Source: Acidimicrobiaceae bacterium (GTDB lineage: Bacteria > Actinomycetota > Acidimicrobiia > Acidimicrobiales > MedAcidi-G1). From it: a DNA stretch of 64,000 bases. Under the pieces are notes generated by a model, which had not been told where the DNA came from, did not search any database, and worked only from the letters and a program-made list of their open reading frames with translations. This document shows positions 1 to 64,000 of the stretch, in pieces. Position 1 is the stretch's first letter; the number at the start of each line of letters is the position of its first letter. The position numbers and the translations under genes are program-made. The DNA lies in the NCBI GenBank assembly GCA_002687745.1, contig NZBE01000010.1, forward strand, positions 100,666 to 164,665, in the 5' to 3' direction.

Positions 1-387
1 TACGGCTCTCAGGGCGGCTACGAAGCCTCCGTCGGGATCCCGGCCCAGCAGGTAGGTGACGCCTATCTCCTCGATCCGTTGTGCGGCCCTGGTGGGCGAG
101 TCGCTGATGTTGAGGCCCACGAACCGGATTTCGTCGCCGCGGTCCCGGTGCACGGCCTCGAGGTCGGGCATCTCCTCGAGGCACGGTGCACACCAGGTGG
201 CCCACAGGTTGACGACGATCGGGCGACCGTCCTGCCTGTGGAGTTCGGCCAGGGTGGTGGTGCCGCCGTCGACCAGTTCGAAGGACCGGTCCAGTGCGCT
301 GTCTCTCGTGACAGGCGTACCGGGTTCGGTTGCACACGAGGTGGAGGCCAGTGCGATGAACAGCAGTGCGATAGGGAGCCTGTACAC
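1..387 (-). CDS. TlpA/thioredoxin-like lipoprotein (C-terminus runs off window)
   Basis: Reverse strand reads VYRLPIALLFIALASTSC (lipobox) ... PIVVNLWATWCAPCLEEMPDL (WCAPC redox motif); GTG at 387 preceded by TACCGT-N7. Confidence 0.85.
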   Translation of the reverse strand, partial: MYRLPIALLFIALASTSCATEPGTPVTRDSALDRSFELVDGGTTTLAELHRQDGRPIVVNLWATWCAPCLEEMPDLEAVHRDRGDEIRFVGLNISDSPTRAAQRIEEIGVTYLLGRDPDGGFVAALRAV

Positions 388-541
388 GGGGCTGACGGTA
401 GTCGGGACCCCGCATGGTTGGTGCGCCCCCCCGGGCCGGGGATCGCCAGAGGCGTCACCCCGGCCCGGGTCTGGGCGGCTTGTGCTCCCCGTGGGCCGAC
501 CGGATGGTCGAGCACCGGCGTCGGGAGGGGTTTCCGACGCC

Positions 542-877
542 TCAGGCCGACCTGAGTTCGACCTGGAGGTGGGCCGGGATCGGCACCACGGGGAGCTGGT
601 CTTCGGGACGGGCCACCTTGGGTGGCCGTCCCCTGCGTCGCTTGGTGGCGAGCATGCGGCCGTTCAGGAACAGCTGACCGCCCCAGACGCCCCACGGCTC
701 GCGCCGCTGGATGGCCCCCTCGAGGCATGAGGCCAGGGCCGGGCACCCTGCGCAGATGCGCTTCGCCTGGGCGATGTCGCCGAGGTCCTCTGAGAAGAAC
801 ACCTCCAGCGGAACGCCGAGGCGCGAGCAGGCAGCGTCGTCGCGCCACACCTCCGGTTCGTACTGGAGTGCCTGCAT
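542..877 (-). CDS. WhiB-family transcriptional regulator
   Basis: Four Cys (AACSR..ICAGCPALASC) plus GVWGG motif and basic C-terminus; SD AAAGGA upstream. Confidence 0.95.
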   Translation of the reverse strand: MQALQYEPEVWRDDAACSRLGVPLEVFFSEDLGDIAQAKRICAGCPALASCLEGAIQRREPWGVWGGQLFLNGRMLATKRRRGRPPKVARPEDQLPVVPIPAHLQVELRSA

Positions 878-933
878 TGTCCATGTCCTTTCGGTAGTTC
901 GTCCTGTCTCTGATCTCTTCTAGAAAAAACTGA

Positions 934-962
934 AAGGCCGCCGGATTTCTCCGGCGGCCTCG
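934..962 (-). terminator. Intrinsic terminator (10-bp GC stem plus T-tract on minus strand)
   Basis: AGGCCGCCGG-AGAAAT-CCGGCGGCCT followed by TTCAGTTTTTTC on the minus strand. Confidence 0.8.
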
Positions 963-987
963 GGGTCTTGGTGTGCATTTCAGCTGA

Positions 988-1224
988 TCAGCTGGTTGCT
1001 CCCCGGGGCCGCTGGTGGATGGTCCAGAACACGTTCTTGTCCAGATGGTTGGACGTGGTCCATGTGGCCGTGAACGTGGCCGTATAGGTCGGCTTTACGA
1101 CGCGTGGCGAGAACGCGGGCGCGCCGGCCGGCTGGCCGTGGCGGTGCTGGTTCATCGACTGCATGGTGCTGTCTGTCTGCCGTTTCGTGTGCTGTCTGCT
1201 TCTGTTTCGTCTGTCGGATTGCAC
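988..1224 (-). CDS. Small hypothetical protein (78 aa from GTG, or 58 aa from ATG at 1164)
   Basis: Distal 58 codons have strongly GC-biased third positions; GGAGG five nt before the GTG; stop lies just before an intrinsic terminator. Confidence 0.5.
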   Translation of the reverse strand: MQSDRRNRSRQHTKRQTDSTMQSMNQHRHGQPAGAPAFSPRVVKPTYTATFTATWTTSNHLDKNVFWTIHQRPRGATS

Positions 1225-1345
1225 GTGGCCCTCCGGTCAGGAACCCAAGGGTACGGGTAACCACGACGGGTGACCACCCAACACCATTGCGTGGTGGCCG
1301 TCAAGTGAATAAACGACGGTTCGTTGGATGACGTAAAACCGCAGG

Positions 1346-1882
1346 TCAGGAGGGTTGGAACAGGCCCGTCCGGTAGTGGCGCAGTTCTTCCAGAGATTCC
1401 CTGATGTCGTCCATCGCACGGTGTCCTACGGCCTTGTCTGGGGCCGAGTCGAGCAGTTCGGGCTTCCAACGCCTTGCCAGTTCCTTTACCGTTGACACGT
1501 CGATGGACCTGTAGTGGAGGAAGGTCTCGATCTCGGGCATCCATCTGGCCAGGAAGCGGCGGTCGGTTCCGATGGAGTTGCCACACAGGGGCACCGTGGC
1601 CGGTTCTGCGATGTGTTCCTTCAGGAATGCCAGCGTTGCGGCTGCGGCCTCGTCGTGGCTGGTGGTGGAGGCCGCAACTGCGTCGAGCAGGCCGCTTCGG
1701 GTGTGCATCTCCCTCACGTAGTCGCCCATCGTGGCCATGGCCCCGGCCGGTTGGTGGATGACGATGTCGGGGCCTTCGGCGACCAGGTCGAGGTTGTCGT
1801 CGGTTATGAGCGTGGCGATCTCGACGATGACATCGGTGGCGGTGTCCAGTCCTGTCATCTCCAGGTCGATCCATGCGAGCAC
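1346..1882 (-). CDS. orn: Oligoribonuclease
   Basis: VLAWIDLEMTGLD...GNSIGTDRRFLARWMPEIE...HRAMDDIRESLEEL, DEDDh exonuclease motifs; GTG at 1882 preceded by TAGGCT-N7. Confidence 0.93.
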   Translation of the reverse strand: MLAWIDLEMTGLDTATDVIVEIATLITDDNLDLVAEGPDIVIHQPAGAMATMGDYVREMHTRSGLLDAVAASTTSHDEAAAATLAFLKEHIAEPATVPLCGNSIGTDRRFLARWMPEIETFLHYRSIDVSTVKELARRWKPELLDSAPDKAVGHRAMDDIRESLEELRHYRTGLFQPS

Positions 1883-1988
1883 GGCGTTGAGCCTATGGCG
1901 GTCGGTCCCGACAGGCGTGCCCATGAGCTGTTTCGGGTCTCTGCAGGGTCGGGTTGGGTGTCAGGTGGGTCGGGCTAGGGTCGCCGCC

Positions 1989-2426
1989 GTGCTGGAGATA
2001 CCCATTGTCCGCCTGTCCGAGGATGCAGCAGTGCCCGCCTACGCCAGAGTGGGTGACGCCGGAGCTGATCTGGTGGCAGCCGGGGCCGCCGTGCTCGCCC
2101 CGGGTGGTGGCAGGGCCCTGATTCCCACCGGTGTCGCCATCGCCATTCCGGAGGGCTACGCCGGCTTTGTGCAGCCCAGGAGCGGCCTGGCACTCAGGCA
2201 CGGGGTGACGTGTCTGAACACCCCCGGCCTCATCGATTCGGGCTACCGGGGTGAACTGAAGGTACTTCTGGTGAACACGGATCCCTGTGATCCGTTCGAG
2301 GTTGTCGTCGGCGAGCGCATCGCCCAGCTGGTGATCCAGCGTGTCGAGGACTGCGGGTTCATCGAGGTTGACGGGCTTCCTGACTCCGACCGGGGCCAGG
2401 GCGGATTCGGCTCAACCGGGCGGTGA
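1989..2426 (+). CDS. dut: dUTP diphosphatase
   Basis: AYARVGDAGADL, PRSGLALRHGVT, GLIDSGYRGELKV, ERIAQLVIQ, GGFGSTGR motifs; GTG start. Confidence 0.95.
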   Translation: MLEIPIVRLSEDAAVPAYARVGDAGADLVAAGAAVLAPGGGRALIPTGVAIAIPEGYAGFVQPRSGLALRHGVTCLNTPGLIDSGYRGELKVLLVNTDPCDPFEVVVGERIAQLVIQRVEDCGFIEVDGLPDSDRGQGGFGSTGR

Positions 2427-2440
2427 CCTGCCGGGTGGGT

Positions 2441-2719
2441 TCAACCTCGGTGAGCAGCCAGGTCCACCGTGTTTCCGCCGCCCTCGACCGTGACGAGGAC
2501 CTCGTCGGCAGTTACGCGGAAGTTGATTTCGACGCCGTGTCCGGCCTGGGTGATGCTGCCCGCTGCCTTCTGTATCGATGTACCGAGGTCTCCCAGTTCG
2601 CCAGGGTCGATCTGGTGGATGCGGAGCAGCGAGGCGAGGGTTACCCGGGGGATCTCCGCGAACTCGGGATCGGGTGGGAGCCTGAGGGTCACCGTGTCGT
2701 TCCCCGCTGTGTGGACCAT
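2441..2719 (-). CDS. Small hypothetical protein, possibly anti-sigma/HATPase-like N-terminal module
   Basis: MVHTAGNDTVTLRLPPDPEFAEIPRVTLASLL...; start chosen at internal ATG. Confidence 0.5.
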   Translation of the reverse strand: MVHTAGNDTVTLRLPPDPEFAEIPRVTLASLLRIHQIDPGELGDLGTSIQKAAGSITQAGHGVEINFRVTADEVLVTVEGGGNTVDLAAHRG

Positions 2720-2823
2720 CGCCTCAGTGTGCCACCCGGTTTCACACCAGCGGCGACCATTTCCGCCAGAGCCGATGCTTCCCCGGCTGGAACGGGATGG
2801 CACCGGTCGGCCAGCATGAGATC

Positions 2824-3360
2824 GTGACGGTTCTGGTGGACGAGGCCATCTGGCCCTGGAGGGGTGGCCGGTGGGCGCACCTGGTCAGCGACCAGACCAT
2901 TGCGGAACTTCACGACTTCGCGGTCGCGTTGGGCCTTCGGCGCATGTCGTTCCAGGGGGACCACTACGACGTGACCGCAGCGGCACGCAGCGAGGCAATT
3001 GCGATGGGTGCCGAGGCGGTGGGCGGACGGGACCTGGTTCGACGCCTCAGGGCAGCGGGGCTGCGCCTGGCAGCGGCCGAGAGGCCCGGGCGTTGGGAGA
3101 AGTTGGGCCGGTGGCCACCGGCGGGGGTGGCTCCTGACCTTGCCGGCGTGGTTCCGGACCGCCTGGTTGAGGCCCTTGCCGGCTGTGTAGCCGCCGATTG
3201 GAGTTCAGCCGGCACGGCTGCGTACAGCCGGGCGTCGGAGGTCGTGGTGGTGGTCGAGGGTGCCGGCGGGCTGGCCGTAGAGGGCGGTCTGCCGGTTGGT
3301 GTAGAGGTCCGGTGCAATCATGGTCGGGTGCTCGAGTTGTTCACCCCCGTGGAGGTCTGA
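2824..3360 (+). CDS. DUF4031 domain-containing protein
   Basis: VTVLVDEAIWPWRGGRWAHLVSDQTIAELHDFAVALGL resembles DUF4031. Confidence 0.7.
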   Translation: MTVLVDEAIWPWRGGRWAHLVSDQTIAELHDFAVALGLRRMSFQGDHYDVTAAARSEAIAMGAEAVGGRDLVRRLRAAGLRLAAAERPGRWEKLGRWPPAGVAPDLAGVVPDRLVEALAGCVAADWSSAGTAAYSRASEVVVVVEGAGGLAVEGGLPVGVEVRCNHGRVLELFTPVEV

Positions 3361-3860
3361 TGCAGGCCGTACGGGGTGTTGTCGTGGCTGCCGTGTTGCT
3401 GGTTGCCGTTTCGTGTGCTGGTGGGGTTCAACCGGACGAGGATGCCGGGGCGTCCACGACCACGATCGTGTCGCCGGACCTGGTGGTCCCTACCAATGGT
3501 TGGGTCCAGATTGGAGTTGAGACCTTCGACCTGGTCTTCACGTGTTATGCAGCCGGTGCGGGTGATGTCGTTGCCGTCGGCGTTGGTGCCGATTCCGAGT
3601 CGGGGGAGCGGGTCGAGGCGCTGGTGCAGGGCTTTCTGGGTCAGCCGTACCTCGGTGTGACCGTCGGCAGTTCGACCAGGTACGAGGCTTCTCTGGAGGA
3701 TCCTCTGGAGGTCTACGTCCACGACGACACCATCAGCGCCGGAGCTGTCCGCTGGGAACGCGATCTGGACCTTGAATCGGGTGGCGGTGAGGTGGTCGGG
3801 TTCGGGGCTGTGTTCGTCGAGTGTTCCACCTACGAGAACCGCCTGCCCGAGGGCTACTGA
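3360..3860 (+). CDS. Hypothetical lipoprotein
   Basis: Signal peptide with LLVAVSC lipobox; ATG overlaps upstream TGA (TGATG). Confidence 0.65.
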   Translation: MQAVRGVVVAAVLLVAVSCAGGVQPDEDAGASTTTIVSPDLVVPTNGWVQIGVETFDLVFTCYAAGAGDVVAVGVGADSESGERVEALVQGFLGQPYLGVTVGSSTRYEASLEDPLEVYVHDDTISAGAVRWERDLDLESGGGEVVGFGAVFVECSTYENRLPEGY

Positions 3861-4558
3861 ACAGGGCAGCCGTTGAGCTCTTCGGCCCAGGGCAGCCGAC
3901 CCGACCAGAACCTCACGATCTTCTCGCCGTCGCTCTGGAACATGACCCTGAAGACCTTGTCGCTCTGGTCCCTGGGCACGTAGGCGAGGAGGTTCCCTGA
4001 GCCGTCGGGTAGGGGCGAGGTCTGGATGCGTTCGCCGAACATGTCGATGATGCGACCCTCGGTGTTGCCGACGCCTGCGCCTGATCGCGTGGTGATCTCG
4101 TTGGTGTCGATGTCGACGCGTTCGACGGTTCCGCCCACCACCCAGAATGTGATTCCGGCGGGTGCGTTGTCGGGTGTGGCCAGATAGCACTCGCCAACCG
4201 GTGTGATCGGGGTGAACCTGGTTCCGGCGGCCCGCTGTGCGGCGTTGGCCGTCATGCCGAAGATGACGGCATCCAGTCCGACCGTGCTGACAGTGGACTG
4301 GTAGTCGAGTGTGGCCATGCCCAGGTCGTCGAGCGGTGGAAGGGTTCCGAGCATTTCCGGATCCAGGGTCGTCGTGGCTGCCTGTGCCGCAACCGTTGTC
4401 GTCGGAGTCGTCGTGGCTACCGGCGCGCTGGTGGTTGCCGTAACCGCGGTCATGGCAGGCGTGGTGTCGAAGACCTGGGTGGTCGGGTTGCAGGTACCCA
4501 GGAGCAGCACGACGGCCACGAAGAGGACCCCGATGAGGGCGACCAGCCAGGCGCGCAT
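3854..4558 (-). CDS. Hypothetical membrane-anchored secreted protein with Thr-rich linker
   Basis: N-terminal hydrophobic segment, Thr/Ala-rich hinge, soluble C-terminal domain; TAACCT-N7-ATG. Confidence 0.65.
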   Translation of the reverse strand: MRAWLVALIGVLFVAVVLLLGTCNPTTQVFDTTPAMTAVTATTSAPVATTTPTTTVAAQAATTTLDPEMLGTLPPLDDLGMATLDYQSTVSTVGLDAVIFGMTANAAQRAAGTRFTPITPVGECYLATPDNAPAGITFWVVGGTVERVDIDTNEITTRSGAGVGNTEGRIIDMFGERIQTSPLPDGSGNLLAYVPRDQSDKVFRVMFQSDGEKIVRFWSGRLPWAEELNGCPVQ

Positions 4559-4617
4559 GGTGTTCAGGTTACGACAGCGGGACGGCCAGGTCCGGGCGGC
4601 CCACAGTTGCGGTCACG

Positions 4618-5871
4618 ATGTGGTGCACTGGCGCAGTGGGAAGGGCTTGGGCAGCTGTCGTCCTGGCGGCGGTTTCGTGTGGCAGTGGAACAGCGGTGGT
4701 ATCGCCCACGACGGTGGTCCTGCCAGTGGCAGCGGCCACTGTCGCCACTACCACCGCTGTTGCCTCTCCGACCACGGTGACACTGCCTCCGGTCAAGAGC
4801 ACCACCACGACCACGACAACGACGAGCACCACCACGACCACGACAACGACGAGCACCACCACGACGATGGCTCCGCCTCCGGGCGCGGCCGACTGCATTG
4901 CTGCCATGCCGCTGGCCACCCGGGTCGGCCAGGTGCTTATGCCCGTTGTCGACCAGGGTGGTCTGTTGGAAGTTGCCGACCTGGCGGGCCGGGGCCTGAT
5001 CGCCGGGGCCGTTGTGGTTGAACCGGTTGATGGTGGCCTGGGTGACGCCATTGCGTCGGTGCAGGCGGTGTCGGCCACGGGATCCCTGGTGATGGCGGTG
5101 GACGAGGAGGGTGGCACGGTGCAGCGCCTGGACTCGCTGTTGGGTCAGATGCCGTCGGCCCGGCAGATGGCGGGGCATCCGATCGGCGACGTGCGGATCG
5201 CCGCACGCCAGCGGGCGGAAGCGATGGCGGGCCTGGGTTTCACTATGAATCTGGCTCCCGTGGTGGACGTGGGGGCTGGTCCCGGGATCGGGTCGCGCTC
5301 GTTCTCCGAGGATCCCGTCGTGGTGGCGGCGTTCGGTTCTGCGGTCGCCTACGGCGTGCTGGATGCCGGTCTCACACCGGTTGCCAAGCACTTCCCGGGG
5401 CATGGCCGGGCATCGGCCGACAGCCATGAGGAGTTGCCGGTTACGCCGCCGTTTGAGGACCTGGAGGCGGTTGACCTGGTGCCGTGGAGGTACATGCCGC
5501 CGGGTACAGCCGTGATGGTCGGCCATCTGTCGGTGCCGGGTCTGACCGATGGTGTGTCGACCTCGCTCTCGCACGAGGCGGTCACCGGGTTGTTGCGACG
5601 CGAGATGGGCTTTGACGGCCTGGTGATCTCCGATGACCTGGCAATGGGTGCCGTAGCCGGTGGTATGGACATTCCACAGGCAGCGGTGCTTTCGCTGAGA
5701 GCGGGTGTCGATCTGCTGATCGTGGGTCCTTCCGATGGCGTGGCCGGGGTCGCCTGGGAGTTGGTGATGGCCCTGGAGGATGGCCGCCTGTCTCCCGGTC
5801 GCGTGAACGAGGCGGTTGAAAGGGTGCTGGCCCAGAGGGGGGTGGATCCGTGCGGATTCGAATGGGAATGA
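4618..5871 (+). CDS. Glycoside hydrolase family 3 (NagZ-like beta-N-acetylhexosaminidase), secreted with Thr-rich linker
   Basis: KHFPGHGRASADSHEELP and GLVISDDLAMGAV motifs. Confidence 0.9.
   Translation: MWCTGAVGRAWAAVVLAAVSCGSGTAVVSPTTVVLPVAAATVATTTAVASPTTVTLPPVKSTTTTTTTTSTTTTTTTTSTTTTMAPPPGAADCIAAMPLATRVGQVLMPVVDQGGLLEVADLAGRGLIAGAVVVEPVDGGLGDAIASVQAVSATGSLVMAVDEEGGTVQRLDSLLGQMPSARQMAGHPIGDVRIAARQRAEAMAGLGFTMNLAPVVDVGAGPGIGSRSFSEDPVVVAAFGSAVAYGVLDAGLTPVAKHFPGHGRASADSHEELPVTPPFEDLEAVDLVPWRYMPPGTAVMVGHLSVPGLTDGVSTSLSHEAVTGLLRREMGFDGLVISDDLAMGAVAGGMDIPQAAVLSLRAGVDLLIVGPSDGVAGVAWELVMALEDGRLSPGRVNEAVERVLAQRGVDPCGFEWE
4798..4865 (+). repeat. Two perfect 27-bp direct repeats plus 14 bp of a third (Ser-Thr8 units)
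   Basis: agcaccaccacgaccacgacaacgacg at 4798-4824 and 4825-4851. Confidence 0.9.
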
Positions 5872-5896
5872 GCCCCCGGTTGGGCCAGACTCTCCC

Positions 5897-6250
5897 ATGG
5901 CCGACCTGACCGGACCGTTTCTGCCGTCTGCAGAGGAACGGGAGCTGAACCGGCGGCTGAGGGAGGAGGCCCTCGAACACCTTGTCCGGAACCCTGACTG
6001 GGTGCCGGTGGGCCTCCAGTGGTGGCCAGCGTCGGTGGTTGGACTTCACAACCGCCTGGTTCCCCGGCTCCCGATGACGGGCCCGCTTGGCTGGCTGGAT
6101 GGCACCACCCGGGCCGATGAGCTGGAGCGGGAGAGGGTGGATGCCCTACCGGCGGAGGAGCAGGCCGAGGCGAGGCTCCTACATGCCAGAGCGGTGCACT
6201 TCAGGTGCATCCGTACAACCCCGGTGCCGGTGCGGGAACCGGCTGACTGA
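5897..6250 (+). CDS. Hypothetical protein
   Basis: 117-aa ORF MADLTGPFLPSAEERELNRRL... Confidence 0.5.
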   Translation: MADLTGPFLPSAEERELNRRLREEALEHLVRNPDWVPVGLQWWPASVVGLHNRLVPRLPMTGPLGWLDGTTRADELERERVDALPAEEQAEARLLHARAVHFRCIRTTPVPVREPAD

Positions 6251-6326
6251 TGGTGGGTCGCCCGGGGCTCGAACCCGGCACCTTGGGATTAAAAGTCCCC
6301 TGCTCTACCCGATGAGCTAGCGACCC
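6251..6326 (-). tRNA. tRNA-Lys (anticodon TTT), CCA encoded
   Basis: GGGTCGC...GCTC..GAGC...CTTTTAA...CCGGGTTCGAGCCCCGG GCGACCC-A-CCA; cloverleaf folds by eye. Confidence 0.95.
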
Positions 6327-6472
6327 GGCGGCGGCGCGAAACCCGGCGCGAAACCCGGTCGACCACCGACGGTCAGGGTACAGGTGGGTGCCTGTGGCGT
6401 TGGGCTTGACGTGTTTCACCGCTGATGGGCCACACTGGTGGTGCTGCCGGCCGATCAGGGAGGAAAGCCGCC

Positions 6473-7252
6473 GTGGACTACGAAAACCTCGTGTGCGAGC
6501 GGAACGGCGAGGTTGTCACCGTCACTCTCAGCCGGCCCGACCGCCGCAACTGCCTGTCCACGGAGGTCCTGGGCGAGCTCGAACATGCATTTCGCACCAC
6601 CGGTGAGCAGGACGACGTGGCGGGGATCATCCTGGCGTCGACCGGACCCGTCTTCTCCTCCGGCCATGACCTGGCCGAGATGGCGGCGATGCCCGAGGAC
6701 GAACTACGCAGCCTGTTCTCGGTGTGCACCGCGGCCATGAAGTCCCTGTCCGAGGTCCCCCAGGTGGTCATCGCCAGGGTGCAGGGTCTGGCAACGGCGG
6801 CGGGCGCCCAGTTGGCTGCAAGCGCCGACCTGGTCGTCGCCAGCGAGGAGGCCAGGTTCGCCACGCCCGGAGGCAAGGGAGGGCTCTTCTGCCACACGCC
6901 GATGGTGGCGGTTGCACGACAGGTCGGGCGCAAGCGTGCGGCCGAGCTGGCACTCACCGGAGGCGCAATCGACGCGGCAACGGCCCTCGACTGGGGCCTT
7001 GTGAACAGGGTGGTACCGGCGGCGGACCTGGAGCAGGCGACACGGGACTTCATGGCTTACGCCACCCGCGGCAGTCGCTACGCCAAGGGCCTCGGCAAGG
7101 CGACCATGTACGCCCAGATGGACATGACCTTCGAAGATGCCTACGAACTGGCTGCCGATGTGATGTCACGCGCTGCCGCCCATGGCGACGGCCGGGAGTG
7201 GCCGAGGGCATTCGTGGACAAGCGTCGGCCCGAGTGGACCCACGAGGGCTGA
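6473..7252 (+). CDS. Enoyl-CoA hydratase/isomerase family protein
   Basis: FSSGHDLAEM, VQGLATAAGAQLAASADLVVASEEARFATPG; SD GGAGG before GTG. Confidence 0.9.
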   Translation: MDYENLVCERNGEVVTVTLSRPDRRNCLSTEVLGELEHAFRTTGEQDDVAGIILASTGPVFSSGHDLAEMAAMPEDELRSLFSVCTAAMKSLSEVPQVVIARVQGLATAAGAQLAASADLVVASEEARFATPGGKGGLFCHTPMVAVARQVGRKRAAELALTGGAIDAATALDWGLVNRVVPAADLEQATRDFMAYATRGSRYAKGLGKATMYAQMDMTFEDAYELAADVMSRAAAHGDGREWPRAFVDKRRPEWTHEG

Positions 7253-7323
7253 CCAGCACCCAGAACCGGTGCCATCTGCGTAGGCTCCCGCCAGTTCAAA
7301 CAGACTGACCATGGGAGGCCGTA

Positions 7324-8649
7324 GTGACCGGTCAACAGGGCCCCAACGAGGAGTTCGACGCCGTCATCATCGGTGCCGGCGTCCTCGGGGGGGCGATCGC
7401 CGTCGAGTTGTCCCGAAGGGGCATGCGAACCCTGAGCGTCGACAAGGCCTCAGCGGCCGGAGCCGGGTCGACAGTCAACTCGTGTGCCATCGTGCGCTTC
7501 AGCTACTCGACGGTTCCAGGGGTGACGATGGCCTGGGAGGCGATGCACTACTGGACCGACTGGCCCGCCTACATAGGGGCTGACGACGAACTCGGCCTGA
7601 TCGAGTTTCACCAGTGCGGGATGTTCAGCCTCGTGATCGACGGGGGTGGCCATTCGTCAAAGGTCAAGGCGCTGTGGCAGGAACTCGGTATTCCGTTCGA
7701 GGACTGGACCCTCGACGACATTGCCGAACGGTCACCGCTCCTGGACCATGGCCTCTACGGTCCGCCGAAGAGACCCGACGACCCCCACTTCTGGGACGAT
7801 CCGACAGACACGATCGACGGTGCGATATTCGCGCCCGACGCCGGCTACATAAGCGATCCACAGTTGTCCTGTCACAACCTGCAGCGGGCCGCCGAGGCCA
7901 GCGGCGCAGAGTTCTGGTTCAACGCCGAGGTCGTCTCCGTCGACCGGGTCGACGGTCGGGTGGGTGGTGTGACCCTGGCCGATGGCCGCCGGGTCACGGC
8001 GCCGATCGTGGTGAACGTGGCCGGTCCCCACAGTGCCGTAATCAACAAGATGGCCGGCGTCTACGACACCATGAACATCAAGACCCGGGCTCTGCGCCAC
8101 GAGGTCCACCACGTGCCGGCACCCCAGGGCTACGACTTCATGGCCAACGGCACGGTCGGTGTCGACGACGACACCGGCTTCTACTTCAGGCCCGAGACCG
8201 GCAACAACATCCTCATCGGCAGCGTCGACCCGGGGTGTGATCCCCGTGAGTTCGTCGATCCCGACGACTACGACACCACGCTCTCCCAGGAACAGTGGGA
8301 GGCCCAGGTGCTGCGGGCCAACCGCCGCATCCCCACCCTGGGGGTCCCCCACGAGAAGAAGGGAGTGGTCGACCTCTACGACGTCTCCGATGACTGGCTG
8401 CCGATCTACGACCGCAGCGACCTGGACGGCTTCTACCTGGCCATCGGGAGCAGCGGCAACCAGTACAAGAACGCCGGGGCGGTTGGCCAGGTAATGGCCG
8501 ACCTGATCGAGGCGGTCGAGTCAGGACACGATCACGACACGACACCCGTTGTGGTGACAGGCAGGTACACCGGGCGCCAGATCGACCTCGGCTTCTACAG
8601 CCGCAACCGAGAGGTCAACCTGGACTCGTCGATGTCGGTCCACGGCTGA
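7324..8649 (+). CDS. FAD-dependent oxidoreductase (DAO / sarcosine-oxidase-like)
   Basis: DAVIIGAGVLGGAIAVELSRRGMRTLSVDK Rossmann motif; DAO-type architecture. Confidence 0.88.
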   Translation: MTGQQGPNEEFDAVIIGAGVLGGAIAVELSRRGMRTLSVDKASAAGAGSTVNSCAIVRFSYSTVPGVTMAWEAMHYWTDWPAYIGADDELGLIEFHQCGMFSLVIDGGGHSSKVKALWQELGIPFEDWTLDDIAERSPLLDHGLYGPPKRPDDPHFWDDPTDTIDGAIFAPDAGYISDPQLSCHNLQRAAEASGAEFWFNAEVVSVDRVDGRVGGVTLADGRRVTAPIVVNVAGPHSAVINKMAGVYDTMNIKTRALRHEVHHVPAPQGYDFMANGTVGVDDDTGFYFRPETGNNILIGSVDPGCDPREFVDPDDYDTTLSQEQWEAQVLRANRRIPTLGVPHEKKGVVDLYDVSDDWLPIYDRSDLDGFYLAIGSSGNQYKNAGAVGQVMADLIEAVESGHDHDTTPVVVTGRYTGRQIDLGFYSRNREVNLDSSMSVHG

Positions 8650-8672
8650 GGCCCTGCTGAGGGGACCCAACA

Positions 8673-9629
8673 ATGCCAGACCGCTCCAATCCGCTGGAAC
8701 ACGCCGCCTACGGTGGGCCGGGCTGGCAGCCCCGCGTCCGATCCCTTCGCGAGGAGGCTCACGGCATCTGGGGTTCGTTCGGCATCGATTCCGAGTACGG
8801 CACGCTTCGCAGCGTGCTGCTACACCGACCCGGGCCCGAGATCGTCTCCGACGACCCGAACGGGGCCCAGATGCTCGACCGGGTCGATGCAGACAGGGCA
8901 GGCCGCCAGCACGACGCCATCGTTGAGACCTACAGGGCGAACGGAACCGAGGTCCATCTGATCGAGCCGCCACCGGTACCTCGGCCAAACCAGATGTTCA
9001 TGGCCGACCTGTTCGCCATGACCCCGGAGGGGGCGATCCTGGCTAGACCGGCCTCGGAGGTACGCGCTGGCGAGGAACGTGTCGCAGCCGCTGGTCTGGT
9101 TGCCGCCGGTGTTCCCATCCTTCGCAGCATTTCGGGGACGGGCACCTTCGAGGGAGCCGACCTGATGTGGCTCTCGCCTGGACACGTACTCATCGGTCGG
9201 GGGCTTCGCACCAACGCCGAGGCGATGGACCAGATCGTCGACGTGATGGCGGCTATGAATGTGGCCGCCACACGGGTGGACCTTCCGATCGGCACCATGC
9301 ACCTCATGGGAATGCTGCGCATCCTCGACCGTGACCTGGCGGTCGCCTGGCCTACGCGCCTCGCCGTGGCGGCAGTCGAGGCCCTTGAGGACGAGGGCTA
9401 CGAGGTGCACTTCCTGCCGGACCACGACGAGGCGGTAGGTGGATTCGCACTGAACGGAGTCACGTTGGGACCCCGCCGGTTCCTGATGGCGGCGGGAAAC
9501 CCGGTCACGCAGTCGTTCTACGAGGCGCTCGGTGTCACGTGCGCCGCCGTCGAGGTCGACGAGCTGGCGAAGGCGTCAGGTGCCATCGGCTGCCTGACGG
9601 GCGTTGTCTCCCGTTCTCCTGCCGGCTGA
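8673..9629 (+). CDS. Amidinotransferase / arginine-deiminase-like family protein
   Basis: LRSVLLHRPGPE, FEGADLMWLSPGHVLIGRGLRTN, IGTMHLMGMLRI, C-terminal GAIGCLTG (probable catalytic Cys). Confidence 0.82.
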   Translation: MPDRSNPLEHAAYGGPGWQPRVRSLREEAHGIWGSFGIDSEYGTLRSVLLHRPGPEIVSDDPNGAQMLDRVDADRAGRQHDAIVETYRANGTEVHLIEPPPVPRPNQMFMADLFAMTPEGAILARPASEVRAGEERVAAAGLVAAGVPILRSISGTGTFEGADLMWLSPGHVLIGRGLRTNAEAMDQIVDVMAAMNVAATRVDLPIGTMHLMGMLRILDRDLAVAWPTRLAVAAVEALEDEGYEVHFLPDHDEAVGGFALNGVTLGPRRFLMAAGNPVTQSFYEALGVTCAAVEVDELAKASGAIGCLTGVVSRSPAG

Positions 9630-9766
9630 CCAGTAGTCGGCTCCCGTGCAGGTTTCCAGCCTGCGAAGGCCGGTGTGGCCTGGTCGTGCTCGGGTCGCGA
9701 CAGACGCCGGTGTGGTGCCAACAGGTTGCTGCTGACGAGGTCGGTCCGCTCCACTATCAGGACAAG

Positions 9767-10423
9767 ATGCACACGGTTCTCACCTCGCCGCTGGAGCTGG
9801 CCACCCATCCGGTGATGCTCGACACCGTCGAGCAACTGCTCGGACCAGACATCCTCCTCTACAACGTCGTCTACATCGTCAAGGAACCCGGCTCAGCCGC
9901 CCACGTGGCCTGGCACCAGGACCTCACCTACTGGGGTTTCGACAACGACCTTCAGGTGTCGGCGTGGCTGGCCCTTTCGCCGGCTACCACCGACAGTGGC
10001 GCCATGATGATGATCCCCGGGAGCCACACCGGTGGTCGCCTCGTGCACAGCGTCGGAACCGGCGGCCCGAACGTGCTCGACAACGACCAGTACGTGTCCG
10101 GTGTCGACGACTCGGAGGCGGTGCAGTGTCCGCTGGCACCGGGCGAGGCCTCGTTCCACCACGGCTGGACGCTTCACGCCTCACGCCCCAACACGAGCAG
10201 TGACAGGCGGATAGGCCTCAACATCCAGTATCTGCATCCCAGCATGAGGCAGACGCTCCACGACCAGGACACGGCGATGCTGGTCCGCGGAACCGACGAC
10301 CACGGGAACTTCGGTGATGACATCCCGGCGACAGGGAACCTGGAACCGCTGGCGATGGTCCGCCGCGCTGAACAGGGAGCCCTTATCAAGGGCTCCTACG
10401 TGACCGCGTTGGAGTCCAACTGA
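9767..10423 (+). CDS. Phytanoyl-CoA dioxygenase (PhyH) family protein, apparently N-terminally truncated
   Basis: LLGPDILLYNVVYIVKEPGSAAHVAWHQDLTYWG, MMMIPGSHTGG, GWTLHASRPNTSSDRRIGLNIQY; normal PhyH N-terminus not found in any frame upstream. Confidence 0.7.
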   Translation: MHTVLTSPLELATHPVMLDTVEQLLGPDILLYNVVYIVKEPGSAAHVAWHQDLTYWGFDNDLQVSAWLALSPATTDSGAMMMIPGSHTGGRLVHSVGTGGPNVLDNDQYVSGVDDSEAVQCPLAPGEASFHHGWTLHASRPNTSSDRRIGLNIQYLHPSMRQTLHDQDTAMLVRGTDDHGNFGDDIPATGNLEPLAMVRRAEQGALIKGSYVTALESN

Positions 10424-10607
10424 AACCTCGGCTGCCGCCAGCACAGACCGGGCGGCCGCGACACCAATGGCAACAGAGGGGGGACCAGCCCGGTCGGTGC
10501 ACATCGCTTGAGCCTGGTAGCCGAGTGGTGCCCAGATTCCGGCACCGGTACCTGCCGGTACAATTCGGGGGACCGAGCCGGTGGGGCTGACCACGTCGGA
10601 GGAGCAA

Positions 10608-11723
10608 GTGGCAATCGCGGAGAACCAGGGCACCGAACTGCTGGCCAAGGCGGGAATCGCCGTGGGCGGCAGCGAGCCGTACGACCTGCAGGTCAACGAC
10701 GACCGGTTCTGGGCACGGGTGCTCAAGGACCGCGAACTGGGCCTGGGCGAGGCCTACCAGGACGCCTGGTGGGACGCCGAGCGGGTCGACGAGTTCCTGG
10801 TGAAGGTCTTCACCGCCGACCTGCGCTCTGCCATCCGGCCGAGTCCGGCCCTGGTATGGAACGTGGCCCGTTCACGCCTCACCAACCGGCAGACGACCAG
10901 CCGGGCGGCCCGCAACGCCAGGGCCCACTACGACATCGGCAACGACCTCTACCGGCGCATGCTCGGCGAGGAGATGGTCTACAGCTGTGCCGTCTGGGGG
11001 GGCGCCGACGACCTGGCCTCGGCCCAGGAGGCCAAGCTGGACCTGATCTGTCGCAAGCTGCACCTGGAGCCCGGCATGAGGGTGCTCGACATCGGCTGCG
11101 GGTGGGGCGGCTTTGCCCGACACGCCGCCAGCCGGTACGGGGCCCACGTAGTCGGGATCAGCCCCGCAGGAGAGCAGATCGCCGAGGCGCGAGACAGGGC
11201 CGGCGACCTGCCGGTCGAGTTCCACCAGCAGGACTACCGCGAGGTCACGGGCACCTACGACCGGATCGTCAGCATCGGCATGTTCGAACACGTCGGCCCC
11301 CGCAACTACCCGGGGTTCTTCGACCGGTGCGGTGAGCTGCTTGCCTCTGACGGCCTGATGCTGCACCACACCATCGGCTCCAACGAGTCCAAGGAGTCCA
11401 CCGACGCCTGGTTCGACCGCTACATCTTTCCGGGTGGCGTGGTTCCGTCGCTGCACCAGATCGCCGGTGCAGCCCAGCCTCGCTGGACCATCGAGGACGT
11501 CCACAACCTGGGCCCCGACTACGACCGCACCCTGATGGAGTGGTTCGACCGGATCGAGGCCCGTTGGCACGAGATCCCGCACTACGACGAGAGGTTCCGA
11601 CGCACCTGGCGCTACTACCTGCTGTCCTCGGCGGCCTCGTTCCGGGTGCGCAACCTGCAGCTCTTCCAGGTGGTCTTCAGCCGCACCGGCAGGGTCTCAC
11701 CCACCTACCGGGCCACCCGCTGA
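10608..11723 (+). CDS. cfa: Cyclopropane-fatty-acyl-phospholipid synthase family methyltransferase
   Basis: HYDIGNDLYRRML, VLDIGCGWGGFARHAA, VSIGMFEHVGPRNYPGFF, YIFPGGVVPS; SD GGAGG. Confidence 0.9.
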   Translation: MAIAENQGTELLAKAGIAVGGSEPYDLQVNDDRFWARVLKDRELGLGEAYQDAWWDAERVDEFLVKVFTADLRSAIRPSPALVWNVARSRLTNRQTTSRAARNARAHYDIGNDLYRRMLGEEMVYSCAVWGGADDLASAQEAKLDLICRKLHLEPGMRVLDIGCGWGGFARHAASRYGAHVVGISPAGEQIAEARDRAGDLPVEFHQQDYREVTGTYDRIVSIGMFEHVGPRNYPGFFDRCGELLASDGLMLHHTIGSNESKESTDAWFDRYIFPGGVVPSLHQIAGAAQPRWTIEDVHNLGPDYDRTLMEWFDRIEARWHEIPHYDERFRRTWRYYLLSSAASFRVRNLQLFQVVFSRTGRVSPTYRATR

Positions 11724-11734
11724 CGGGCCGGAGC

Positions 11735-13417
11735 TCACCTGCCCGACATCCTGGTGACGTACCGACCGGAACTGGTGAGAAGGCTGGCGAGGGGACGGAC
11801 CGCCCTGTTGATCTCCCCGGGCGGCACCACAACGACCTGCCAGTTCCCCTCCCCGCTCAGCCTGAGTGTGAACGTTGAACCGCTGGCATCATCGGGAGCC
11901 TGCGGGTAGAGGGGGCTGATAACACCATCGGGGGCACCCTCGAAGCCGGCGACACCACGTCCGTCGGCCGTCTGACCACGGATTCCCTCCGTCGAGTAGG
12001 CGAGCAGGGCACCGCCAACCGGGAACTCCACGTCAACGCCGCTGCTGGACCCCTCAATGACCGGAAGGTCCAGCGAGCGGAGCACCTCCAGCTGCTCCTC
12101 CTCCCCGAGCGGTCGGAAGATCGGGTTCAGGCCCGCATCGAAGGTGGCGTACCGCACGCGCTCCTCCTCGGTGACGATGACATCCCCGGCGGTCAGCCCC
12201 CAGGCCTCCCACTCGTCTGCCACCCCGGGTGTCATCGCCTCGAAGACCGACACCAGCCTGGTCTGACGGGCACACACCGGGCTGAACCAGCCCGTCCACC
12301 AGGCAAGCGGCTCTGTGCAGAAGAACGGCAGGGGGTCGGCCCAGTCGGTCACCGCAAGGGCAATGTCACCCGCTTCTGTTCCCAGAAGGTCCCCGGCCGT
12401 CACCGGGAACGGGTGGCTGGTAGCCGGCATTCCCAGCATCACCTTGATGTTCGCGACCGGGTCGAATCCGCCGCCCTCGATGCCGAAGTGCGCCGCCAGG
12501 TCGTCGGTCGGCTGAATGTGGAAGAACTGGACGCTCACGTTCGGTTGGCTGACCGGCCTCACCCACAGGTCGTAACCGCCGGAGCCGCCACTGCCCAGCA
12601 GTTGGAACGCCTCTCCGTCGAAGGGGGCATACGACGGGGTCGACGAGGCCTCACCCAGGGGGTGCAGGTAGTGCTTCATCGACGAGGTCGAATGGGTCGA
12701 GTCGGCGTAGGTGTGGCCGAACAGGGACCTGAACGTGCTTACCGCCCCGATGGTTCGCGGCTCGGTGAAGTTGGAGGTCACCAGGCTGGTCACATCGGTA
12801 CCGACGTCGGCGTCGGTCAGGGCGTTGGATGCCACCGCCATCGTCACGATGGCGACGCCGAGGAGTGTCACGATCGTGCCGCCGGTGGTGGAGGCCAGCG
12901 CACGTAGGCCTCGTCGCCGGGGCACCTCCAGGCCTCGTCGCAGGACGAGGAAGGCGGCCAACCCGACAACCAGTGCGACCACGATCGAGGCCTGGGCGGG
13001 TGCCAGCTGTGTCACGACCACGAGCGCTGCCACCGCAGCGGCAACTGCCGTCGGGTAGGCGCTGGTGCGCCAACCGATGCCGACCGACACCAGCGAGCCG
13101 ACGAGGACTGCAACCAGGACAGGCAGGCCGACCCAGCCGATGCCGCACCCCGCCGCCAGGGATGCCGCCAGGGCCGAGGTGCCACCGGCCAGCCTTCCCC
13201 CGGTACCGCTGATGGCCGATCTGACATGGAGTGAGGCCAGTGCCCACCATGAGAACAGGATTGCCAGGCCACCCAGGCCCAGGTCGCCGTGGACTACCGG
13301 CCACCACAGGACGAAGGTGGTAGCGGCCACAGCGAGCAGGTGGGTGCCGGCAAGGCGCTTCGCGGTCGCCGAACCTACTGGTGGGAGCATGTCCGTCAGG
13401 GGCCTGTGCCAGCTCAT
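11735..13417 (-). CDS. Uncharacterised membrane protein (about 560 aa) with N-terminal TM bundle and large soluble C-terminal domain
   Basis: Multiple hydrophobic segments in the first ~220 aa; long conserved-composition C-terminal region; no family recognised. Confidence 0.75.
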   Translation of the reverse strand: MSWHRPLTDMLPPVGSATAKRLAGTHLLAVAATTFVLWWPVVHGDLGLGGLAILFSWWALASLHVRSAISGTGGRLAGGTSALAASLAAGCGIGWVGLPVLVAVLVGSLVSVGIGWRTSAYPTAVAAAVAALVVVTQLAPAQASIVVALVVGLAAFLVLRRGLEVPRRRGLRALASTTGGTIVTLLGVAIVTMAVASNALTDADVGTDVTSLVTSNFTEPRTIGAVSTFRSLFGHTYADSTHSTSSMKHYLHPLGEASSTPSYAPFDGEAFQLLGSGGSGGYDLWVRPVSQPNVSVQFFHIQPTDDLAAHFGIEGGGFDPVANIKVMLGMPATSHPFPVTAGDLLGTEAGDIALAVTDWADPLPFFCTEPLAWWTGWFSPVCARQTRLVSVFEAMTPGVADEWEAWGLTAGDVIVTEEERVRYATFDAGLNPIFRPLGEEEQLEVLRSLDLPVIEGSSSGVDVEFPVGGALLAYSTEGIRGQTADGRGVAGFEGAPDGVISPLYPQAPDDASGSTFTLRLSGEGNWQVVVVPPGEINRAVRPLASLLTSSGRYVTRMSGR

Positions 13418-13483
13418 CGGAAGCTCCGTTCCCGTGCTCTTGCCAGTTGAGGGCCAGCCCGGGGCCACAGTAGTATCCGGTAT

Positions 13484-14398
13484 GTGGCTGGGACTTCTGT
13501 TCAGGTACGCCACCGGGTTGAATGGCCGACAGTGGCGGTCGCTGCCGCCATCTACGGCGGGTGGCTGGCCGTGCTCCTGTGGCACGAGGCCATGCCGTGG
13601 CCGGCGACGGTGCTCCTGCTCACGGTCGCCATCGCCTGGTACGGCTCGCTCCAGCACGAGGTGCTCCACGGCCACCCCTTCTCGAACCGCTGGGCCAACG
13701 AGGTCGTCGGGTCGATACCGATCAGCCTGCGCCTGCCGTTCCGTGTCTACCGGCGCTCACACATCAGCCACCACGAGTGCGATGACCTGACCGATCCTGC
13801 AGCTGACACCGAGAGCTTCTACGTGACAGCGGCAACCTGGGAGCGCCTGTCGATTCCGGGCCGCTGGTTCCTCGTCGCCCACCACACCCTGCTGGGCCGG
13901 ATGCTGCTGGGCCCGCTGGTGGAGAACACCTCGATGGTCCGCAGGGACGTCCGGGCGGTCAGGGCCGGCGACATGCCGTTGCTGCGCTGGTGGGTGGCCC
14001 ACCTGACGGCCGCGGCGGTGCTGTTCTGGCTGGTCCTGACCGTGGCCGGCGTGCCCTGGTGGGCCTACCTCCTGGGCGTCTACCTGGGCAACGGCCTGAG
14101 CCTGGTCCGTTCCTACTGCGAGCACCAGTGGGCAGAGGGTGACGAAACCCGCTCGATAGTCGTCAGGGCAGGCTGGTTCTTCAGGTTGTTGTTCCTCAAC
14201 AACAACCTCCACCACACCCACCACGCCGAGGCCGGCGTGCCCTGGTACGGGCTGCCCGAATTGGCCGACCGGATCGGATCGGACGGCTTCGCCGCAGCGG
14301 GCGCGGGCCTCTACTCCGGATACGGCGAGATCTTCCGGCGCCACCTGCTGCGTCCCTTCGACCACCCGGTTCACCCCCTGGAGCGGGCCGGCTCCTAG
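13484..14398 (+). CDS. Fatty acid desaturase
   Basis: Three His boxes: HEVLHGH, HISHHE, HHTHH; TAGTAT-N7-GTG. Confidence 0.9.
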   Translation: MAGTSVQVRHRVEWPTVAVAAAIYGGWLAVLLWHEAMPWPATVLLLTVAIAWYGSLQHEVLHGHPFSNRWANEVVGSIPISLRLPFRVYRRSHISHHECDDLTDPAADTESFYVTAATWERLSIPGRWFLVAHHTLLGRMLLGPLVENTSMVRRDVRAVRAGDMPLLRWWVAHLTAAAVLFWLVLTVAGVPWWAYLLGVYLGNGLSLVRSYCEHQWAEGDETRSIVVRAGWFFRLLFLNNNLHHTHHAEAGVPWYGLPELADRIGSDGFAAAGAGLYSGYGEIFRRHLLRPFDHPVHPLERAGS

Positions 14399-14405
14399 CC
14401 GCGCA

Positions 14406-15650
14406 TCATTTGGCCTGTGTGGCGGCCGTTACCTCGTCGAAGCTGTCCACATCGCGTAGCGCCGGGAAGAACACCGCCCACAACCCGACCACGGCCAGGG
14501 TGCCGATCCCGCCGAACACGATTGCGCCGGTGAGCCCCAGCAGGGCGGCGGTAACCCCCGACTCGAACGCACCCAGTTCGTTTGACGCTCCGATGAACAC
14601 GTTCTCCAGTGCGAGCACCCGTCCCCGCATGTTCTCAGGTGTCGCCAGCGGCACGATCGTGAACCGAATGAACATGGATACGGCATCGGCGCCGGCCAGA
14701 ACCATGATGGCGATGAACGCCACTGCATAGTTGCGGCTCAGGCCCAGGACGATCGTTCCTATTCCAAAGATGGCCACGACGGTAAGCAGGGTCCGGCCAA
14801 TGTGTCGTTGGAGCGGCCGGACCGAGAGCGCCACCGCTACGATCCCAGCGCCGATTCCCACTGCAGCACGGAGCCAGCCCAGGCCGACGGCACCGACGCC
14901 CAGTCTGTCCTCGGCGATCGCCGGCAGCAGTGCCACGGCGCCGCCGAACAGCACGGCGAACAGGTCCAGGCTGATTGCACCGAACAGGACAGGTGTGCGG
15001 CGGATGAAGCGCATCCCGAGGACGGCGTCTACAACTGCCTGGCGCACACCGACGGTCTCCAGGCGCCGCACCGGCGCACTCGGAATGGCAAGGAGAATCA
15101 GTACGGCCGCAGCCAGCCCCAGGGCTGCGGCCAGGTAGGGGATCGGCTCACCGGCGACGAACAGGAACCCGAAGGCCACAGGGCCGGCGATCAGACCGGC
15201 CTGGAAAGCAACGTGTTCCAGCGCAACCACCCGTGGAATCAGAGCTGTCGGCGACATGTCGATCGGAAGGGCCCGACCCGACGGGGCGGTGAACCCCTGG
15301 CAGATGCCGAACAGGAACACCAGCCAGAAGATGGGCAGCACCGAAGTCGGATCGGTCGTGGCGTACCAGAACAGAAGTGCCGACACGGTGGCCTCGCCCG
15401 AGAGAGCGAGGGCGAACATCAGGCGCCTGTCCACCCGGTCCGCGATTGCGCCGGCAATCGGGGCGACAAGCATCGCCGGAAAGAACTCGGCCAGGCCGAT
15501 GAGGCCCAGGTCCAGTTCCCTGCCGGTCATGTCGTAGACCTGCTTGCCGATGATCGTGATCTGGCCGATCTTGGCGAACGCCGACAGGAAGAAGGCGATC
15601 AGAAGGCCCTGAATCCGGAGTGGGATCCGGCCCAGGTTCGGCTGGGACAT
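14406..15650 (-). CDS. MFS transporter
   Basis: 12-TM-like composition; GAIADRVDRRLMFALAL; TAGCCT-N6-ATG. Confidence 0.88.
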   Translation of the reverse strand: MSQPNLGRIPLRIQGLLIAFFLSAFAKIGQITIIGKQVYDMTGRELDLGLIGLAEFFPAMLVAPIAGAIADRVDRRLMFALALSGEATVSALLFWYATTDPTSVLPIFWLVFLFGICQGFTAPSGRALPIDMSPTALIPRVVALEHVAFQAGLIAGPVAFGFLFVAGEPIPYLAAALGLAAAVLILLAIPSAPVRRLETVGVRQAVVDAVLGMRFIRRTPVLFGAISLDLFAVLFGGAVALLPAIAEDRLGVGAVGLGWLRAAVGIGAGIVAVALSVRPLQRHIGRTLLTVVAIFGIGTIVLGLSRNYAVAFIAIMVLAGADAVSMFIRFTIVPLATPENMRGRVLALENVFIGASNELGAFESGVTAALLGLTGAIVFGGIGTLAVVGLWAVFFPALRDVDSFDEVTAATQAK

Positions 15651-15707
15651 CAGAGCAGGCTAACCACCGATGCCGCTGCGGCAGGACCCGGTCTCAGGCG
15701 GTGAAGG

Positions 15708-15974
15708 TCAGGCCCCGGCTGGCCGGTGGAACTCGACGGCGAACACGGCGTCGTCGGACGGGCTCAGACGGTGTGAGCGCCCCGGCGGGATGGGCATAGG
15801 GCTACCAGGCTCGACGTTGTAGACATGATCAGGGTCGTCCTCGAACACGAAGTCGACCCTGCCCTCCCGTACCACCGGGTGTCCCCAGACACCCTCGGCG
15901 GTCCGGTGAGCGGCCAACAACTTCCGGGGAACCGTGCCGGCAGTGAACTCCGGGGGGGCTCCCTCCAGTACCAC
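15708..15974 (-). CDS. DUF1971 (TehB/YeaR-like cupin) domain protein
   Basis: PPEFTAGTVPRKLLAAHRTAEGVWG...VYNVEPGSPMPIPPGRSHRLSP...FAVEFHRP; start uncertain. Confidence 0.7.
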   Translation of the reverse strand: MVLEGAPPEFTAGTVPRKLLAAHRTAEGVWGHPVVREGRVDFVFEDDPDHVYNVEPGSPMPIPPGRSHRLSPSDDAVFAVEFHRPAGA

Positions 15975-16049
15975 CCTCCCCGACAGGTCCCCGGCGGCGA
16001 AGCCGTTCGCAGTCCTGCGGAGGCGCTCAACCGGGCTCGTCACCGAGCG

Positions 16050-16601
16050 GGCCAGGATGAGGACCTCGCCTCGGTAATGGACGAAACCGAGCGCCTGACC
16101 ACCCTGGTTGAACAGCTGCTGGAACTGAGCCGGGCAGAGCGTTCCGCTGAGGTTGAAGAGGTCGACCTCGTGGAGCTGGCGACCGATCGGGTCGACACGT
16201 GGTCGGCCGCCGCCGGAGAGCGGGAGGTGAACGTTGCACTCGGTGCTTCGGTCGGTGGCGCCGTTGTGGCTGTCACACATGGTGCGGTTGAGCAGATTCT
16301 CGACAACCTCATCGACAACGCTGTCGCCGTGGCACCTCCCGGTTCCACCGTGACCGTGTCGATCGAGCGCAATGCCGACTCTCACGTGGTGGCCGTTTCC
16401 GACAGTGGGCCGGGCCTTTCCGACAACGACAAACAGCGGGCCACCGACAGGTTCTGGCGTTGAGACGAGGGTCGGGCCGGCACAGGGCTGGGGCTCGCGA
16501 TCGTGAGGTCCCTGGCAGAAGCCCACGGAGGTCGGGTTCTGCTTCTTGACACCGAGGGGGGCGGGCTGAAGGTGGAGGTCACGTTCCCGGCCGTGGCTTG
16601 A
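16050..16601 (+). pseudogene. Sensor histidine kinase C-terminal remnant (partial DHp plus HATPase) with in-frame TGA
   Basis: DEDLASVMDETERLTTLVEQLLELSRAE..., N-box QILDNLIDNAVAVAP, DSGPGL, RFWR-TGA-DEGRAGTGLGLAIVRSLAEAHGGRV in one continuous frame. Confidence 0.82.
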
Positions 16602-16638
16602 ACCACCGTTTCCCCTCGCCTTCGGGCACAATGACCCG

Positions 16639-17187
16639 GTGGAACATCCAACCACAGCGGAACTCGAAGCCGGCCTCGACGACGTCAGGAACTCGCCAAC
16701 CGACAACGGCACCCTCGACCTGATTGTCAGGCGCCCCGAAATCGACGAGCGGGAGGTGCTCGAGATCGGCGAACTCTCCGTCGAGGAGGGCCTCGTCGGC
16801 GACAACTGGGTCAGGAAGCCCAGCGGCAGGACCGACGACGGCGGCCCCCACCCCGGCATGCAGCTCAACATCATCAACAGCCGCGTGCTGGCCCTCATCT
16901 GCCCTGATCCGGACCGCCGGGCACTCGCCGGCGACCAGTTCGTCATAGACATGGACCTGACCGAGGCAAACCTGCCTGCCTGGACCCGGCTTGCCATCGG
17001 CTCGGCTGTCATCGAGGTGACCGACCAGCCCCACACCGGCTGCCGCAAGTTCAGCCAGCGGTTCGGTGGCGACTCGCTGCGGTTCATCAACTCGGATGTG
17101 GGTGGTGACCTGAAACTGCGTGGGATCAACGCCCGGGTGGTCCAGCCCGGAACGATCACCACGGGTGACACTGTCCGGAAGCTCTGA
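16639..17187 (+). CDS. MOSC-domain-like protein
   Basis: EEGLVGDNWVRKP, HTGCRKFSQRFG, RGINARVVQPGTITTGD. Confidence 0.7.
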   Translation: MEHPTTAELEAGLDDVRNSPTDNGTLDLIVRRPEIDEREVLEIGELSVEEGLVGDNWVRKPSGRTDDGGPHPGMQLNIINSRVLALICPDPDRRALAGDQFVIDMDLTEANLPAWTRLAIGSAVIEVTDQPHTGCRKFSQRFGGDSLRFINSDVGGDLKLRGINARVVQPGTITTGDTVRKL

Positions 17188-17241
17188 GCCCGGTCGGGGC
17201 ACCCCACCACCCGGAAGGGTCTTTCTTCTAGCCTCGACAAC

Positions 17242-18861
17242 ATGCGCACGGCCATCGTCACCGGTAGTTCCAGCGGCGTTGGGCAGGCCGTTGCCGTCGA
17301 GTTGGCCTCCAGGGGCTGGCAGGTCATCGGCCTCGACGTCGGCGACGGAGCGGGCCTCCGGGCTGCAGCGAAGTTCGCCGGGGTTGGCGACATTGTGGGG
17401 CACCTCGACACCGACATCACCGACAGGACCCAGGTTTCGTTGTCGATGGCCCGGATAACAGCCTCCTTCGGAGATCGGCTGGGGGCCCTGGCCAACTGTG
17501 CAGAGATCTCAGCCAGCGGGCCGTTCGACGAGTTGTCAGACAGGGCACTACGACAGCAGTTTGGCCTGAACCTGACCGGGGCGATGAACGTGACCCGGGC
17601 CGCCCTGCCGTCCCTGCGGAGCACCACCGGTTCACGCATCGTGAACCTCTCCTCCTCCGCAGGCCTGTCAGGGGTTCCGGGCATGGCAGGTTTCAGCGGT
17701 TCCAAGTGGGGCCTCGAGGGCTGGACCGAGGCCATCGCACACGAGCTGCACCCCCTTGGCGTCGGCGTGGCCCTGGTTGAGCCGCCGGTGCTCACATCCG
17801 GACCGGGTGGAACCACGGGTGGCGAAATGGACCAGATAACTGTCGCCGATGCCGTCGTGGCAGCCGTCGAGGGGCGGCGGAGGCTCCGCCAACCAGTGGG
17901 GCTCTCCGCACGTGCCCGCTGTGCCGCCAGGGGCGTTGTCCCAACCGGCCTCCAGCGTGCCATCGTTGCGCGTTCCGCCGGGCTGGAGGCCGCCAGGCAA
18001 CCTGTTCGCCACGACGACGGGGTGGTGCTCGTGACCGGTGCCTCCACGGGTTTCGGCCTTGAAACCGTCGTCGAGCTGGCGCGGCGGGGCCGCAGGGTTG
18101 CAGCGACAATGCGTGACACCTCACGCAGGGCGAAGCTGGATGAGGCCCTCGGCGCAGACGGTCTGTCAGAGCGGGTAGAGATCCTCCAGATGGACGTCAC
18201 CGATCCCGGATCGATGTACGACGTGTTCACTGTCGTCGACAGGTGGGAGCGTGTGGCAGGCGCAAAGGGTCGCCTTGTCGGCGTGGTCAACAACGCCGGC
18301 GTGAGGGCCGTAGGGGCGTTCGAGGAGATCCCCCCGGCCGCCGTTGAGCACATGATGGAGGTCAACCTGTTCGGGACCGTCGCCGTAACCCGTGCCGCCC
18401 TTTCGCGCATGCGACCGCACGGTGGACGAATCGTGTTCCTGTCGAGTTCATCGGCTCTGGTGGGTGAGCCGACGTGGGCGGCATATGCGGCCACCAAGTG
18501 GGCTGTCGAGGGCTGGGCGGAATCACTCGCCTTCGAAACGGCACCGCACGGCATCGGCGTGGTTCTCGTGGAGCCCGGGGCCTACGGCACAGACCTGAAC
18601 CGGGCCGGAACCTCCTTCGGTTCAGAAGACGGCCCGTACCACCTGGTCAACGAGGCCATGGCCGAGGCCGACCGGCGCCAGCTGGAACGGGGTGGAGGCC
18701 CGGTCGATGTCGCTCGGGTGGTGGCCGCTGCCTTCGATTCCCGCCGGTTGCCCACCCGCCGGCCGGTAGGACGCGATGCCCGCCTCAGGTGGTTCACCCG
18801 TGGTGTGGTTCCCCAGGGAGTCCAACGGTGGGTGCGCGACAGGACCCTGGGGCTCCAGTGA
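17242..18861 (+). CDS. Tandem-fused short-chain dehydrogenase/reductase (two SDR domains)
   Basis: TGSSSGVGQAVA (domain 1) and TGASTGFGLETV ... VNNAGV ... YAATK (domain 2); each ends with a similar RGVVPxGxQR tail. Confidence 0.9.
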   Translation: MRTAIVTGSSSGVGQAVAVELASRGWQVIGLDVGDGAGLRAAAKFAGVGDIVGHLDTDITDRTQVSLSMARITASFGDRLGALANCAEISASGPFDELSDRALRQQFGLNLTGAMNVTRAALPSLRSTTGSRIVNLSSSAGLSGVPGMAGFSGSKWGLEGWTEAIAHELHPLGVGVALVEPPVLTSGPGGTTGGEMDQITVADAVVAAVEGRRRLRQPVGLSARARCAARGVVPTGLQRAIVARSAGLEAARQPVRHDDGVVLVTGASTGFGLETVVELARRGRRVAATMRDTSRRAKLDEALGADGLSERVEILQMDVTDPGSMYDVFTVVDRWERVAGAKGRLVGVVNNAGVRAVGAFEEIPPAAVEHMMEVNLFGTVAVTRAALSRMRPHGGRIVFLSSSSALVGEPTWAAYAATKWAVEGWAESLAFETAPHGIGVVLVEPGAYGTDLNRAGTSFGSEDGPYHLVNEAMAEADRRQLERGGGPVDVARVVAAAFDSRRLPTRRPVGRDARLRWFTRGVVPQGVQRWVRDRTLGLQ

Positions 18862-19883
18862 AGGCGGGAGGCCTGCCAACTCCGGCCCTGCTCGCAGACG
18901 CGGGTGTGTTGGAGCGCAACGTGGCGACAATGGCCACCAGCCGACCCGGCCGGGCCCTGAGGCCACACGTCAAGGCGTTCAAGTGCACATCGCTGGCGGC
19001 AGAACTCAGACGCGCGGGCCATACGACCTTTTGTTGTGCCACCACACGTGAGGTCGAGGGCATGGTTGCCGCCGGCCTCGGCGACGACCTCCTGCTCGCC
19101 AACGAGGTGGTCGACACGGCCCGCCTGGCGTCACTCGGAGCACACGTCACCGCCGGGCGGGCCCGGATCACGGTCGCCGTCGACTCCGCTGAGACGATCG
19201 CCGCCGCCTCGGCTGCCGGAATCACCGAGGTGCTCGTCGACGTCGATGTCGGAATGCCGCGCTGCGGGTGCCACCCCGACGAGGCGGGTTCCATCGCCGA
19301 CGCCGCCCGACAGGCAGGCCTCCAGGTCCGTGGCGTGATGGGCTACGAAGGCCACATGATGCACGAGGCCGACAGGGACACCCGTGTGGCCGGTGTGACC
19401 AGGTCCATGGCGATCCTGCAGACAGCCCACGAACAGGTGGGCGGCGAGGTGGTCTCGGGTGGAGGCACCGGTTCGTTCGACTGCAACGACACGGTCACCG
19501 AGTTGCAGGCGGGCTCATACGTGCTGATGGACGGCGACTATGCACGCCTCGGCCTGCCGTTTGAAGAGGGTCTCGTCGTGTCAGGAACCGTTGTCTCCGT
19601 GGGAGCCGGGGGTCACGCCGTGCTCGACGTCGGCCTGAAGGCTCTGGCCATGGACAGCGGACCACCCCGGCTTCAGGGAAGCGGCAGGGTGCTCTTCTGC
19701 GCCGACGAACACGCCACCGTCGTCGGTGGCAGCTGGACCGTGGGCGACAGGGTCGGCCTGCGCCCCGCCCACATCGATCCCACCATCTCCAAGCACGAAC
19801 ACATCCACCTGGTTGACGACATCACATCGGGCGGAGACGCTGAGGTCCTCGAGACATGGCCTGTCAACCTGAGGGGGTGGTGA
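18858..19883 (+). CDS. D-threonine aldolase / D-serine dehydratase-like PLP enzyme (alanine racemase N-terminal fold)
   Basis: TPALLADAGVLERNVATMA...LRPHVKAFKC...VLVDVDVGMPRCG...VSGGGTGSF; GTGA overlap with upstream gene. Confidence 0.85.
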   Translation: MKAGGLPTPALLADAGVLERNVATMATSRPGRALRPHVKAFKCTSLAAELRRAGHTTFCCATTREVEGMVAAGLGDDLLLANEVVDTARLASLGAHVTAGRARITVAVDSAETIAAASAAGITEVLVDVDVGMPRCGCHPDEAGSIADAARQAGLQVRGVMGYEGHMMHEADRDTRVAGVTRSMAILQTAHEQVGGEVVSGGGTGSFDCNDTVTELQAGSYVLMDGDYARLGLPFEEGLVVSGTVVSVGAGGHAVLDVGLKALAMDSGPPRLQGSGRVLFCADEHATVVGGSWTVGDRVGLRPAHIDPTISKHEHIHLVDDITSGGDAEVLETWPVNLRGW

Positions 19884-19887
19884 GCCC

Positions 19888-21225
19888 GTGAGCGGAATCA
19901 ACTCCGACGGATCATGGAGAAACTGGGCCGGCAACCAGCGTTCCACCCCGGCAAGGATCGAACGTCCCCGAAGTGAGGCCGACGTCGTCGCACTGGTGAA
20001 GGCCGCCGCAGCCGATGGTCGGCGGGTCAAGGTGGTCGGTGCCAGCCACTCCTTTACGTCCATTGCCACGACCGACGACGTGCTCGTCACGCTCGACGAC
20101 ATGGGAGCCGTGGTCGGGATCGACCACGACACCGGCCAGGTGAGGGTCGAGGCCGGAGCCAGGTTGTTCAACCTGAACCCCCAGCTCCACGAAGCCGGCC
20201 TCGCCATGCCGAACCTCGGTGACATCGCCTACCAGTCGGTTGCCGGGGCCATCTCGACGTCAACGCACGGCACCGGGCTCGGGTTCTCGGGCATCGCCGC
20301 AGGTGTCGTCGGCATGCGGCTCGTGGCAGGTGACGGAAGCGTCATCGTGCTCGGCCCGAACGACGATCCTGACCTCCTCGAGGTTGCGAAGGTCGGACTG
20401 GGTGCCCTCGGCATCGTCACCCAGCTGACCCTCCAGTGCGTACCCGCCTTCAACCTGCGCGCTGTCGAAGAGGTCCTGCCGGCAGACCAGGTGCTCGACT
20501 CGTTCGACGAGATGGCAGCAGCCACCGACCACATTGAATTCTTCTGGATGCCCCACACCGACCTTGCAATGCGCAAGCGCAACACCCGCACCACCGATGC
20601 ACCCCCTCCTCCGAGGAACCGCCGGCATGCACTGCAGCGCCGGTGGAAGCGCTTCAAGAACAAGGAACTCATGGAGAACGCCGCCTTCGGTGCGTTCAAC
20701 CACATCGGCCGGATGGCACCGTCGCTGATCCCGCGCCTGAACGGCCTCGTGGCATCCGAAGGTGACCGGGTCGAGTACCTGACCACCAGCTACGAGGTCT
20801 TCGCCAGCCCCCGCCGGGTGCGCTTCTACGAAATGGAGTACGGGGTACCCGCCGAGCACGGAATCGAGGCGCTCCGCCGGGTCATGGACCTCGTCTCGAA
20901 CCTCGGGCGACCCGTCAGCTTCCCAATCGAGTACCGGATCCTCGGACCCGACAACATCCCACTCAGCACCTCACACGGTCGGCCAACCGCCTACATCGCC
21001 GTGCACGTCTTCAGGCGCACCCCCTACGAGGACTACTTCAGGGGAGTCGAGGAGATCATGGACGACTACGGCGGCAGACCCCACTGGGGCAAGCTGCACT
21101 TTCAGACCTCGGATTCCCTGGGCGGCCGCTACCCCCAGTGGTACCGGTTCCAGGCGGCCCGCAGGCGCCTGGACCCCGCCGGCAGGTTCACCAACGACTA
21201 CCTGGACCGGGTTCTCGGCAGATGA
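19888..21225 (+). CDS. FAD-linked D-arabinono-1,4-lactone oxidase-family oxidoreductase
   Basis: RRVKVVGASHSFTSIATTDDVLVTLD, GAISTSTHGTG, HWGKLHF C-terminal motif. Confidence 0.88.
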   Translation: MSGINSDGSWRNWAGNQRSTPARIERPRSEADVVALVKAAAADGRRVKVVGASHSFTSIATTDDVLVTLDDMGAVVGIDHDTGQVRVEAGARLFNLNPQLHEAGLAMPNLGDIAYQSVAGAISTSTHGTGLGFSGIAAGVVGMRLVAGDGSVIVLGPNDDPDLLEVAKVGLGALGIVTQLTLQCVPAFNLRAVEEVLPADQVLDSFDEMAAATDHIEFFWMPHTDLAMRKRNTRTTDAPPPPRNRRHALQRRWKRFKNKELMENAAFGAFNHIGRMAPSLIPRLNGLVASEGDRVEYLTTSYEVFASPRRVRFYEMEYGVPAEHGIEALRRVMDLVSNLGRPVSFPIEYRILGPDNIPLSTSHGRPTAYIAVHVFRRTPYEDYFRGVEEIMDDYGGRPHWGKLHFQTSDSLGGRYPQWYRFQAARRRLDPAGRFTNDYLDRVLGR

Positions 21226-21253
21226 GCGCGGGCCGTGAGCCTGTCGGCCACCC

Positions 21254-22039
21254 CTACCTGCGTGCGATAAGGGAGACCTCGGTGGTTCGACCCGTGGTGA
21301 CCGTGAGAGACGGATCGTAGACGTAGCCCTCGGGGTGCTCGAAGCCCACGAGATGTCCTGGATCGTCAGCCTGCTCGCTGACCACGAACCTGACGAGCGA
21401 CCCCTTCAGGAGCTTGTTCCAGTGCGACACCGCCACCAGGCGACGCTCGCCATCCCTCTCCACGTCGTCGAGGAACCGCACCCTCATGCGTCGACGAGCC
21501 ACGGACGGATCCCACGCTGCTGAGTGTTCGTTGGGAAGGAGGTCCCAGACCACCTCGGTATCGGTCAGGTGGTCGGTCAGTATCGGCTTCCAGAAGTGGG
21601 CCGGCCTGCCGAATCCCGGAAGCGAGGCCCCCATCTTCAGCTTGTAGTCGGGAATCGGATCCGTAGGCCGAAGCACACCCCAGAGACCGGAGAAGATGAG
21701 CACCTGCCTGTCGACCCGGCGCCGAAGTGGCGCCGGGAGGGACGGGTAGTCGAGCGCGTCATAGAGGACACCCGTGTAGCGACCGATCGCGGGAAGGGTG
21801 GGCGCCGACCCGACGGCCAGGTTGGCGGCCGTCGCCTCAGCCGTTCTGGCAGCACCGACACCGAGGATCTTCGACCGTGCACCGACCGATCCCTTCATCG
21901 CCCGGGCGAGTGCGGCGACTACCTCTTCACGCTGAGCGGCCAGTTCGGGAAAGGACTGGTCGGCCTCGTTCCACGGAGCACCGTCGCCACCGGTGGCCTT
22001 TCCCTCGGAGGGAGGCAGCAGGATGAGCGGCGACGGCAT
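21254..22039 (-). CDS. yaaA: YaaA-family peroxide stress protein
   Basis: ILLPPSEGKA, YTGVLYDALDY, IFSGLWGVLRPTDPIPDYKLKMG, SHWNKLLKG. Confidence 0.92.
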   Translation of the reverse strand: MPSPLILLPPSEGKATGGDGAPWNEADQSFPELAAQREEVVAALARAMKGSVGARSKILGVGAARTAEATAANLAVGSAPTLPAIGRYTGVLYDALDYPSLPAPLRRRVDRQVLIFSGLWGVLRPTDPIPDYKLKMGASLPGFGRPAHFWKPILTDHLTDTEVVWDLLPNEHSAAWDPSVARRRMRVRFLDDVERDGERRLVAVSHWNKLLKGSLVRFVVSEQADDPGHLVGFEHPEGYVYDPSLTVTTGRTTEVSLIARR

Positions 22040-22062
22040 CCGGCGACGGTACCCTCGCCGCC

Positions 22063-22266
22063 GTGACAGATCCGGCAATGGTCGACGAACCTGTGTCCAC
22101 CCCCGAGCCCGATACTGCCGCGGCCGAGGCATCTGAGGAAGAAGTCGAGTTGAGCGGACTCGAGTCTGACATGGCCGTGGTCGAGGAGGCCATGGACCAG
22201 GTCGACTCCGGCACTCTCGATGTCGCCGACGAGATGATCGCCGGACTCGGGGACGCCGAGGCCTGA
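22063..22266 (+). CDS. Small acidic hypothetical protein (67 aa) with TraR/DksA-like helical segment
   Basis: VELSGLESDMAVVEEAMDQVDSGTLDVADEM; GTG preceded by TACCCT-N7. Confidence 0.55.
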   Translation: MTDPAMVDEPVSTPEPDTAAAEASEEEVELSGLESDMAVVEEAMDQVDSGTLDVADEMIAGLGDAEA

Positions 22267-22274
22267 GGGCAGGC

Positions 22275-22865
22275 TCAGAGCAGGTCCGGAACCGGTGCGT
22301 CCTCCACAAGTTCAACCCGCGGCCCCAACGAAACCCGGCCGTCCCTGAACTCCAGCCAACGCCCACCTAGGTTCGACAGCCGCACCCACGGTTCGCCACA
22401 GGAAGCCTCCAGGGAGTAGATCACCCCGGCGTGGGTGACCACCAGAACCGTGCCGTCACCGGACCTGGCCTCCAGCCGGGAAAGGGAGGCGGTGACCCGG
22501 GTCAACAGGGCGTCATCGCGTTCGTGTCCGTCTGGCCGTCGGCCCGAGTCGAGCATCCCCGGCCATCCCTCCTCGATTTCAACGCGGGTCAGCCCCTGCC
22601 AGGGTCCGGCGTCACGTTCCATCAGGTCAGCGTCAGTGAGCACAGGCCCGACTCCAATCGCATCGGCCAGGGTCACCGCCGTGTCAAGCGCCCGTTCGAG
22701 GGGTGATGACACAACTGCGTCAAAGACCCCCAGGTGTCCGGAGCGTCCGGCCAGCACGGCGTTGTCCCTTCCGAGGTCGGTGAGTGGCGGATCGGCCCGG
22801 CCCTGCCAGCGACCGGCTGCATTCCACTCGGACTGGCCGTGGCGGACCAGGAGGAGGCTTGTCAC
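22275..22865 (-). CDS. Histidine phosphatase (phosphoglycerate-mutase-like) family protein
   Basis: LLLVRHGQSEWNAAGRWQG; SSPLERALDTA; VVTHAGV; GTG start with TACCGT-N8. Confidence 0.9.
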   Translation of the reverse strand: MTSLLLVRHGQSEWNAAGRWQGRADPPLTDLGRDNAVLAGRSGHLGVFDAVVSSPLERALDTAVTLADAIGVGPVLTDADLMERDAGPWQGLTRVEIEEGWPGMLDSGRRPDGHERDDALLTRVTASLSRLEARSGDGTVLVVTHAGVIYSLEASCGEPWVRLSNLGGRWLEFRDGRVSLGPRVELVEDAPVPDLL

Positions 22866-22934
22866 GAGGGTTGACGGTACCCGCCCGTTCACCCGACTTC
22901 GGGACCTCGGTCATGACCTCCCTACACTTACCGG

Positions 22935-23171
22935 ATGGCAGTACTGCGCTTGTTCGCCTCGGCCCGCGTGGCCGCGGGTACCGGCCGGACCGAAATGTCG
23001 GGTTCAACGGTCGGTGAGATCGTCGACGCTGCGCGCAGCCTCTACGGGGAGACGTTCGCAAGCCAGCTCGAAACATGTGGAATCTGGCTGAACGGCGAGC
23101 CTGCTGCAGCGGCCGACCCCGTCACCGAAGACGACGAGGTAGCCATCCTCCCGCCCGTGTCGGGGGGCTGA
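22935..23171 (+). CDS. MoaD/ThiS-family sulfur carrier protein
   Basis: Beta-grasp-like 78 aa with C-terminal EVAILPPVSGG. Confidence 0.88.
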   Translation: MAVLRLFASARVAAGTGRTEMSGSTVGEIVDAARSLYGETFASQLETCGIWLNGEPAAAADPVTEDDEVAILPPVSGG

Positions 23172-23174
23172 ACC

Positions 23175-24398
23175 ATGCGTCGTATAGCGGTCCTCTCACT
23201 TCACACGTCCCCGCTCGTACAACCCGGCTCAGGCGACGGTGGCGGCATGAACGTGTACGTGCGCGAACTCGTCTCGGCTCTCGCCCAGGCAGGTGGCGAG
23301 GCGACGGTGTTCGTTCGCAGATCCGATCCGACCCCACCCGAGACCGTCGAGGTGGAACCCGGTGTGACGGTGGTCCACATCGAGGCGGGCCCGTTTGACC
23401 TCTCCAAGGAGGAACTGCCCGGTGTCGTCGACGAGTTCGCCGACCAGGTCGCCGAGCGGCTCATCGCAGCTGATCTTGATGGAAACGGATATGACGCCCT
23501 GCTCGCCAACTACTGGCTGAGCGGAGTTGCCGGACACCGGCTAAAGCATGAACTGGAACTTCCACTCACCACGGTCTTCCACACCCTTGCCCGCGTCAAG
23601 GCCGAGACAGGCGATCTGGAGCCTCAGCGACGCCTCGACGCCGAAGCCGAGGTCATCGCATGTTCCGATGTGATTCTGGCCAACAGCCAAGAGGAGGTCC
23701 ACCAACTGGTCGACCTCTACGGTGCCGACTCCACCCGAATCGAGGTGGTGCCTCCCGGGGTCGACCACGCCTTCTTCAGTCCCGGATTCCAGGGTGGGGC
23801 CCGCGATGCCGTTGGCCTGGGTCCCGGACCGGTGCTGTTGTTCGTCGGACGCATTCAGCCGCTCAAGGGTGTCGATGTGGCTGTCCACACGCTTGCCAAG
23901 CTCGACCGCAGCGATGCCCGCCTGGTCGTAGTGGGTGGCGCAAGTGGCCGCGAGGGACCCGCCGAGGAGCGCAGGACCAGATGCCTCGTCGGCGACCTCG
24001 GGCTGACCGACCGGGTGCACTTCGTGCAACCACAACCCCATCACAGCCTCTCCACCTGGTACAGGGCGGCAGACGTCCTCGTCATGCCGAGTCGTTCGGA
24101 GTCGTTCGGCCTCGTGGCCCTTGAAGCTGCAGCCTGCGGCATTCCAGCGGTTGCCGCTGCCGTGGGCGGCCTTCGGACGCTTGTCGACCATGGACGCACC
24201 GGTTACCTGGTTGAGGGTCGTGAATCCGCCGACTACGCGGACCACGTGACAGCACTGCTTGACGACCCGGTCCTGGCCACCGAGATGGCCGCTGCTGCGG
24301 CCGAGCGGTCCTGGTCCTACACCTGGTCGGCCACGGCGTCGCGGTTGCACCGGATCTGCGATGACCTCGCCTCCCGCTCCCTCGTGGACTGCACCTGA
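23175..24398 (+). CDS. mshA: Glycosyltransferase, D-inositol-3-phosphate glycosyltransferase-like
   Basis: GGMNVYVRELVSAL, FHTLARVKAE, VVPPGVDHAFFSP, FVGRIQPLKGVDVAV, PSRSESFGLVALEAAACGIPAVAA. Confidence 0.87.
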   Translation: MRRIAVLSLHTSPLVQPGSGDGGGMNVYVRELVSALAQAGGEATVFVRRSDPTPPETVEVEPGVTVVHIEAGPFDLSKEELPGVVDEFADQVAERLIAADLDGNGYDALLANYWLSGVAGHRLKHELELPLTTVFHTLARVKAETGDLEPQRRLDAEAEVIACSDVILANSQEEVHQLVDLYGADSTRIEVVPPGVDHAFFSPGFQGGARDAVGLGPGPVLLFVGRIQPLKGVDVAVHTLAKLDRSDARLVVVGGASGREGPAEERRTRCLVGDLGLTDRVHFVQPQPHHSLSTWYRAADVLVMPSRSESFGLVALEAAACGIPAVAAAVGGLRTLVDHGRTGYLVEGRESADYADHVTALLDDPVLATEMAAAAAERSWSYTWSATASRLHRICDDLASRSLVDCT

Positions 24399-24603
24399 CC
24401 GTGTAACAGAAGCGTGTTGTTGTATTTCATGTAGTTTCAGTCTACGCTGAACAGCGGGCCCGGCGGCCGACCACCGGGGTTCGATCGGGGAAGTGAGTTC
24501 ACCGGTGAAGAGGCCGTCGGGCTCATTCCTGTGGTGGAGGTGTGTGGCAGGTGCAGGGCTGCAGGGTTGGGGACCGCTGTTCGAGCAGGCATAGGTTGGG
24601 TGT

Positions 24604-25794
24604 GTGAGCCACATGCGGCCCTCGAGGCTTCTCATCTTTGCCATCACGGCAAGCGGACTCCTCAGCAACTCGGTACTTGTCAGCTCGACACCCGAGATCC
24701 TGAGGGACCTGGGCCATCCGGTCAGTCAGGCAGGACTGGTTGTCGCCGCAGCGGCCATACCGGGGATTGTCGTGGCGCCCGCGGTTGGCTTCCTCGCCGA
24801 CCGGTACGGCCGGCGTCGGATTCTCCTCCCCTGCCTGATCATCTTCGGTGTGTTCGGCCTGGCGGCGGGCTTCAGCCCGACCCTGGGCTGGCTGCTGGCG
24901 GCGCGCATTGCCCAGGGTGTCGGGGCGGCCGGCCTCATCAACCTGGCTGTGGTGCTCGTGTTCGACAACTGGGATGGCCTCGACCGGGCTGCACTGATCG
25001 GCCAGAACTCGGCGGTAATAACGGTCGCGGTGGCCGTCTACCCGGTACTTGGCGGAGCTGTAACGGACCTGTTCGGCTGGCGCTGGATGTTCCTCACGTA
25101 CGCGGTGCCCCTCGTGGTCGCCGGTTTCGTGGGGCTCCACCTCGTGGCAGACCAACCGGCCCCCACGGAGAAGGTGGGCGACCAGGTCAGGGCGGCCCTT
25201 GTGGAAATCCGCCGCCCGGTAACGGCCACCGTGATCGTGCTGGGGGCGGTCGTGTTCCTCCTCATCTTCGGTCTGTTCCTCTCGCTCATGCCCATCCACC
25301 TGGACCAGGAGTTCGGCCTGGGTCCGACCCAGCGGGGTCTGGTTGCCGCTGTCCCGGCGGTCACCTCGACTGTGTCTGCACTGCTGGTCGCCAGGGCCCG
25401 CGCCAGGGTCCACGGTGGCTGGCTGGTCTACGCCGGGCTGTCCGTGTTCGCCGGGACCTTCGTGATCATGGGTGTGGCGTCGCTCTGGGTGCTCGTATTC
25501 GCCGCAGCCCTCTATGGCCTGGCCGAAGGTCTCACCGTCCCGACAATGCAGGACCTTGTAGCCGACGAGGCACCGGAGCACCTCAGGGCAGCGGTCCTGG
25601 CGGCATGGGTGGGTGCCGTTCGCGTCGGGCAGACAGTGGGACCCATCGGTGTGACAATGGCCCTCGCCTACTGGTCAACCGGGAGCGTTCTCGTCGTCTC
25701 GGGACTGGCTCTCTTCGTCGTCAGCGTCATCGCCACGCTGACCCGAACCCTTGTTCCCCGAAACGGCGGCGGGCAGCCGGCACTCAGCGGTTAG
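24604..25794 (+). CDS. MFS transporter
   Basis: FLADRYGRRRILLPCL; 12-TM-like; TAGGTT-N6-GTG. Confidence 0.88.
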   Translation: MSHMRPSRLLIFAITASGLLSNSVLVSSTPEILRDLGHPVSQAGLVVAAAAIPGIVVAPAVGFLADRYGRRRILLPCLIIFGVFGLAAGFSPTLGWLLAARIAQGVGAAGLINLAVVLVFDNWDGLDRAALIGQNSAVITVAVAVYPVLGGAVTDLFGWRWMFLTYAVPLVVAGFVGLHLVADQPAPTEKVGDQVRAALVEIRRPVTATVIVLGAVVFLLIFGLFLSLMPIHLDQEFGLGPTQRGLVAAVPAVTSTVSALLVARARARVHGGWLVYAGLSVFAGTFVIMGVASLWVLVFAAALYGLAEGLTVPTMQDLVADEAPEHLRAAVLAAWVGAVRVGQTVGPIGVTMALAYWSTGSVLVVSGLALFVVSVIATLTRTLVPRNGGGQPALSG

Positions 25795-25804
25795 GTTCCC
25801 CGCT

Positions 25805-26599
25805 GTGACGATTCGCCTGCAGGTGATAGGTGGTGGCCAGATGGGTGAGGCCCTCGTGGGGGGCCTCGTGGCATCGGGATGGGCCACAGCCGACGATATC
25901 CACGTCGTGGAACCCGATGCCGACCGCCGAATCGAACTGGAGTCGTCCGTGCCCGGGCTGACCTGTGGTGCTGAACCGCTCAACGGTGTCGATGCGCTGA
26001 TCGCCGTCAAGCCGCACATGGTGGCGACGGTGTGTGCCGCGCTGGCTGTGGCCGGCGTGGGAAGGGCTCTCTCGATTGCGGCGGGCATCCGTCTCGACGC
26101 CCTCGAAGAGGGCCTCGGCACCGGAGTGGCCGTTGTGCGCGCAATGCCCAACACCCCGTCACTGGTTGGTGAGGGTGCTTCAGCAATTGCAGCCGGCACG
26201 AATGCCGCCGATGAGGACGTCACCTGGGCATCAGAGATCCTGTCGGCCGTCGGAACGGTCGTTGTCGTGGACGAACCGATGATGGATGCCGTCACCGGGC
26301 TCTCCGGGTCGGGTCCCGCCTACCTGTTCCTGCTGGCCGAAGCCCTCATCGATGCCGGTGTCGCCCAGGGCCTTCCACACGAGACCGCCACGGCCCTCAC
26401 CGAACAGATGCTGATCGGTGCCGCAACCCTGCTGCGAGAGTCCGATGCATCACCATCGGTGCTGCGTCAGAACGTCACATCCAAGGGTGGGACGACCGCT
26501 GCAGGTATCGCCGTGTTCGAGGCGGCTGACTTCTCGCGGTTGGTCGCAGCTGTGGTATCGGCCGCCAGCGAGCGGTCCCGGGAACTGGGAGGTACCTGA
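25805..26599 (+). CDS. proC: Pyrroline-5-carboxylate reductase
   Basis: VIGGGQMGEALVGGL, VRAMPNTPSLVGEGASAI, GLSGSGPAYLFLLAEALIDAGV, TSKGGTTAAGIAVFE. Confidence 0.95.
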   Translation: MTIRLQVIGGGQMGEALVGGLVASGWATADDIHVVEPDADRRIELESSVPGLTCGAEPLNGVDALIAVKPHMVATVCAALAVAGVGRALSIAAGIRLDALEEGLGTGVAVVRAMPNTPSLVGEGASAIAAGTNAADEDVTWASEILSAVGTVVVVDEPMMDAVTGLSGSGPAYLFLLAEALIDAGVAQGLPHETATALTEQMLIGAATLLRESDASPSVLRQNVTSKGGTTAAGIAVFEAADFSRLVAAVVSAASERSRELGGT

Positions 26600-26601
26600 G
26601 G

Positions 26602-27474
26602 GTGGGTCGCCGCTACGACACCCTCTCGTTTCTTTCCGACTACGGAACCGACGACGAGTTCGTCGGTGTGGTCCACTCCGTGGTCCGGAGCATCGCACCA
26701 CACCTGACGACCGTCGACGTCACACACGGCATCCCTCCACATGACGTGCGTGCTGGTGGTCTGACGCTGGCCCGAAGCGCCCAGTACCTGTGTCCGGGTG
26801 TCGTCCTCGCCGTCGTGGATCCGGGCGTGGCAACCTCCCGGCGTGCCGTCGCCATCGAGGTAGGAAACGGCGAGTCCGTGCTGGTCGGACCCGACAACGG
26901 TCTCCTGGCACCGGCTGTGGCACTGGTTGGCGGCGCTACGCGGGCGGTTTCCCTGACCAGAACCGACTACCACCTGCCCGCTCCCGGCCCCACCTTTGCC
27001 GGCCGTGACCTGTTTGCACCGGTTGCAGCACACCTCGCCAACGGTGTGGACCTCGGCGAGTTCGGTGAGGCCGTCGACCCGTCGACACTCCTGCCAGGCG
27101 TCATGCCAGTTTCCGCAGCCGACGACGATGGCCTCCATGCGGAGGTCCTCTGGGTGGACCGGTTCGGCAACATCCAGCTGAACGTGGGCCCCGGCGAACT
27201 TGGCGACATCGTGGGCCAGGTAGGCGACCGGTGCCAGGTCAGGAGTTCCGGATCGTCAAGGCCGGTCGTGAGGGTGGTCGCCTTCGACGAGGTACCCGCA
27301 GGCGGCCTCGGGCTTCTCGTTGATTCCTACGGGTTGGCGACCCTCGTGGTCGACCGGGCGTCGGCAGCTGCCGACCTGGGCGTGTCGGCCGGCGATGCCC
27401 TCGTTCTGGCGCCAACCGTTGACGGCTCCGGGTCCGTCACCAGGGTCGAGCTCGGAAGGAGCGAGACCGTCTGA
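26602..27474 (+). CDS. SAM hydroxide adenosyltransferase (DUF62) family protein
   Basis: LSFLSDYGTDDEFVGVVHSV, VDPGVATSRRAVAI, GPDNGLLAP, WVDRFGNIQLNV. Confidence 0.9.
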   Translation: MGRRYDTLSFLSDYGTDDEFVGVVHSVVRSIAPHLTTVDVTHGIPPHDVRAGGLTLARSAQYLCPGVVLAVVDPGVATSRRAVAIEVGNGESVLVGPDNGLLAPAVALVGGATRAVSLTRTDYHLPAPGPTFAGRDLFAPVAAHLANGVDLGEFGEAVDPSTLLPGVMPVSAADDDGLHAEVLWVDRFGNIQLNVGPGELGDIVGQVGDRCQVRSSGSSRPVVRVVAFDEVPAGGLGLLVDSYGLATLVVDRASAAADLGVSAGDALVLAPTVDGSGSVTRVELGRSETV

Positions 27475-27563
27475 TGCGGTTCGGAACGACCATCGTCACG
27501 GCGATCCTGCTGGCCGCCATCCTGGGTGCCGCCGTAGTCCAGTTCGTGCTGCTGATCGACTAG
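27474..27563 (+). CDS. 29-aa single-TM small protein, translationally coupled
   Basis: TGATG overlap with upstream stop; MRFGTTIVTAILLAAILGAAVVQFVLLID. Confidence 0.5.
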   Translation: MRFGTTIVTAILLAAILGAAVVQFVLLID

Positions 27564-28255
27564 CTGTCGGCCCGCACGTTTCCGGCGCTCGTCGCCGTGA
27601 GGGCACCGGCGAAGATGAGGGCAATGCCGATCACCACCGAAATGGAAAAGCCGGTCATCTCGTCAACCACCGAGTTGAGGAGCCCACCGAGGCTGAGCGT
27701 GATGGCACCCAGTGCAATCAGTACGTTTCCGGTGCCGCCTCTGACAGCAGGTGCGCCACCGGCTCGGAACAGGCGGATCGCAGACCAGGCGGAACCCCCG
27801 ATTACGACCACTGCGCCGACCGACGACGCCACGGCAGCTGCGATTCTCGGCCCGGCTCCGAACACCTGGCTGCCCTGCGGCAGTTCGTCAGCGATGAAGG
27901 TACCTGTGGTTGGCGCCATCAACACGATCCCGGCACCGAAGGCACATGCCACGACAGTGACAAGGGCAATCCGGTCAGCCCTGGGCCGCGGCACCATCAG
28001 GTAGACGGTTCCCAGCGCCAGGATCGGAACGTTGAGGACAGCTCCGAAGATGTAGAAGGCTCGGAACGGCCCGGCCGACCATCCCACGGATGCACCCAGC
28101 CACATGGATCCCGCACCCAGGCTGAACAGGAGGAGTGCCACGGTCCATGCCATGTCCTGGGGCCTGTGCCCGTCCAGCCAGCGTTCCAGAACAGTGCCGG
28201 TGAAGCCCAGCGAGATGAGCGTGGCTGCGGAGGCGATGGCGATCTGGATGCTCAC
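27560..28255 (-). CDS. Hypothetical integral membrane protein
   Basis: About 230 aa with about 7 hydrophobic segments; GTG preceded by TACCGT-N8. Confidence 0.7.
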   Translation of the reverse strand: MSIQIAIASAATLISLGFTGTVLERWLDGHRPQDMAWTVALLLFSLGAGSMWLGASVGWSAGPFRAFYIFGAVLNVPILALGTVYLMVPRPRADRIALVTVVACAFGAGIVLMAPTTGTFIADELPQGSQVFGAGPRIAAAVASSVGAVVVIGGSAWSAIRLFRAGGAPAVRGGTGNVLIALGAITLSLGGLLNSVVDEMTGFSISVVIGIALIFAGALTATSAGNVRADS

Positions 28256-28369
28256 GCAGGCGCACGGTACGGCCCTTCGCGGCGATCCGCCATCCCGTGC
28301 CGGCGGGAACGGGCCGAACCCGTCAGGACGTGGCCTGCGAAGGATCACCCAAGGGCCTAGCGTTGGGCC

Positions 28370-29095
28370 ATGGCAGCCCGTGGCAGGACACCCGACCAGG
28401 ACCTCCCGACAGCTGAGATGGGCGTTGTCCAACCCGAGGGATCCTCCTCGCCTATTCCCGAAGCGACCCTTGCGCGCCTGCCCGTCTACATGCGGAGCCT
28501 GGTCGAGATGGCCGACGAGGGCATCGGCACCGCGTCATCGCGCCAGGTAGCCGAGCTGGCGGGGGTGAACGCAGCAAAGGTACGCAAGGACCTCTCCCAC
28601 CTGGGGGCCCACGGCAAGCGTGGGGTCGGCTACGACGTCGACCGCCTGCTTGCCGAGATAGGCGGGGCGCTCGGCGGTTCGCTGACACCGGTGGTCATCG
28701 TCGGCGCCGGGAACCTGGGCAGGGCCCTCAGCAGGTACGACGGCTTCATGGCGGGGGGGTTCCCGGTGGCCGCCATCGTCGACTCCGACCGCTCACTCAA
28801 GGGCCGAGAGATCTCAGGTGTGCCAATCACGCACGTCGACCAGATGGACGAGGTGGTGTGCGCCACGGGGTGTCGACTGGGGATTGTCGCCACCCCGGCC
28901 CATGCCGCCCAGGAGGCCGTCGACCGCCTCGTGGCAGCCGGCCTGAGGTCGATACTCAACTTCGCACCGGCCGTGGTCTCGGTTCCTCCCGAGGTTCAGT
29001 TGCGTAAGGTCGACCTGGCAACAGAACTGCAGATCCTGGGCTATTACGAGCACGTTCGAACATCGAGCGGGGATTCTGAGCAGGCTGCCGGATGA
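28370..29095 (+). CDS. rex: Redox-sensing transcriptional repressor Rex
   Basis: TASSRQVAELAGVNAAKVRKDLSHLGAHGKRGVGYDV, VVIVGAGNLGRALSRY. Confidence 0.95.
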   Translation: MAARGRTPDQDLPTAEMGVVQPEGSSSPIPEATLARLPVYMRSLVEMADEGIGTASSRQVAELAGVNAAKVRKDLSHLGAHGKRGVGYDVDRLLAEIGGALGGSLTPVVIVGAGNLGRALSRYDGFMAGGFPVAAIVDSDRSLKGREISGVPITHVDQMDEVVCATGCRLGIVATPAHAAQEAVDRLVAAGLRSILNFAPAVVSVPPEVQLRKVDLATELQILGYYEHVRTSSGDSEQAAG

Positions 29096-29207
29096 AAGGC
29101 ATCCGAGGGGATGGCCCCGGGGGGTTGGTACCAGGGGGTGTATTCGGGAATGCTGGACGCCGTCGTCCCCGATTCGACATGCAGTCGAGAAACAGGAGCA
29201 CCTTGTC

Positions 29208-30467
29208 GTGTCGGTAGTGGTCGTTGGGTTGAACCACCGCACTGTTCCACTCGACCTGCTCGAGCGGATGATGGTTCCGTCCTCGCTGCTCCCCAAGGCA
29301 CTCGCAGATCTGGTCTCACGCGAGCACGTCACCGAGGCGGTGTTGCTCTCGACGTGCAACCGCATCGAGGTCTACGCCTTCGCAGAGAAGTTCCACGGTG
29401 GCTACCAGGACATCCGGAACTTCTTCGCCGAGGTCTCTCATGTCGCCCCCGAGGACTTCTCGGACCATCTGACAGGTCTCTACGACGCCGACGCCGTTCG
29501 ACATCTCTTTGCTGTCGCCTCGGGGCTGGACTCAGCCGTGCTTGGTGAACACGAGATTCTGGGTCAGGTCCGCACGTCGTGGGAGGTGGCTGCCGACGAG
29601 GGTGCGGTCGGCCCTGTGCTGAACCCCATGTTCAGGCATGCCCTCGAGGTGGGCAAGCGGGTACGGACCGAGACAGCGATCTCCCGCAGCATCACTTCGG
29701 TCTCCCAGGCAGCTGTGGCGATGGCCGGCGAACGGCTCGGAGGTCTCAACGGACGGAGGGTTCTGGTGGTTGGCGCCGGCGAGATGGGCGAAGGTCTGGC
29801 CAGGGCCCTGCACGGCGGTGGTGTGTCCGAGATTCTCGTGGCCAACCGGACCTGGGAGCGGGCCGTTGAGGTTGCCACCAGGCTCGGCGGAACGGCGGTG
29901 CGGCTCGACGAACTCCCGGGACACATCGCAGAGGTCGACGTGCTCCTCACCTCGACCGGTGCGTCATCGGTGATCCTCGAACACGGTGACATCGACGGCA
30001 TGGTCGGAAGCCGAAACGACAGAGACCTCCTGATCGTCGATATTGCCGTTCCCCGCGACGTCGACCCGGCGGCCGGCGACCTTGATGGCGTGACCCTTCT
30101 CGACATGGACGACCTGCGTGCCTTCGCTGACATCGGAATCAGCGAACGTCGGCGCGAAATCACCGCTGTCGAGGCCATTGTCGACATTGAGCTGAACCGG
30201 TATGTCGACGAGTCCACCGCCCGGCTGGTTGCTCCGCTCATCTCCCAGCTGCATGGTCGGGCCGACGAGGTCCGTGCCGGTGAACTGGAGAGGCTGGCCA
30301 ACCGGCTCGGCGAACTGGATGACCGACAACGGGCCGCCGTCGACGCACTGGCGGTCGGAATAGTCGGAAAGTTGCTGCACGAGCCCACCGTCCGCATGAA
30401 GGACGCCGCGGGTACGGCTCGTGGCGAGCGCCTGGCCGAGGCAATGCGCGACCTCTTCGACCTCTAG
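29208..30467 (+). CDS. hemA: Glutamyl-tRNA reductase
   Basis: GLNHRTVPLDLLER, LSTCNRIEVYA, GLDSAVLGEHEILGQVR, VVGAGEMGEGLARAL. Confidence 0.96.
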   Translation: MSVVVVGLNHRTVPLDLLERMMVPSSLLPKALADLVSREHVTEAVLLSTCNRIEVYAFAEKFHGGYQDIRNFFAEVSHVAPEDFSDHLTGLYDADAVRHLFAVASGLDSAVLGEHEILGQVRTSWEVAADEGAVGPVLNPMFRHALEVGKRVRTETAISRSITSVSQAAVAMAGERLGGLNGRRVLVVGAGEMGEGLARALHGGGVSEILVANRTWERAVEVATRLGGTAVRLDELPGHIAEVDVLLTSTGASSVILEHGDIDGMVGSRNDRDLLIVDIAVPRDVDPAAGDLDGVTLLDMDDLRAFADIGISERRREITAVEAIVDIELNRYVDESTARLVAPLISQLHGRADEVRAGELERLANRLGELDDRQRAAVDALAVGIVGKLLHEPTVRMKDAAGTARGERLAEAMRDLFDL

Positions 30468-30483
30468 GCCGAGGCGGACCGCC

Positions 30484-31389
30484 ATGCGAATCCGGGTTGC
30501 TACCCGGGGGAGTGCTCTGGCCCTGTGGCAGGCCAACCGTGTGTCCTCCCTGCTGACCCGGACCCTTCCGGTCGTCGACGTCGAGATCGTCGTCGTGGAG
30601 ACCACCGGAGATCGCGACCAGACCACACCTCTGGAGCAGATTGGTGGCCTCGGGGTGTTTGTGAAGGAGGTTCAGGCAGCGGTCCTTGACGGCCGCGCCG
30701 ACCTTGCCGTCCACTCTGCGAAGGACCTGCCCGGTGGGCCGACGGACGGGCTGACGCTTGCAGCGGTGCCCGAGCGTGGAGACCCGCGTGACGTCCTGGT
30801 GGGGTGTCGCCTGACCGACCTGCCCGTGGGGGCCACCGTCGCTACCGGGTCGATCCGTCGTCGGGCCCACCTGGCAAACCACCGACCCGACCTGCGATTC
30901 ACCGGTCTACGGGGAAACATAGGAACCCGCCTCGAGAGGGCCCGGGAGGTCGACGCTGCCGTCATGGCCAAGGCTGCCCTTGACAGGCTGGGCCTGTGCC
31001 CGGAGATCGTGGACCCCGTGGACCCGGCGATTCTCCTTCCCCAGGTTGGACAGGGGGCGCTTGCGGTCGAATGCCGGGCCAACTACGAGATGCTCGAGGT
31101 GGTTGAAGGCGTGGACGACCCGGCCACCCGGCGGGCCGTCGACGCTGAGAGGGCCTTCCTGGTGGAACTTGGCACAGGTTGCGACCTTCCTGTAGCGGCG
31201 CACGCTCGCCCGGCTGTCGACGATCCCCTCGGATCGGCCCTCACGGTGACCGGCGCGATCGCGTCGCCCGATGGAGCAGTCCTCGTAAGGGAGGAGCGCA
31301 CCGGCAGCGACGGTGCGGCCATAGGCCATGCAATAGCCAGACACCTGCTCGACGAGCGCGGCGGCGGCGAGTTGATGGCACGGTCGTGA
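30484..31389 (+). CDS. hemC: Hydroxymethylbilane synthase
   Basis: IRVATRGSALALWQA, DLAVHSAKDLP, GSIRRRAHL, LRGNIGTRLE, GQGALAVECR. Confidence 0.96.
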   Translation: MRIRVATRGSALALWQANRVSSLLTRTLPVVDVEIVVVETTGDRDQTTPLEQIGGLGVFVKEVQAAVLDGRADLAVHSAKDLPGGPTDGLTLAAVPERGDPRDVLVGCRLTDLPVGATVATGSIRRRAHLANHRPDLRFTGLRGNIGTRLERAREVDAAVMAKAALDRLGLCPEIVDPVDPAILLPQVGQGALAVECRANYEMLEVVEGVDDPATRRAVDAERAFLVELGTGCDLPVAAHARPAVDDPLGSALTVTGAIASPDGAVLVREERTGSDGAAIGHAIARHLLDERGGGELMARS

Positions 31390-32135
31390 ACGGGCCGCTG
31401 ACAGGCACCACGTTCGTGGTCACGAGGGCGACCGATCAGGCCGCCACCCTCATGGCGGCGCTGGCCGACCTGGGCGCCACCGTCGTTGAGTTGCCCGTGA
31501 TCTCCATTACCGATCCAGTCGACGGGGGAGCAGCACTTGAGGCGGCGGTGAGGGGTCTCAGCACCTATGACTGGGTAGTGGTCACCTCGCCCAACGGCTC
31601 GCACCGTCTCGTCGAGGCGATTTCGTCCCAGAACCCGACCACTGAAGGCAGCGGGTGGCCGCGGTACGCCGCAATCGGGCCCAGAACGGCGGCACCGCTC
31701 CTCGAGGCCGGTCTGGCCGTCGAGCTTGTTCCCGACCGGGCGGTCGCCGAGGCCCTCATCGATGCATTTCCAGCACCTCCTCCGGGAGGTCGCGTAATGG
31801 TGGCCAGGGCCGAGGTCGCGAGGCCCGTCCTGCCCGATGGCCTGCGGGCCGCCGGCTGGGAGGTCGACGTTGTGGTCGCCTATCGCAACGTGGCCATCCA
31901 CGCCGATCCCGACCTGGTGGAACGGGCCCGTGCTGCAGATGCCGTCACGTTCACCTCGGAGTCGACCGTGCGCCGCTACGTCGACCTTGTGGGCGGACCG
32001 GTGCCGCCCGATGCCGTCTGTATCGGCCCGATCAGCGCCGCCGCCGCCCGGGAAACGGGTTTTCGGGTCACTGAGGCGGACCCCTGCTCGCTCGCAGGGC
32101 TGGTAGATGCCGCACGCACGCTGGCCGGGTCCTGA
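31386..32135 (+). CDS. hemD: Uroporphyrinogen-III synthase
   Basis: VVTRATDQAATLMAALADLGA, VVTSPNG, TFTSESTVRRYV, CIGPISAAAARETG; GTGA overlap with hemC. Confidence 0.9.
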   Translation: MNGPLTGTTFVVTRATDQAATLMAALADLGATVVELPVISITDPVDGGAALEAAVRGLSTYDWVVVTSPNGSHRLVEAISSQNPTTEGSGWPRYAAIGPRTAAPLLEAGLAVELVPDRAVAEALIDAFPAPPPGGRVMVARAEVARPVLPDGLRAAGWEVDVVVAYRNVAIHADPDLVERARAADAVTFTSESTVRRYVDLVGGPVPPDAVCIGPISAAAARETGFRVTEADPCSLAGLVDAARTLAGS

Positions 32136-32158
32136 GCAGACCTTCGTAGGCTCCTAGG

Positions 32159-33142
32159 GTGACCTTTCCCGAGAAGAGGCCCCGTCGCCTTCGGCGTACC
32201 GCCGCCATGAGGAGGCTGGTCGCCGAGACCCGCCTGTGTGCAGATGATCTGGTGGCACCGCTGTTCGTTCGGGAGGGCACAGCTGACCCTGTTCCCATCC
32301 CATCCCTCCCCGGGGTCGTGCAGCACTCCCGCTCAAGCCTCCGCACCGAGGTGGCCGAACTGAAAGACATGGGGATCCCGGCCGTGATCCTGTTCGGGAT
32401 TCCATTGAGTAGGGACCCCGTCGGGTCAGAGGCATGGAACCCCGACGGTGTCGTCCAGGTCTCTCTCCGCGACCTTCGCGACGATGTTGGCGACGACATG
32501 GTGCTCCTGGCCGACCTGTGCGTCGACGAGTACACCGACCACGGCCACTGCGGTGTCGTCGCACATGACGGCACCGTCGACAACGACGCCAGCCTTGAGC
32601 TCTACCAGCAGGTCGCCGTGGCCCAGGCCGACGCAGGCGCAGACGTCTGTGCTCCCTCTGGGATGATGGACGGCCAGGTGGCGGCCATCCGCTCCGCACT
32701 CGACTCCGCCGGTCATGACCAGGTGTCGATACTGGCCTATGCGGCCAAGTACGCCTCTGCCCTGTACGGACCGTTCCGCGATGCAGTTGACGTCGAGATA
32801 GCCGACGGCGGCGACCGGCGCGGCTACCAGCAGGATCCACCCAACGCCCGCGAAGCCCTGTCAGAGATACGCGCCGACCTGGCCGAGGGGGCCGACATGG
32901 TCATGGTCAAGCCGGCACTGGCATATCTGGACGTTGTCGCCCGGGTGAGAGATGAGGTGGATGTACCCCTCGCCGCCTATCACGTCAGCGGCGAGTACGC
33001 GATGGTCGAGGCGGCTGCAGCCAACGGCTGGATCGACGGAGACGCCGTCGCAATGGAGCACCTGTTGGCCATCAGGCGGGCCGGCGCCGATTTCATCCTC
33101 ACCTACCTGGCCCGTAGGGCAGCACAGCTGATCGGGTCATGA
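32159..33142 (+). CDS. hemB: Delta-aminolevulinic acid dehydratase
   Basis: RPRRLRRTAAMRRLVAET, DLCVDEYTDHGHCG, APSGMMDGQVAAIR, YAAKYASALYGPFRDA, VKPALAYLD. Confidence 0.96.
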   Translation: MTFPEKRPRRLRRTAAMRRLVAETRLCADDLVAPLFVREGTADPVPIPSLPGVVQHSRSSLRTEVAELKDMGIPAVILFGIPLSRDPVGSEAWNPDGVVQVSLRDLRDDVGDDMVLLADLCVDEYTDHGHCGVVAHDGTVDNDASLELYQQVAVAQADAGADVCAPSGMMDGQVAAIRSALDSAGHDQVSILAYAAKYASALYGPFRDAVDVEIADGGDRRGYQQDPPNAREALSEIRADLAEGADMVMVKPALAYLDVVARVRDEVDVPLAAYHVSGEYAMVEAAAANGWIDGDAVAMEHLLAIRRAGADFILTYLARRAAQLIGS

Positions 33143-34413
33143 CCGGTTCGAACGAAGCGCTCTTCCGACGCGCACAGCGGGTTATTCCGGGCGGGGTCAA
33201 CTCGCCCGTTCGGGCATTCGGCTCGGTCGGCGGAACCCCGTACTTCGTGGAGCGGGGCGAAGGGCCCTACGTCTGGGACTCGGAGGGCCGCCGCTACATC
33301 GACTACGTGCAGTCATATGGACCGGGCATCCTGGGCCACGCCCACCCGGCCGTTGTCGAGGCAGTGGCCGTTGCGGCAGGCGACGGAACCAGCTTCGGCG
33401 CACCTACCGAGGCCGAGGTCATCCTGGCCGAGATGGTCGTTGACCGCATCGCCGGGCTGGAGTCAGTTCGGTTTGTGTCGAGCGGCACCGAGGCCACCAT
33501 GTCGGCCATCAGGCTGGCGCGTGGGGCCACGGGCCGATCCCGGATCGTGAAGTTCGCCGGCTGCTACCACGGCCACTCCGATGCCCTGCTCGCAGCAGGA
33601 GGAAGCGGGGTGGCCAACCAGGGTCTGACGGGGTGCGACGGCGTGACCGCCGGAGCGGTGGCCGACACGGTGGTCGCCCCCTACAACGTCGTTCCCGAAC
33701 TTGACGACACCGTTGCAGCGGTAGTCGTCGAACCGGTGGCGGCAAACATGGGACTCGTAGCCCCGGCTCCCGGATTTCTCGAGGGACTCCGGTCGGCGTG
33801 CGACGCCACCGGTTCCGTGCTCATCTTCGACGAGGTGATCACCGGCTTCAGGCTGGCCCGCGGTGGTGCCGCCGACCACATGGGGGTCGCACCCGACCTC
33901 TGGTGTTTCGGCAAGGTCATCGGGGGTGGCCTGCCTGTCGGAGCCTTCGGAGGAGCTACCGACCTCATGTCGAACCTCGCACCCCTGGGCGGCGTGTACC
34001 AGGCGGGCACCCTCTCCGGCAATCCCCTCGCAATGGCAGCCGGCCGTGCCACCCTCGACCTGCTCGACCAGGACGCATACGACCGCCTGACCGGCACCTC
34101 CCGGAGGCTTGCCGACGGCCTTGCTGCGGCGTTCGCCGGGGCCGAGTTGGCCTGCGTCATGCCGCGCCTGGGGTCGCTGCTGGGCGTGTTCTTCGGTGAT
34201 GAGGAACCCACCGACTTCGACGAGGCCTCCCGTCTGGCTGACAACGGCGTCTACCCGAAGGTCTTTCACGCCCTCCTGGACAGAGGGGTGGCGTGGGCAC
34301 CCGGCGCATACGAGGCGCTGTTCCCGAGCCTCGCCCACTCTGAGGCTGTGGTCGACGAGACGGTCTCCATTGCCGCCGAGGCGGCCGCGGCGGTGGCATC
34401 CGACCTCACGTGA
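33139..34413 (+). CDS. hemL: Glutamate-1-semialdehyde 2,1-aminomutase
   Basis: VIPGGVNSPVRAF, IVKFAGCYHGHSD, IFDEVITGFR, FGKVIGGGLPVGAFGG, YQAGTLSGNPLAMAAG. Confidence 0.96.
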   Translation: MTGSNEALFRRAQRVIPGGVNSPVRAFGSVGGTPYFVERGEGPYVWDSEGRRYIDYVQSYGPGILGHAHPAVVEAVAVAAGDGTSFGAPTEAEVILAEMVVDRIAGLESVRFVSSGTEATMSAIRLARGATGRSRIVKFAGCYHGHSDALLAAGGSGVANQGLTGCDGVTAGAVADTVVAPYNVVPELDDTVAAVVVEPVAANMGLVAPAPGFLEGLRSACDATGSVLIFDEVITGFRLARGGAADHMGVAPDLWCFGKVIGGGLPVGAFGGATDLMSNLAPLGGVYQAGTLSGNPLAMAAGRATLDLLDQDAYDRLTGTSRRLADGLAAAFAGAELACVMPRLGSLLGVFFGDEEPTDFDEASRLADNGVYPKVFHALLDRGVAWAPGAYEALFPSLAHSEAVVDETVSIAAEAAAAVASDLT

Positions 34414-34434
34414 GCAGCGGATGGTCGGGGTCGG

Positions 34435-36075
34435 TCAGGTGGAGCGGCCCCGGAGGCCCAGGTAGCGCCTGATCAAGGAGTTCGTCGAGGAGTCATGTGC
34501 CAGACGGTCCTCGTCGGCAGCAAGTTCGTCGGTGATACGCACCGCGAGTGACTTGCCCAGCTCCACACCCCACTGGTCGAACGGGTTGATCCCCCAGACG
34601 GCACCGGCGACCACGGTGCGGTGCTCGTAGAGGGAAACCAACTGCCCCAGAACCGACGGCGTCAACTCAGGAGCCAGGATCGTGGTACTGGGCCGGTTAC
34701 CCGGGAAGGTGCGGTGGGCAACCAGGTCAGGCGGTACCCCGGTGGCTGCAGCCTCGTCGGCGGTCAGGCCGAAGGCCAGGGCCTCGGCCTGGGCGAACAG
34801 GTTCGCCATCAGGGCGTCGTGGTGAGCGAGACGCGGGTCGGCCAGCGGGCGGGCAAAGCCGATCAGGTCGCACGGAACCACCTCGGTGCCCTGGTGGAGC
34901 ATCTGGAAGAAGGCGTGCTGGCCGTCTGTGCCGGGGGCACCCCAGACGACCGGACCTGTCTGCCCGGCAACGAGGCCACCGTCGGAGCCGGCCCGCTTTC
35001 CGAGGCTCTCCATCGAGACCTGCTGGAGCCATGGGGGGAACCCGCCGAGTTGGCTGCCGTAGGGAACCACCGCCAGCGACGACGCCCCCAGGAACGACCG
35101 GTGCCAGACGTCGAGCAGGCCGAGCAGCATCGGCCCGTTCGAGTCCGGGGTGCAGGAGGCCAGGTGTTCGTCGACAATCCTCATCCCGGCGAGCATCTCA
35201 GCAAAGGCCTCCGGGCCGACAGATGCCATGACGCTCAGGCCGACTGCTGACGGCAGCGAGAAGCGGCCCCCGACCCAGTCAGGGACATGAAAGGTGAGTT
35301 CGGGGCTGACTCCAAGATCCGCGGCCAGATCCGTTGCGGCGGTGGCCGCGGCCAGGTGGGCTGATAGGTCGCCGCCGACCCCATCGACAAGCCAGGCCCG
35401 GGCGGTCTCAGCTGCGACCATCGTCTCGGGGGTGGTGAAGGTCTTTGAGCAGACGAGTATCAGAGTCGTGGCCGGGTCCAGGCCGTCCAGGGCTCTTTCA
35501 ATGTCGGCACCGTCAAGGTTCGACGCGAAGCGGATGTCGAGTTCCGGGTGGGCCAGGTGGGCCATGGCCTCCGTCGCCATGGCCGGTCCCAGGTGTGAAC
35601 CGCCGATGCCAAGGCTCACCATGGCGGTGATCGGCCTGCCGGTGGCTCCAGACATCTGACCGCTGCGCAGTCGTACGGCGACATCAGCCATCCGGCCAAG
35701 GGTTTCTCTGACGCCGGGAACCACGTCGGTCCCGTCGACAACGATGGCTGTGCCGGCACCTGCCCGTAGAGCGGTGTGTAGGGCCGGCCTGTCCTCGGTC
35801 GTGTTGACCCTGTCACCGGACAACATCCGCCCGATGAAACCGGCCACGTCCCGCTGTGCAGCCAGGTCGACAAGCAGGGAGATGGTCTCGTCGGTGACCG
35901 GCTGCTTTGAATAGTCGACCCACAGGTCGCCCACACCGACCGCCAGCCTCTCGCCACGTTCCGGATCGGCTGCGAACAGGTCACGGAGCGACCCGCCGAC
36001 CAGTTGGTCGCGGTGTCGTTCAAGCTCCGACCAGGCGGCTACGCCGGCGGCTTCAGATCCGGTCACGAGGGACAT
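34435..36075 (-). CDS. pgi: Glucose-6-phosphate isomerase
   Basis: MVSLGIGGSHLGPAMATEAM, SKTFTTPETM, GGRFSLPSAVGL, NPFDQWGVELGK. Confidence 0.95.
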   Translation of the reverse strand: MSLVTGSEAAGVAAWSELERHRDQLVGGSLRDLFAADPERGERLAVGVGDLWVDYSKQPVTDETISLLVDLAAQRDVAGFIGRMLSGDRVNTTEDRPALHTALRAGAGTAIVVDGTDVVPGVRETLGRMADVAVRLRSGQMSGATGRPITAMVSLGIGGSHLGPAMATEAMAHLAHPELDIRFASNLDGADIERALDGLDPATTLILVCSKTFTTPETMVAAETARAWLVDGVGGDLSAHLAAATAATDLAADLGVSPELTFHVPDWVGGRFSLPSAVGLSVMASVGPEAFAEMLAGMRIVDEHLASCTPDSNGPMLLGLLDVWHRSFLGASSLAVVPYGSQLGGFPPWLQQVSMESLGKRAGSDGGLVAGQTGPVVWGAPGTDGQHAFFQMLHQGTEVVPCDLIGFARPLADPRLAHHDALMANLFAQAEALAFGLTADEAAATGVPPDLVAHRTFPGNRPSTTILAPELTPSVLGQLVSLYEHRTVVAGAVWGINPFDQWGVELGKSLAVRITDELAADEDRLAHDSSTNSLIRRYLGLRGRST

Positions 36076-36106
36076 TCTCCCCGCTCAGGCGCCGGACCGT
36101 GCGGCA

Positions 36107-37456
36107 TCACCCGACCCGGGCCCCAGGTGGTGAGAAATCAGACGCGGTCGACGGAGCCTGTGGCGGAATCCGGGCGTACCTGTCCGGCACCATCCGAACA
36201 GCTGCAGCCAGTGCCCTGTAGGCGGTCTCGGAATAGCCGACCTCGCCGTCGCGGAGGAGGTTGGCCATGACCCGCAGCGCCCACTCCATCAACGGCTGGG
36301 AGCGCATGCCGACCCTTGTCAGTTCCCGAATCAGGGCAGGGTTGCCGATAACCCTGGCGAAGATGCGGGCCATCTTGAAGTACGTCCCGTACTCGTCATC
36401 GAGCATCCCCGGGTAGCGGGCCAGTACCGAATCGCCCCGTGCGGCAGCCTCACCGATCAGCCCGGCGGCGAGGTGGCCCGTTTCGTAGGCGTAGTCGATT
36501 CCCTCGCCGTTGAACGGGTTTACCGAGCCTGCGGCGTCACCTACCAGCAGCCAGTTGGGGCCGGCCTTGGGGCCGACAGACCCTGCCATCGGCAGCCGAC
36601 CACCGGTTGGTGCGGCGATTGGCCTGGTGGGGTCGATCTGCCAGTGGCCCGGGAGGGTGCAGGCAAACTCCTCGAAAAGGTGGGTGGTGTTCACCGACCG
36701 GTAGTCGCGGAAGGTCGAGAGCAGGCCAATGCCGACGTTGATGGTTCCGTCGCCAACCGGGAAGATCCAGCCGTACCCGGGCATGGTGGTGCCCCTGCGG
36801 TCCCTCACGTCAAGCGCAGACTCGATCCACGGATCGTCGTGCATCGGGCTCTCGAAGTAACCCCGGATGGCCATGCCCATCGGGTAGGAGCGATCGCGTG
36901 AGGTTCCAAGCGCCCTCCCGAAGCGGGAGTTGGCGCCGTCGGCCACGACCACGAAGCGGGCATGGATGGGCCTCTCGATGCCGGTCTCCCGGTCGATCAC
37001 GACCGCACCCGAGATGCGACCGGACCCGTTCTGGTTGGAACCGTTGACGGGACCGTCGGCCCCTATGGGACCGACGGCGTCTGTACCCTCGAGCAGGGTG
37101 GCTCCTGCGAGCACGGCGTGGCGGGCGACGAACGTGTCCAGGTCGGAGCGCCGCACCACATAGCCGTAGGACGGGAATACGGGATGTTCAGGCCAGCCCA
37201 TTTCAAGGGTGCGCTCATGGGCGACCACCCGCAGCCCATCGAAGCGGTGGTAGCGCTCAAGCTGCTCGCCAAGCCCCATCGCCTCCAACTGGTGGACCGC
37301 GCGCGGAGTAAGGGCATCGCCACAGGTCTTCTCACGTGGGAACACCTTGCGCTCGACAACGACCGTGTCGAGGCCGGCGCTGGCCGCCCAGAAGGCGGTT
37401 GCTGCACCTGCGGGCCCACCGCCGATTACCAGCAGGTCGTGGACGTGATCAGGCAT
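36107..37456 (-). CDS. Geranylgeranyl reductase-family FAD-dependent oxidoreductase
   Basis: DLLVIGGGPAGAATAFWAASAG, FPREKTCGDALTPRAV, LLVGDAAGSVNPFNGEGIDYAYETG. Confidence 0.92.
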   Translation of the reverse strand: MPDHVHDLLVIGGGPAGAATAFWAASAGLDTVVVERKVFPREKTCGDALTPRAVHQLEAMGLGEQLERYHRFDGLRVVAHERTLEMGWPEHPVFPSYGYVVRRSDLDTFVARHAVLAGATLLEGTDAVGPIGADGPVNGSNQNGSGRISGAVVIDRETGIERPIHARFVVVADGANSRFGRALGTSRDRSYPMGMAIRGYFESPMHDDPWIESALDVRDRRGTTMPGYGWIFPVGDGTINVGIGLLSTFRDYRSVNTTHLFEEFACTLPGHWQIDPTRPIAAPTGGRLPMAGSVGPKAGPNWLLVGDAAGSVNPFNGEGIDYAYETGHLAAGLIGEAAARGDSVLARYPGMLDDEYGTYFKMARIFARVIGNPALIRELTRVGMRSQPLMEWALRVMANLLRDGEVGYSETAYRALAAAVRMVPDRYARIPPQAPSTASDFSPPGARVG

Positions 37457-37520
37457 GACCGGGGAAACGTGTATCAGCGGTGATCAACGCGGCCTCCCGG
37501 CAGGAGCGCCTGTCACTTGC

Positions 37521-38297
37521 TCAGCCGTTGGCCAACTGGTCGTCCGTGCCGAATGAGGCAGACCTCAACAGGTCGAGAACCTCGTCTACGGTGACCGTCT
37601 CAGGGTCGAGGTGGCCGTCGAGGTCCAGATCGCCAGAATGGATGGCCTCGTCCATTGCCTCGGCAAGACCCTCGTCGAACTCGGAGTGGCTCAGGTGGGC
37701 ACGCTCGTAGAGCACCACCCCGATCAACTCCTCTGTTGTAAGGGCGTCAGCGAAGCCGGGCATTCCACCAGCCACCACCCGGCCGGCAGCGTCGTCGCCG
37801 TATGGATTGCCGAGGCCAACTCCGGTGGATCCAGATGCGGCCCAGACGATGTGTTCGGCAGCGGTCGGGAACGTGGCCAGCACCTCACCGTCGGTCATTG
37901 CCGGTCCGGAGCCACCCTCACCACCGGCTCCGTGGCAGGCGGCACAGTGTGCCTCGTAGACGTGGGCGCCTTCTGCGAGAAGTCCGGCCGAGCCGGACTC
38001 GGGGGGCCGTTCGAGGGTTCCCACGTAGGTGACTGCCCAGATCGGCAGCAGGATCAGCGCACTTGCAGCCCACCATGGGATCTTCGGGCGGTCGGTGGCT
38101 GCGGCGTTGTACGGGGCCACCGGAGCGGCGGGGGTCGGCGCTTCGGGTTCGGGCGCGGAGGGGGCCTCGGCAGCGGGTGGGGCAGCAGCAGAGCCAGCAG
38201 GCGGAGCCGGGTCGGCGGCCTTGTCTGCAGGTTCGTCGGTGGTGGAGCCGCGCGCCTGGCGGGAGCGCTTCAGGAGGTGCTCGGGAATCTCAGTCAA
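37521..38297 (-). CDS. Membrane-anchored c-type cytochrome
   Basis: CxxCH in HCAACHGAGGEGG; single TM after Pro/Ala-rich region; N-term MTEIPEHLLKRSRQARG. Confidence 0.88.
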   Translation of the reverse strand: MTEIPEHLLKRSRQARGSTTDEPADKAADPAPPAGSAAAPPAAEAPSAPEPEAPTPAAPVAPYNAAATDRPKIPWWAASALILLPIWAVTYVGTLERPPESGSAGLLAEGAHVYEAHCAACHGAGGEGGSGPAMTDGEVLATFPTAAEHIVWAASGSTGVGLGNPYGDDAAGRVVAGGMPGFADALTTEELIGVVLYERAHLSHSEFDEGLAEAMDEAIHSGDLDLDGHLDPETVTVDEVLDLLRSASFGTDDQLANG

Positions 38298-38555
38298 CGT
38301 GGCCTCCGGGGCGACGTGGTGTTCGGTTCAGCGGTGTGCGGTTGGCCCGACACCGACCTCTGGTCGGACAGGTGCAGGCTAGCTGGCACTGTAGGTCGTC
38401 CGGCACCGATCCGGACAAGCCAGATGCTGCGTGCCCGGGTAGTCGCAACGTGCTCGGCGTGGTAGACACAGCGTCTGTGCAGGGGTGCCACGACGGGATC
38501 AACGGAGGGTCGCGGAGTCCCTGGACCACCCACTAGCATGGGGCGGGCACAGCGC

Positions 38556-38573
38556 TTGTGCATCGCTTCACTA
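38556..38573. promoter_or_regulatory. Candidate Rex operator upstream of bc/nuo operon
   Basis: TTGTGCA-TCGC-TTCACTA versus Rex consensus TTGTGAA-N4-TTCACAA (12 of 14 specified positions). Confidence 0.6.
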
Positions 38574-38624
38574 AGTCGCTGTAACCACCCAGTCGCCGAG
38601 ACCTGCCGAGGAGGAGCCTGAACG

Positions 38625-39080
38625 ATGGTCGCGTTCGTTGTATCCGTCATCGTGCTGGGTCTCATGGTCGCCGGCGCCGGTGCATACCGTGACCGCTGCC
38701 CCGCCGACAAGGACTTCACCTGGGGCGAGGCCATGCTCTTCGCCACCTACGTTTTCATGATCATGTTCTGGGTCTACGGCGTTGTCCCACACCAGTGGCT
38801 GACCTGGGCGGACAGCGAACTCAACTGGCGCCCTGACCGCTTCCTCGTCGGACCGTCGCTGCCGTGGACCGGCGAACAGGGCATCGTCGAGTGGGTCCTT
38901 CCCTTCACCATGACCTACGAGGTGATCCGCGACATCGTCGCTGTGATCATCTACCTCGTCGGCATCGGCGGCAACGCCGTGCTCTGGAAGAAGTGGCAGA
39001 ACCGGGGCGCAGAGGTTGCCGAACCCACACCAACCTCCGAATACGGCCGGCCGCTGGTACGCGAGGGGGCCGGAACATGA
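38625..39080 (+). CDS. Hypothetical membrane subunit of bc-complex locus
   Basis: 2-3 TM protein, SD GAGGAG; first gene of the co-directional operon. Confidence 0.7.
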   Translation: MVAFVVSVIVLGLMVAGAGAYRDRCPADKDFTWGEAMLFATYVFMIMFWVYGVVPHQWLTWADSELNWRPDRFLVGPSLPWTGEQGIVEWVLPFTMTYEVIRDIVAVIIYLVGIGGNAVLWKKWQNRGAEVAEPTPTSEYGRPLVREGAGT

Positions 39081-39493
39081 GCGTCATCGACGCCAACCCG
39101 GCACATCCGATGTTTGTCGACGACTACACACTTCGCGAGGTCGATGCCGCCTGGATGGCCACGGCGGTGAAGCTCAAGCAGTTCATCCACATTGACCAGT
39201 CCGAGTGCATCATGTGCGAGGGCTGCGTCGACATCTGCCCCTGGAAGTGCATCCACATGGTCAGCCCCGACGTCATCGTCGAGGCGGTCGGAACCGGAAT
39301 GCCCGGCGACGACCCCAGCGACAACGTCATCTTCACCATCGACGACGACGTCTGCACCCGCTGCGCCCTGTGTGTCGATCGCTGTCCCACCGGTGTCATC
39401 ATCCTCGGAAAGATGAGCGACCCACCGGCAGACGGCGACGCACACCAACGCGCCAACAGCCATGGCTATGGCTACGGCATGCGCCTCGGCTGA
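39077..39493 (+). CDS. Dicluster 4Fe-4S ferredoxin-like protein
   Basis: CIMCEGCVDICP and CTRCALCVDRCP. Confidence 0.92.
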   Translation: MSVIDANPAHPMFVDDYTLREVDAAWMATAVKLKQFIHIDQSECIMCEGCVDICPWKCIHMVSPDVIVEAVGTGMPGDDPSDNVIFTIDDDVCTRCALCVDRCPTGVIILGKMSDPPADGDAHQRANSHGYGYGMRLG

Positions 39494-39558
39494 TCGGCGG
39501 TAGGCGGGAACTATGCGCAACATGAACACCCACACAGGTTCACAGGAGAACGACGACA

Positions 39559-40326
39559 GTGGTCGATAGCAACGGCAGCAAGCCGACCGGACAGGCGCTG
39601 GCAGAGCGCGTTCAGGGATCACAGGCCTGGGGATCCATCTTCAGGCCCGGTTCCATCTTCCGGAAGGGCTACAGCGACAGTCCCCGGAACCGGTCATACG
39701 TGATCATGAACAGCGTCCTCTACCACCTGCACCCTGTGAAGGTGAAGAGGCACGCCGTAAAGGTGAGCTACACGCTCTGCCTGGGCGGGTTGAGCTTCTT
39801 CCTGTTCATCCATCTCACGGTCACCGGCATCTTCCTGATGTTCTTCTACCGGCCCACAGCGGCCCCGGCGTGGAATGACATCCTGACACTTCAGACGTCG
39901 GTTGGCTTCGGCCTCCTCGTGCGCAACATGCACCGGTGGGCTGCCCACCTCATGGTCCTCTCAGTGTTCCTCCACATGGCCCGGGTCTTCTACCACGGCG
40001 CCTACAAGCCGCCCCGCGAATTCAACTGGGTCATCGGTGTGATGCTGCTGCAGCTCACCCTGCTTCTCTCCTTCACCGGGTACCTGCTGCCCTGGGACCA
40101 GCTGGCCCTCTGGGCGGTAACCGTCGGTACCAACATGATGGGCTTCACGCCGGTGTTCGGACCACAGGTCAGGTTCGTCCTCCTCGGAGGGGTCGAGATC
40201 GGGACCGACACCCTGCTGCGCTGGTACGTACTGCACGTGTTGATGCTGCCCTTTGTGACGGTGATCTTCATGGCAATCCACTTCTGGCGCGTCCGCAAGG
40301 ACGGCGGAATCTCCGGACCGCTCTAG
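39559..40326 (+). CDS. Cytochrome b N-terminal (b6-type) subunit
   Basis: RNMHRWAAHLMVLSVFLHMARVFYHGAYKPPREFNWVIGV; GYLLPWDQLALWAVTVG; His ligands in TM segments. Confidence 0.93.
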   Translation: MVDSNGSKPTGQALAERVQGSQAWGSIFRPGSIFRKGYSDSPRNRSYVIMNSVLYHLHPVKVKRHAVKVSYTLCLGGLSFFLFIHLTVTGIFLMFFYRPTAAPAWNDILTLQTSVGFGLLVRNMHRWAAHLMVLSVFLHMARVFYHGAYKPPREFNWVIGVMLLQLTLLLSFTGYLLPWDQLALWAVTVGTNMMGFTPVFGPQVRFVLLGGVEIGTDTLLRWYVLHVLMLPFVTVIFMAIHFWRVRKDGGISGPL

Positions 40327-40341
40327 GCCAGGGACGCGACG

Positions 40342-41088
40342 ATGACTGAAATCCCCGAACACCTCCGCAAGCGTGCCGAAGAGGCCCGCCAGAAGGCCGC
40401 AGGCGCGACCGGGGCCGACAAGCCGGCCGACGCTGCCCCATCCGAGGCGACAGCATCAGGCGGCGAGGCGGCCGAGGGCCGGATTCCGGTCCACCTGCTG
40501 GACCGCAGCAGGGCAGCAGCCAACCAACCGGCTCCAGACGCCGACCCGGCTCCGGCCGGTGGCGGAGCACCCGCGCCGAGCAGCGGCCCCGACGGGCACA
40601 ACCAGCGCCTCCTCACCGTCGTCAAGTCCGGCTCGATCCAGGACGCCAAGTCGGTTCCCCAGGACAAGGTGCACGTCTGGCCCCACCTGCTGGTGGCTGA
40701 GTTCCTGGCAGCCCTGGCCGTCACCCTGTTCCTGCTGGCGTTCTCGATCTTCGTCAACGCACCCCTGCTCGACCTGGCGAACTTCAACCAGACCCCCAAC
40801 CCGTCAAAGGCACCCTGGTACTTCCTCGGACTCCAGGAGATGCTCACCATGTTCCACCCGATGGTGGCGGGCGTGACCATCCCCGGTATCGGCCTCATCC
40901 TCCTGGCGATGGCGCCCTACATCGACAAGAACCCCTCCAAGGCACCCGAGGACCGCAAGTTCGCCATCTCGCTCATGACCGTCCACCTAATGTTCTGGGC
41001 CGTCCTCGTGATGATCGGCTCGTTCTTCCGCGGCCCCGGCTTCAACTTCATCTTCCCATGGAACAGCGGCCTGTTCTTCGAACTGTGA
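40342..41088 (+). CDS. Cytochrome b C-terminal / subunit IV-like protein
   Basis: NPSKAPWYFLGLQEMLTMFHPMVAGVTIPG; extended N-terminus MTEIPEHLRKRAEEARQKA. Confidence 0.9.
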   Translation: MTEIPEHLRKRAEEARQKAAGATGADKPADAAPSEATASGGEAAEGRIPVHLLDRSRAAANQPAPDADPAPAGGGAPAPSSGPDGHNQRLLTVVKSGSIQDAKSVPQDKVHVWPHLLVAEFLAALAVTLFLLAFSIFVNAPLLDLANFNQTPNPSKAPWYFLGLQEMLTMFHPMVAGVTIPGIGLILLAMAPYIDKNPSKAPEDRKFAISLMTVHLMFWAVLVMIGSFFRGPGFNFIFPWNSGLFFEL

Positions 41089-41141
41089 TGTCCATGCCCA
41101 CCCACCTCGCGGCCTCAGGCCGGAACCCCGGGAGCTGATCC

Positions 41142-42017
41142 GTGGTAGTCGTGATCCCAATCGTCCTGCTCGTGGTGCTCGCAGGGGTGCTGCTTGTAGG
41201 AACATCCCGGCGACGTGAACAAAGGGCGGCCGGCCTGTCCCGCGAGGCCCGTCGCAGCGACAAGGCCAGCCTCGCCCTTTCGGCAGGTGACGGCGACACT
41301 GCCCCAACTGGCCGCCAGGTGGAACACGAAGCCATCGCAACCAGGAAGGTGGTAGACGCACCGGTCGTCGAGTCGGCACCCGCCGAGCCGTTCGTGGCAC
41401 CCGATCCGCTGGCCCTGGGCGTGTCCCGCCGGCAGTTCTTCAATCGCAGCATCGTGGGCATGATGGGCCTCGGCCTCTCCGGCTTTGGCGGCGCATGCAT
41501 AGCCTTCCTCTGGCCACAGGGCGTGAGCGGCTTCGGCTCCAAGATCAAGGTCGGCAACATGATCGAGCTTCTGGCCGAGATCAAGGACAAGAACGGCTTC
41601 GTCTACATGCCCGAAGGCCGAATGTGGATCACCGCGTATCCGAACGGCGCCGTGGAAAAAGCCCGGACGGCCTACTCCTCACCTGAGTTGACCGGCATGG
41701 CGGCCGGGGTCGAGAGCGGATTCGAGAGCGGGGTCGTCGCCCTGTACCAGAAGTGCCCCCACCTGGGCTGTCGGGTACCCGAGTGCGTGTCGTCGCAGTG
41801 GTTCGAGTGCCCCTGCCACGGTTCTCAGTTCAACCAGGTCGGAGAAAAGCGCGGAGGACCCGCACCGAGGGGCATGGACCGGTTCGCCATGACCGTGGCC
41901 GACGGCGTGCTCACGGTTGACACCGGCACGATCGTTCAGGGACCCCCCATCGGAACCAACACCACCGGCCAGGAGGCCGAGGGTCCGCACTGCATAGGCG
42001 CCGCCGACGGCCACTAG
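41142..42017 (+). CDS. Rieske 2Fe-2S protein of bc complex
   Basis: KCPHLGCRVPEC...FECPCHGSQFNQVGEKRGGPAPRGMDRF; SRRQFFNRS signal-like segment. Confidence 0.95.
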   Translation: MVVVIPIVLLVVLAGVLLVGTSRRREQRAAGLSREARRSDKASLALSAGDGDTAPTGRQVEHEAIATRKVVDAPVVESAPAEPFVAPDPLALGVSRRQFFNRSIVGMMGLGLSGFGGACIAFLWPQGVSGFGSKIKVGNMIELLAEIKDKNGFVYMPEGRMWITAYPNGAVEKARTAYSSPELTGMAAGVESGFESGVVALYQKCPHLGCRVPECVSSQWFECPCHGSQFNQVGEKRGGPAPRGMDRFAMTVADGVLTVDTGTIVQGPPIGTNTTGQEAEGPHCIGAADGH

Positions 42018-42051
42018 GCCCGCCCCGTCAGGAGACCAACGAGACAACCCG

Positions 42052-43242
42052 ATGATCCTCGCAGCAAGCACACAACGCACAGTCGGCCTGGTGCTGGCCG
42101 TTCTCGTGATGGTCGGGCTCGTCGTATACATGCTCTTCAACTTCCGTATCGGAAAGCGCGAGGTCGGCTCCGAGATCGACCTGGCTGCCAACCGGACACC
42201 CCATGTCGACGACCTCGAGCTGGAAACCAGGGTGCTCGATCGGAGTCTCGCCTGGTCGCTCGTCACGCTCGCAGCCATCTCCCTGGTACTGCCCATGTAC
42301 TGGCTGATGGAACCGGCCCGACAGGAGAACGCAGCCATCGACTGGGTCGGCCGCTTCGAGGTCAAGGGTGCCAGAATCTTCGAGGACGGTTGCGCCAACT
42401 GCCACGGACCAGGCGGTGTCGGTGGGGTGGCGGCCTTCACCATCGCGGACCCTGATGGCCAGTTCGTGGCCCAGGTCGAGTGGAAGGCGCCTGCACTAAC
42501 AACGGCCCTCTCCCGCTTCAGCGAGGCAGAGGTAACCGATATCCTCAACTACGGCCGTCCGGGCACCCCGATGCCGGCCTGGGGCCTGTCCGGCGGTGGC
42601 CCGCTGACCACCCAACAGGTCGAACAGCTTGTCGTGTACCTGCGGTCCATCCAGCTAGACCAGGACGCTGCTACGGCCGAGATCAGCTCAGGTATCCGAG
42701 CCGGGGTAGGGGCCGTGGTAACGGCAGCCGATCCGTCCCTAACCGATCGCGATGACGTCGACGCAGCAATCGATACATGGCTCGAAGGTGCAACCGATCC
42801 GGCCAGCGACGACTACCTGTTGTACGGTGAACTTCTCTTCAACAACGCTTCGGCACAGGACGCCAACAACTGTGCCCGCTGCCATACCCCCGGCTTCTCC
42901 TTCGGGGCGACCAGCGAGGCCGCCACAGCCGACCTGCTCGAGGCGTGGCCGCGGCTGGCCGAGTCCGGGATACTCACCGGTTGGCAGCCTGGAGCAGGCC
43001 ACGTGGGCCCTGACCTTGCCGGTGTCGAGGCCCACTTCTCAACGAGCCAGCGGCAGTCCGAGTTCATCCGCGCCGGGTCCGAGGTGGGCATCGGCTTCGG
43101 CAACGCACGGACCGGCTCGGGCGGCATGCCCGGATACGGCGGACGGGTCGATGATCTCGACGTGATCGGAACCGTCGAGCGCAGCCAGCTGCTCACGCCT
43201 GAACAGATTGACGCCATCGTGGCCTACGAGAGGAGCCTCTGA
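42052..43242 (+). CDS. Diheme c-type cytochrome, membrane-anchored
   Basis: CANCHGPGGVGG and CARCHTPGFSFG; two N-terminal TM segments. Confidence 0.9.
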   Translation: MILAASTQRTVGLVLAVLVMVGLVVYMLFNFRIGKREVGSEIDLAANRTPHVDDLELETRVLDRSLAWSLVTLAAISLVLPMYWLMEPARQENAAIDWVGRFEVKGARIFEDGCANCHGPGGVGGVAAFTIADPDGQFVAQVEWKAPALTTALSRFSEAEVTDILNYGRPGTPMPAWGLSGGGPLTTQQVEQLVVYLRSIQLDQDAATAEISSGIRAGVGAVVTAADPSLTDRDDVDAAIDTWLEGATDPASDDYLLYGELLFNNASAQDANNCARCHTPGFSFGATSEAATADLLEAWPRLAESGILTGWQPGAGHVGPDLAGVEAHFSTSQRQSEFIRAGSEVGIGFGNARTGSGGMPGYGGRVDDLDVIGTVERSQLLTPEQIDAIVAYERSL

Positions 43243-44252
43243 TGAGTGCATTCGTCATGCTCGCAGGCCTCGCCTACAACCCGCACATCGCCGGGATCCT
43301 CGTCGTAGCAACGGGCGTAGTTGTTCTCATTGGATCCGTGTGGCTGCTGCTTGCCACCAACTCTGGCATCAGGGTCGGAACGCTGCTGGCCGTAACCTCC
43401 CTCATGGGGTGGATGGTGATCATGGGGTCCACCTGGTGGATGTACGGCAAGGGCTGGCAGGGGAGCAGCGCTTCATGGATCACCGTCGACATCAACGTCG
43501 GTGACCTGGCGGCCAGCGGCCTTCCAGAAGCAAGGCAACTTCCCAACCCCGGCGACCTGCCGTCCGGCTACGAAATGGTCGTGTCGTCAGGTGATGCAGT
43601 GGCAATGGCCGAATACGGCACCCTCCCGACATCCGACGAGTACCCCGACCTTCCCGCTGACGAACTCCAGATGCTTCGCGCAGACCGGCAGGTACGCAAC
43701 GAGACGGTCACCAGATCTGAACTGGCAGCGGTCGCGCCAGAGGTGACGGCCGCTGCGGGCCTCGGCAACCTCGGTGGCTGGCGCCTGCTGGCGACGACCG
43801 AGGCCGGCGACGCGCAGGCCCAGGCAGTCGCCGATGTCCTGTCACACAGTGATCTCGGGTTCGGCTCCACCGGAGACTTCAAGCTGCTGGATGCGTTCAC
43901 CATGGGCGGTAAGCCGACGCTGCCCAAGGACCCGGCCCGGTGGGACCGCATAAGCCTCTGGGTCACCAACTCCGCCCGGATAACCAACCCGGTGAAGTAC
44001 ACGGTCGTCCAGCTGCAGTCGGTTGTCGACCAGGCGACCATCCCCGGTGAGGCACCGCCTCGGCCAATTGCAGACGCCGATGAGCCCGTCGTCTCGGTGA
44101 TCATGGTCCGGGACCTCGGCAGCGTCAGGCTCCGGCCTGCACTCGTCACCATCGGATCGCTACTGGTCTTCCTCGCGCTCTGCCACTGGCTCCATGTCCG
44201 TGACAAGGAGGTCATGGCACGGCGCAGGGAGTTCGAAGCGGCAGGAGCCTGA
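43242..44252 (+). CDS. Uncharacterised membrane protein between bc and nuo genes
   Basis: Two N-terminal TMs and one C-terminal TM flanking ~200-aa soluble domain; TGATG start overlap. Confidence 0.75.
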   Translation: MSAFVMLAGLAYNPHIAGILVVATGVVVLIGSVWLLLATNSGIRVGTLLAVTSLMGWMVIMGSTWWMYGKGWQGSSASWITVDINVGDLAASGLPEARQLPNPGDLPSGYEMVVSSGDAVAMAEYGTLPTSDEYPDLPADELQMLRADRQVRNETVTRSELAAVAPEVTAAAGLGNLGGWRLLATTEAGDAQAQAVADVLSHSDLGFGSTGDFKLLDAFTMGGKPTLPKDPARWDRISLWVTNSARITNPVKYTVVQLQSVVDQATIPGEAPPRPIADADEPVVSVIMVRDLGSVRLRPALVTIGSLLVFLALCHWLHVRDKEVMARRREFEAAGA

Positions 44253-44255
44253 TCC

Positions 44256-44300
44256 GTGGTAGTCGCCTGCAGAGACGCCTGCCGGCGCCCGGGAGGTTGA
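44256..44300 (+). CDS. Candidate 14-codon leader peptide (VVVACRDACRRPGG) coupled to nuoA
   Basis: AGGAG SD, GTG start, stop TGA ends 1 nt before nuoA GTG; nuoA SD lies inside it. Confidence 0.4.
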   Translation: MVVACRDACRRPGG

Positions 44301-44301
44301 C

Positions 44302-44778
44302 GTGCTCGGCCAGTACCTGCCCCTTGTGTTCCTGTTTGCGCTGGCATTTCTCTTTGCTGCGCTGAGCTTCTTCGCTTCACGGCTGCTAGCCCCACGCAGC
44401 CCCAACGACAAGAAGGAAGCCCCGTACGAGTGCGGGATCATTCCCGGGCGCGAAGCACCCGAGCGCTTCCCGGTGCGCTTCTTTCTGGTGGCGATGATCT
44501 TCATCGTCTTCGACATCGAGATCATCTTCTTCTACCCGTGGGCGATAGCACACGGCGAGATCGGACTGTTCGGCCTCGTCGCCGTGCTCATCTTCTCCCT
44601 GGCCGTGTTCGAGTCCTTCGTCTACCTGATCGGCAACGGCGCCCTCGAGTGGGGGCCGCTCAGCCGTGAGGCACCGGGTGGAGGCGTCGTGTCGGCAGGG
44701 CGCACCTCGTCGACAACGGTCTCGCGGGCAGGCATCCGCCAGGTGGGCCTCGACGGCCGACCCGGGGGGAATGCCTGA
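44302..44778 (+). CDS. nuoA: NADH-quinone oxidoreductase subunit A (cluster 1)
   Basis: [41 protein letters not shown]. Confidence 0.95.
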
Positions 44779-45386
44779 TGCGACGCCTTCCGATCCTGGG
44801 CGACGTGTCCCGGGTCTCCGACGACGGCCTCGAGGGCCTCGAACACAACTTCGTGACAGCGCGCATCGAGGACCTCGTGAAATGGTCGCGGGCACGCAGC
44901 TGCTGGCCGGCCACGTTCGGGCTGGCATGTTGTGCGATCGAGATGATGGCCACCGGCGCCGCCCACTACGACCTGGCCCGCTACGGAATGGAGGTCTTCC
45001 GTGCCTCTCCCCGACAGGCCGACCTGATGATTGTGGCCGGGCGGGTTTCACAGAAGATGGCGCCGATACTGCGGCAGATCTACGACCAGATGATGGAACC
45101 CAAGTGGGTCATCTCCATGGGCGTGTGTGCATCGAGTGGTGGCATGTTCAACAACTACGCCATCGTCCAGGGCGTCGACCAGGTGGTTCCCGTTGACGTG
45201 TACGCCCCGGGCTGCCCGCCGGGACCCGAGACCCTCATGCATGCCATCCTCACCCTTCACGAGAGCATCCGTACCGGTGAGCTGACACGCCGCCGAGAGG
45301 CCAATGACGGTGGTGCGGCGATCCACGTTGAGGCCCCGCTCCCAGAGGACACAACGGAACAACCGGTCCAACTGGGTTCCCGATGA
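44778..45386 (+). CDS. nuoB: NADH-quinone oxidoreductase subunit B (cluster 1)
   Basis: [11 protein letters not shown]...[15 protein letters not shown]...[14 protein letters not shown]. Confidence 0.96.
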
Positions 45387-45853
45387 CCACGGTTCCCGAG
45401 ACGTCGTCGTTCGGCCAGCGGGTGCTGCACCCGTTGCCCGACCAGCTGTACGCAACGGTCAGTGACCTGCGCGACGAGGGCTTCCTGACAGCAGTCGACG
45501 TGACCGCCGTCGACTACATGGCACATCCGGGCCGAACCGATCTGCCAGCCGATGTCAGCCCCGAACGCTTCGAGGTCGTCGTTTCCCTTCACGCACACCA
45601 GAGCCATGAGCGTGTGCGACTGCGGATCCAGGTCCCCGTCGACGATCCGGTCGTCCCCTCCCTCTTCGACCTGTTCCCTGGAACCGAGGCCATGGAACGG
45701 GAGGTCTTCGACCTCTTCGGCATCACGTTCGACGGCCACCCGGACATGACCCGGATCCTGCTTCCCGAGGAATGGGAGGGCCATCCGCTCCGAAAGGACG
45801 TCGACACCGGCCGGATACCCGTCCAGTTCAGGGAAGCCCCGGTGCAGCGGTGA
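45383..45853 (+). CDS. nuoC: NADH-quinone oxidoreductase subunit C (cluster 1)
   Basis: [48 protein letters not shown]. Confidence 0.95.
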
Positions 45854-47154
45854 GCAGCGGAGCGCCGGAAGGCACCCTCTCCGACCTCGGCAGCGCCGAG
45901 CGGGTTCACCGCCGCGACGGCAGTGCGGTCCTGCGGGTAGGCGAGGGCGAGGCATTCGAACTGGCTGGCGATCCCGACAACCCCGACGACGACGAGCGCA
46001 TGATCTTGAACATGGGGCCGTCGCACCCCTCCACCCACGGCGTCCTGCGCCTGATGCTCGAGATGGAGGGCGAGACCGTGCTGCGGACCAAGCCGGTCAT
46101 CGGCTACCTGCACACGGGCATGGAGAAGACAGGCGAGAACCTGAGCTACCTCCAGGGACCCACGAACGTCACCAGGATGGACTACGCCGCTCCACTGTTC
46201 TCCGAGCTGGCGTTCTCCCTGGCGACCGAGAAACTGCTCGGGATCGAGGTCCCTCCACGGGCCACCTGGATCCGGATGCTCATGTGCGAGCTGAACCGGG
46301 TGGCCTCACATCTGCTGTTCCAGGCGACCAACGGCATGGACCTGGGTGCCGTCTCAATGATGATCTACGGCTGGCGCGAACGCGAAGAGGTACTCCGGTT
46401 CTTCGAGAAGGTCACCGGCCTCCGGATGAACCACAACTACATCCGACCCGGTGGCGTGGCGGCCGACCTCCCCGACGGATGGCAGGACGACGTTCGTCGG
46501 CTGCTGGACCTGATCCCACCGAGGCTCGACGAGTACGACACCCTGCTGACCGGCCAACCCATCTTCAGGGAGCGTCTCCAGGGAGTCGGCGTCATGACAC
46601 CAGCCGAGGCCCTTGCACTCTCGGCCACCGGCCCGATCCTGCGCTCCACCGGATACGCCTGGGACCTGCGACGCGACGAGCCGTACCTGGCCTACGACCA
46701 GGTCGACTTCGACGTCCTCGTGGGCACCTACGGCGACTCCTTCGACCGGTTCGCCATACGCCTGAACGAGACACGTGAATCGCTGCGCATCGTCGAGCAG
46801 GTCCTCGACCAGATGCCCGGCGGCGACTACCGCACCCAGGACCAGAAGGTCACACCACCACCGAGGGCACGCATCGACGACTCCATGGAGGCCCTGATCC
46901 ACCACTTCAAGATCTTCACCGAGGGATTCCACGTGCCCGAGGGCGAGGTCTACGTGGCTGTCGAGTCCCCCCGCGGCGAGCTGGGCTGCTACCTGGTGTC
47001 CGATGGTGGTCCCAACCCATACCGGATGCACATCAGGGGTCCCAGCTTTGTCAACCTCCAGACGCTCCCGCACCTCATGGAGGGTGGCCTCATCGCCGAC
47101 GCCGTGGCCGTGATCTCATCGGTGGACCCGATCATGGGCGAGGTGGACCGCTGA
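45850..47154 (+). CDS. nuoD: NADH-quinone oxidoreductase subunit D (cluster 1)
   Basis: MGPSHPSTHGVLRLMLEMEGE, IGYLHTGMEKTGE, GPSFVNLQTLPHLMEGGLIADAVAVISSVDPIMGEVDR. Confidence 0.96.
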   Translation: MSSGAPEGTLSDLGSAERVHRRDGSAVLRVGEGEAFELAGDPDNPDDDERMILNMGPSHPSTHGVLRLMLEMEGETVLRTKPVIGYLHTGMEKTGENLSYLQGPTNVTRMDYAAPLFSELAFSLATEKLLGIEVPPRATWIRMLMCELNRVASHLLFQATNGMDLGAVSMMIYGWREREEVLRFFEKVTGLRMNHNYIRPGGVAADLPDGWQDDVRRLLDLIPPRLDEYDTLLTGQPIFRERLQGVGVMTPAEALALSATGPILRSTGYAWDLRRDEPYLAYDQVDFDVLVGTYGDSFDRFAIRLNETRESLRIVEQVLDQMPGGDYRTQDQKVTPPPRARIDDSMEALIHHFKIFTEGFHVPEGEVYVAVESPRGELGCYLVSDGGPNPYRMHIRGPSFVNLQTLPHLMEGGLIADAVAVISSVDPIMGEVDR

Positions 47155-47807
47155 TGGGCTACTTCAGCGAGGCCAACGAGGTCCTGGCCGCCGAGATCAT
47201 CGACAGGTATCCGAGGCCCAGGTCTGCCGTCATACCGCTGCTTCACCTCGCTCAGGAACAGGAGGGCTGGGTAACCCGCGAGGCAATGCTCCAGATAGCG
47301 GACCTCACAGGAGTGACCGCCGCGGAAGTCCTCGGAACGGGCAGCTTCTATGAGATGTTCAAGTTCCATCCTGTGGGGCGGTACATGGTCAACGTCTGCA
47401 CCAACATCTCATGCCAGCTCCTGGGTGGAGAGGAACTCCTGGATCACGTCGAGTCCACCCTCGGTGTCAGTGCCGGCGATACGACCGAGGACGGGATGTT
47501 CACCGTCGAGGACGTCGAGTGCGTGGCCGCATGCACCGAGGCCCCGTGCTTCACGGTCAACTACAGGTACTTCCACAGGGCAACCCCGGAGGTGTTCGAC
47601 CAGGTGGTGTCCGACCTGCGTGACGGCCACAGCCCTGTCGAAAGGGGTAGCGCCGGTGATTCCGGCGACATGCCCGAACACGGCACTCTCGGACGGGTGC
47701 GCCAGGAGATACCCGTCGACAAGATGGCAGGCGTGGTCGCACCCGAGAAGGCAGGGGAGCAACCGGTTTGGCTGCCCGGCCCAGCGGAGGTCGACGCCGA
47801 TGGCTGA
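47154..47807 (+). CDS. nuoE: NADH-quinone oxidoreductase subunit E (cluster 1)
   Basis: VNVCTNISCQLLGG...VEDVECVAACTEAPCFTVN. Confidence 0.95.
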   Translation: MGYFSEANEVLAAEIIDRYPRPRSAVIPLLHLAQEQEGWVTREAMLQIADLTGVTAAEVLGTGSFYEMFKFHPVGRYMVNVCTNISCQLLGGEELLDHVESTLGVSAGDTTEDGMFTVEDVECVAACTEAPCFTVNYRYFHRATPEVFDQVVSDLRDGHSPVERGSAGDSGDMPEHGTLGRVRQEIPVDKMAGVVAPEKAGEQPVWLPGPAEVDADG

Positions 47808-49218
47808 CACCTGCCAGACCTCTGACGGCTACGTGCCTCACGCCCCGGGCTACGTGGCTAACGGTGGACCGACCCTGCTGACCAGCAGGTTCCTGTTTGA
47901 GGACTCCCACACCCTTGAACGTTCCATGCACACCGGCGGCTATGCGGGCCTGCGCACAGCGCTCTCACGTGTCCCGGCAGAGGTCCACGACGAGGTGAGG
48001 CAGGCAACCCTGCTCGGGCGTGGAGGCGCCGGCTTCCCGGCGGGTGTCAAGTGGGGGTTCTGCCCCGACGGGGTGTGGCCCCGCTACCTCGTGGTGAACG
48101 GTGACGAGAGTGAGCCGGGGACCTACAAGGACCGCCTCCTCATGGAGAGGGATCCACACCAGTTGATAGAGGGCTGCCTCATCGCCTGCTACGCCCTCGG
48201 GCTGTCGCAGTGCTTCCTCTACGTACGCGGCGAGATGGCGCTCGCCCAGGAACGGATCGCCGTTGCACTCAACGAGGCCTATGAAGCAGACCTGGTCGGA
48301 GCGAACGTGCTCGGATCTGACTTCTCGGTCGACATCGTCCTGCACTGGGGTGCCGGCGCCTACATAGTCGGCGAGGAGACGGCCCTCATCGAGAGCCTCG
48401 AGGGCAACCGCGGCATGCCGAGGCTGAAGCCCCCCTACTTTCCTGCGGCCATCGGCCTCTACGGCCAGCCCACGATCGTGAACAACGTCGAGACCCTCTC
48501 CAACCTGCCCTGGATCATGGAGAACGGTGCCGACGCCTACAAGGGGTACGGCTCAGAGGCATCTCCCGGTACCCGGCTGTTCGCGGTCTCAGGCCACGTC
48601 TCGCGGCCCGGGGTCTATGAGGTGGAACAGGGTGTCACCACATTCCGCGACCTCTTCTACGGAGACGACTACTGCCGCGGCATTCGTGACGGCAACGAGT
48701 TGAAGGCGTTCATCCCCGGAGGCGGCTCGGCCCCGTGGTTCTTCGGTGAACACCTGGACCTGCCACTCGAGGCCCGCACCGTGTCCGAGGCGGGTTCCAT
48801 GCTCGGCTCCGGTGCCATCGTGGTGATGGACGAAACGACCGATGCCGTGAAGGCATGCCTGCGGCTGGTCCGCTTCTACGCAAACGAGTCCTGTGGCAAG
48901 TGCGCGCCGTGCCGTGAGGGAACCAGCTGGGAGCAGAAGATCCTCCAGCGCATCCACGACGGTGAGGGTCGACCATCTGACATCGACCTGCTCCTGAGCG
49001 TCGGCAACCACATCAGCCCCGGCCCCTATCCCGTGGCGTCCTTTGACGCCGAGGGTTTCGAGGCGGTGCCGTTTCCTCCGAGCCAGACCACCATCTGCCC
49101 GCTCGGGCCGTCGTCGGTGGCACCCATCACATCGGCGATTCGTCGGTTCCGCGAGGAGTTCGAGGCCCTGATCACCCGCAGCGACTCAATCCCCGTCGTG
49201 TCGGAGGCGGGCGCATGA
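47800..49218 (+). CDS. nuoF: NADH-quinone oxidoreductase subunit F (cluster 1)
   Basis: LLGRGGAGFPAGVKWGF, GAYIVGEETALIESLEG, ESCGKCAPCREGTSWEQKIL. Confidence 0.96.
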   Translation: MADTCQTSDGYVPHAPGYVANGGPTLLTSRFLFEDSHTLERSMHTGGYAGLRTALSRVPAEVHDEVRQATLLGRGGAGFPAGVKWGFCPDGVWPRYLVVNGDESEPGTYKDRLLMERDPHQLIEGCLIACYALGLSQCFLYVRGEMALAQERIAVALNEAYEADLVGANVLGSDFSVDIVLHWGAGAYIVGEETALIESLEGNRGMPRLKPPYFPAAIGLYGQPTIVNNVETLSNLPWIMENGADAYKGYGSEASPGTRLFAVSGHVSRPGVYEVEQGVTTFRDLFYGDDYCRGIRDGNELKAFIPGGGSAPWFFGEHLDLPLEARTVSEAGSMLGSGAIVVMDETTDAVKACLRLVRFYANESCGKCAPCREGTSWEQKILQRIHDGEGRPSDIDLLLSVGNHISPGPYPVASFDAEGFEAVPFPPSQTTICPLGPSSVAPITSAIRRFREEFEALITRSDSIPVVSEAGA

Positions 49219-51686
49219 GCGACGAGACCGTGGACGACACGGTGGAGATAAGCGTCAACGGCACGCAGGTGGCAGCCCTGCCCGGTGAGCTGCTGATCGA
49301 CGCATGTGAACGGACCGGCACCTACATCCCGCGGTTCTGCCACCACTCCAGGCTTGAACCGGTCGGAATGTGTCGAATGTGCCTCGTCGAGGTCGACACC
49401 GGCAGGGGACCTGCACTGCAGCCCTCGTGCATGCTCACGTGCACACCGGGCATGCAGGTCGATACCGAGTCCGAACGTACCCGCAGCGCCCAGAACGGGG
49501 TCCTCGAGCTCCTGCTCGTCAACCACCCACTGGACTGCCCGGTGTGCGACAAGGGCGGCGAGTGCCCTCTCCAGGACCAGACCATGACCCACGGCCCCGG
49601 TGAGAGCAGGTACATCGAGGAGAAGCGCCACTTCGTCAAGCCGATCCCCGTAAACACCAACGTCCTGCTCGACAGGGAGCGGTGCGTGCTGTGTGACCGC
49701 TGCACCCGCTTTGCCGACCAGGTAGCGGGCGATCGCCTCATCCACTTCCTGGATCGTGGCTCCCGAGCCCAGGTGAATACCTTCCCCGGCGAGCCCTTCA
49801 GCTCCTACTTCAGCGGCAATACCGTCCAGATCTGTCCTGTTGGAGCGCTGACCGCTGCCCCGTACCGGTTCAGGGCCCGACCCTGGGACCTCGAAGAGGT
49901 CGGGTCGACGAGCGTGGTCGACAGCGTCGGAAGCCGAATCTCGGTGCACTCGTCGCGCGGTCGTGTGCTGCGCTTCATGGGAGCCGACTCGGATGCGGTC
50001 AACTGGGGTTGGCTGTCTGACAGGGAACGGTTCGTGTTCGAGGCCTACGACAGCTCAGACCGCCTCGATGGACCGATGCTCCGTGGTGATGATCAGGGCA
50101 GCGGGGAATCCGGAGGACCAGGGCTGGTGCCGGCCAACTGGGCCGATGCCATCGAAGCAGCGGCCGAGGCACTTTCCGGTACCGGTCCTGACCGGACAGC
50201 CGTGATTGGAGGCGCCCGTCTCACCAACGAGTCCCAGTACGCCTGGACCAAGCTTGCCAAGGGCGTGCTCGGCACCGACAACGTCGACGCCCAGCTGGGA
50301 GACGGGCTTCCAGCCGAGACCATCCTGGGCCTCCCACGAGCCACCATCGACCGGGCATGCACGCCCGGAGGCACCATCGTGCTCCTGGGTCCTGACCCGA
50401 AGGAGGAGCTGGGCAGCCTCTACCTGCGCCTACGCCATGCGGTCGTCCACGACGGGGCGACCCTCATCGAGCTGACCCCCCAGCCGACGGGCCTCGCCGA
50501 CATCGCTACGCACTCCATCCGGGTCCGCCCCGGCGAGGCCGCGGGCGTGGTGCGGGCCATGTTCGAGGGCGGGTCAGGCAACCTGGGTTCCGTCGGAGAC
50601 GCAGTCTCCGCGGGAGGGCCGGTGACGGTTCTGCTGGGCCGGACCTCACTTGCCGAAGATGCCGGCCTTGTCGCCGACGCCGCCGTGGGCATCCTCGAAA
50701 ACGTCGACGGCGTCAGGTTCCTGTCGCTGCTACGCCGCGGAAACGTGCACGGAGCGCTCGACATGGGTATGTCGCCGGGCCTGCTTCCGGGTCGCACGAC
50801 CCTCGAAACCGGAGTCAACCGGTTTGAGGACTGCTGGGCCGGCACCCCCACCTCGACGGGGCTCGACTGTGTGGCCGCTCTCGAGGCCGCAGCAGCCGGT
50901 GACATGGACGTGCTGGTACTGCTTGGGGCCGATGTCCTCGTAGACCTTCCCGACCACGACCTTGCGCGCAGGGCACTCGAGGCTGTTGGAACTGTGGTCG
51001 CCGTCGACCTCTTCATTACACAGACGGTGGAGCGCGCCGACATCGTGCTGGCTGCTGCCGCACCCACCGAGGTGGATGGTTCCTTCACGAACCTCGAGGG
51101 CCGGATAAGTGCCGTGAGGCGTGGAGCCTCCGCACCCGGCACCTCCCGGCCCGACTGGATGATCGCCGCCGAGTTGGCCGAGCGGCTCGGAACCGATCTG
51201 GGCCTGACCTCCGTCGGTGGAATCTGGGCTGAACTGGCGGCGGTCTCGCCTGTTCACGCCGACGTCAGCCCCGAGGCGATCCTGTCCTCGGGCGTCGAGG
51301 GCATTCTGGTGGCCGGAGAGATGCCCCTAGTGAGGCCACAGGAGACCACCGTGCCGGCACCCGGCCGGTCCACCCTGCGCCTCGTCGTCACCCGTTCGAT
51401 GTTCGACAACGGCGTCCTGAACGGACACAGCAACTCTCTCGCCGGCCTCGCACCCGGCACCCACATCGGCGTAGAGCCATCTGACCTGAAGCGCCTGGGG
51501 CTCGCAGACGGGTCAACCGTCGAGATATCCGGACCCCGCGGGACGGTCACAGCCGAGGTTGTCTCTTCTCCCCGGGTGACCCCCGGCACGGCGCATGTCC
51601 TGTTCAACCAGGACGGGCTGGATGCCGGAGAGCTCATCGACGCCTCGCTGGCGGTCACCGACGTGAACCTGGGGAGGCCCCGATGA
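49215..51686 (+). CDS. nuoG: NADH-quinone oxidoreductase subunit G (cluster 1)
   Basis: FCHHSRLEPVGMCRMCLVEVD, DCPVCDKGGECPLQD, RCVLCDRCTRF, C-terminal molybdopterin-oxidoreductase-like domain. Confidence 0.95.
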   Translation: MSDETVDDTVEISVNGTQVAALPGELLIDACERTGTYIPRFCHHSRLEPVGMCRMCLVEVDTGRGPALQPSCMLTCTPGMQVDTESERTRSAQNGVLELLLVNHPLDCPVCDKGGECPLQDQTMTHGPGESRYIEEKRHFVKPIPVNTNVLLDRERCVLCDRCTRFADQVAGDRLIHFLDRGSRAQVNTFPGEPFSSYFSGNTVQICPVGALTAAPYRFRARPWDLEEVGSTSVVDSVGSRISVHSSRGRVLRFMGADSDAVNWGWLSDRERFVFEAYDSSDRLDGPMLRGDDQGSGESGGPGLVPANWADAIEAAAEALSGTGPDRTAVIGGARLTNESQYAWTKLAKGVLGTDNVDAQLGDGLPAETILGLPRATIDRACTPGGTIVLLGPDPKEELGSLYLRLRHAVVHDGATLIELTPQPTGLADIATHSIRVRPGEAAGVVRAMFEGGSGNLGSVGDAVSAGGPVTVLLGRTSLAEDAGLVADAAVGILENVDGVRFLSLLRRGNVHGALDMGMSPGLLPGRTTLETGVNRFEDCWAGTPTSTGLDCVAALEAAAAGDMDVLVLLGADVLVDLPDHDLARRALEAVGTVVAVDLFITQTVERADIVLAAAAPTEVDGSFTNLEGRISAVRRGASAPGTSRPDWMIAAELAERLGTDLGLTSVGGIWAELAAVSPVHADVSPEAILSSGVEGILVAGEMPLVRPQETTVPAPGRSTLRLVVTRSMFDNGVLNGHSNSLAGLAPGTHIGVEPSDLKRLGLADGSTVEISGPRGTVTAEVVSSPRVTPGTAHVLFNQDGLDAGELIDASLAVTDVNLGRPR

Positions 51687-52921
51687 TCCTGGCCGCCGAC
51701 CCGCTCCTCGTAGACGGAATCGACCTGACAGTGGCACTGATCGTGTTGTTGAAGGCCGGTGTGGCCTTTGCGATGCTGCTGGTGTCGGTGATGCTCGTAA
51801 TCTGGTTCGAGCGAAAGCTCATCAGCGACATGCAGAACCGGATCGGTCCGGCAATGGCGGGTCCATGGGGGATCCTCCAGACCCTTGCCGACGGGATCAA
51901 GCTGTTCTTCAAAGAGGACCTCCTGCCGACCAGGGCCGACCGTGTCGTGTTCAGGCTGGCCCCGTACCTCTCGATCATCCCCGCCTTCGTGGCGTTCGCG
52001 ATCATTCCGGTCGGAGGTGACTTCACCAACGGCGGCGATGGCACGGTGTCGATGTTCGGCCGATCCACGCTCCTCCAGGTGGCCGATCCGCCGGTCGGTG
52101 TCCTCTTCTTCCTGGCCCTGTCGTCGATAGCGGTCTACGGGGTGATGCTGGCCGGCTGGTCGTTAGGTTCCAAGTACCCGCTTCTGGGCTCTGTAAGGGC
52201 ATCAGCCCAGATGATCAGCTACGAGGCGGCGCTGGGCCTCGCCATAGCCACGGTGTTCCTGACCTCCGGCTCCCTCTCGACCCACGAGATCGTGGTCGGC
52301 CAGTCAGCCACGACCTGGAACGTGCTCGCCACAGGGATAGTCCCGTTCGGGATCTTCCTGATCGCAGGCACCGCCGAGCTGAACCGTCCACCGTTTGACC
52401 TGGTCGAGGCGGAACAGGAACTGGTCGGTGGATTCCACACCGAGTACAGCTCAATCCGCTTCGCCCTGTTCTTCCTGTCCGAGTTCATGAACATGATCAC
52501 CATGTCGGCAATCGCCGTGACCCTCTTCCTCGGCGGCCCCGCAGGACCGATCGTGACCCAGCGGCTGGCCTGGGTGTGGCCACTGCTCTGGTTCTTCCTG
52601 AAGGTGATGGCGTTCCTGTTCACCTTCGTGTGGCTACGGGCGACCCTTCCCCGCTTCAGGTACGACCAGCTCATGGACCTGGGCTGGAAGGTCCTGATCC
52701 CGGCGGCCCTGGGGTGGTTCCTCCTGATCGCCACCCTCGACACAGCGAGGGATCTCGGCTGGCCCACGCTGCCGGTCGTCGTGGTCGGTGTCCTGGCCCT
52801 GTGGGGCGGGGCTGCCCTTCTCTCGGGTGCCGTACGCAAGGCCCGTGCCGAGAGGCTCGAAGAGGCCGAGGCCCACCGGGACGAGCGTGCCGACAGCACG
52901 GTCGGACACGGGGAGGCCTGA
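51683..52921 (+). CDS. nuoH: NADH-quinone oxidoreductase subunit H (cluster 1)
   Basis: WFERKLISDMQNRIGP, LADGIKLFFKEDLLP, AELNRPPFDLVEAEQELVGGFHTEYSS. Confidence 0.96.
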   Translation: MILAADPLLVDGIDLTVALIVLLKAGVAFAMLLVSVMLVIWFERKLISDMQNRIGPAMAGPWGILQTLADGIKLFFKEDLLPTRADRVVFRLAPYLSIIPAFVAFAIIPVGGDFTNGGDGTVSMFGRSTLLQVADPPVGVLFFLALSSIAVYGVMLAGWSLGSKYPLLGSVRASAQMISYEAALGLAIATVFLTSGSLSTHEIVVGQSATTWNVLATGIVPFGIFLIAGTAELNRPPFDLVEAEQELVGGFHTEYSSIRFALFFLSEFMNMITMSAIAVTLFLGGPAGPIVTQRLAWVWPLLWFFLKVMAFLFTFVWLRATLPRFRYDQLMDLGWKVLIPAALGWFLLIATLDTARDLGWPTLPVVVVGVLALWGGAALLSGAVRKARAERLEEAEAHRDERADSTVGHGEA

Positions 52922-53535
52922 TGGGATACCTGAGAGGTTTCGCCGTCACGTTCGCCAAGATGTTCGAGAAGCGCGTCACCGTGCCCTACCCGGACGCCAA
53001 GCGCGCCAAGCCGGAACGCCTCCACGGTCGACACGTCCTCAACCGGTACGAGGACGGCATGGAGAAGTGCATCGGCTGCGAGCTTTGTGCCGGCGTGTGC
53101 CCTGCCAACTGCATCTACGTGAGGGGTGCGGACAATCCTGTGGACGATCCGGTCTCACCGGGTGAGCGCTACGGATACGTCTACGAGATCAACTACCTGC
53201 GGTGTATCCACTGTGACCTGTGCGTGGAGGCCTGTCCGACACAGGCGATCACCGAAACCAAATTGTTCGAGTTCTCGTTCACGAACCGTGCCGACGCCAT
53301 CTATACGAAGGACGAACTGGTCGTCGATGCCGACACCGGCAGGCCCCGGCACCTTCCATGGGAGGACTGGCGCGAGGGTGAGGACCTGGCAACCTCGGGA
53401 TGGATGCGGGCGACCTCACCCAGCGGCGACGTTACCCAGGTGGGGCGGGTGGCATGGTCCGGTGAGCTCGGATACGGCGTTCGCAGCCCCGAGGTCGGCC
53501 AGTCGGCCGACCATGAACCGGGGGAGGGCACCTGA
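52921..53535 (+). CDS. nuoI: NADH-quinone oxidoreductase subunit I (cluster 1)
   Basis: CIGCELCAGVCPANCIYV and CIHCDLCVEACPTQAI. Confidence 0.95.
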   Translation: MGYLRGFAVTFAKMFEKRVTVPYPDAKRAKPERLHGRHVLNRYEDGMEKCIGCELCAGVCPANCIYVRGADNPVDDPVSPGERYGYVYEINYLRCIHCDLCVEACPTQAITETKLFEFSFTNRADAIYTKDELVVDADTGRPRHLPWEDWREGEDLATSGWMRATSPSGDVTQVGRVAWSGELGYGVRSPEVGQSADHEPGEGT

Positions 53536-54146
53536 TGGAGGTAGCCGTCTTCACCCTCGGAGCGGTGATCGTGTTGTCGGGAGGCCTTGGCGTGCTGCTG
53601 GCCCGAAACCCTGTTCACGCGGCGTTGTTCCTCGTGCAGACCCTGTTCGGCGTGGCAGTGCTGTTCGTGCTCCTGGAGGCCACCTTCCTGGCAGCCGTCC
53701 AGGTGATGGTCTACGCGGGTGCGATCGTGATCCTGTTCCTGTTCGTAATCATGCTCCTGGGCGTCGACCGTGCCGACGACCTGGGCATCGAGCCGATCGC
53801 AGGCCAGAGGCCGATGGCGGCAGTGGTCGGCGTATCTCTCGCCGGGCTCCTGGCGACGGTGCTTCTCGTGGCCGTCGACGGCCTCACCGGTGCCCGTGGA
53901 GGAACCCCGCTCGGTGATGCCGGCGACAACACGCGCCGCCTCGGAGAGGCCCTGTTCACCGACATGGTCTTCGCTGTGGAGCTGACGGCGATACTGCTCA
54001 CCGTCGCCGTGGTCGGAGCCGTGGCACTGGCCCGACGCCTCAGTGGCCCGATGCAGCCGTTGCCGGTGGTGGCGATTGCGGAGTCCGACGACCAGCCGAC
54101 CGAGGCTGACGATGAGCCGGCCGGGGCGACAGGGGAAGATTCCTGA
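53535..54146 (+). CDS. nuoJ: NADH-quinone oxidoreductase subunit J (cluster 1)
   Basis: NPVHAALFLVQTLFGVAVLFVLLEATFLAAVQVMVYAGAIVILFLFVIMLL. Confidence 0.95.
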   Translation: MEVAVFTLGAVIVLSGGLGVLLARNPVHAALFLVQTLFGVAVLFVLLEATFLAAVQVMVYAGAIVILFLFVIMLLGVDRADDLGIEPIAGQRPMAAVVGVSLAGLLATVLLVAVDGLTGARGGTPLGDAGDNTRRLGEALFTDMVFAVELTAILLTVAVVGAVALARRLSGPMQPLPVVAIAESDDQPTEADDEPAGATGEDS

Positions 54147-54451
54147 TGGTCGTAACCACGGGGTGGTACCTGGCGCTCGGAGCGGCACTGTTCTCGATGG
54201 GAGCGGTCGGCCTGCTGGTCCGACGCAACCCACTCGTGATGTTCATGTGCGTCGAGTTGATGCTCAACGCGGTGAACCTCACGTTCGTGAGCCTGGGCGC
54301 CGAGCTGGCTGACCTGGGCGGCCAACTGTCCGTGTTCTTCGTGCTCGTGGTGGCGGCCGCCGAGGTGGTTGTGGGCCTGGCCGTGATCGTCGCAATCATG
54401 CGGCGTCGCCCAGGTGCAACCGTCGACGACCTCTCGGTGCTGGGGGGTTAG
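54146..54451 (+). CDS. nuoK: NADH-quinone oxidoreductase subunit K (cluster 1)
   Basis: RRNPLVMFMCVELMLNAVNLTFV; VVAAAEVVVGLAVIVAI. Confidence 0.95.
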   Translation: MVVTTGWYLALGAALFSMGAVGLLVRRNPLVMFMCVELMLNAVNLTFVSLGAELADLGGQLSVFFVLVVAAAEVVVGLAVIVAIMRRRPGATVDDLSVLGG

Positions 54452-54455
54452 GGCC

Positions 54456-56384
54456 ATGGTCGACCTGATCTGGCTCGTGCCGGCCCTTCCGTTGGCCGGG
54501 TTCATCGTGCTCATCTTCGCCGGTCGTCGTATCGGCGAGCCCGGTGCCGGATGGCTGGCTACGGGTGTGATGGGAGGTTCATTCCTGGCCACCCTCGGCG
54601 TGTTCATCGACATGGCCGGTCGGTCATCCCACGACCGACGGGCAGTGGTAACCCTCTTCGAGTGGATACCGGCGGGGGACCTCTCGGTCGACATCGGCTT
54701 CCTCGTCGACCCACTCTCAATCACGATGTGCCTGTTCATCACGGGCGTGGGTGCCCTCATCCACCTCTACTCGGTCGGCTACATGCACGGAGACGACGGC
54801 TTCGCCAGGTTCTTCGCCTACCTGAACCTGTTCACGTTCGCCATGCTGATGCTGGTCCTCGGCGACAGCCTGCTGTTGACCTTCCTCGGGTGGGAGGGGG
54901 TCGGTGCCTGTTCCTACCTGCTGATCTCGTTCTGGTTCACCGAACCCGCCAACGCAACAGCCGGCAAGAAGGCGTTCGTCACCAACCGCATCGGTGACTG
55001 GGGATTCATGGTCGCCATGTTCGCCACCTTCTTCACGTTCGGGTCGCTCGACTACGTGGACGTGCTGGATGCCAGCACAGCGGGAACGGTCGCTCAGGGC
55101 ACCGCAACCCTCATTGCCGTGATGCTCCTCGTGGGGGCTGTCGGCAAGTCGGCCCAGTTCCCCCTCTACCTCTGGCTCCCCGACGCAATGGCCGGCCCCA
55201 CCCCGGTATCGGCCCTGATCCACGCTGCCACGATGGTGACATCGGGGGTCTACCTGCTGACCAGGATGAACCCGCTCATTGCCGACTCGGCCGGGTGGGT
55301 GCCCGACTTGGTTGCGTGGCTGGGCGTGGGAACCGCCCTGTTCGCGGCAACCATCGCCATGGCCCAGACCGACATCAAGAAGGTTCTGGCCTACTCCACG
55401 GTCAGCCAACTGGGCTACATGTTCCTGGCCGTCGGCAGCGGCGCCTATGTGGCAGCCGTGTTCCACATGGTCACACACGCCTTCTTCAAGGCCCTCCTGT
55501 TCCTCGGGTCCGGCTCGGTGATCCACGGAATGGACGGAGACCAGGACATGCGCCACTACGGCGGCCTGCGCAGGTTCATGCCGGTCACCACCGGGACATT
55601 CGTCGTCGGATGGCTGGCAATCGCAGGTGTGCCGCCTTTCTCGGGGTTCTGGTCGAAAGACGAGATCCTGGCCTTCGCATGGAACAGGAGTCCCGTCCTG
55701 TGGGCCCTGGGTCTCCTGACAGCGGTGCTCACGGCCTTCTACATGACCCGCCTGATCGCCCTCACCTTCGCCGGGGAGGGTCGCTACGCCGAGCAGCGAC
55801 CCGGTGAGGATGACGCCGAGGCGGCGACCCGGCGGGCCGACCACACCCCCCACGAGTCTCCCCGCACGATGACCGCACCGCTCGTGGTGCTGGCGGTCCT
55901 CGCCGTGGTCGCCGGCTTCGTGCAACTGCCGTTCTCCTCGTCAACCGGGTGGCTGGAGCACTGGCTCGAGCCGTCCCTCTACGCCAACGAGGTGCACCTC
56001 GGAACCGGTGGTGCCACACAGGTCCTCCTGGCTGCCATCGCCGTGGTCGGTGGGCTGGTCGGCATTGGTGTGGCAGTGGCGGTGTACATGAAGGGCCGGA
56101 TCCCCCGAGAGCCGTTCGAACAGCCCATCCTGGCCGATGCGTGGCGGATAGACCGGTCTGTAGCCGCCTTCATGGGCGGCCCCGGTCGTCGAGGCTTCGA
56201 GGCGGCGAACAGGTTCGATGGACAGGTGGTGGACGGAGCCGTCTACGGCATCGCGGGGCTGGTTCGCAGGCTGGCTGGTGTCCTGCGAATGTTCCACAAC
56301 GGCATGGTCCGCACCTATGCGACAGGCATCGGCCTGGGTGCAGCGGCCCTGCTCGCCTGGTTCCTGACGAGGTCGACACTGTGA
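54456..56384 (+). CDS. nuoL: NADH-quinone oxidoreductase subunit L (cluster 1)
   Basis: FLGWEGVGACSYLLISFWF, LPDAMAGPTPVSALIHAATMVTSGVYLL, HMVTHAFFKALLFLGSGSVIHGM. Confidence 0.96.
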   Translation: MVDLIWLVPALPLAGFIVLIFAGRRIGEPGAGWLATGVMGGSFLATLGVFIDMAGRSSHDRRAVVTLFEWIPAGDLSVDIGFLVDPLSITMCLFITGVGALIHLYSVGYMHGDDGFARFFAYLNLFTFAMLMLVLGDSLLLTFLGWEGVGACSYLLISFWFTEPANATAGKKAFVTNRIGDWGFMVAMFATFFTFGSLDYVDVLDASTAGTVAQGTATLIAVMLLVGAVGKSAQFPLYLWLPDAMAGPTPVSALIHAATMVTSGVYLLTRMNPLIADSAGWVPDLVAWLGVGTALFAATIAMAQTDIKKVLAYSTVSQLGYMFLAVGSGAYVAAVFHMVTHAFFKALLFLGSGSVIHGMDGDQDMRHYGGLRRFMPVTTGTFVVGWLAIAGVPPFSGFWSKDEILAFAWNRSPVLWALGLLTAVLTAFYMTRLIALTFAGEGRYAEQRPGEDDAEAATRRADHTPHESPRTMTAPLVVLAVLAVVAGFVQLPFSSSTGWLEHWLEPSLYANEVHLGTGGATQVLLAAIAVVGGLVGIGVAVAVYMKGRIPREPFEQPILADAWRIDRSVAAFMGGPGRRGFEAANRFDGQVVDGAVYGIAGLVRRLAGVLRMFHNGMVRTYATGIGLGAAALLAWFLTRSTL

Positions 56385-57976
56385 CCGCTGTGGCACTCCT
56401 CGCCTCTGCCGGGGCCGGGTCGTTCCCGGTGCTGCCGGCGCTCGTGGTGACCCCGGCCCTGGGTGCCCTCATGGTGCTGGTGCTACCCCGTGGCCGCCCC
56501 GAACTGTTGAAGTTGGTGGCGATCCTGGCCTCGACCGTCACAGGAGCCATGTCGTTCTGGCTGCTCAGTGCGTTCGACATCGGTGATCCCGGCTTCCAGT
56601 TCCTCTCAGAGACCTCCTGGATCAGCGACCTGGGAATTGCATGGCTGTTCGGAATAGACGGGATCTCGCTCTTCCTGGTTGTCCTGACGGGCCTGCTGTT
56701 TCCGGTTGCGCTCATGGCCATCGACCCGGGCCACGACGCACGTCCGTACTACGCCTGGATGCTCCTCCTGGAGGCGGGCGTGATGGGCGTGTTCAGTTCG
56801 CTGGACCTGATCGTGTTCTTCCTCTGCTTCGAGGTGGTCCTCGTTCCGATGTACTTCCTCATCGGAAGGTGGGGCCACGGCAACAGCGCCCGTGCGGCAA
56901 CCAAGTTCTTCCTCTACACCATGGCCGGGTCGGCGCTGATGCTGGTCGGCATCCTGGCGCTGGCATTCCTGCACGCAGACGCCACCGGTGCCGCCCTGTC
57001 GTTCGACGTAGTGGCGATCGCCGAGTCCCAGAGCCTGTCAACCGGTGCAGCTAGATGGATCTTCGCCGCCTTCGCCGTGGCCTTCGCCGTCAAGGTACCG
57101 ATATTCCCGCTGCACACCTGGCTGCCCGATGCCCACACCGAAGCCCCTACCGCCGGCTCGGTGATCCTGGCCGGCGTGCTGCTCAAGTTGGGCACGTACG
57201 GCTTCCTGCGGTTCGGGCTCTACCTGTTCCCCGAGGCCTCCCACTACTTCGCACCCGTGTTCCTGACCCTCGGGGTGGTCGGCATCGTCTACGGGGCCGT
57301 CGTGGCGACCATGCAGGCCGACCTGAAACGGCTGGTGGCCTACTCGTCGGTGGCCCACCTGGGGTTCATCGTCCTCGGCACCTTCGCCCTCAACACCGAG
57401 GGCATCGAGGGCGGGCTGCTCCAGATGGTCAACCACGGTGTCTCGACCGGTGCCCTGTTCCTGCTGGTCGGCATGATCTACGAGAGGCGGCGCACCCGTC
57501 TGATCGGTGAACTGGGTGGCCTGCAGAAGTCGGCCCCGATCATGGCGGGGATCTTCATGGTCGTCATGTTGTCCTCGATCGGACTGCCGGGCCTGAACGG
57601 GTTCGTCGGCGAGTTCCTTGTTCTGCTGGGGGCCTTCAACGCCCACCGCTGGTGGGCCGTGGTGGCGGCCGCCGGGGTCATCCTGGCCGCCCTCTACCTG
57701 CTGTGGGCATACCAGAGGGTGTTCCACGGGCCGGCCGAGGGAGACAACGCCGACATGCCCGACCTGAGCCTTCGGGAGGCCCTCGTCATGGCGCCGCTTC
57801 TGGCCCTGATCGTGTTCATGGGCGTGTACCCGAAGCCGGTCATCGAGCGCATGGAGCCGGCAGTGGATGCGCTGGTGGTACACGTGGAGAGGCACGTCGA
57901 CGGCTTCAGCGAACCTGTCACGCAGATGGGCTCCGATATCGGTCCCGCCGCCGACGACCACGGTGAGCACGGATGA
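56381..57976 (+). CDS. nuoM: NADH-quinone oxidoreductase subunit M (cluster 1)
   Basis: LFGIDGISLFLVVLTGLL, KVPIFPLHTWLPDAHTEAPTAGSVILAGVLLKLGTYG, MVNHGVSTGALFLLVGMIYERR. Confidence 0.96.
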   Translation: MTAVALLASAGAGSFPVLPALVVTPALGALMVLVLPRGRPELLKLVAILASTVTGAMSFWLLSAFDIGDPGFQFLSETSWISDLGIAWLFGIDGISLFLVVLTGLLFPVALMAIDPGHDARPYYAWMLLLEAGVMGVFSSLDLIVFFLCFEVVLVPMYFLIGRWGHGNSARAATKFFLYTMAGSALMLVGILALAFLHADATGAALSFDVVAIAESQSLSTGAARWIFAAFAVAFAVKVPIFPLHTWLPDAHTEAPTAGSVILAGVLLKLGTYGFLRFGLYLFPEASHYFAPVFLTLGVVGIVYGAVVATMQADLKRLVAYSSVAHLGFIVLGTFALNTEGIEGGLLQMVNHGVSTGALFLLVGMIYERRRTRLIGELGGLQKSAPIMAGIFMVVMLSSIGLPGLNGFVGEFLVLLGAFNAHRWWAVVAAAGVILAALYLLWAYQRVFHGPAEGDNADMPDLSLREALVMAPLLALIVFMGVYPKPVIERMEPAVDALVVHVERHVDGFSEPVTQMGSDIGPAADDHGEHG

Positions 57977-59457
57977 TGGCCGCCGTCGCCTCCCCCGTTG
58001 TCTCCTGGTGGGCTCTGGTCCCACTCGTCACCTTCGCCGCAGCCGGGTTCCTGTTGTTGACCATGGCGTCGCTCGTGCGGCGGCCACCGGCTGTGCTGGC
58101 ACCGGCCTGGACGGTCGCCGCCGGGGTGGCGGTGCTCGGCTACACGGTGCCAATGTGGTCAAGGGTGGGTAGCGATGGTGCCAGTTCGTTCCTGGCGGGT
58201 GCTGTCGGGGTGGATGCCTCGTCTGTATTCGTGACCGGAATCCTCGCCGTGGCGGTAATTGCCGCCGCCCTGATAGCCCACGACTACCTGCCCCGCGAAG
58301 ACCTTCCGGGCGTGGAGTTCTACGTGTTGCTGCTGCTGTCTGCCGCGGGTGGCGTCGTCATGGCCTCTGCCAACGACCTGATCGTGTTGTTTCTCGGACT
58401 TGAGGTCCTCTCGATCGCCGTCTACGTCCTCGCCGCCATGCACCTGCGTCGGATCGAGTCCCAGGAGGCCGCCCTCAAGTACTTCCTGCTGGGGGCCTTC
58501 TCCTCGGCCTTCCTCCTCTACGGAATCGCCCTCGTGTACGGAGCCACGGGTTCGACCAACATGGCCACGATCAGCGCCTACCTGGCCCGCACCGTTCTGA
58601 TCGACGACGCCATGCTCCTGGCGGGCCTGGCCCTGCTGCTCGTTGGCCTCGGATTCAAGGTGGCCGTGGTCCCGTTCCATGCATGGACCCCCGACGTGTA
58701 CCAGGGTGCACCTACCCCTGTTGTGGCCTGGATGGCCGCCGGCGTGAAGGCGGCCGGGTTCGCTGCGCTCATGCGGGTCTTCGTCCTCACGTTCGGAACC
58801 CACGTGTCGGACTGGCGGCCGGCCTTCCAGGTGATCGCCGCCGCCACGGTCCTCGTCGGCGCGGTTGTGGCTGTGGTACAGACCGACGTGAAGCGGATGC
58901 TGGCCTACTCGTCGATCGTCCATGCCGGCTTCATCCTGGTGGGCCTGCAGGCCGCCACTGATCGGGGCAACTCGTCGGTGCTCACCTACCTGGCCGTCTA
59001 CGCGTTGTTGACCGTGGGCAGCTTCGCGGTTGTCACCGTCGTCGGCGGAACCGGTGACAGTTCCCACGGGCTGGATTCGTACCGTGGTCTCGGTCGACGG
59101 CGGCCGTTGCTGGCCGGTGCCTTCGCCGTACTCCTGTTGGGCCAGGCTGGCATCCCGTTCACAGGCGGCTTTGTCGTGAAGTTGGGTGTCCTTGTAGCGG
59201 CCGTGGACATGGGTAGCTACTGGTTGGCCGGGGCGGCGATGCTGGCGGCGGCGATAGCCGCATTCGTCTATCTGAGGGTCCTTGTTGCCATGTACCTCCA
59301 GGAGGCAGCGACCGGATCAGAGCCAGCCGGGGCGGTGCCGGCCGGGGCGCTCGTCGTCATCGTCGTCTCAGCTGCGACGGTCCTCCTGGCCGGACTCCTC
59401 CCGGGGCCCCTGCTGGACATCGCACGCGATGCCGTACCGGTCCTGGTTGTGGGCTGA
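57973..59457 (+). CDS. nuoN: NADH-quinone oxidoreductase subunit N (cluster 1)
   Basis: FLGLEVLSIAVYVLAAMHLRR, KVAVVPFHAWTPDVYQGAPTPVVAWMAAGVKAAGFAALMR. Confidence 0.95.
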   Translation: MMAAVASPVVSWWALVPLVTFAAAGFLLLTMASLVRRPPAVLAPAWTVAAGVAVLGYTVPMWSRVGSDGASSFLAGAVGVDASSVFVTGILAVAVIAAALIAHDYLPREDLPGVEFYVLLLLSAAGGVVMASANDLIVLFLGLEVLSIAVYVLAAMHLRRIESQEAALKYFLLGAFSSAFLLYGIALVYGATGSTNMATISAYLARTVLIDDAMLLAGLALLLVGLGFKVAVVPFHAWTPDVYQGAPTPVVAWMAAGVKAAGFAALMRVFVLTFGTHVSDWRPAFQVIAAATVLVGAVVAVVQTDVKRMLAYSSIVHAGFILVGLQAATDRGNSSVLTYLAVYALLTVGSFAVVTVVGGTGDSSHGLDSYRGLGRRRPLLAGAFAVLLLGQAGIPFTGGFVVKLGVLVAAVDMGSYWLAGAAMLAAAIAAFVYLRVLVAMYLQEAATGSEPAGAVPAGALVVIVVSAATVLLAGLLPGPLLDIARDAVPVLVVG

Positions 59458-59555
59458 GCCGTGCGAAGGACCTGCAGTCGCCGATGGCAAGAGCCGCCCG
59501 CGAGGCCTCCGATGACGTTGGCTACGGCCCCCGTGGATAGGTAGGTTCTCCCCCC

Positions 59556-59921
59556 GTGTCCGACTACCTCCGCAACTGGTTGACGCTCGTCGTCTTCGGT
59601 GGGGTGGCTGTTCTCCTCGTAGGGACCTTCCTGGGTCTCGGAAGCCTCCTGCGGCCCACCCGCAAGACCCCCCAGAAGGCGGTCGCCTACGAGTCCGGTG
59701 TCGACCCCCAGGGCGACATGTGGAGCCAGTCCAACATCAGGTACTACGTCTTCGCCCTCATGTTCGTGCTGTTCGACGTCGAGGCCGTGTTCATCTTCCC
59801 GTGGGCAACCAGGCTCGAGGTCTACGACGTGTTCGGGCTGGTGGAGATGGCGATCTTCATCTTCATCCTGGCACTCGGCCTGTTCTACGCCTGGCGCAAG
59901 GGCCTGCTGCGGTGGATCTGA
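59556..59921 (+). CDS. nuoA: NADH-quinone oxidoreductase subunit A (cluster 2)
   Basis: [48 protein letters not shown]8-GTG. Confidence 0.94.
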
Positions 59922-59946
59922 TGGGCGCTGGAGGGATGGGACTCTG

Positions 59947-60447
59947 ATGGGACTGGTCGAGAACGGCAAGATGCCGAAGCCCCTCACCGCGCTGCTCAAC
60001 ATCAGCCGCAAGTATTCCCTGTGGGTCTACCAGTGGGGCCTGGCGTGCTGCGCGATGGAGATGGGTGCTGCGTTCGCGTCGCCCCGCTACGACGTCATGA
60101 GGCTGGGCGTGATCCCGTTCCCCGCCAGCCCCCGACAGGCCGACATGGTCGTCATCTCGGGAACCGTGACCGACAAGATGGCCCCTGTTGTCCGCCGCCT
60201 CTACGAGCAGATGCCCGAACCCAAGTACGTCATCTCGATGGGGTCATGTGCCCACTGCGGTGGCCCCTACTGGGACAGCTACTCGGTGACCAAGGGTGTC
60301 GACCAGATTGTCCCGGTCGACGTCTACGTGCCCGGCTGCCCGCCACGCCCCGAGGCCCTACTTGAAGGCATCGTCCTCCTCCAGGAGCGGATCGCCTCCG
60401 AGGACATGACCGACCGATGGACGAGGGACCCAATTGTCGTCTCCTGA
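59947..60447 (+). CDS. nuoB: NADH-quinone oxidoreductase subunit B (cluster 2)
   Basis: [51 protein letters not shown]. Confidence 0.95.
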
Positions 60448-61135
60448 CACCAACCTCGACGAGGTCTCCGAGGGTCACGAGCCGGTGGCCGACCCGGCAC
60501 GCGACGCCATCGTTGCGTCACTCGCCGACCAGCTCGGCGATGGCCTCGTTGCCAGCGAGGTCCTGGCCGGCACCGATGTCTGGGTGAGGGTCACCACGGA
60601 CTCGTGGCTGGCCACAGCCACCGTTCTGCGCGATACCTGCGGAATGGCCTACTTCAACTTCCTCTCCGCCATCGACTGGATGCCGTCACCCTTCGGGCGC
60701 GACATGGACGCCCAGGTCGACCTTGTCGGGGCCGACGAATCACAGGTGGATCCCGAACCCATGACCTGGGGGGTCACCGGCGGGGCAACCCGTTTCCAGA
60801 TGATCGCCAGGGTGCACGACCCGGTCTGCCACATCGGGGTGACCGTCAAGGCCGACCTCGATGCGGACGACCCCCGGGTGGATTCCTGGATGCCGGTATA
60901 CCCCGGAGCCGACTGGCACGAACGCGAGGCGTGGGAGATGTTCGGCATCACCATCGTGGGCCACCCCAACCTCGTGAACCTGTACCTTCCGTCGCAGTTC
61001 GAGGGCAACCCGCTGCGCAAGGACTACCCGCTGCTGGCCCGAAGGGTGAAGCCATGGCCCGGAATCGTCGACGTCGAGGCGATGCCCGGCGATGGTGACG
61101 GCGACGCAGCGGACGAAGGCGGGGAGGGGTCATGA
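60434..61135 (+). CDS. nuoC: NADH-quinone oxidoreductase subunit C (cluster 2)
   Basis: [51 protein letters not shown] start inferred. Confidence 0.9.
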
Positions 61136-62304
61136 CAGACGTCTCCAACAGGAACCAACTCGCCTACATAGCCGCCCAGGCCAGCGACGCGCGGGTCAAC
61201 GTGGAGTTCGAGACAGAGGGCATGACCCTGAACCTGGGTCCCCAGCACCCCGCCACCCACGGAACTCTCCGGGTGATCGTGAAGCTCGACGGCGAACGCG
61301 TCCTCAGGGCCGACCCGATGATGGGTTACATGCACCGCGGCTACGAAAAGCTGGCCGAGGTCCGCACCTATCCACAGGTCACGACCCTCGTGAACCGCAT
61401 CGACTGGCTGGGCAGCTTCGCCAACGAGGTGCCGTTCATCCTCGCCGCCGAACGCCTCATGGAGGTCGAGGCGCCGCCGAGGGCCCAGTGGATCCGCACG
61501 ATCCTGTTCGAGTTGTCCCGGATCGCCAACGTCATCCTCTTCCTGGGTGACATGGGTGTGCAGTTGGGGGCCGTTACACCGGTCTTCTTCGCCTTCCGCG
61601 ACCGCGAGTTCGTGCTGAACCAGATCGAAGCCGTCACAGGTGGCCGGTTCCACCCCAACTTCGACCGCATCGGCGGGCTCAAGGACGACATCCCCAAGGG
61701 CTGGACAGAGGAGACCACCGGTGTCCTGGGCCGCATCCGGACCTTCTGCGACGAGATGGAGGACCTTGTCACCGGCAACGAGATCTTCCAGGCACGTACC
61801 CGTGGTATCGGTGTCATCCCTGCCGAGGTCGGCCTGGCCTACGGCCTCTCAGGAGCCAACATCCGGGGGAGCGGCGTCGACTGGGATCTGAGACGCGACG
61901 GCGGGGTGGGCCTCGCACACGACCAGGTGGACTGGAAGGTCTGGACCCATCCCGACGGCGACTCCTTCTCGCGCTACTGGGTGCGCCTCCAGGAGGTCCG
62001 CGAGGCCTGCGGAATCATCGAACAGCTCCTGGGTGGCATCCCCTCGGGGCCCGTCATGGCCAAGGTCCCCAGGATCATCAAGGTCCCGGCCGGCGAGGCC
62101 TACGTCGAGACCGAGAACCCCCTAGGGGTGATGGGCTACTACGTGGTCTCCAAGGGTGACCTGGTGCCGTTCCGTGTGAAGATCAGGTCGGCGTCGTTCT
62201 CCAACATCTCGATAACGCCGTGGGTTCTCGAGGGTGCCTACGTTCCAGACGTAGTTTCGATCCTGGCCAGCCTCTACTTCATCCTCGGGGACATAGACCG
62301 GTGA
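61132..62304 (+). CDS. nuoD: NADH-quinone oxidoreductase subunit D (cluster 2)
   Basis: [51 protein letters not shown]-like C-terminus. Confidence 0.95.
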   Translation: MTDVSNRNQLAYIAAQASDARVNVEFETEGMTLNLGPQHPATHGTLRVIVKLDGERVLRADPMMGYMHRGYEKLAEVRTYPQVTTLVNRIDWLGSFANEVPFILAAERLMEVEAPPRAQWIRTILFELSRIANVILFLGDMGVQLGAVTPVFFAFRDREFVLNQIEAVTGGRFHPNFDRIGGLKDDIPKGWTEETTGVLGRIRTFCDEMEDLVTGNEIFQARTRGIGVIPAEVGLAYGLSGANIRGSGVDWDLRRDGGVGLAHDQVDWKVWTHPDGDSFSRYWVRLQEVREACGIIEQLLGGIPSGPVMAKVPRIIKVPAGEAYVETENPLGVMGYYVVSKGDLVPFRVKIRSASFSNISITPWVLEGAYVPDVVSILASLYFILGDIDR

Positions 62305-63338
62305 GCAGCACCATCCTCGCCATCGAGCTGGCCTACTGGCAACAGACCGGGCTGAGGGCGCTGCTGGGCCTGGTCGGCGTTCTGCTGCCCGCCGGGATAC
62401 TCGTCTACCTGTTCCTCTTCAAGATGATGAGCTTCATGCAGAGCCGGCTGGGACCAATGGAGGCCGGCCCCTACGGGTCCCTGCAGCTCCTTGCCGAGGT
62501 GGGGAAGTTCTTCCAGAAGGAGGACCTCATCCCGGCGGCGGCCGACAGGGTCGTGTTCAAGATGGCCCCATTCGTGGTGCTGATCTCGACGTTCCTGCTG
62601 GTGCTGGTCATTCCGGCCGGTCCGGACCTCTGGTTCATCGACATCGACACCGGCATCTTCCTGGCCCTTGCCGTCTCCTCCATCTCTGTGATCGGCATCC
62701 TCATGGCCGGCTGGGCCTCTGCGAGCAAGTACTCGCTGATAGGTGGCCTCAGGGCTGCAGGACAGCTGGTCGCATACGAACTTCCCCTCGTTCTTGCGGT
62801 AATGGGTGTGGTCATCCAGGCTGGAACTCTCAACGTCCAGGGAATCGTCATGGCCCAGGCCTCTGGTGAGATCTTCGGGTGGGGAGGCATCGGCAACCCG
62901 TTCATCCTCACCCAGTTCGTGGGATTCGCCATCTTCCTGATCGCCGTCCAGGCCGAGCTCACCCAGCCACCCTTCGACATGCCCGTCGCCGAGTCAGAGC
63001 TGGTCACCGGTTACCTGACCGAGTACAGCGGCCTGCGCTTCCTGATGTTCTTCATCGGCGAGTTCGCCACCGCCGGCATCTTCTCGGCGCTGGCTGCCAC
63101 GATGTTCCTGGGTGGCTGGTACGTCCCGGGGCTGGACCCGACCGACAACCTGTTCAACGTCATCGGACCCCTCGTGCTCATAGGCAAGATGGTCCTCGTG
63201 GCATTCCTCATCTTCTGGTTCCGCTTCACATACCCGCGGTTCCGCGAAGACCAGCTCCAGCAGTTGGCCTGGAAGTTCCTCATCCCCCTGTCCCTGGTGA
63301 ACATCGTGGCCACGGGCATCCTGAAGGTGGTCTTCTGA
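62301..63338 (+). CDS. nuoH: NADH-quinone oxidoreductase subunit H (cluster 2)
   Basis: [68 protein letters not shown]. Confidence 0.95.
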
Positions 63339-63847
63339 TGCCAGCCATGCCGAAACTGCCGGGAATGCTCGTAGGCCTCGGGGTCACCTTCAGGACCATG
63401 GTGCGCACGCTCGTGAAGGGCTCCCACACGGTCCAGTACCCGAGGGTGAAAGAGGCGCCGACACCGAGGGCCCGGGGCGTGATCGCCCTACACGAGGAGA
63501 ACTGCACCGCCTGCATGCTGTGCGCACGCGAGTGTCCCGACTGGTGCATCTACATCGAGGGCCACAAGTACAAGGCGCCGCCCCGACGCCCCGGTGGAAA
63601 GCCCCGCCAGAAGAACGCCCTCGACCGCTTCGACATCGACTTCGCCCTGTGCATGTACTGCGGCATCTGCGTCGAGGTCTGCCCGTTCGAGGCCCTGTTC
63701 TGGACCCCCGAGTACGAGTACTCGGAGCCCAGGATCGCCGACCTCCTCCACGACAAGTCGCTGCTCGGAAAGTGGATGGAGACCGTCCCAGACTTCGAGG
63801 ACTACGAGTCTGGCAGCGAGGCCAAGAAGGCGAAGGTGCCGAGGTGA
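63338..63847 (+). CDS. nuoI: NADH-quinone oxidoreductase subunit I (cluster 2)
   Basis: [18 protein letters not shown] and [18 protein letters not shown]. Confidence 0.95.
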
Positions 63848-64000
63848 GCACCTCGACGCTGTTCGCAGCAACCGGTGGCTTCGACCCCCTCACGGGAGGC
63901 GAGGTGATGGTCGCCCAGAACATCGCCTTCGCCATCATGGCCGTGACGATGCTCGTGGGCGCCGTGCGGATGGTCACCACCCGCAACGTGGTGCATGCCG
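63844..64000 (+). CDS. nuoJ: NADH-quinone oxidoreductase subunit J (cluster 2), N-terminus only
   Basis: [56 protein letters not shown] overlap with nuoI. Confidence 0.75.

Follow-up and report, generated by a model that had tools for sequence, protein, structure and literature searches.

Does the palindrome that stands before a conserved respiratory gene cluster in this Acidimicrobiaceae bacterium act as an operator, and, if so, which regulator binds it? The window (the whole 64,000-nucleotide stretch of DNA that was analyzed) also carries a gene for Rex, a repressor that senses NADH, and the original prediction, made from the letters of this stretch, read the palindrome as a Rex site. Its 18-bp core, TTGTGCATCGCTTCACTA, matches the Rex consensus TTGTGAA-N4-TTCACAA at 12 of 14 positions and differs from it at bases 6 and 17; both the exact sequence and the match count agree with those first reported. 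No better match is present in the window, where the runner-up reaches 11/14. The palindrome lies before the ATG at 38625, as described, but the spacing is 51 bp, the 52 bp originally given being a coordinate difference. Twelve of 14 is inside the range of proven Rex operators, since those of Streptomyces avermitilis deviate at one or two or more positions, the same C included. Rex from that species has been footprinted on TTGTGCACGCGTTCACAA (rex-hem), TTGTGACCTGCTTCACAT (nuoA1) and TTGTGATACGGTTCACGA (atpI) (PMC5355995), and because TTGTGCACGCGTTCACAA has the same TTGTGCA half-site, the C in the left half-site is a proven variant.

Gene matches bear out the description of the downstream genes as a bc-complex/Nuo operon (Table 1), which comprises, in order, a 151-amino-acid protein, a ferredoxin-like protein, cytochrome b, a petD-like subunit, a Rieske protein, cytochrome c, a protein without family match, and the nuo genes from nuoA onwards. 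This order is kept from the 151-amino-acid gene as far as nuoI or nuoJ in all 16 genomes compared (eight from the same family, eight from other families of the order). The true start of the second, ferredoxin-like gene probably lies after 39080. Two members of the operon (38625-39080 and 43242-44252) have no family match and are syntenic with the bc and nuo genes across the order; they possibly encode extra subunits of the bc-type complex. The cytochrome b pair (39559-41088) scores best against the ExtP/ExtQ models, not actinobacterial QcrB, with ExtP above its cut-off; ExtP and ExtQ are b-type cytochromes of a selenite/tellurite reduction operon. A terminator scan of positions 38600 to 56000 returned seven hits against 6.0 expected, which is chance level and supports no internal terminator, and a single transcript carrying bc and nuo would be consistent with the conserved gene order.

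Table 1. Features of the predicted Rex-controlled locus and of a second site at the ATP synthase operon (window coordinates unless another locus is given).
Feature	Position	Strand	Basis or remark
Decayed rex autoregulatory operator, CTGCGAAGGATCACCCAA	28335..28352	.	9/14; same spacing before rex as in relatives
rex, NADH-sensing repressor	28370..29095	+	NCBIfam NF003992, E 1.2e-83, above cut-off
TAGCAT, likely -10 of operon promoter	38534..38539	+	inferred from TAnnnT conservation in 33/33 family members
Rex operator (predicted), core TTGTGCATCGCTTCACTA	38556..38573	+	12/14; 33/33 family conservation; retention tracks rex
AGT, fixed 3' extension of core, family motif TTGTGCANNNYTTCACNAAGT	38574..38576	+	columns 18-20 invariant, 30/30 aligned
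GGAGGAG ribosome-binding site	38610..38616	+	sequence; 8 nt before ATG 38625
First operon gene, 151-aa membrane-like protein	38625..39080	+	no Pfam or NCBIfam match
ORF with second gene, 4Fe-4S ferredoxin-like	38864..39493	+	weak 4Fe-4S matches, NuoI/RnfB-like
Cytochrome b (b6-like) and petD-like C-terminal subunit	39559..41088	+	profile matches
Rieske iron-sulfur protein	41142..42017	+	
Cytochrome c	42052..43242	+	
nuoA-nuoJ (complex I)	44302..54146	+	A-D and F-J by match; nuoE by position and synteny
TTGTGAATCTAATCACCA, second Rex-like site, upstream of atpI/ATP synthase operon	L001 1501-1518 (G000:C2:94709-94726)		

Could such a palindrome have arisen by chance? From base composition (66% GC), matches of at least 12/14 are expected about 0.0001 times in the intergenic region that holds it, and about 0.7 times per 1.85-Mb assembly. 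A scan of its own genome for TTGTG-N8-CACAA with up to two mismatches found 307 occurrences against 343 for a reversed control, that is, no enrichment. Given that expectation and the unenriched loose palindrome, the single-genome case for TTGTGCATCGCTTCACTA is suggestive, not decisive, and the reality of the site is decided by conservation. Upstream DNA of relatives was retrieved via the first operon gene, and same-family genomes with readable upstream sequence were counted. In all 33 of these, TTGTGCA-NNN-YTTCAC-N-AAGT is kept at the operon, a T replacing the left half-site C in a single genome, and the site (motif TTGTGCANNNYTTCACNAAGT) lies 34-68 bp from the start codon. Flanking columns mostly carry less than 1 bit, i.e. 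they have diverged, while columns 18-20 of the 3' extension are invariant in 30/30 aligned sequences. Because the 3' AAGT is invariant in the family, selection may act on more than the palindromic contacts with protein. Comparable matches at random positions, which would have spoken against the site, are rare: 41 family genomes together hold 39 copies of TTGTGNANNNNTTCACNA, about one per genome, and 36 of the 39 are the operon's own form of the site, against eight for the reversed control.

Conservation does not by itself tell which regulator uses the site, since Rex and Crp sites share their spacing and both proteins are encoded in the genome. The Crp site, TGTGA-N6-TCACA, has the same length and half-site spacing. 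This genome and nearly all others of the family encode a full-length Crp whose recognition helix (SRERVNKA) is of the Crp type, and respiratory genes are among those that Crp/GlxR proteins control in actinobacteria. A draw of genomes across the order separates the two proteins. Among genomes that have the operon, a site scoring at least 11/14 is present in 37 of the 39 with rex and in none of the nine without it, where scores of 8-9/14 equal the level of shuffled sequence (Fisher P ~3e-8). The nine rex-less genomes are spread over four families (f27, f36, f52 and f59); an absent rex in metagenome-assembled or draft genomes can reflect an assembly gap, and here the absence is consistent within the four families. 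As genomes within one family are not independent, a count by family is the fairer test, and it gives 23/23 families with rex against 0/4 without (P 6e-5). Together with an earlier, smaller draw, the counts are 49/55 with rex and 1/10 without. Exceptions are two genomes with rex that lack a good site (G103 and G126), four from the earlier draw whose sites score 9-10 (G049, G055, G060 and G042), and a lone contrary case, G037, with a site and no detected rex in an assembly that is 84% complete and in ~510 contigs.

The dependence on rex does not extend to Crp. Seven genomes (G045, G105, G096, G069, G153, G118 and G106) have both site and rex without a full-length match to the Crp helix-turn-helix, and three f27 genomes have Crp and lack both rex and the site. 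The inner A/T pair, unconstrained in Crp sites, is invariant here. Control of this operon by a Crp-family regulator through the palindrome is thus very unlikely in our estimate, and the palindrome was rejected as a member of the Crp sites, defined by TGTGA-N6-TCACA and co-occurrence with Crp, because it tracks rex and not Crp. The original reading of the site as a Rex operator is what the joint retention and loss support, and repeated operator loss in rex-less families amounts to a clean natural experiment that names the regulator from sequence alone. Two further palindromes were observed at this operon. Rex-less f27 genomes (L294, L309, L316) have one that is a base shorter, TTGTGAACCACTCACGA, ~150 bp before the operon, with TCGCGA in one copy, which may be either a remnant or a binding site for a different regulator; and the operon of G060 (L227) is preceded by TTGTGAG-CC-TTCACGA, a Rex-like arrangement with a spacer shorter by two bases.

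The rex gene, reported at the outset to lie in the window, was confirmed by its profile match (Table 1), and its product aligns with solved Rex structures over the DNA-binding and nucleotide-binding domains, including the RKDLS recognition region and the GxGNLG nucleotide motif. In several relatives, rex has its own site directly upstream (e.g. TTGTGCACTCCTTCACAT, ATGTGAACGGCTTCACGA), TTGTGCA half included, adjoining a -10-like element; the same motif at rex promoters is a further point against Crp. This autoregulatory operator scores 12/14 in several relatives of the same genus, 10-11/14 in sister genomes, an intermediate stage of decay, and 9/14 here, so that rex may have little or no autoregulation left in this species; no Rex operator was found upstream of rex in genera g2 and g3. 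The ATP synthase operon of the genus likewise has a conserved Rex-like site upstream (TTGTGAATCTAATCACCA or close variants) in 7/7 genomes, and the atpI-upstream site recurs in several other genera, though g3 and part of g2 yielded none. A (R)-S-adenosyl-L-methionine hydrolase-like gene lies near rex (26602-27474), and an actinobacterial metagenome-assembled genome (L162) has a Rex motif 274 bp before an apparent gene of this kind.

The family motif, which was built without any information on Rex, was also used to scan one genome per species. It matched before rex in Granulicoccus, Nocardia and another actinobacterium, and at the promoters of nadA, ldh, gapA, qoxA and pncA, all confirmed by HMM, as well as pckA; among matches without an HMM-confirmed Rex-type target, some are surely due to chance. 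Most of the matched genes (rex, nadA, ldh, gapA, qoxA, pncA, pckA) are known kinds of Rex target. In several Paenibacillus-type genomes (L106, L122, L125, L188, L201, L208) the motif is directly upstream of nadA, a placement that suggests control of NAD synthesis by Rex. The ~0.7 matches of such quality expected per genome would agree with a palindrome that arose by chance, or with a conserved element of the promoter or leader that has no link to Rex; the 33/33 retention against diverged flanks, the loss with rex in four families and the occurrence of the motif before classic Rex targets of other phyla make such an explanation scarcely credible.

How would Rex act from this position? The original prediction placed a possible -35 element, TTGTGC, within the site. 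TTGTGC shares three of six positions (the TTG) with TTGACA; however, none of the 33 family sequences has TAnnnT 15-20 nt downstream of it, at -35/-10 spacing, and all 33 have a TAnnnT that ends 12-16 nt upstream of the operator. Elsewhere in the order, moreover, most families have a TAnnnT-like hexamer (TAGAAT, TACAAT, TACGAT) that abuts or overlaps the operator. A Rex site overlapping a -35 is accordingly most improbable, and this part of the prediction is abandoned. A sigma-70 consensus scan of the intergenic region found no promoter, and the -10 call (Table 1) therefore rests on conservation. Given the conserved -10-like TAnnnT, the operator probably lies just past the transcription start, and we infer a start near 38546, which puts the operator between about +6 and +28. 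A site downstream of the likely -10 would occupy a repressor position, again at variance with Crp.

Taken together, the palindrome is very probably the operator of the Rex encoded ~10 kb away, which would repress the bc/complex I operon and be released by NADH. At a low NADH/NAD+ ratio, a Rex dimer would sit on the site and block the promoter; by analogy with the Rex family, a rise in NADH would release it and allow expression. From past the start, Rex would act by blocking either promoter clearance or early elongation, not by covering a -35, while in the other families, with the operator abutting or overlapping the -10, it would block polymerase binding. Both placements fit repression. The type of switch, a Rex operator, is already known, and greater interest attaches to the target, bc and complex I genes joined in one operon throughout an order. 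One Rex operator may gate both complex I and the quinol:cytochrome c oxidoreductase in Acidimicrobiales; with the Rex sites of relatives also at the ATP synthase operon and at rex, one NADH sensor would then set most of the respiratory chain. The operator of the marine family studied here may have shifted from the -10 into the first transcribed stretch, and the step that is repressed may have changed with it, from polymerase binding to escape. We regard these two readings, taken jointly, as evenly poised between right and wrong. The findings extend the Rex regulon to a large, mostly uncultivated actinobacterial order, and suggest that in this order the NADH/NAD+ ratio jointly switches complex I and the bc-type complex. 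A literature search on Acidimicrobi* with Rex found no paper on the topic.

The closest known counterparts are the Rex operators of Streptomyces, described at rex-hem, nuoA-N, atpIBEFHAGDC and cydABCD (PMC5355995), with which the present sites share the 18-bp palindrome, the TTGTGCA half-site and the targets rex, nuo and ATP synthase. Placement downstream of the start also has a precedent at Streptomyces cydA1, where S. avermitilis Rex protects -3 to +25 (PMC5355995). Unlike in Streptomyces, the cytochrome b, Rieske and cytochrome c genes precede nuo in the cluster, a single operator fronts bc and complex I, and the left half-site C and the 3' AAGT are almost fixed in the family. Operators of Bacillales Rex (TTGTGAAWWWWTTCACAA; targets of the ldh, qox and nadA type) are related in that the family motif matches such targets in the species-wide scan; their targets are fermentative, oxidase or NAD genes, whereas the target here is the core respiratory chain. 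Actinobacterial Crp/GlxR sites have the same half-site spacing and respiratory targets, but in this order the presence of the site follows rex.
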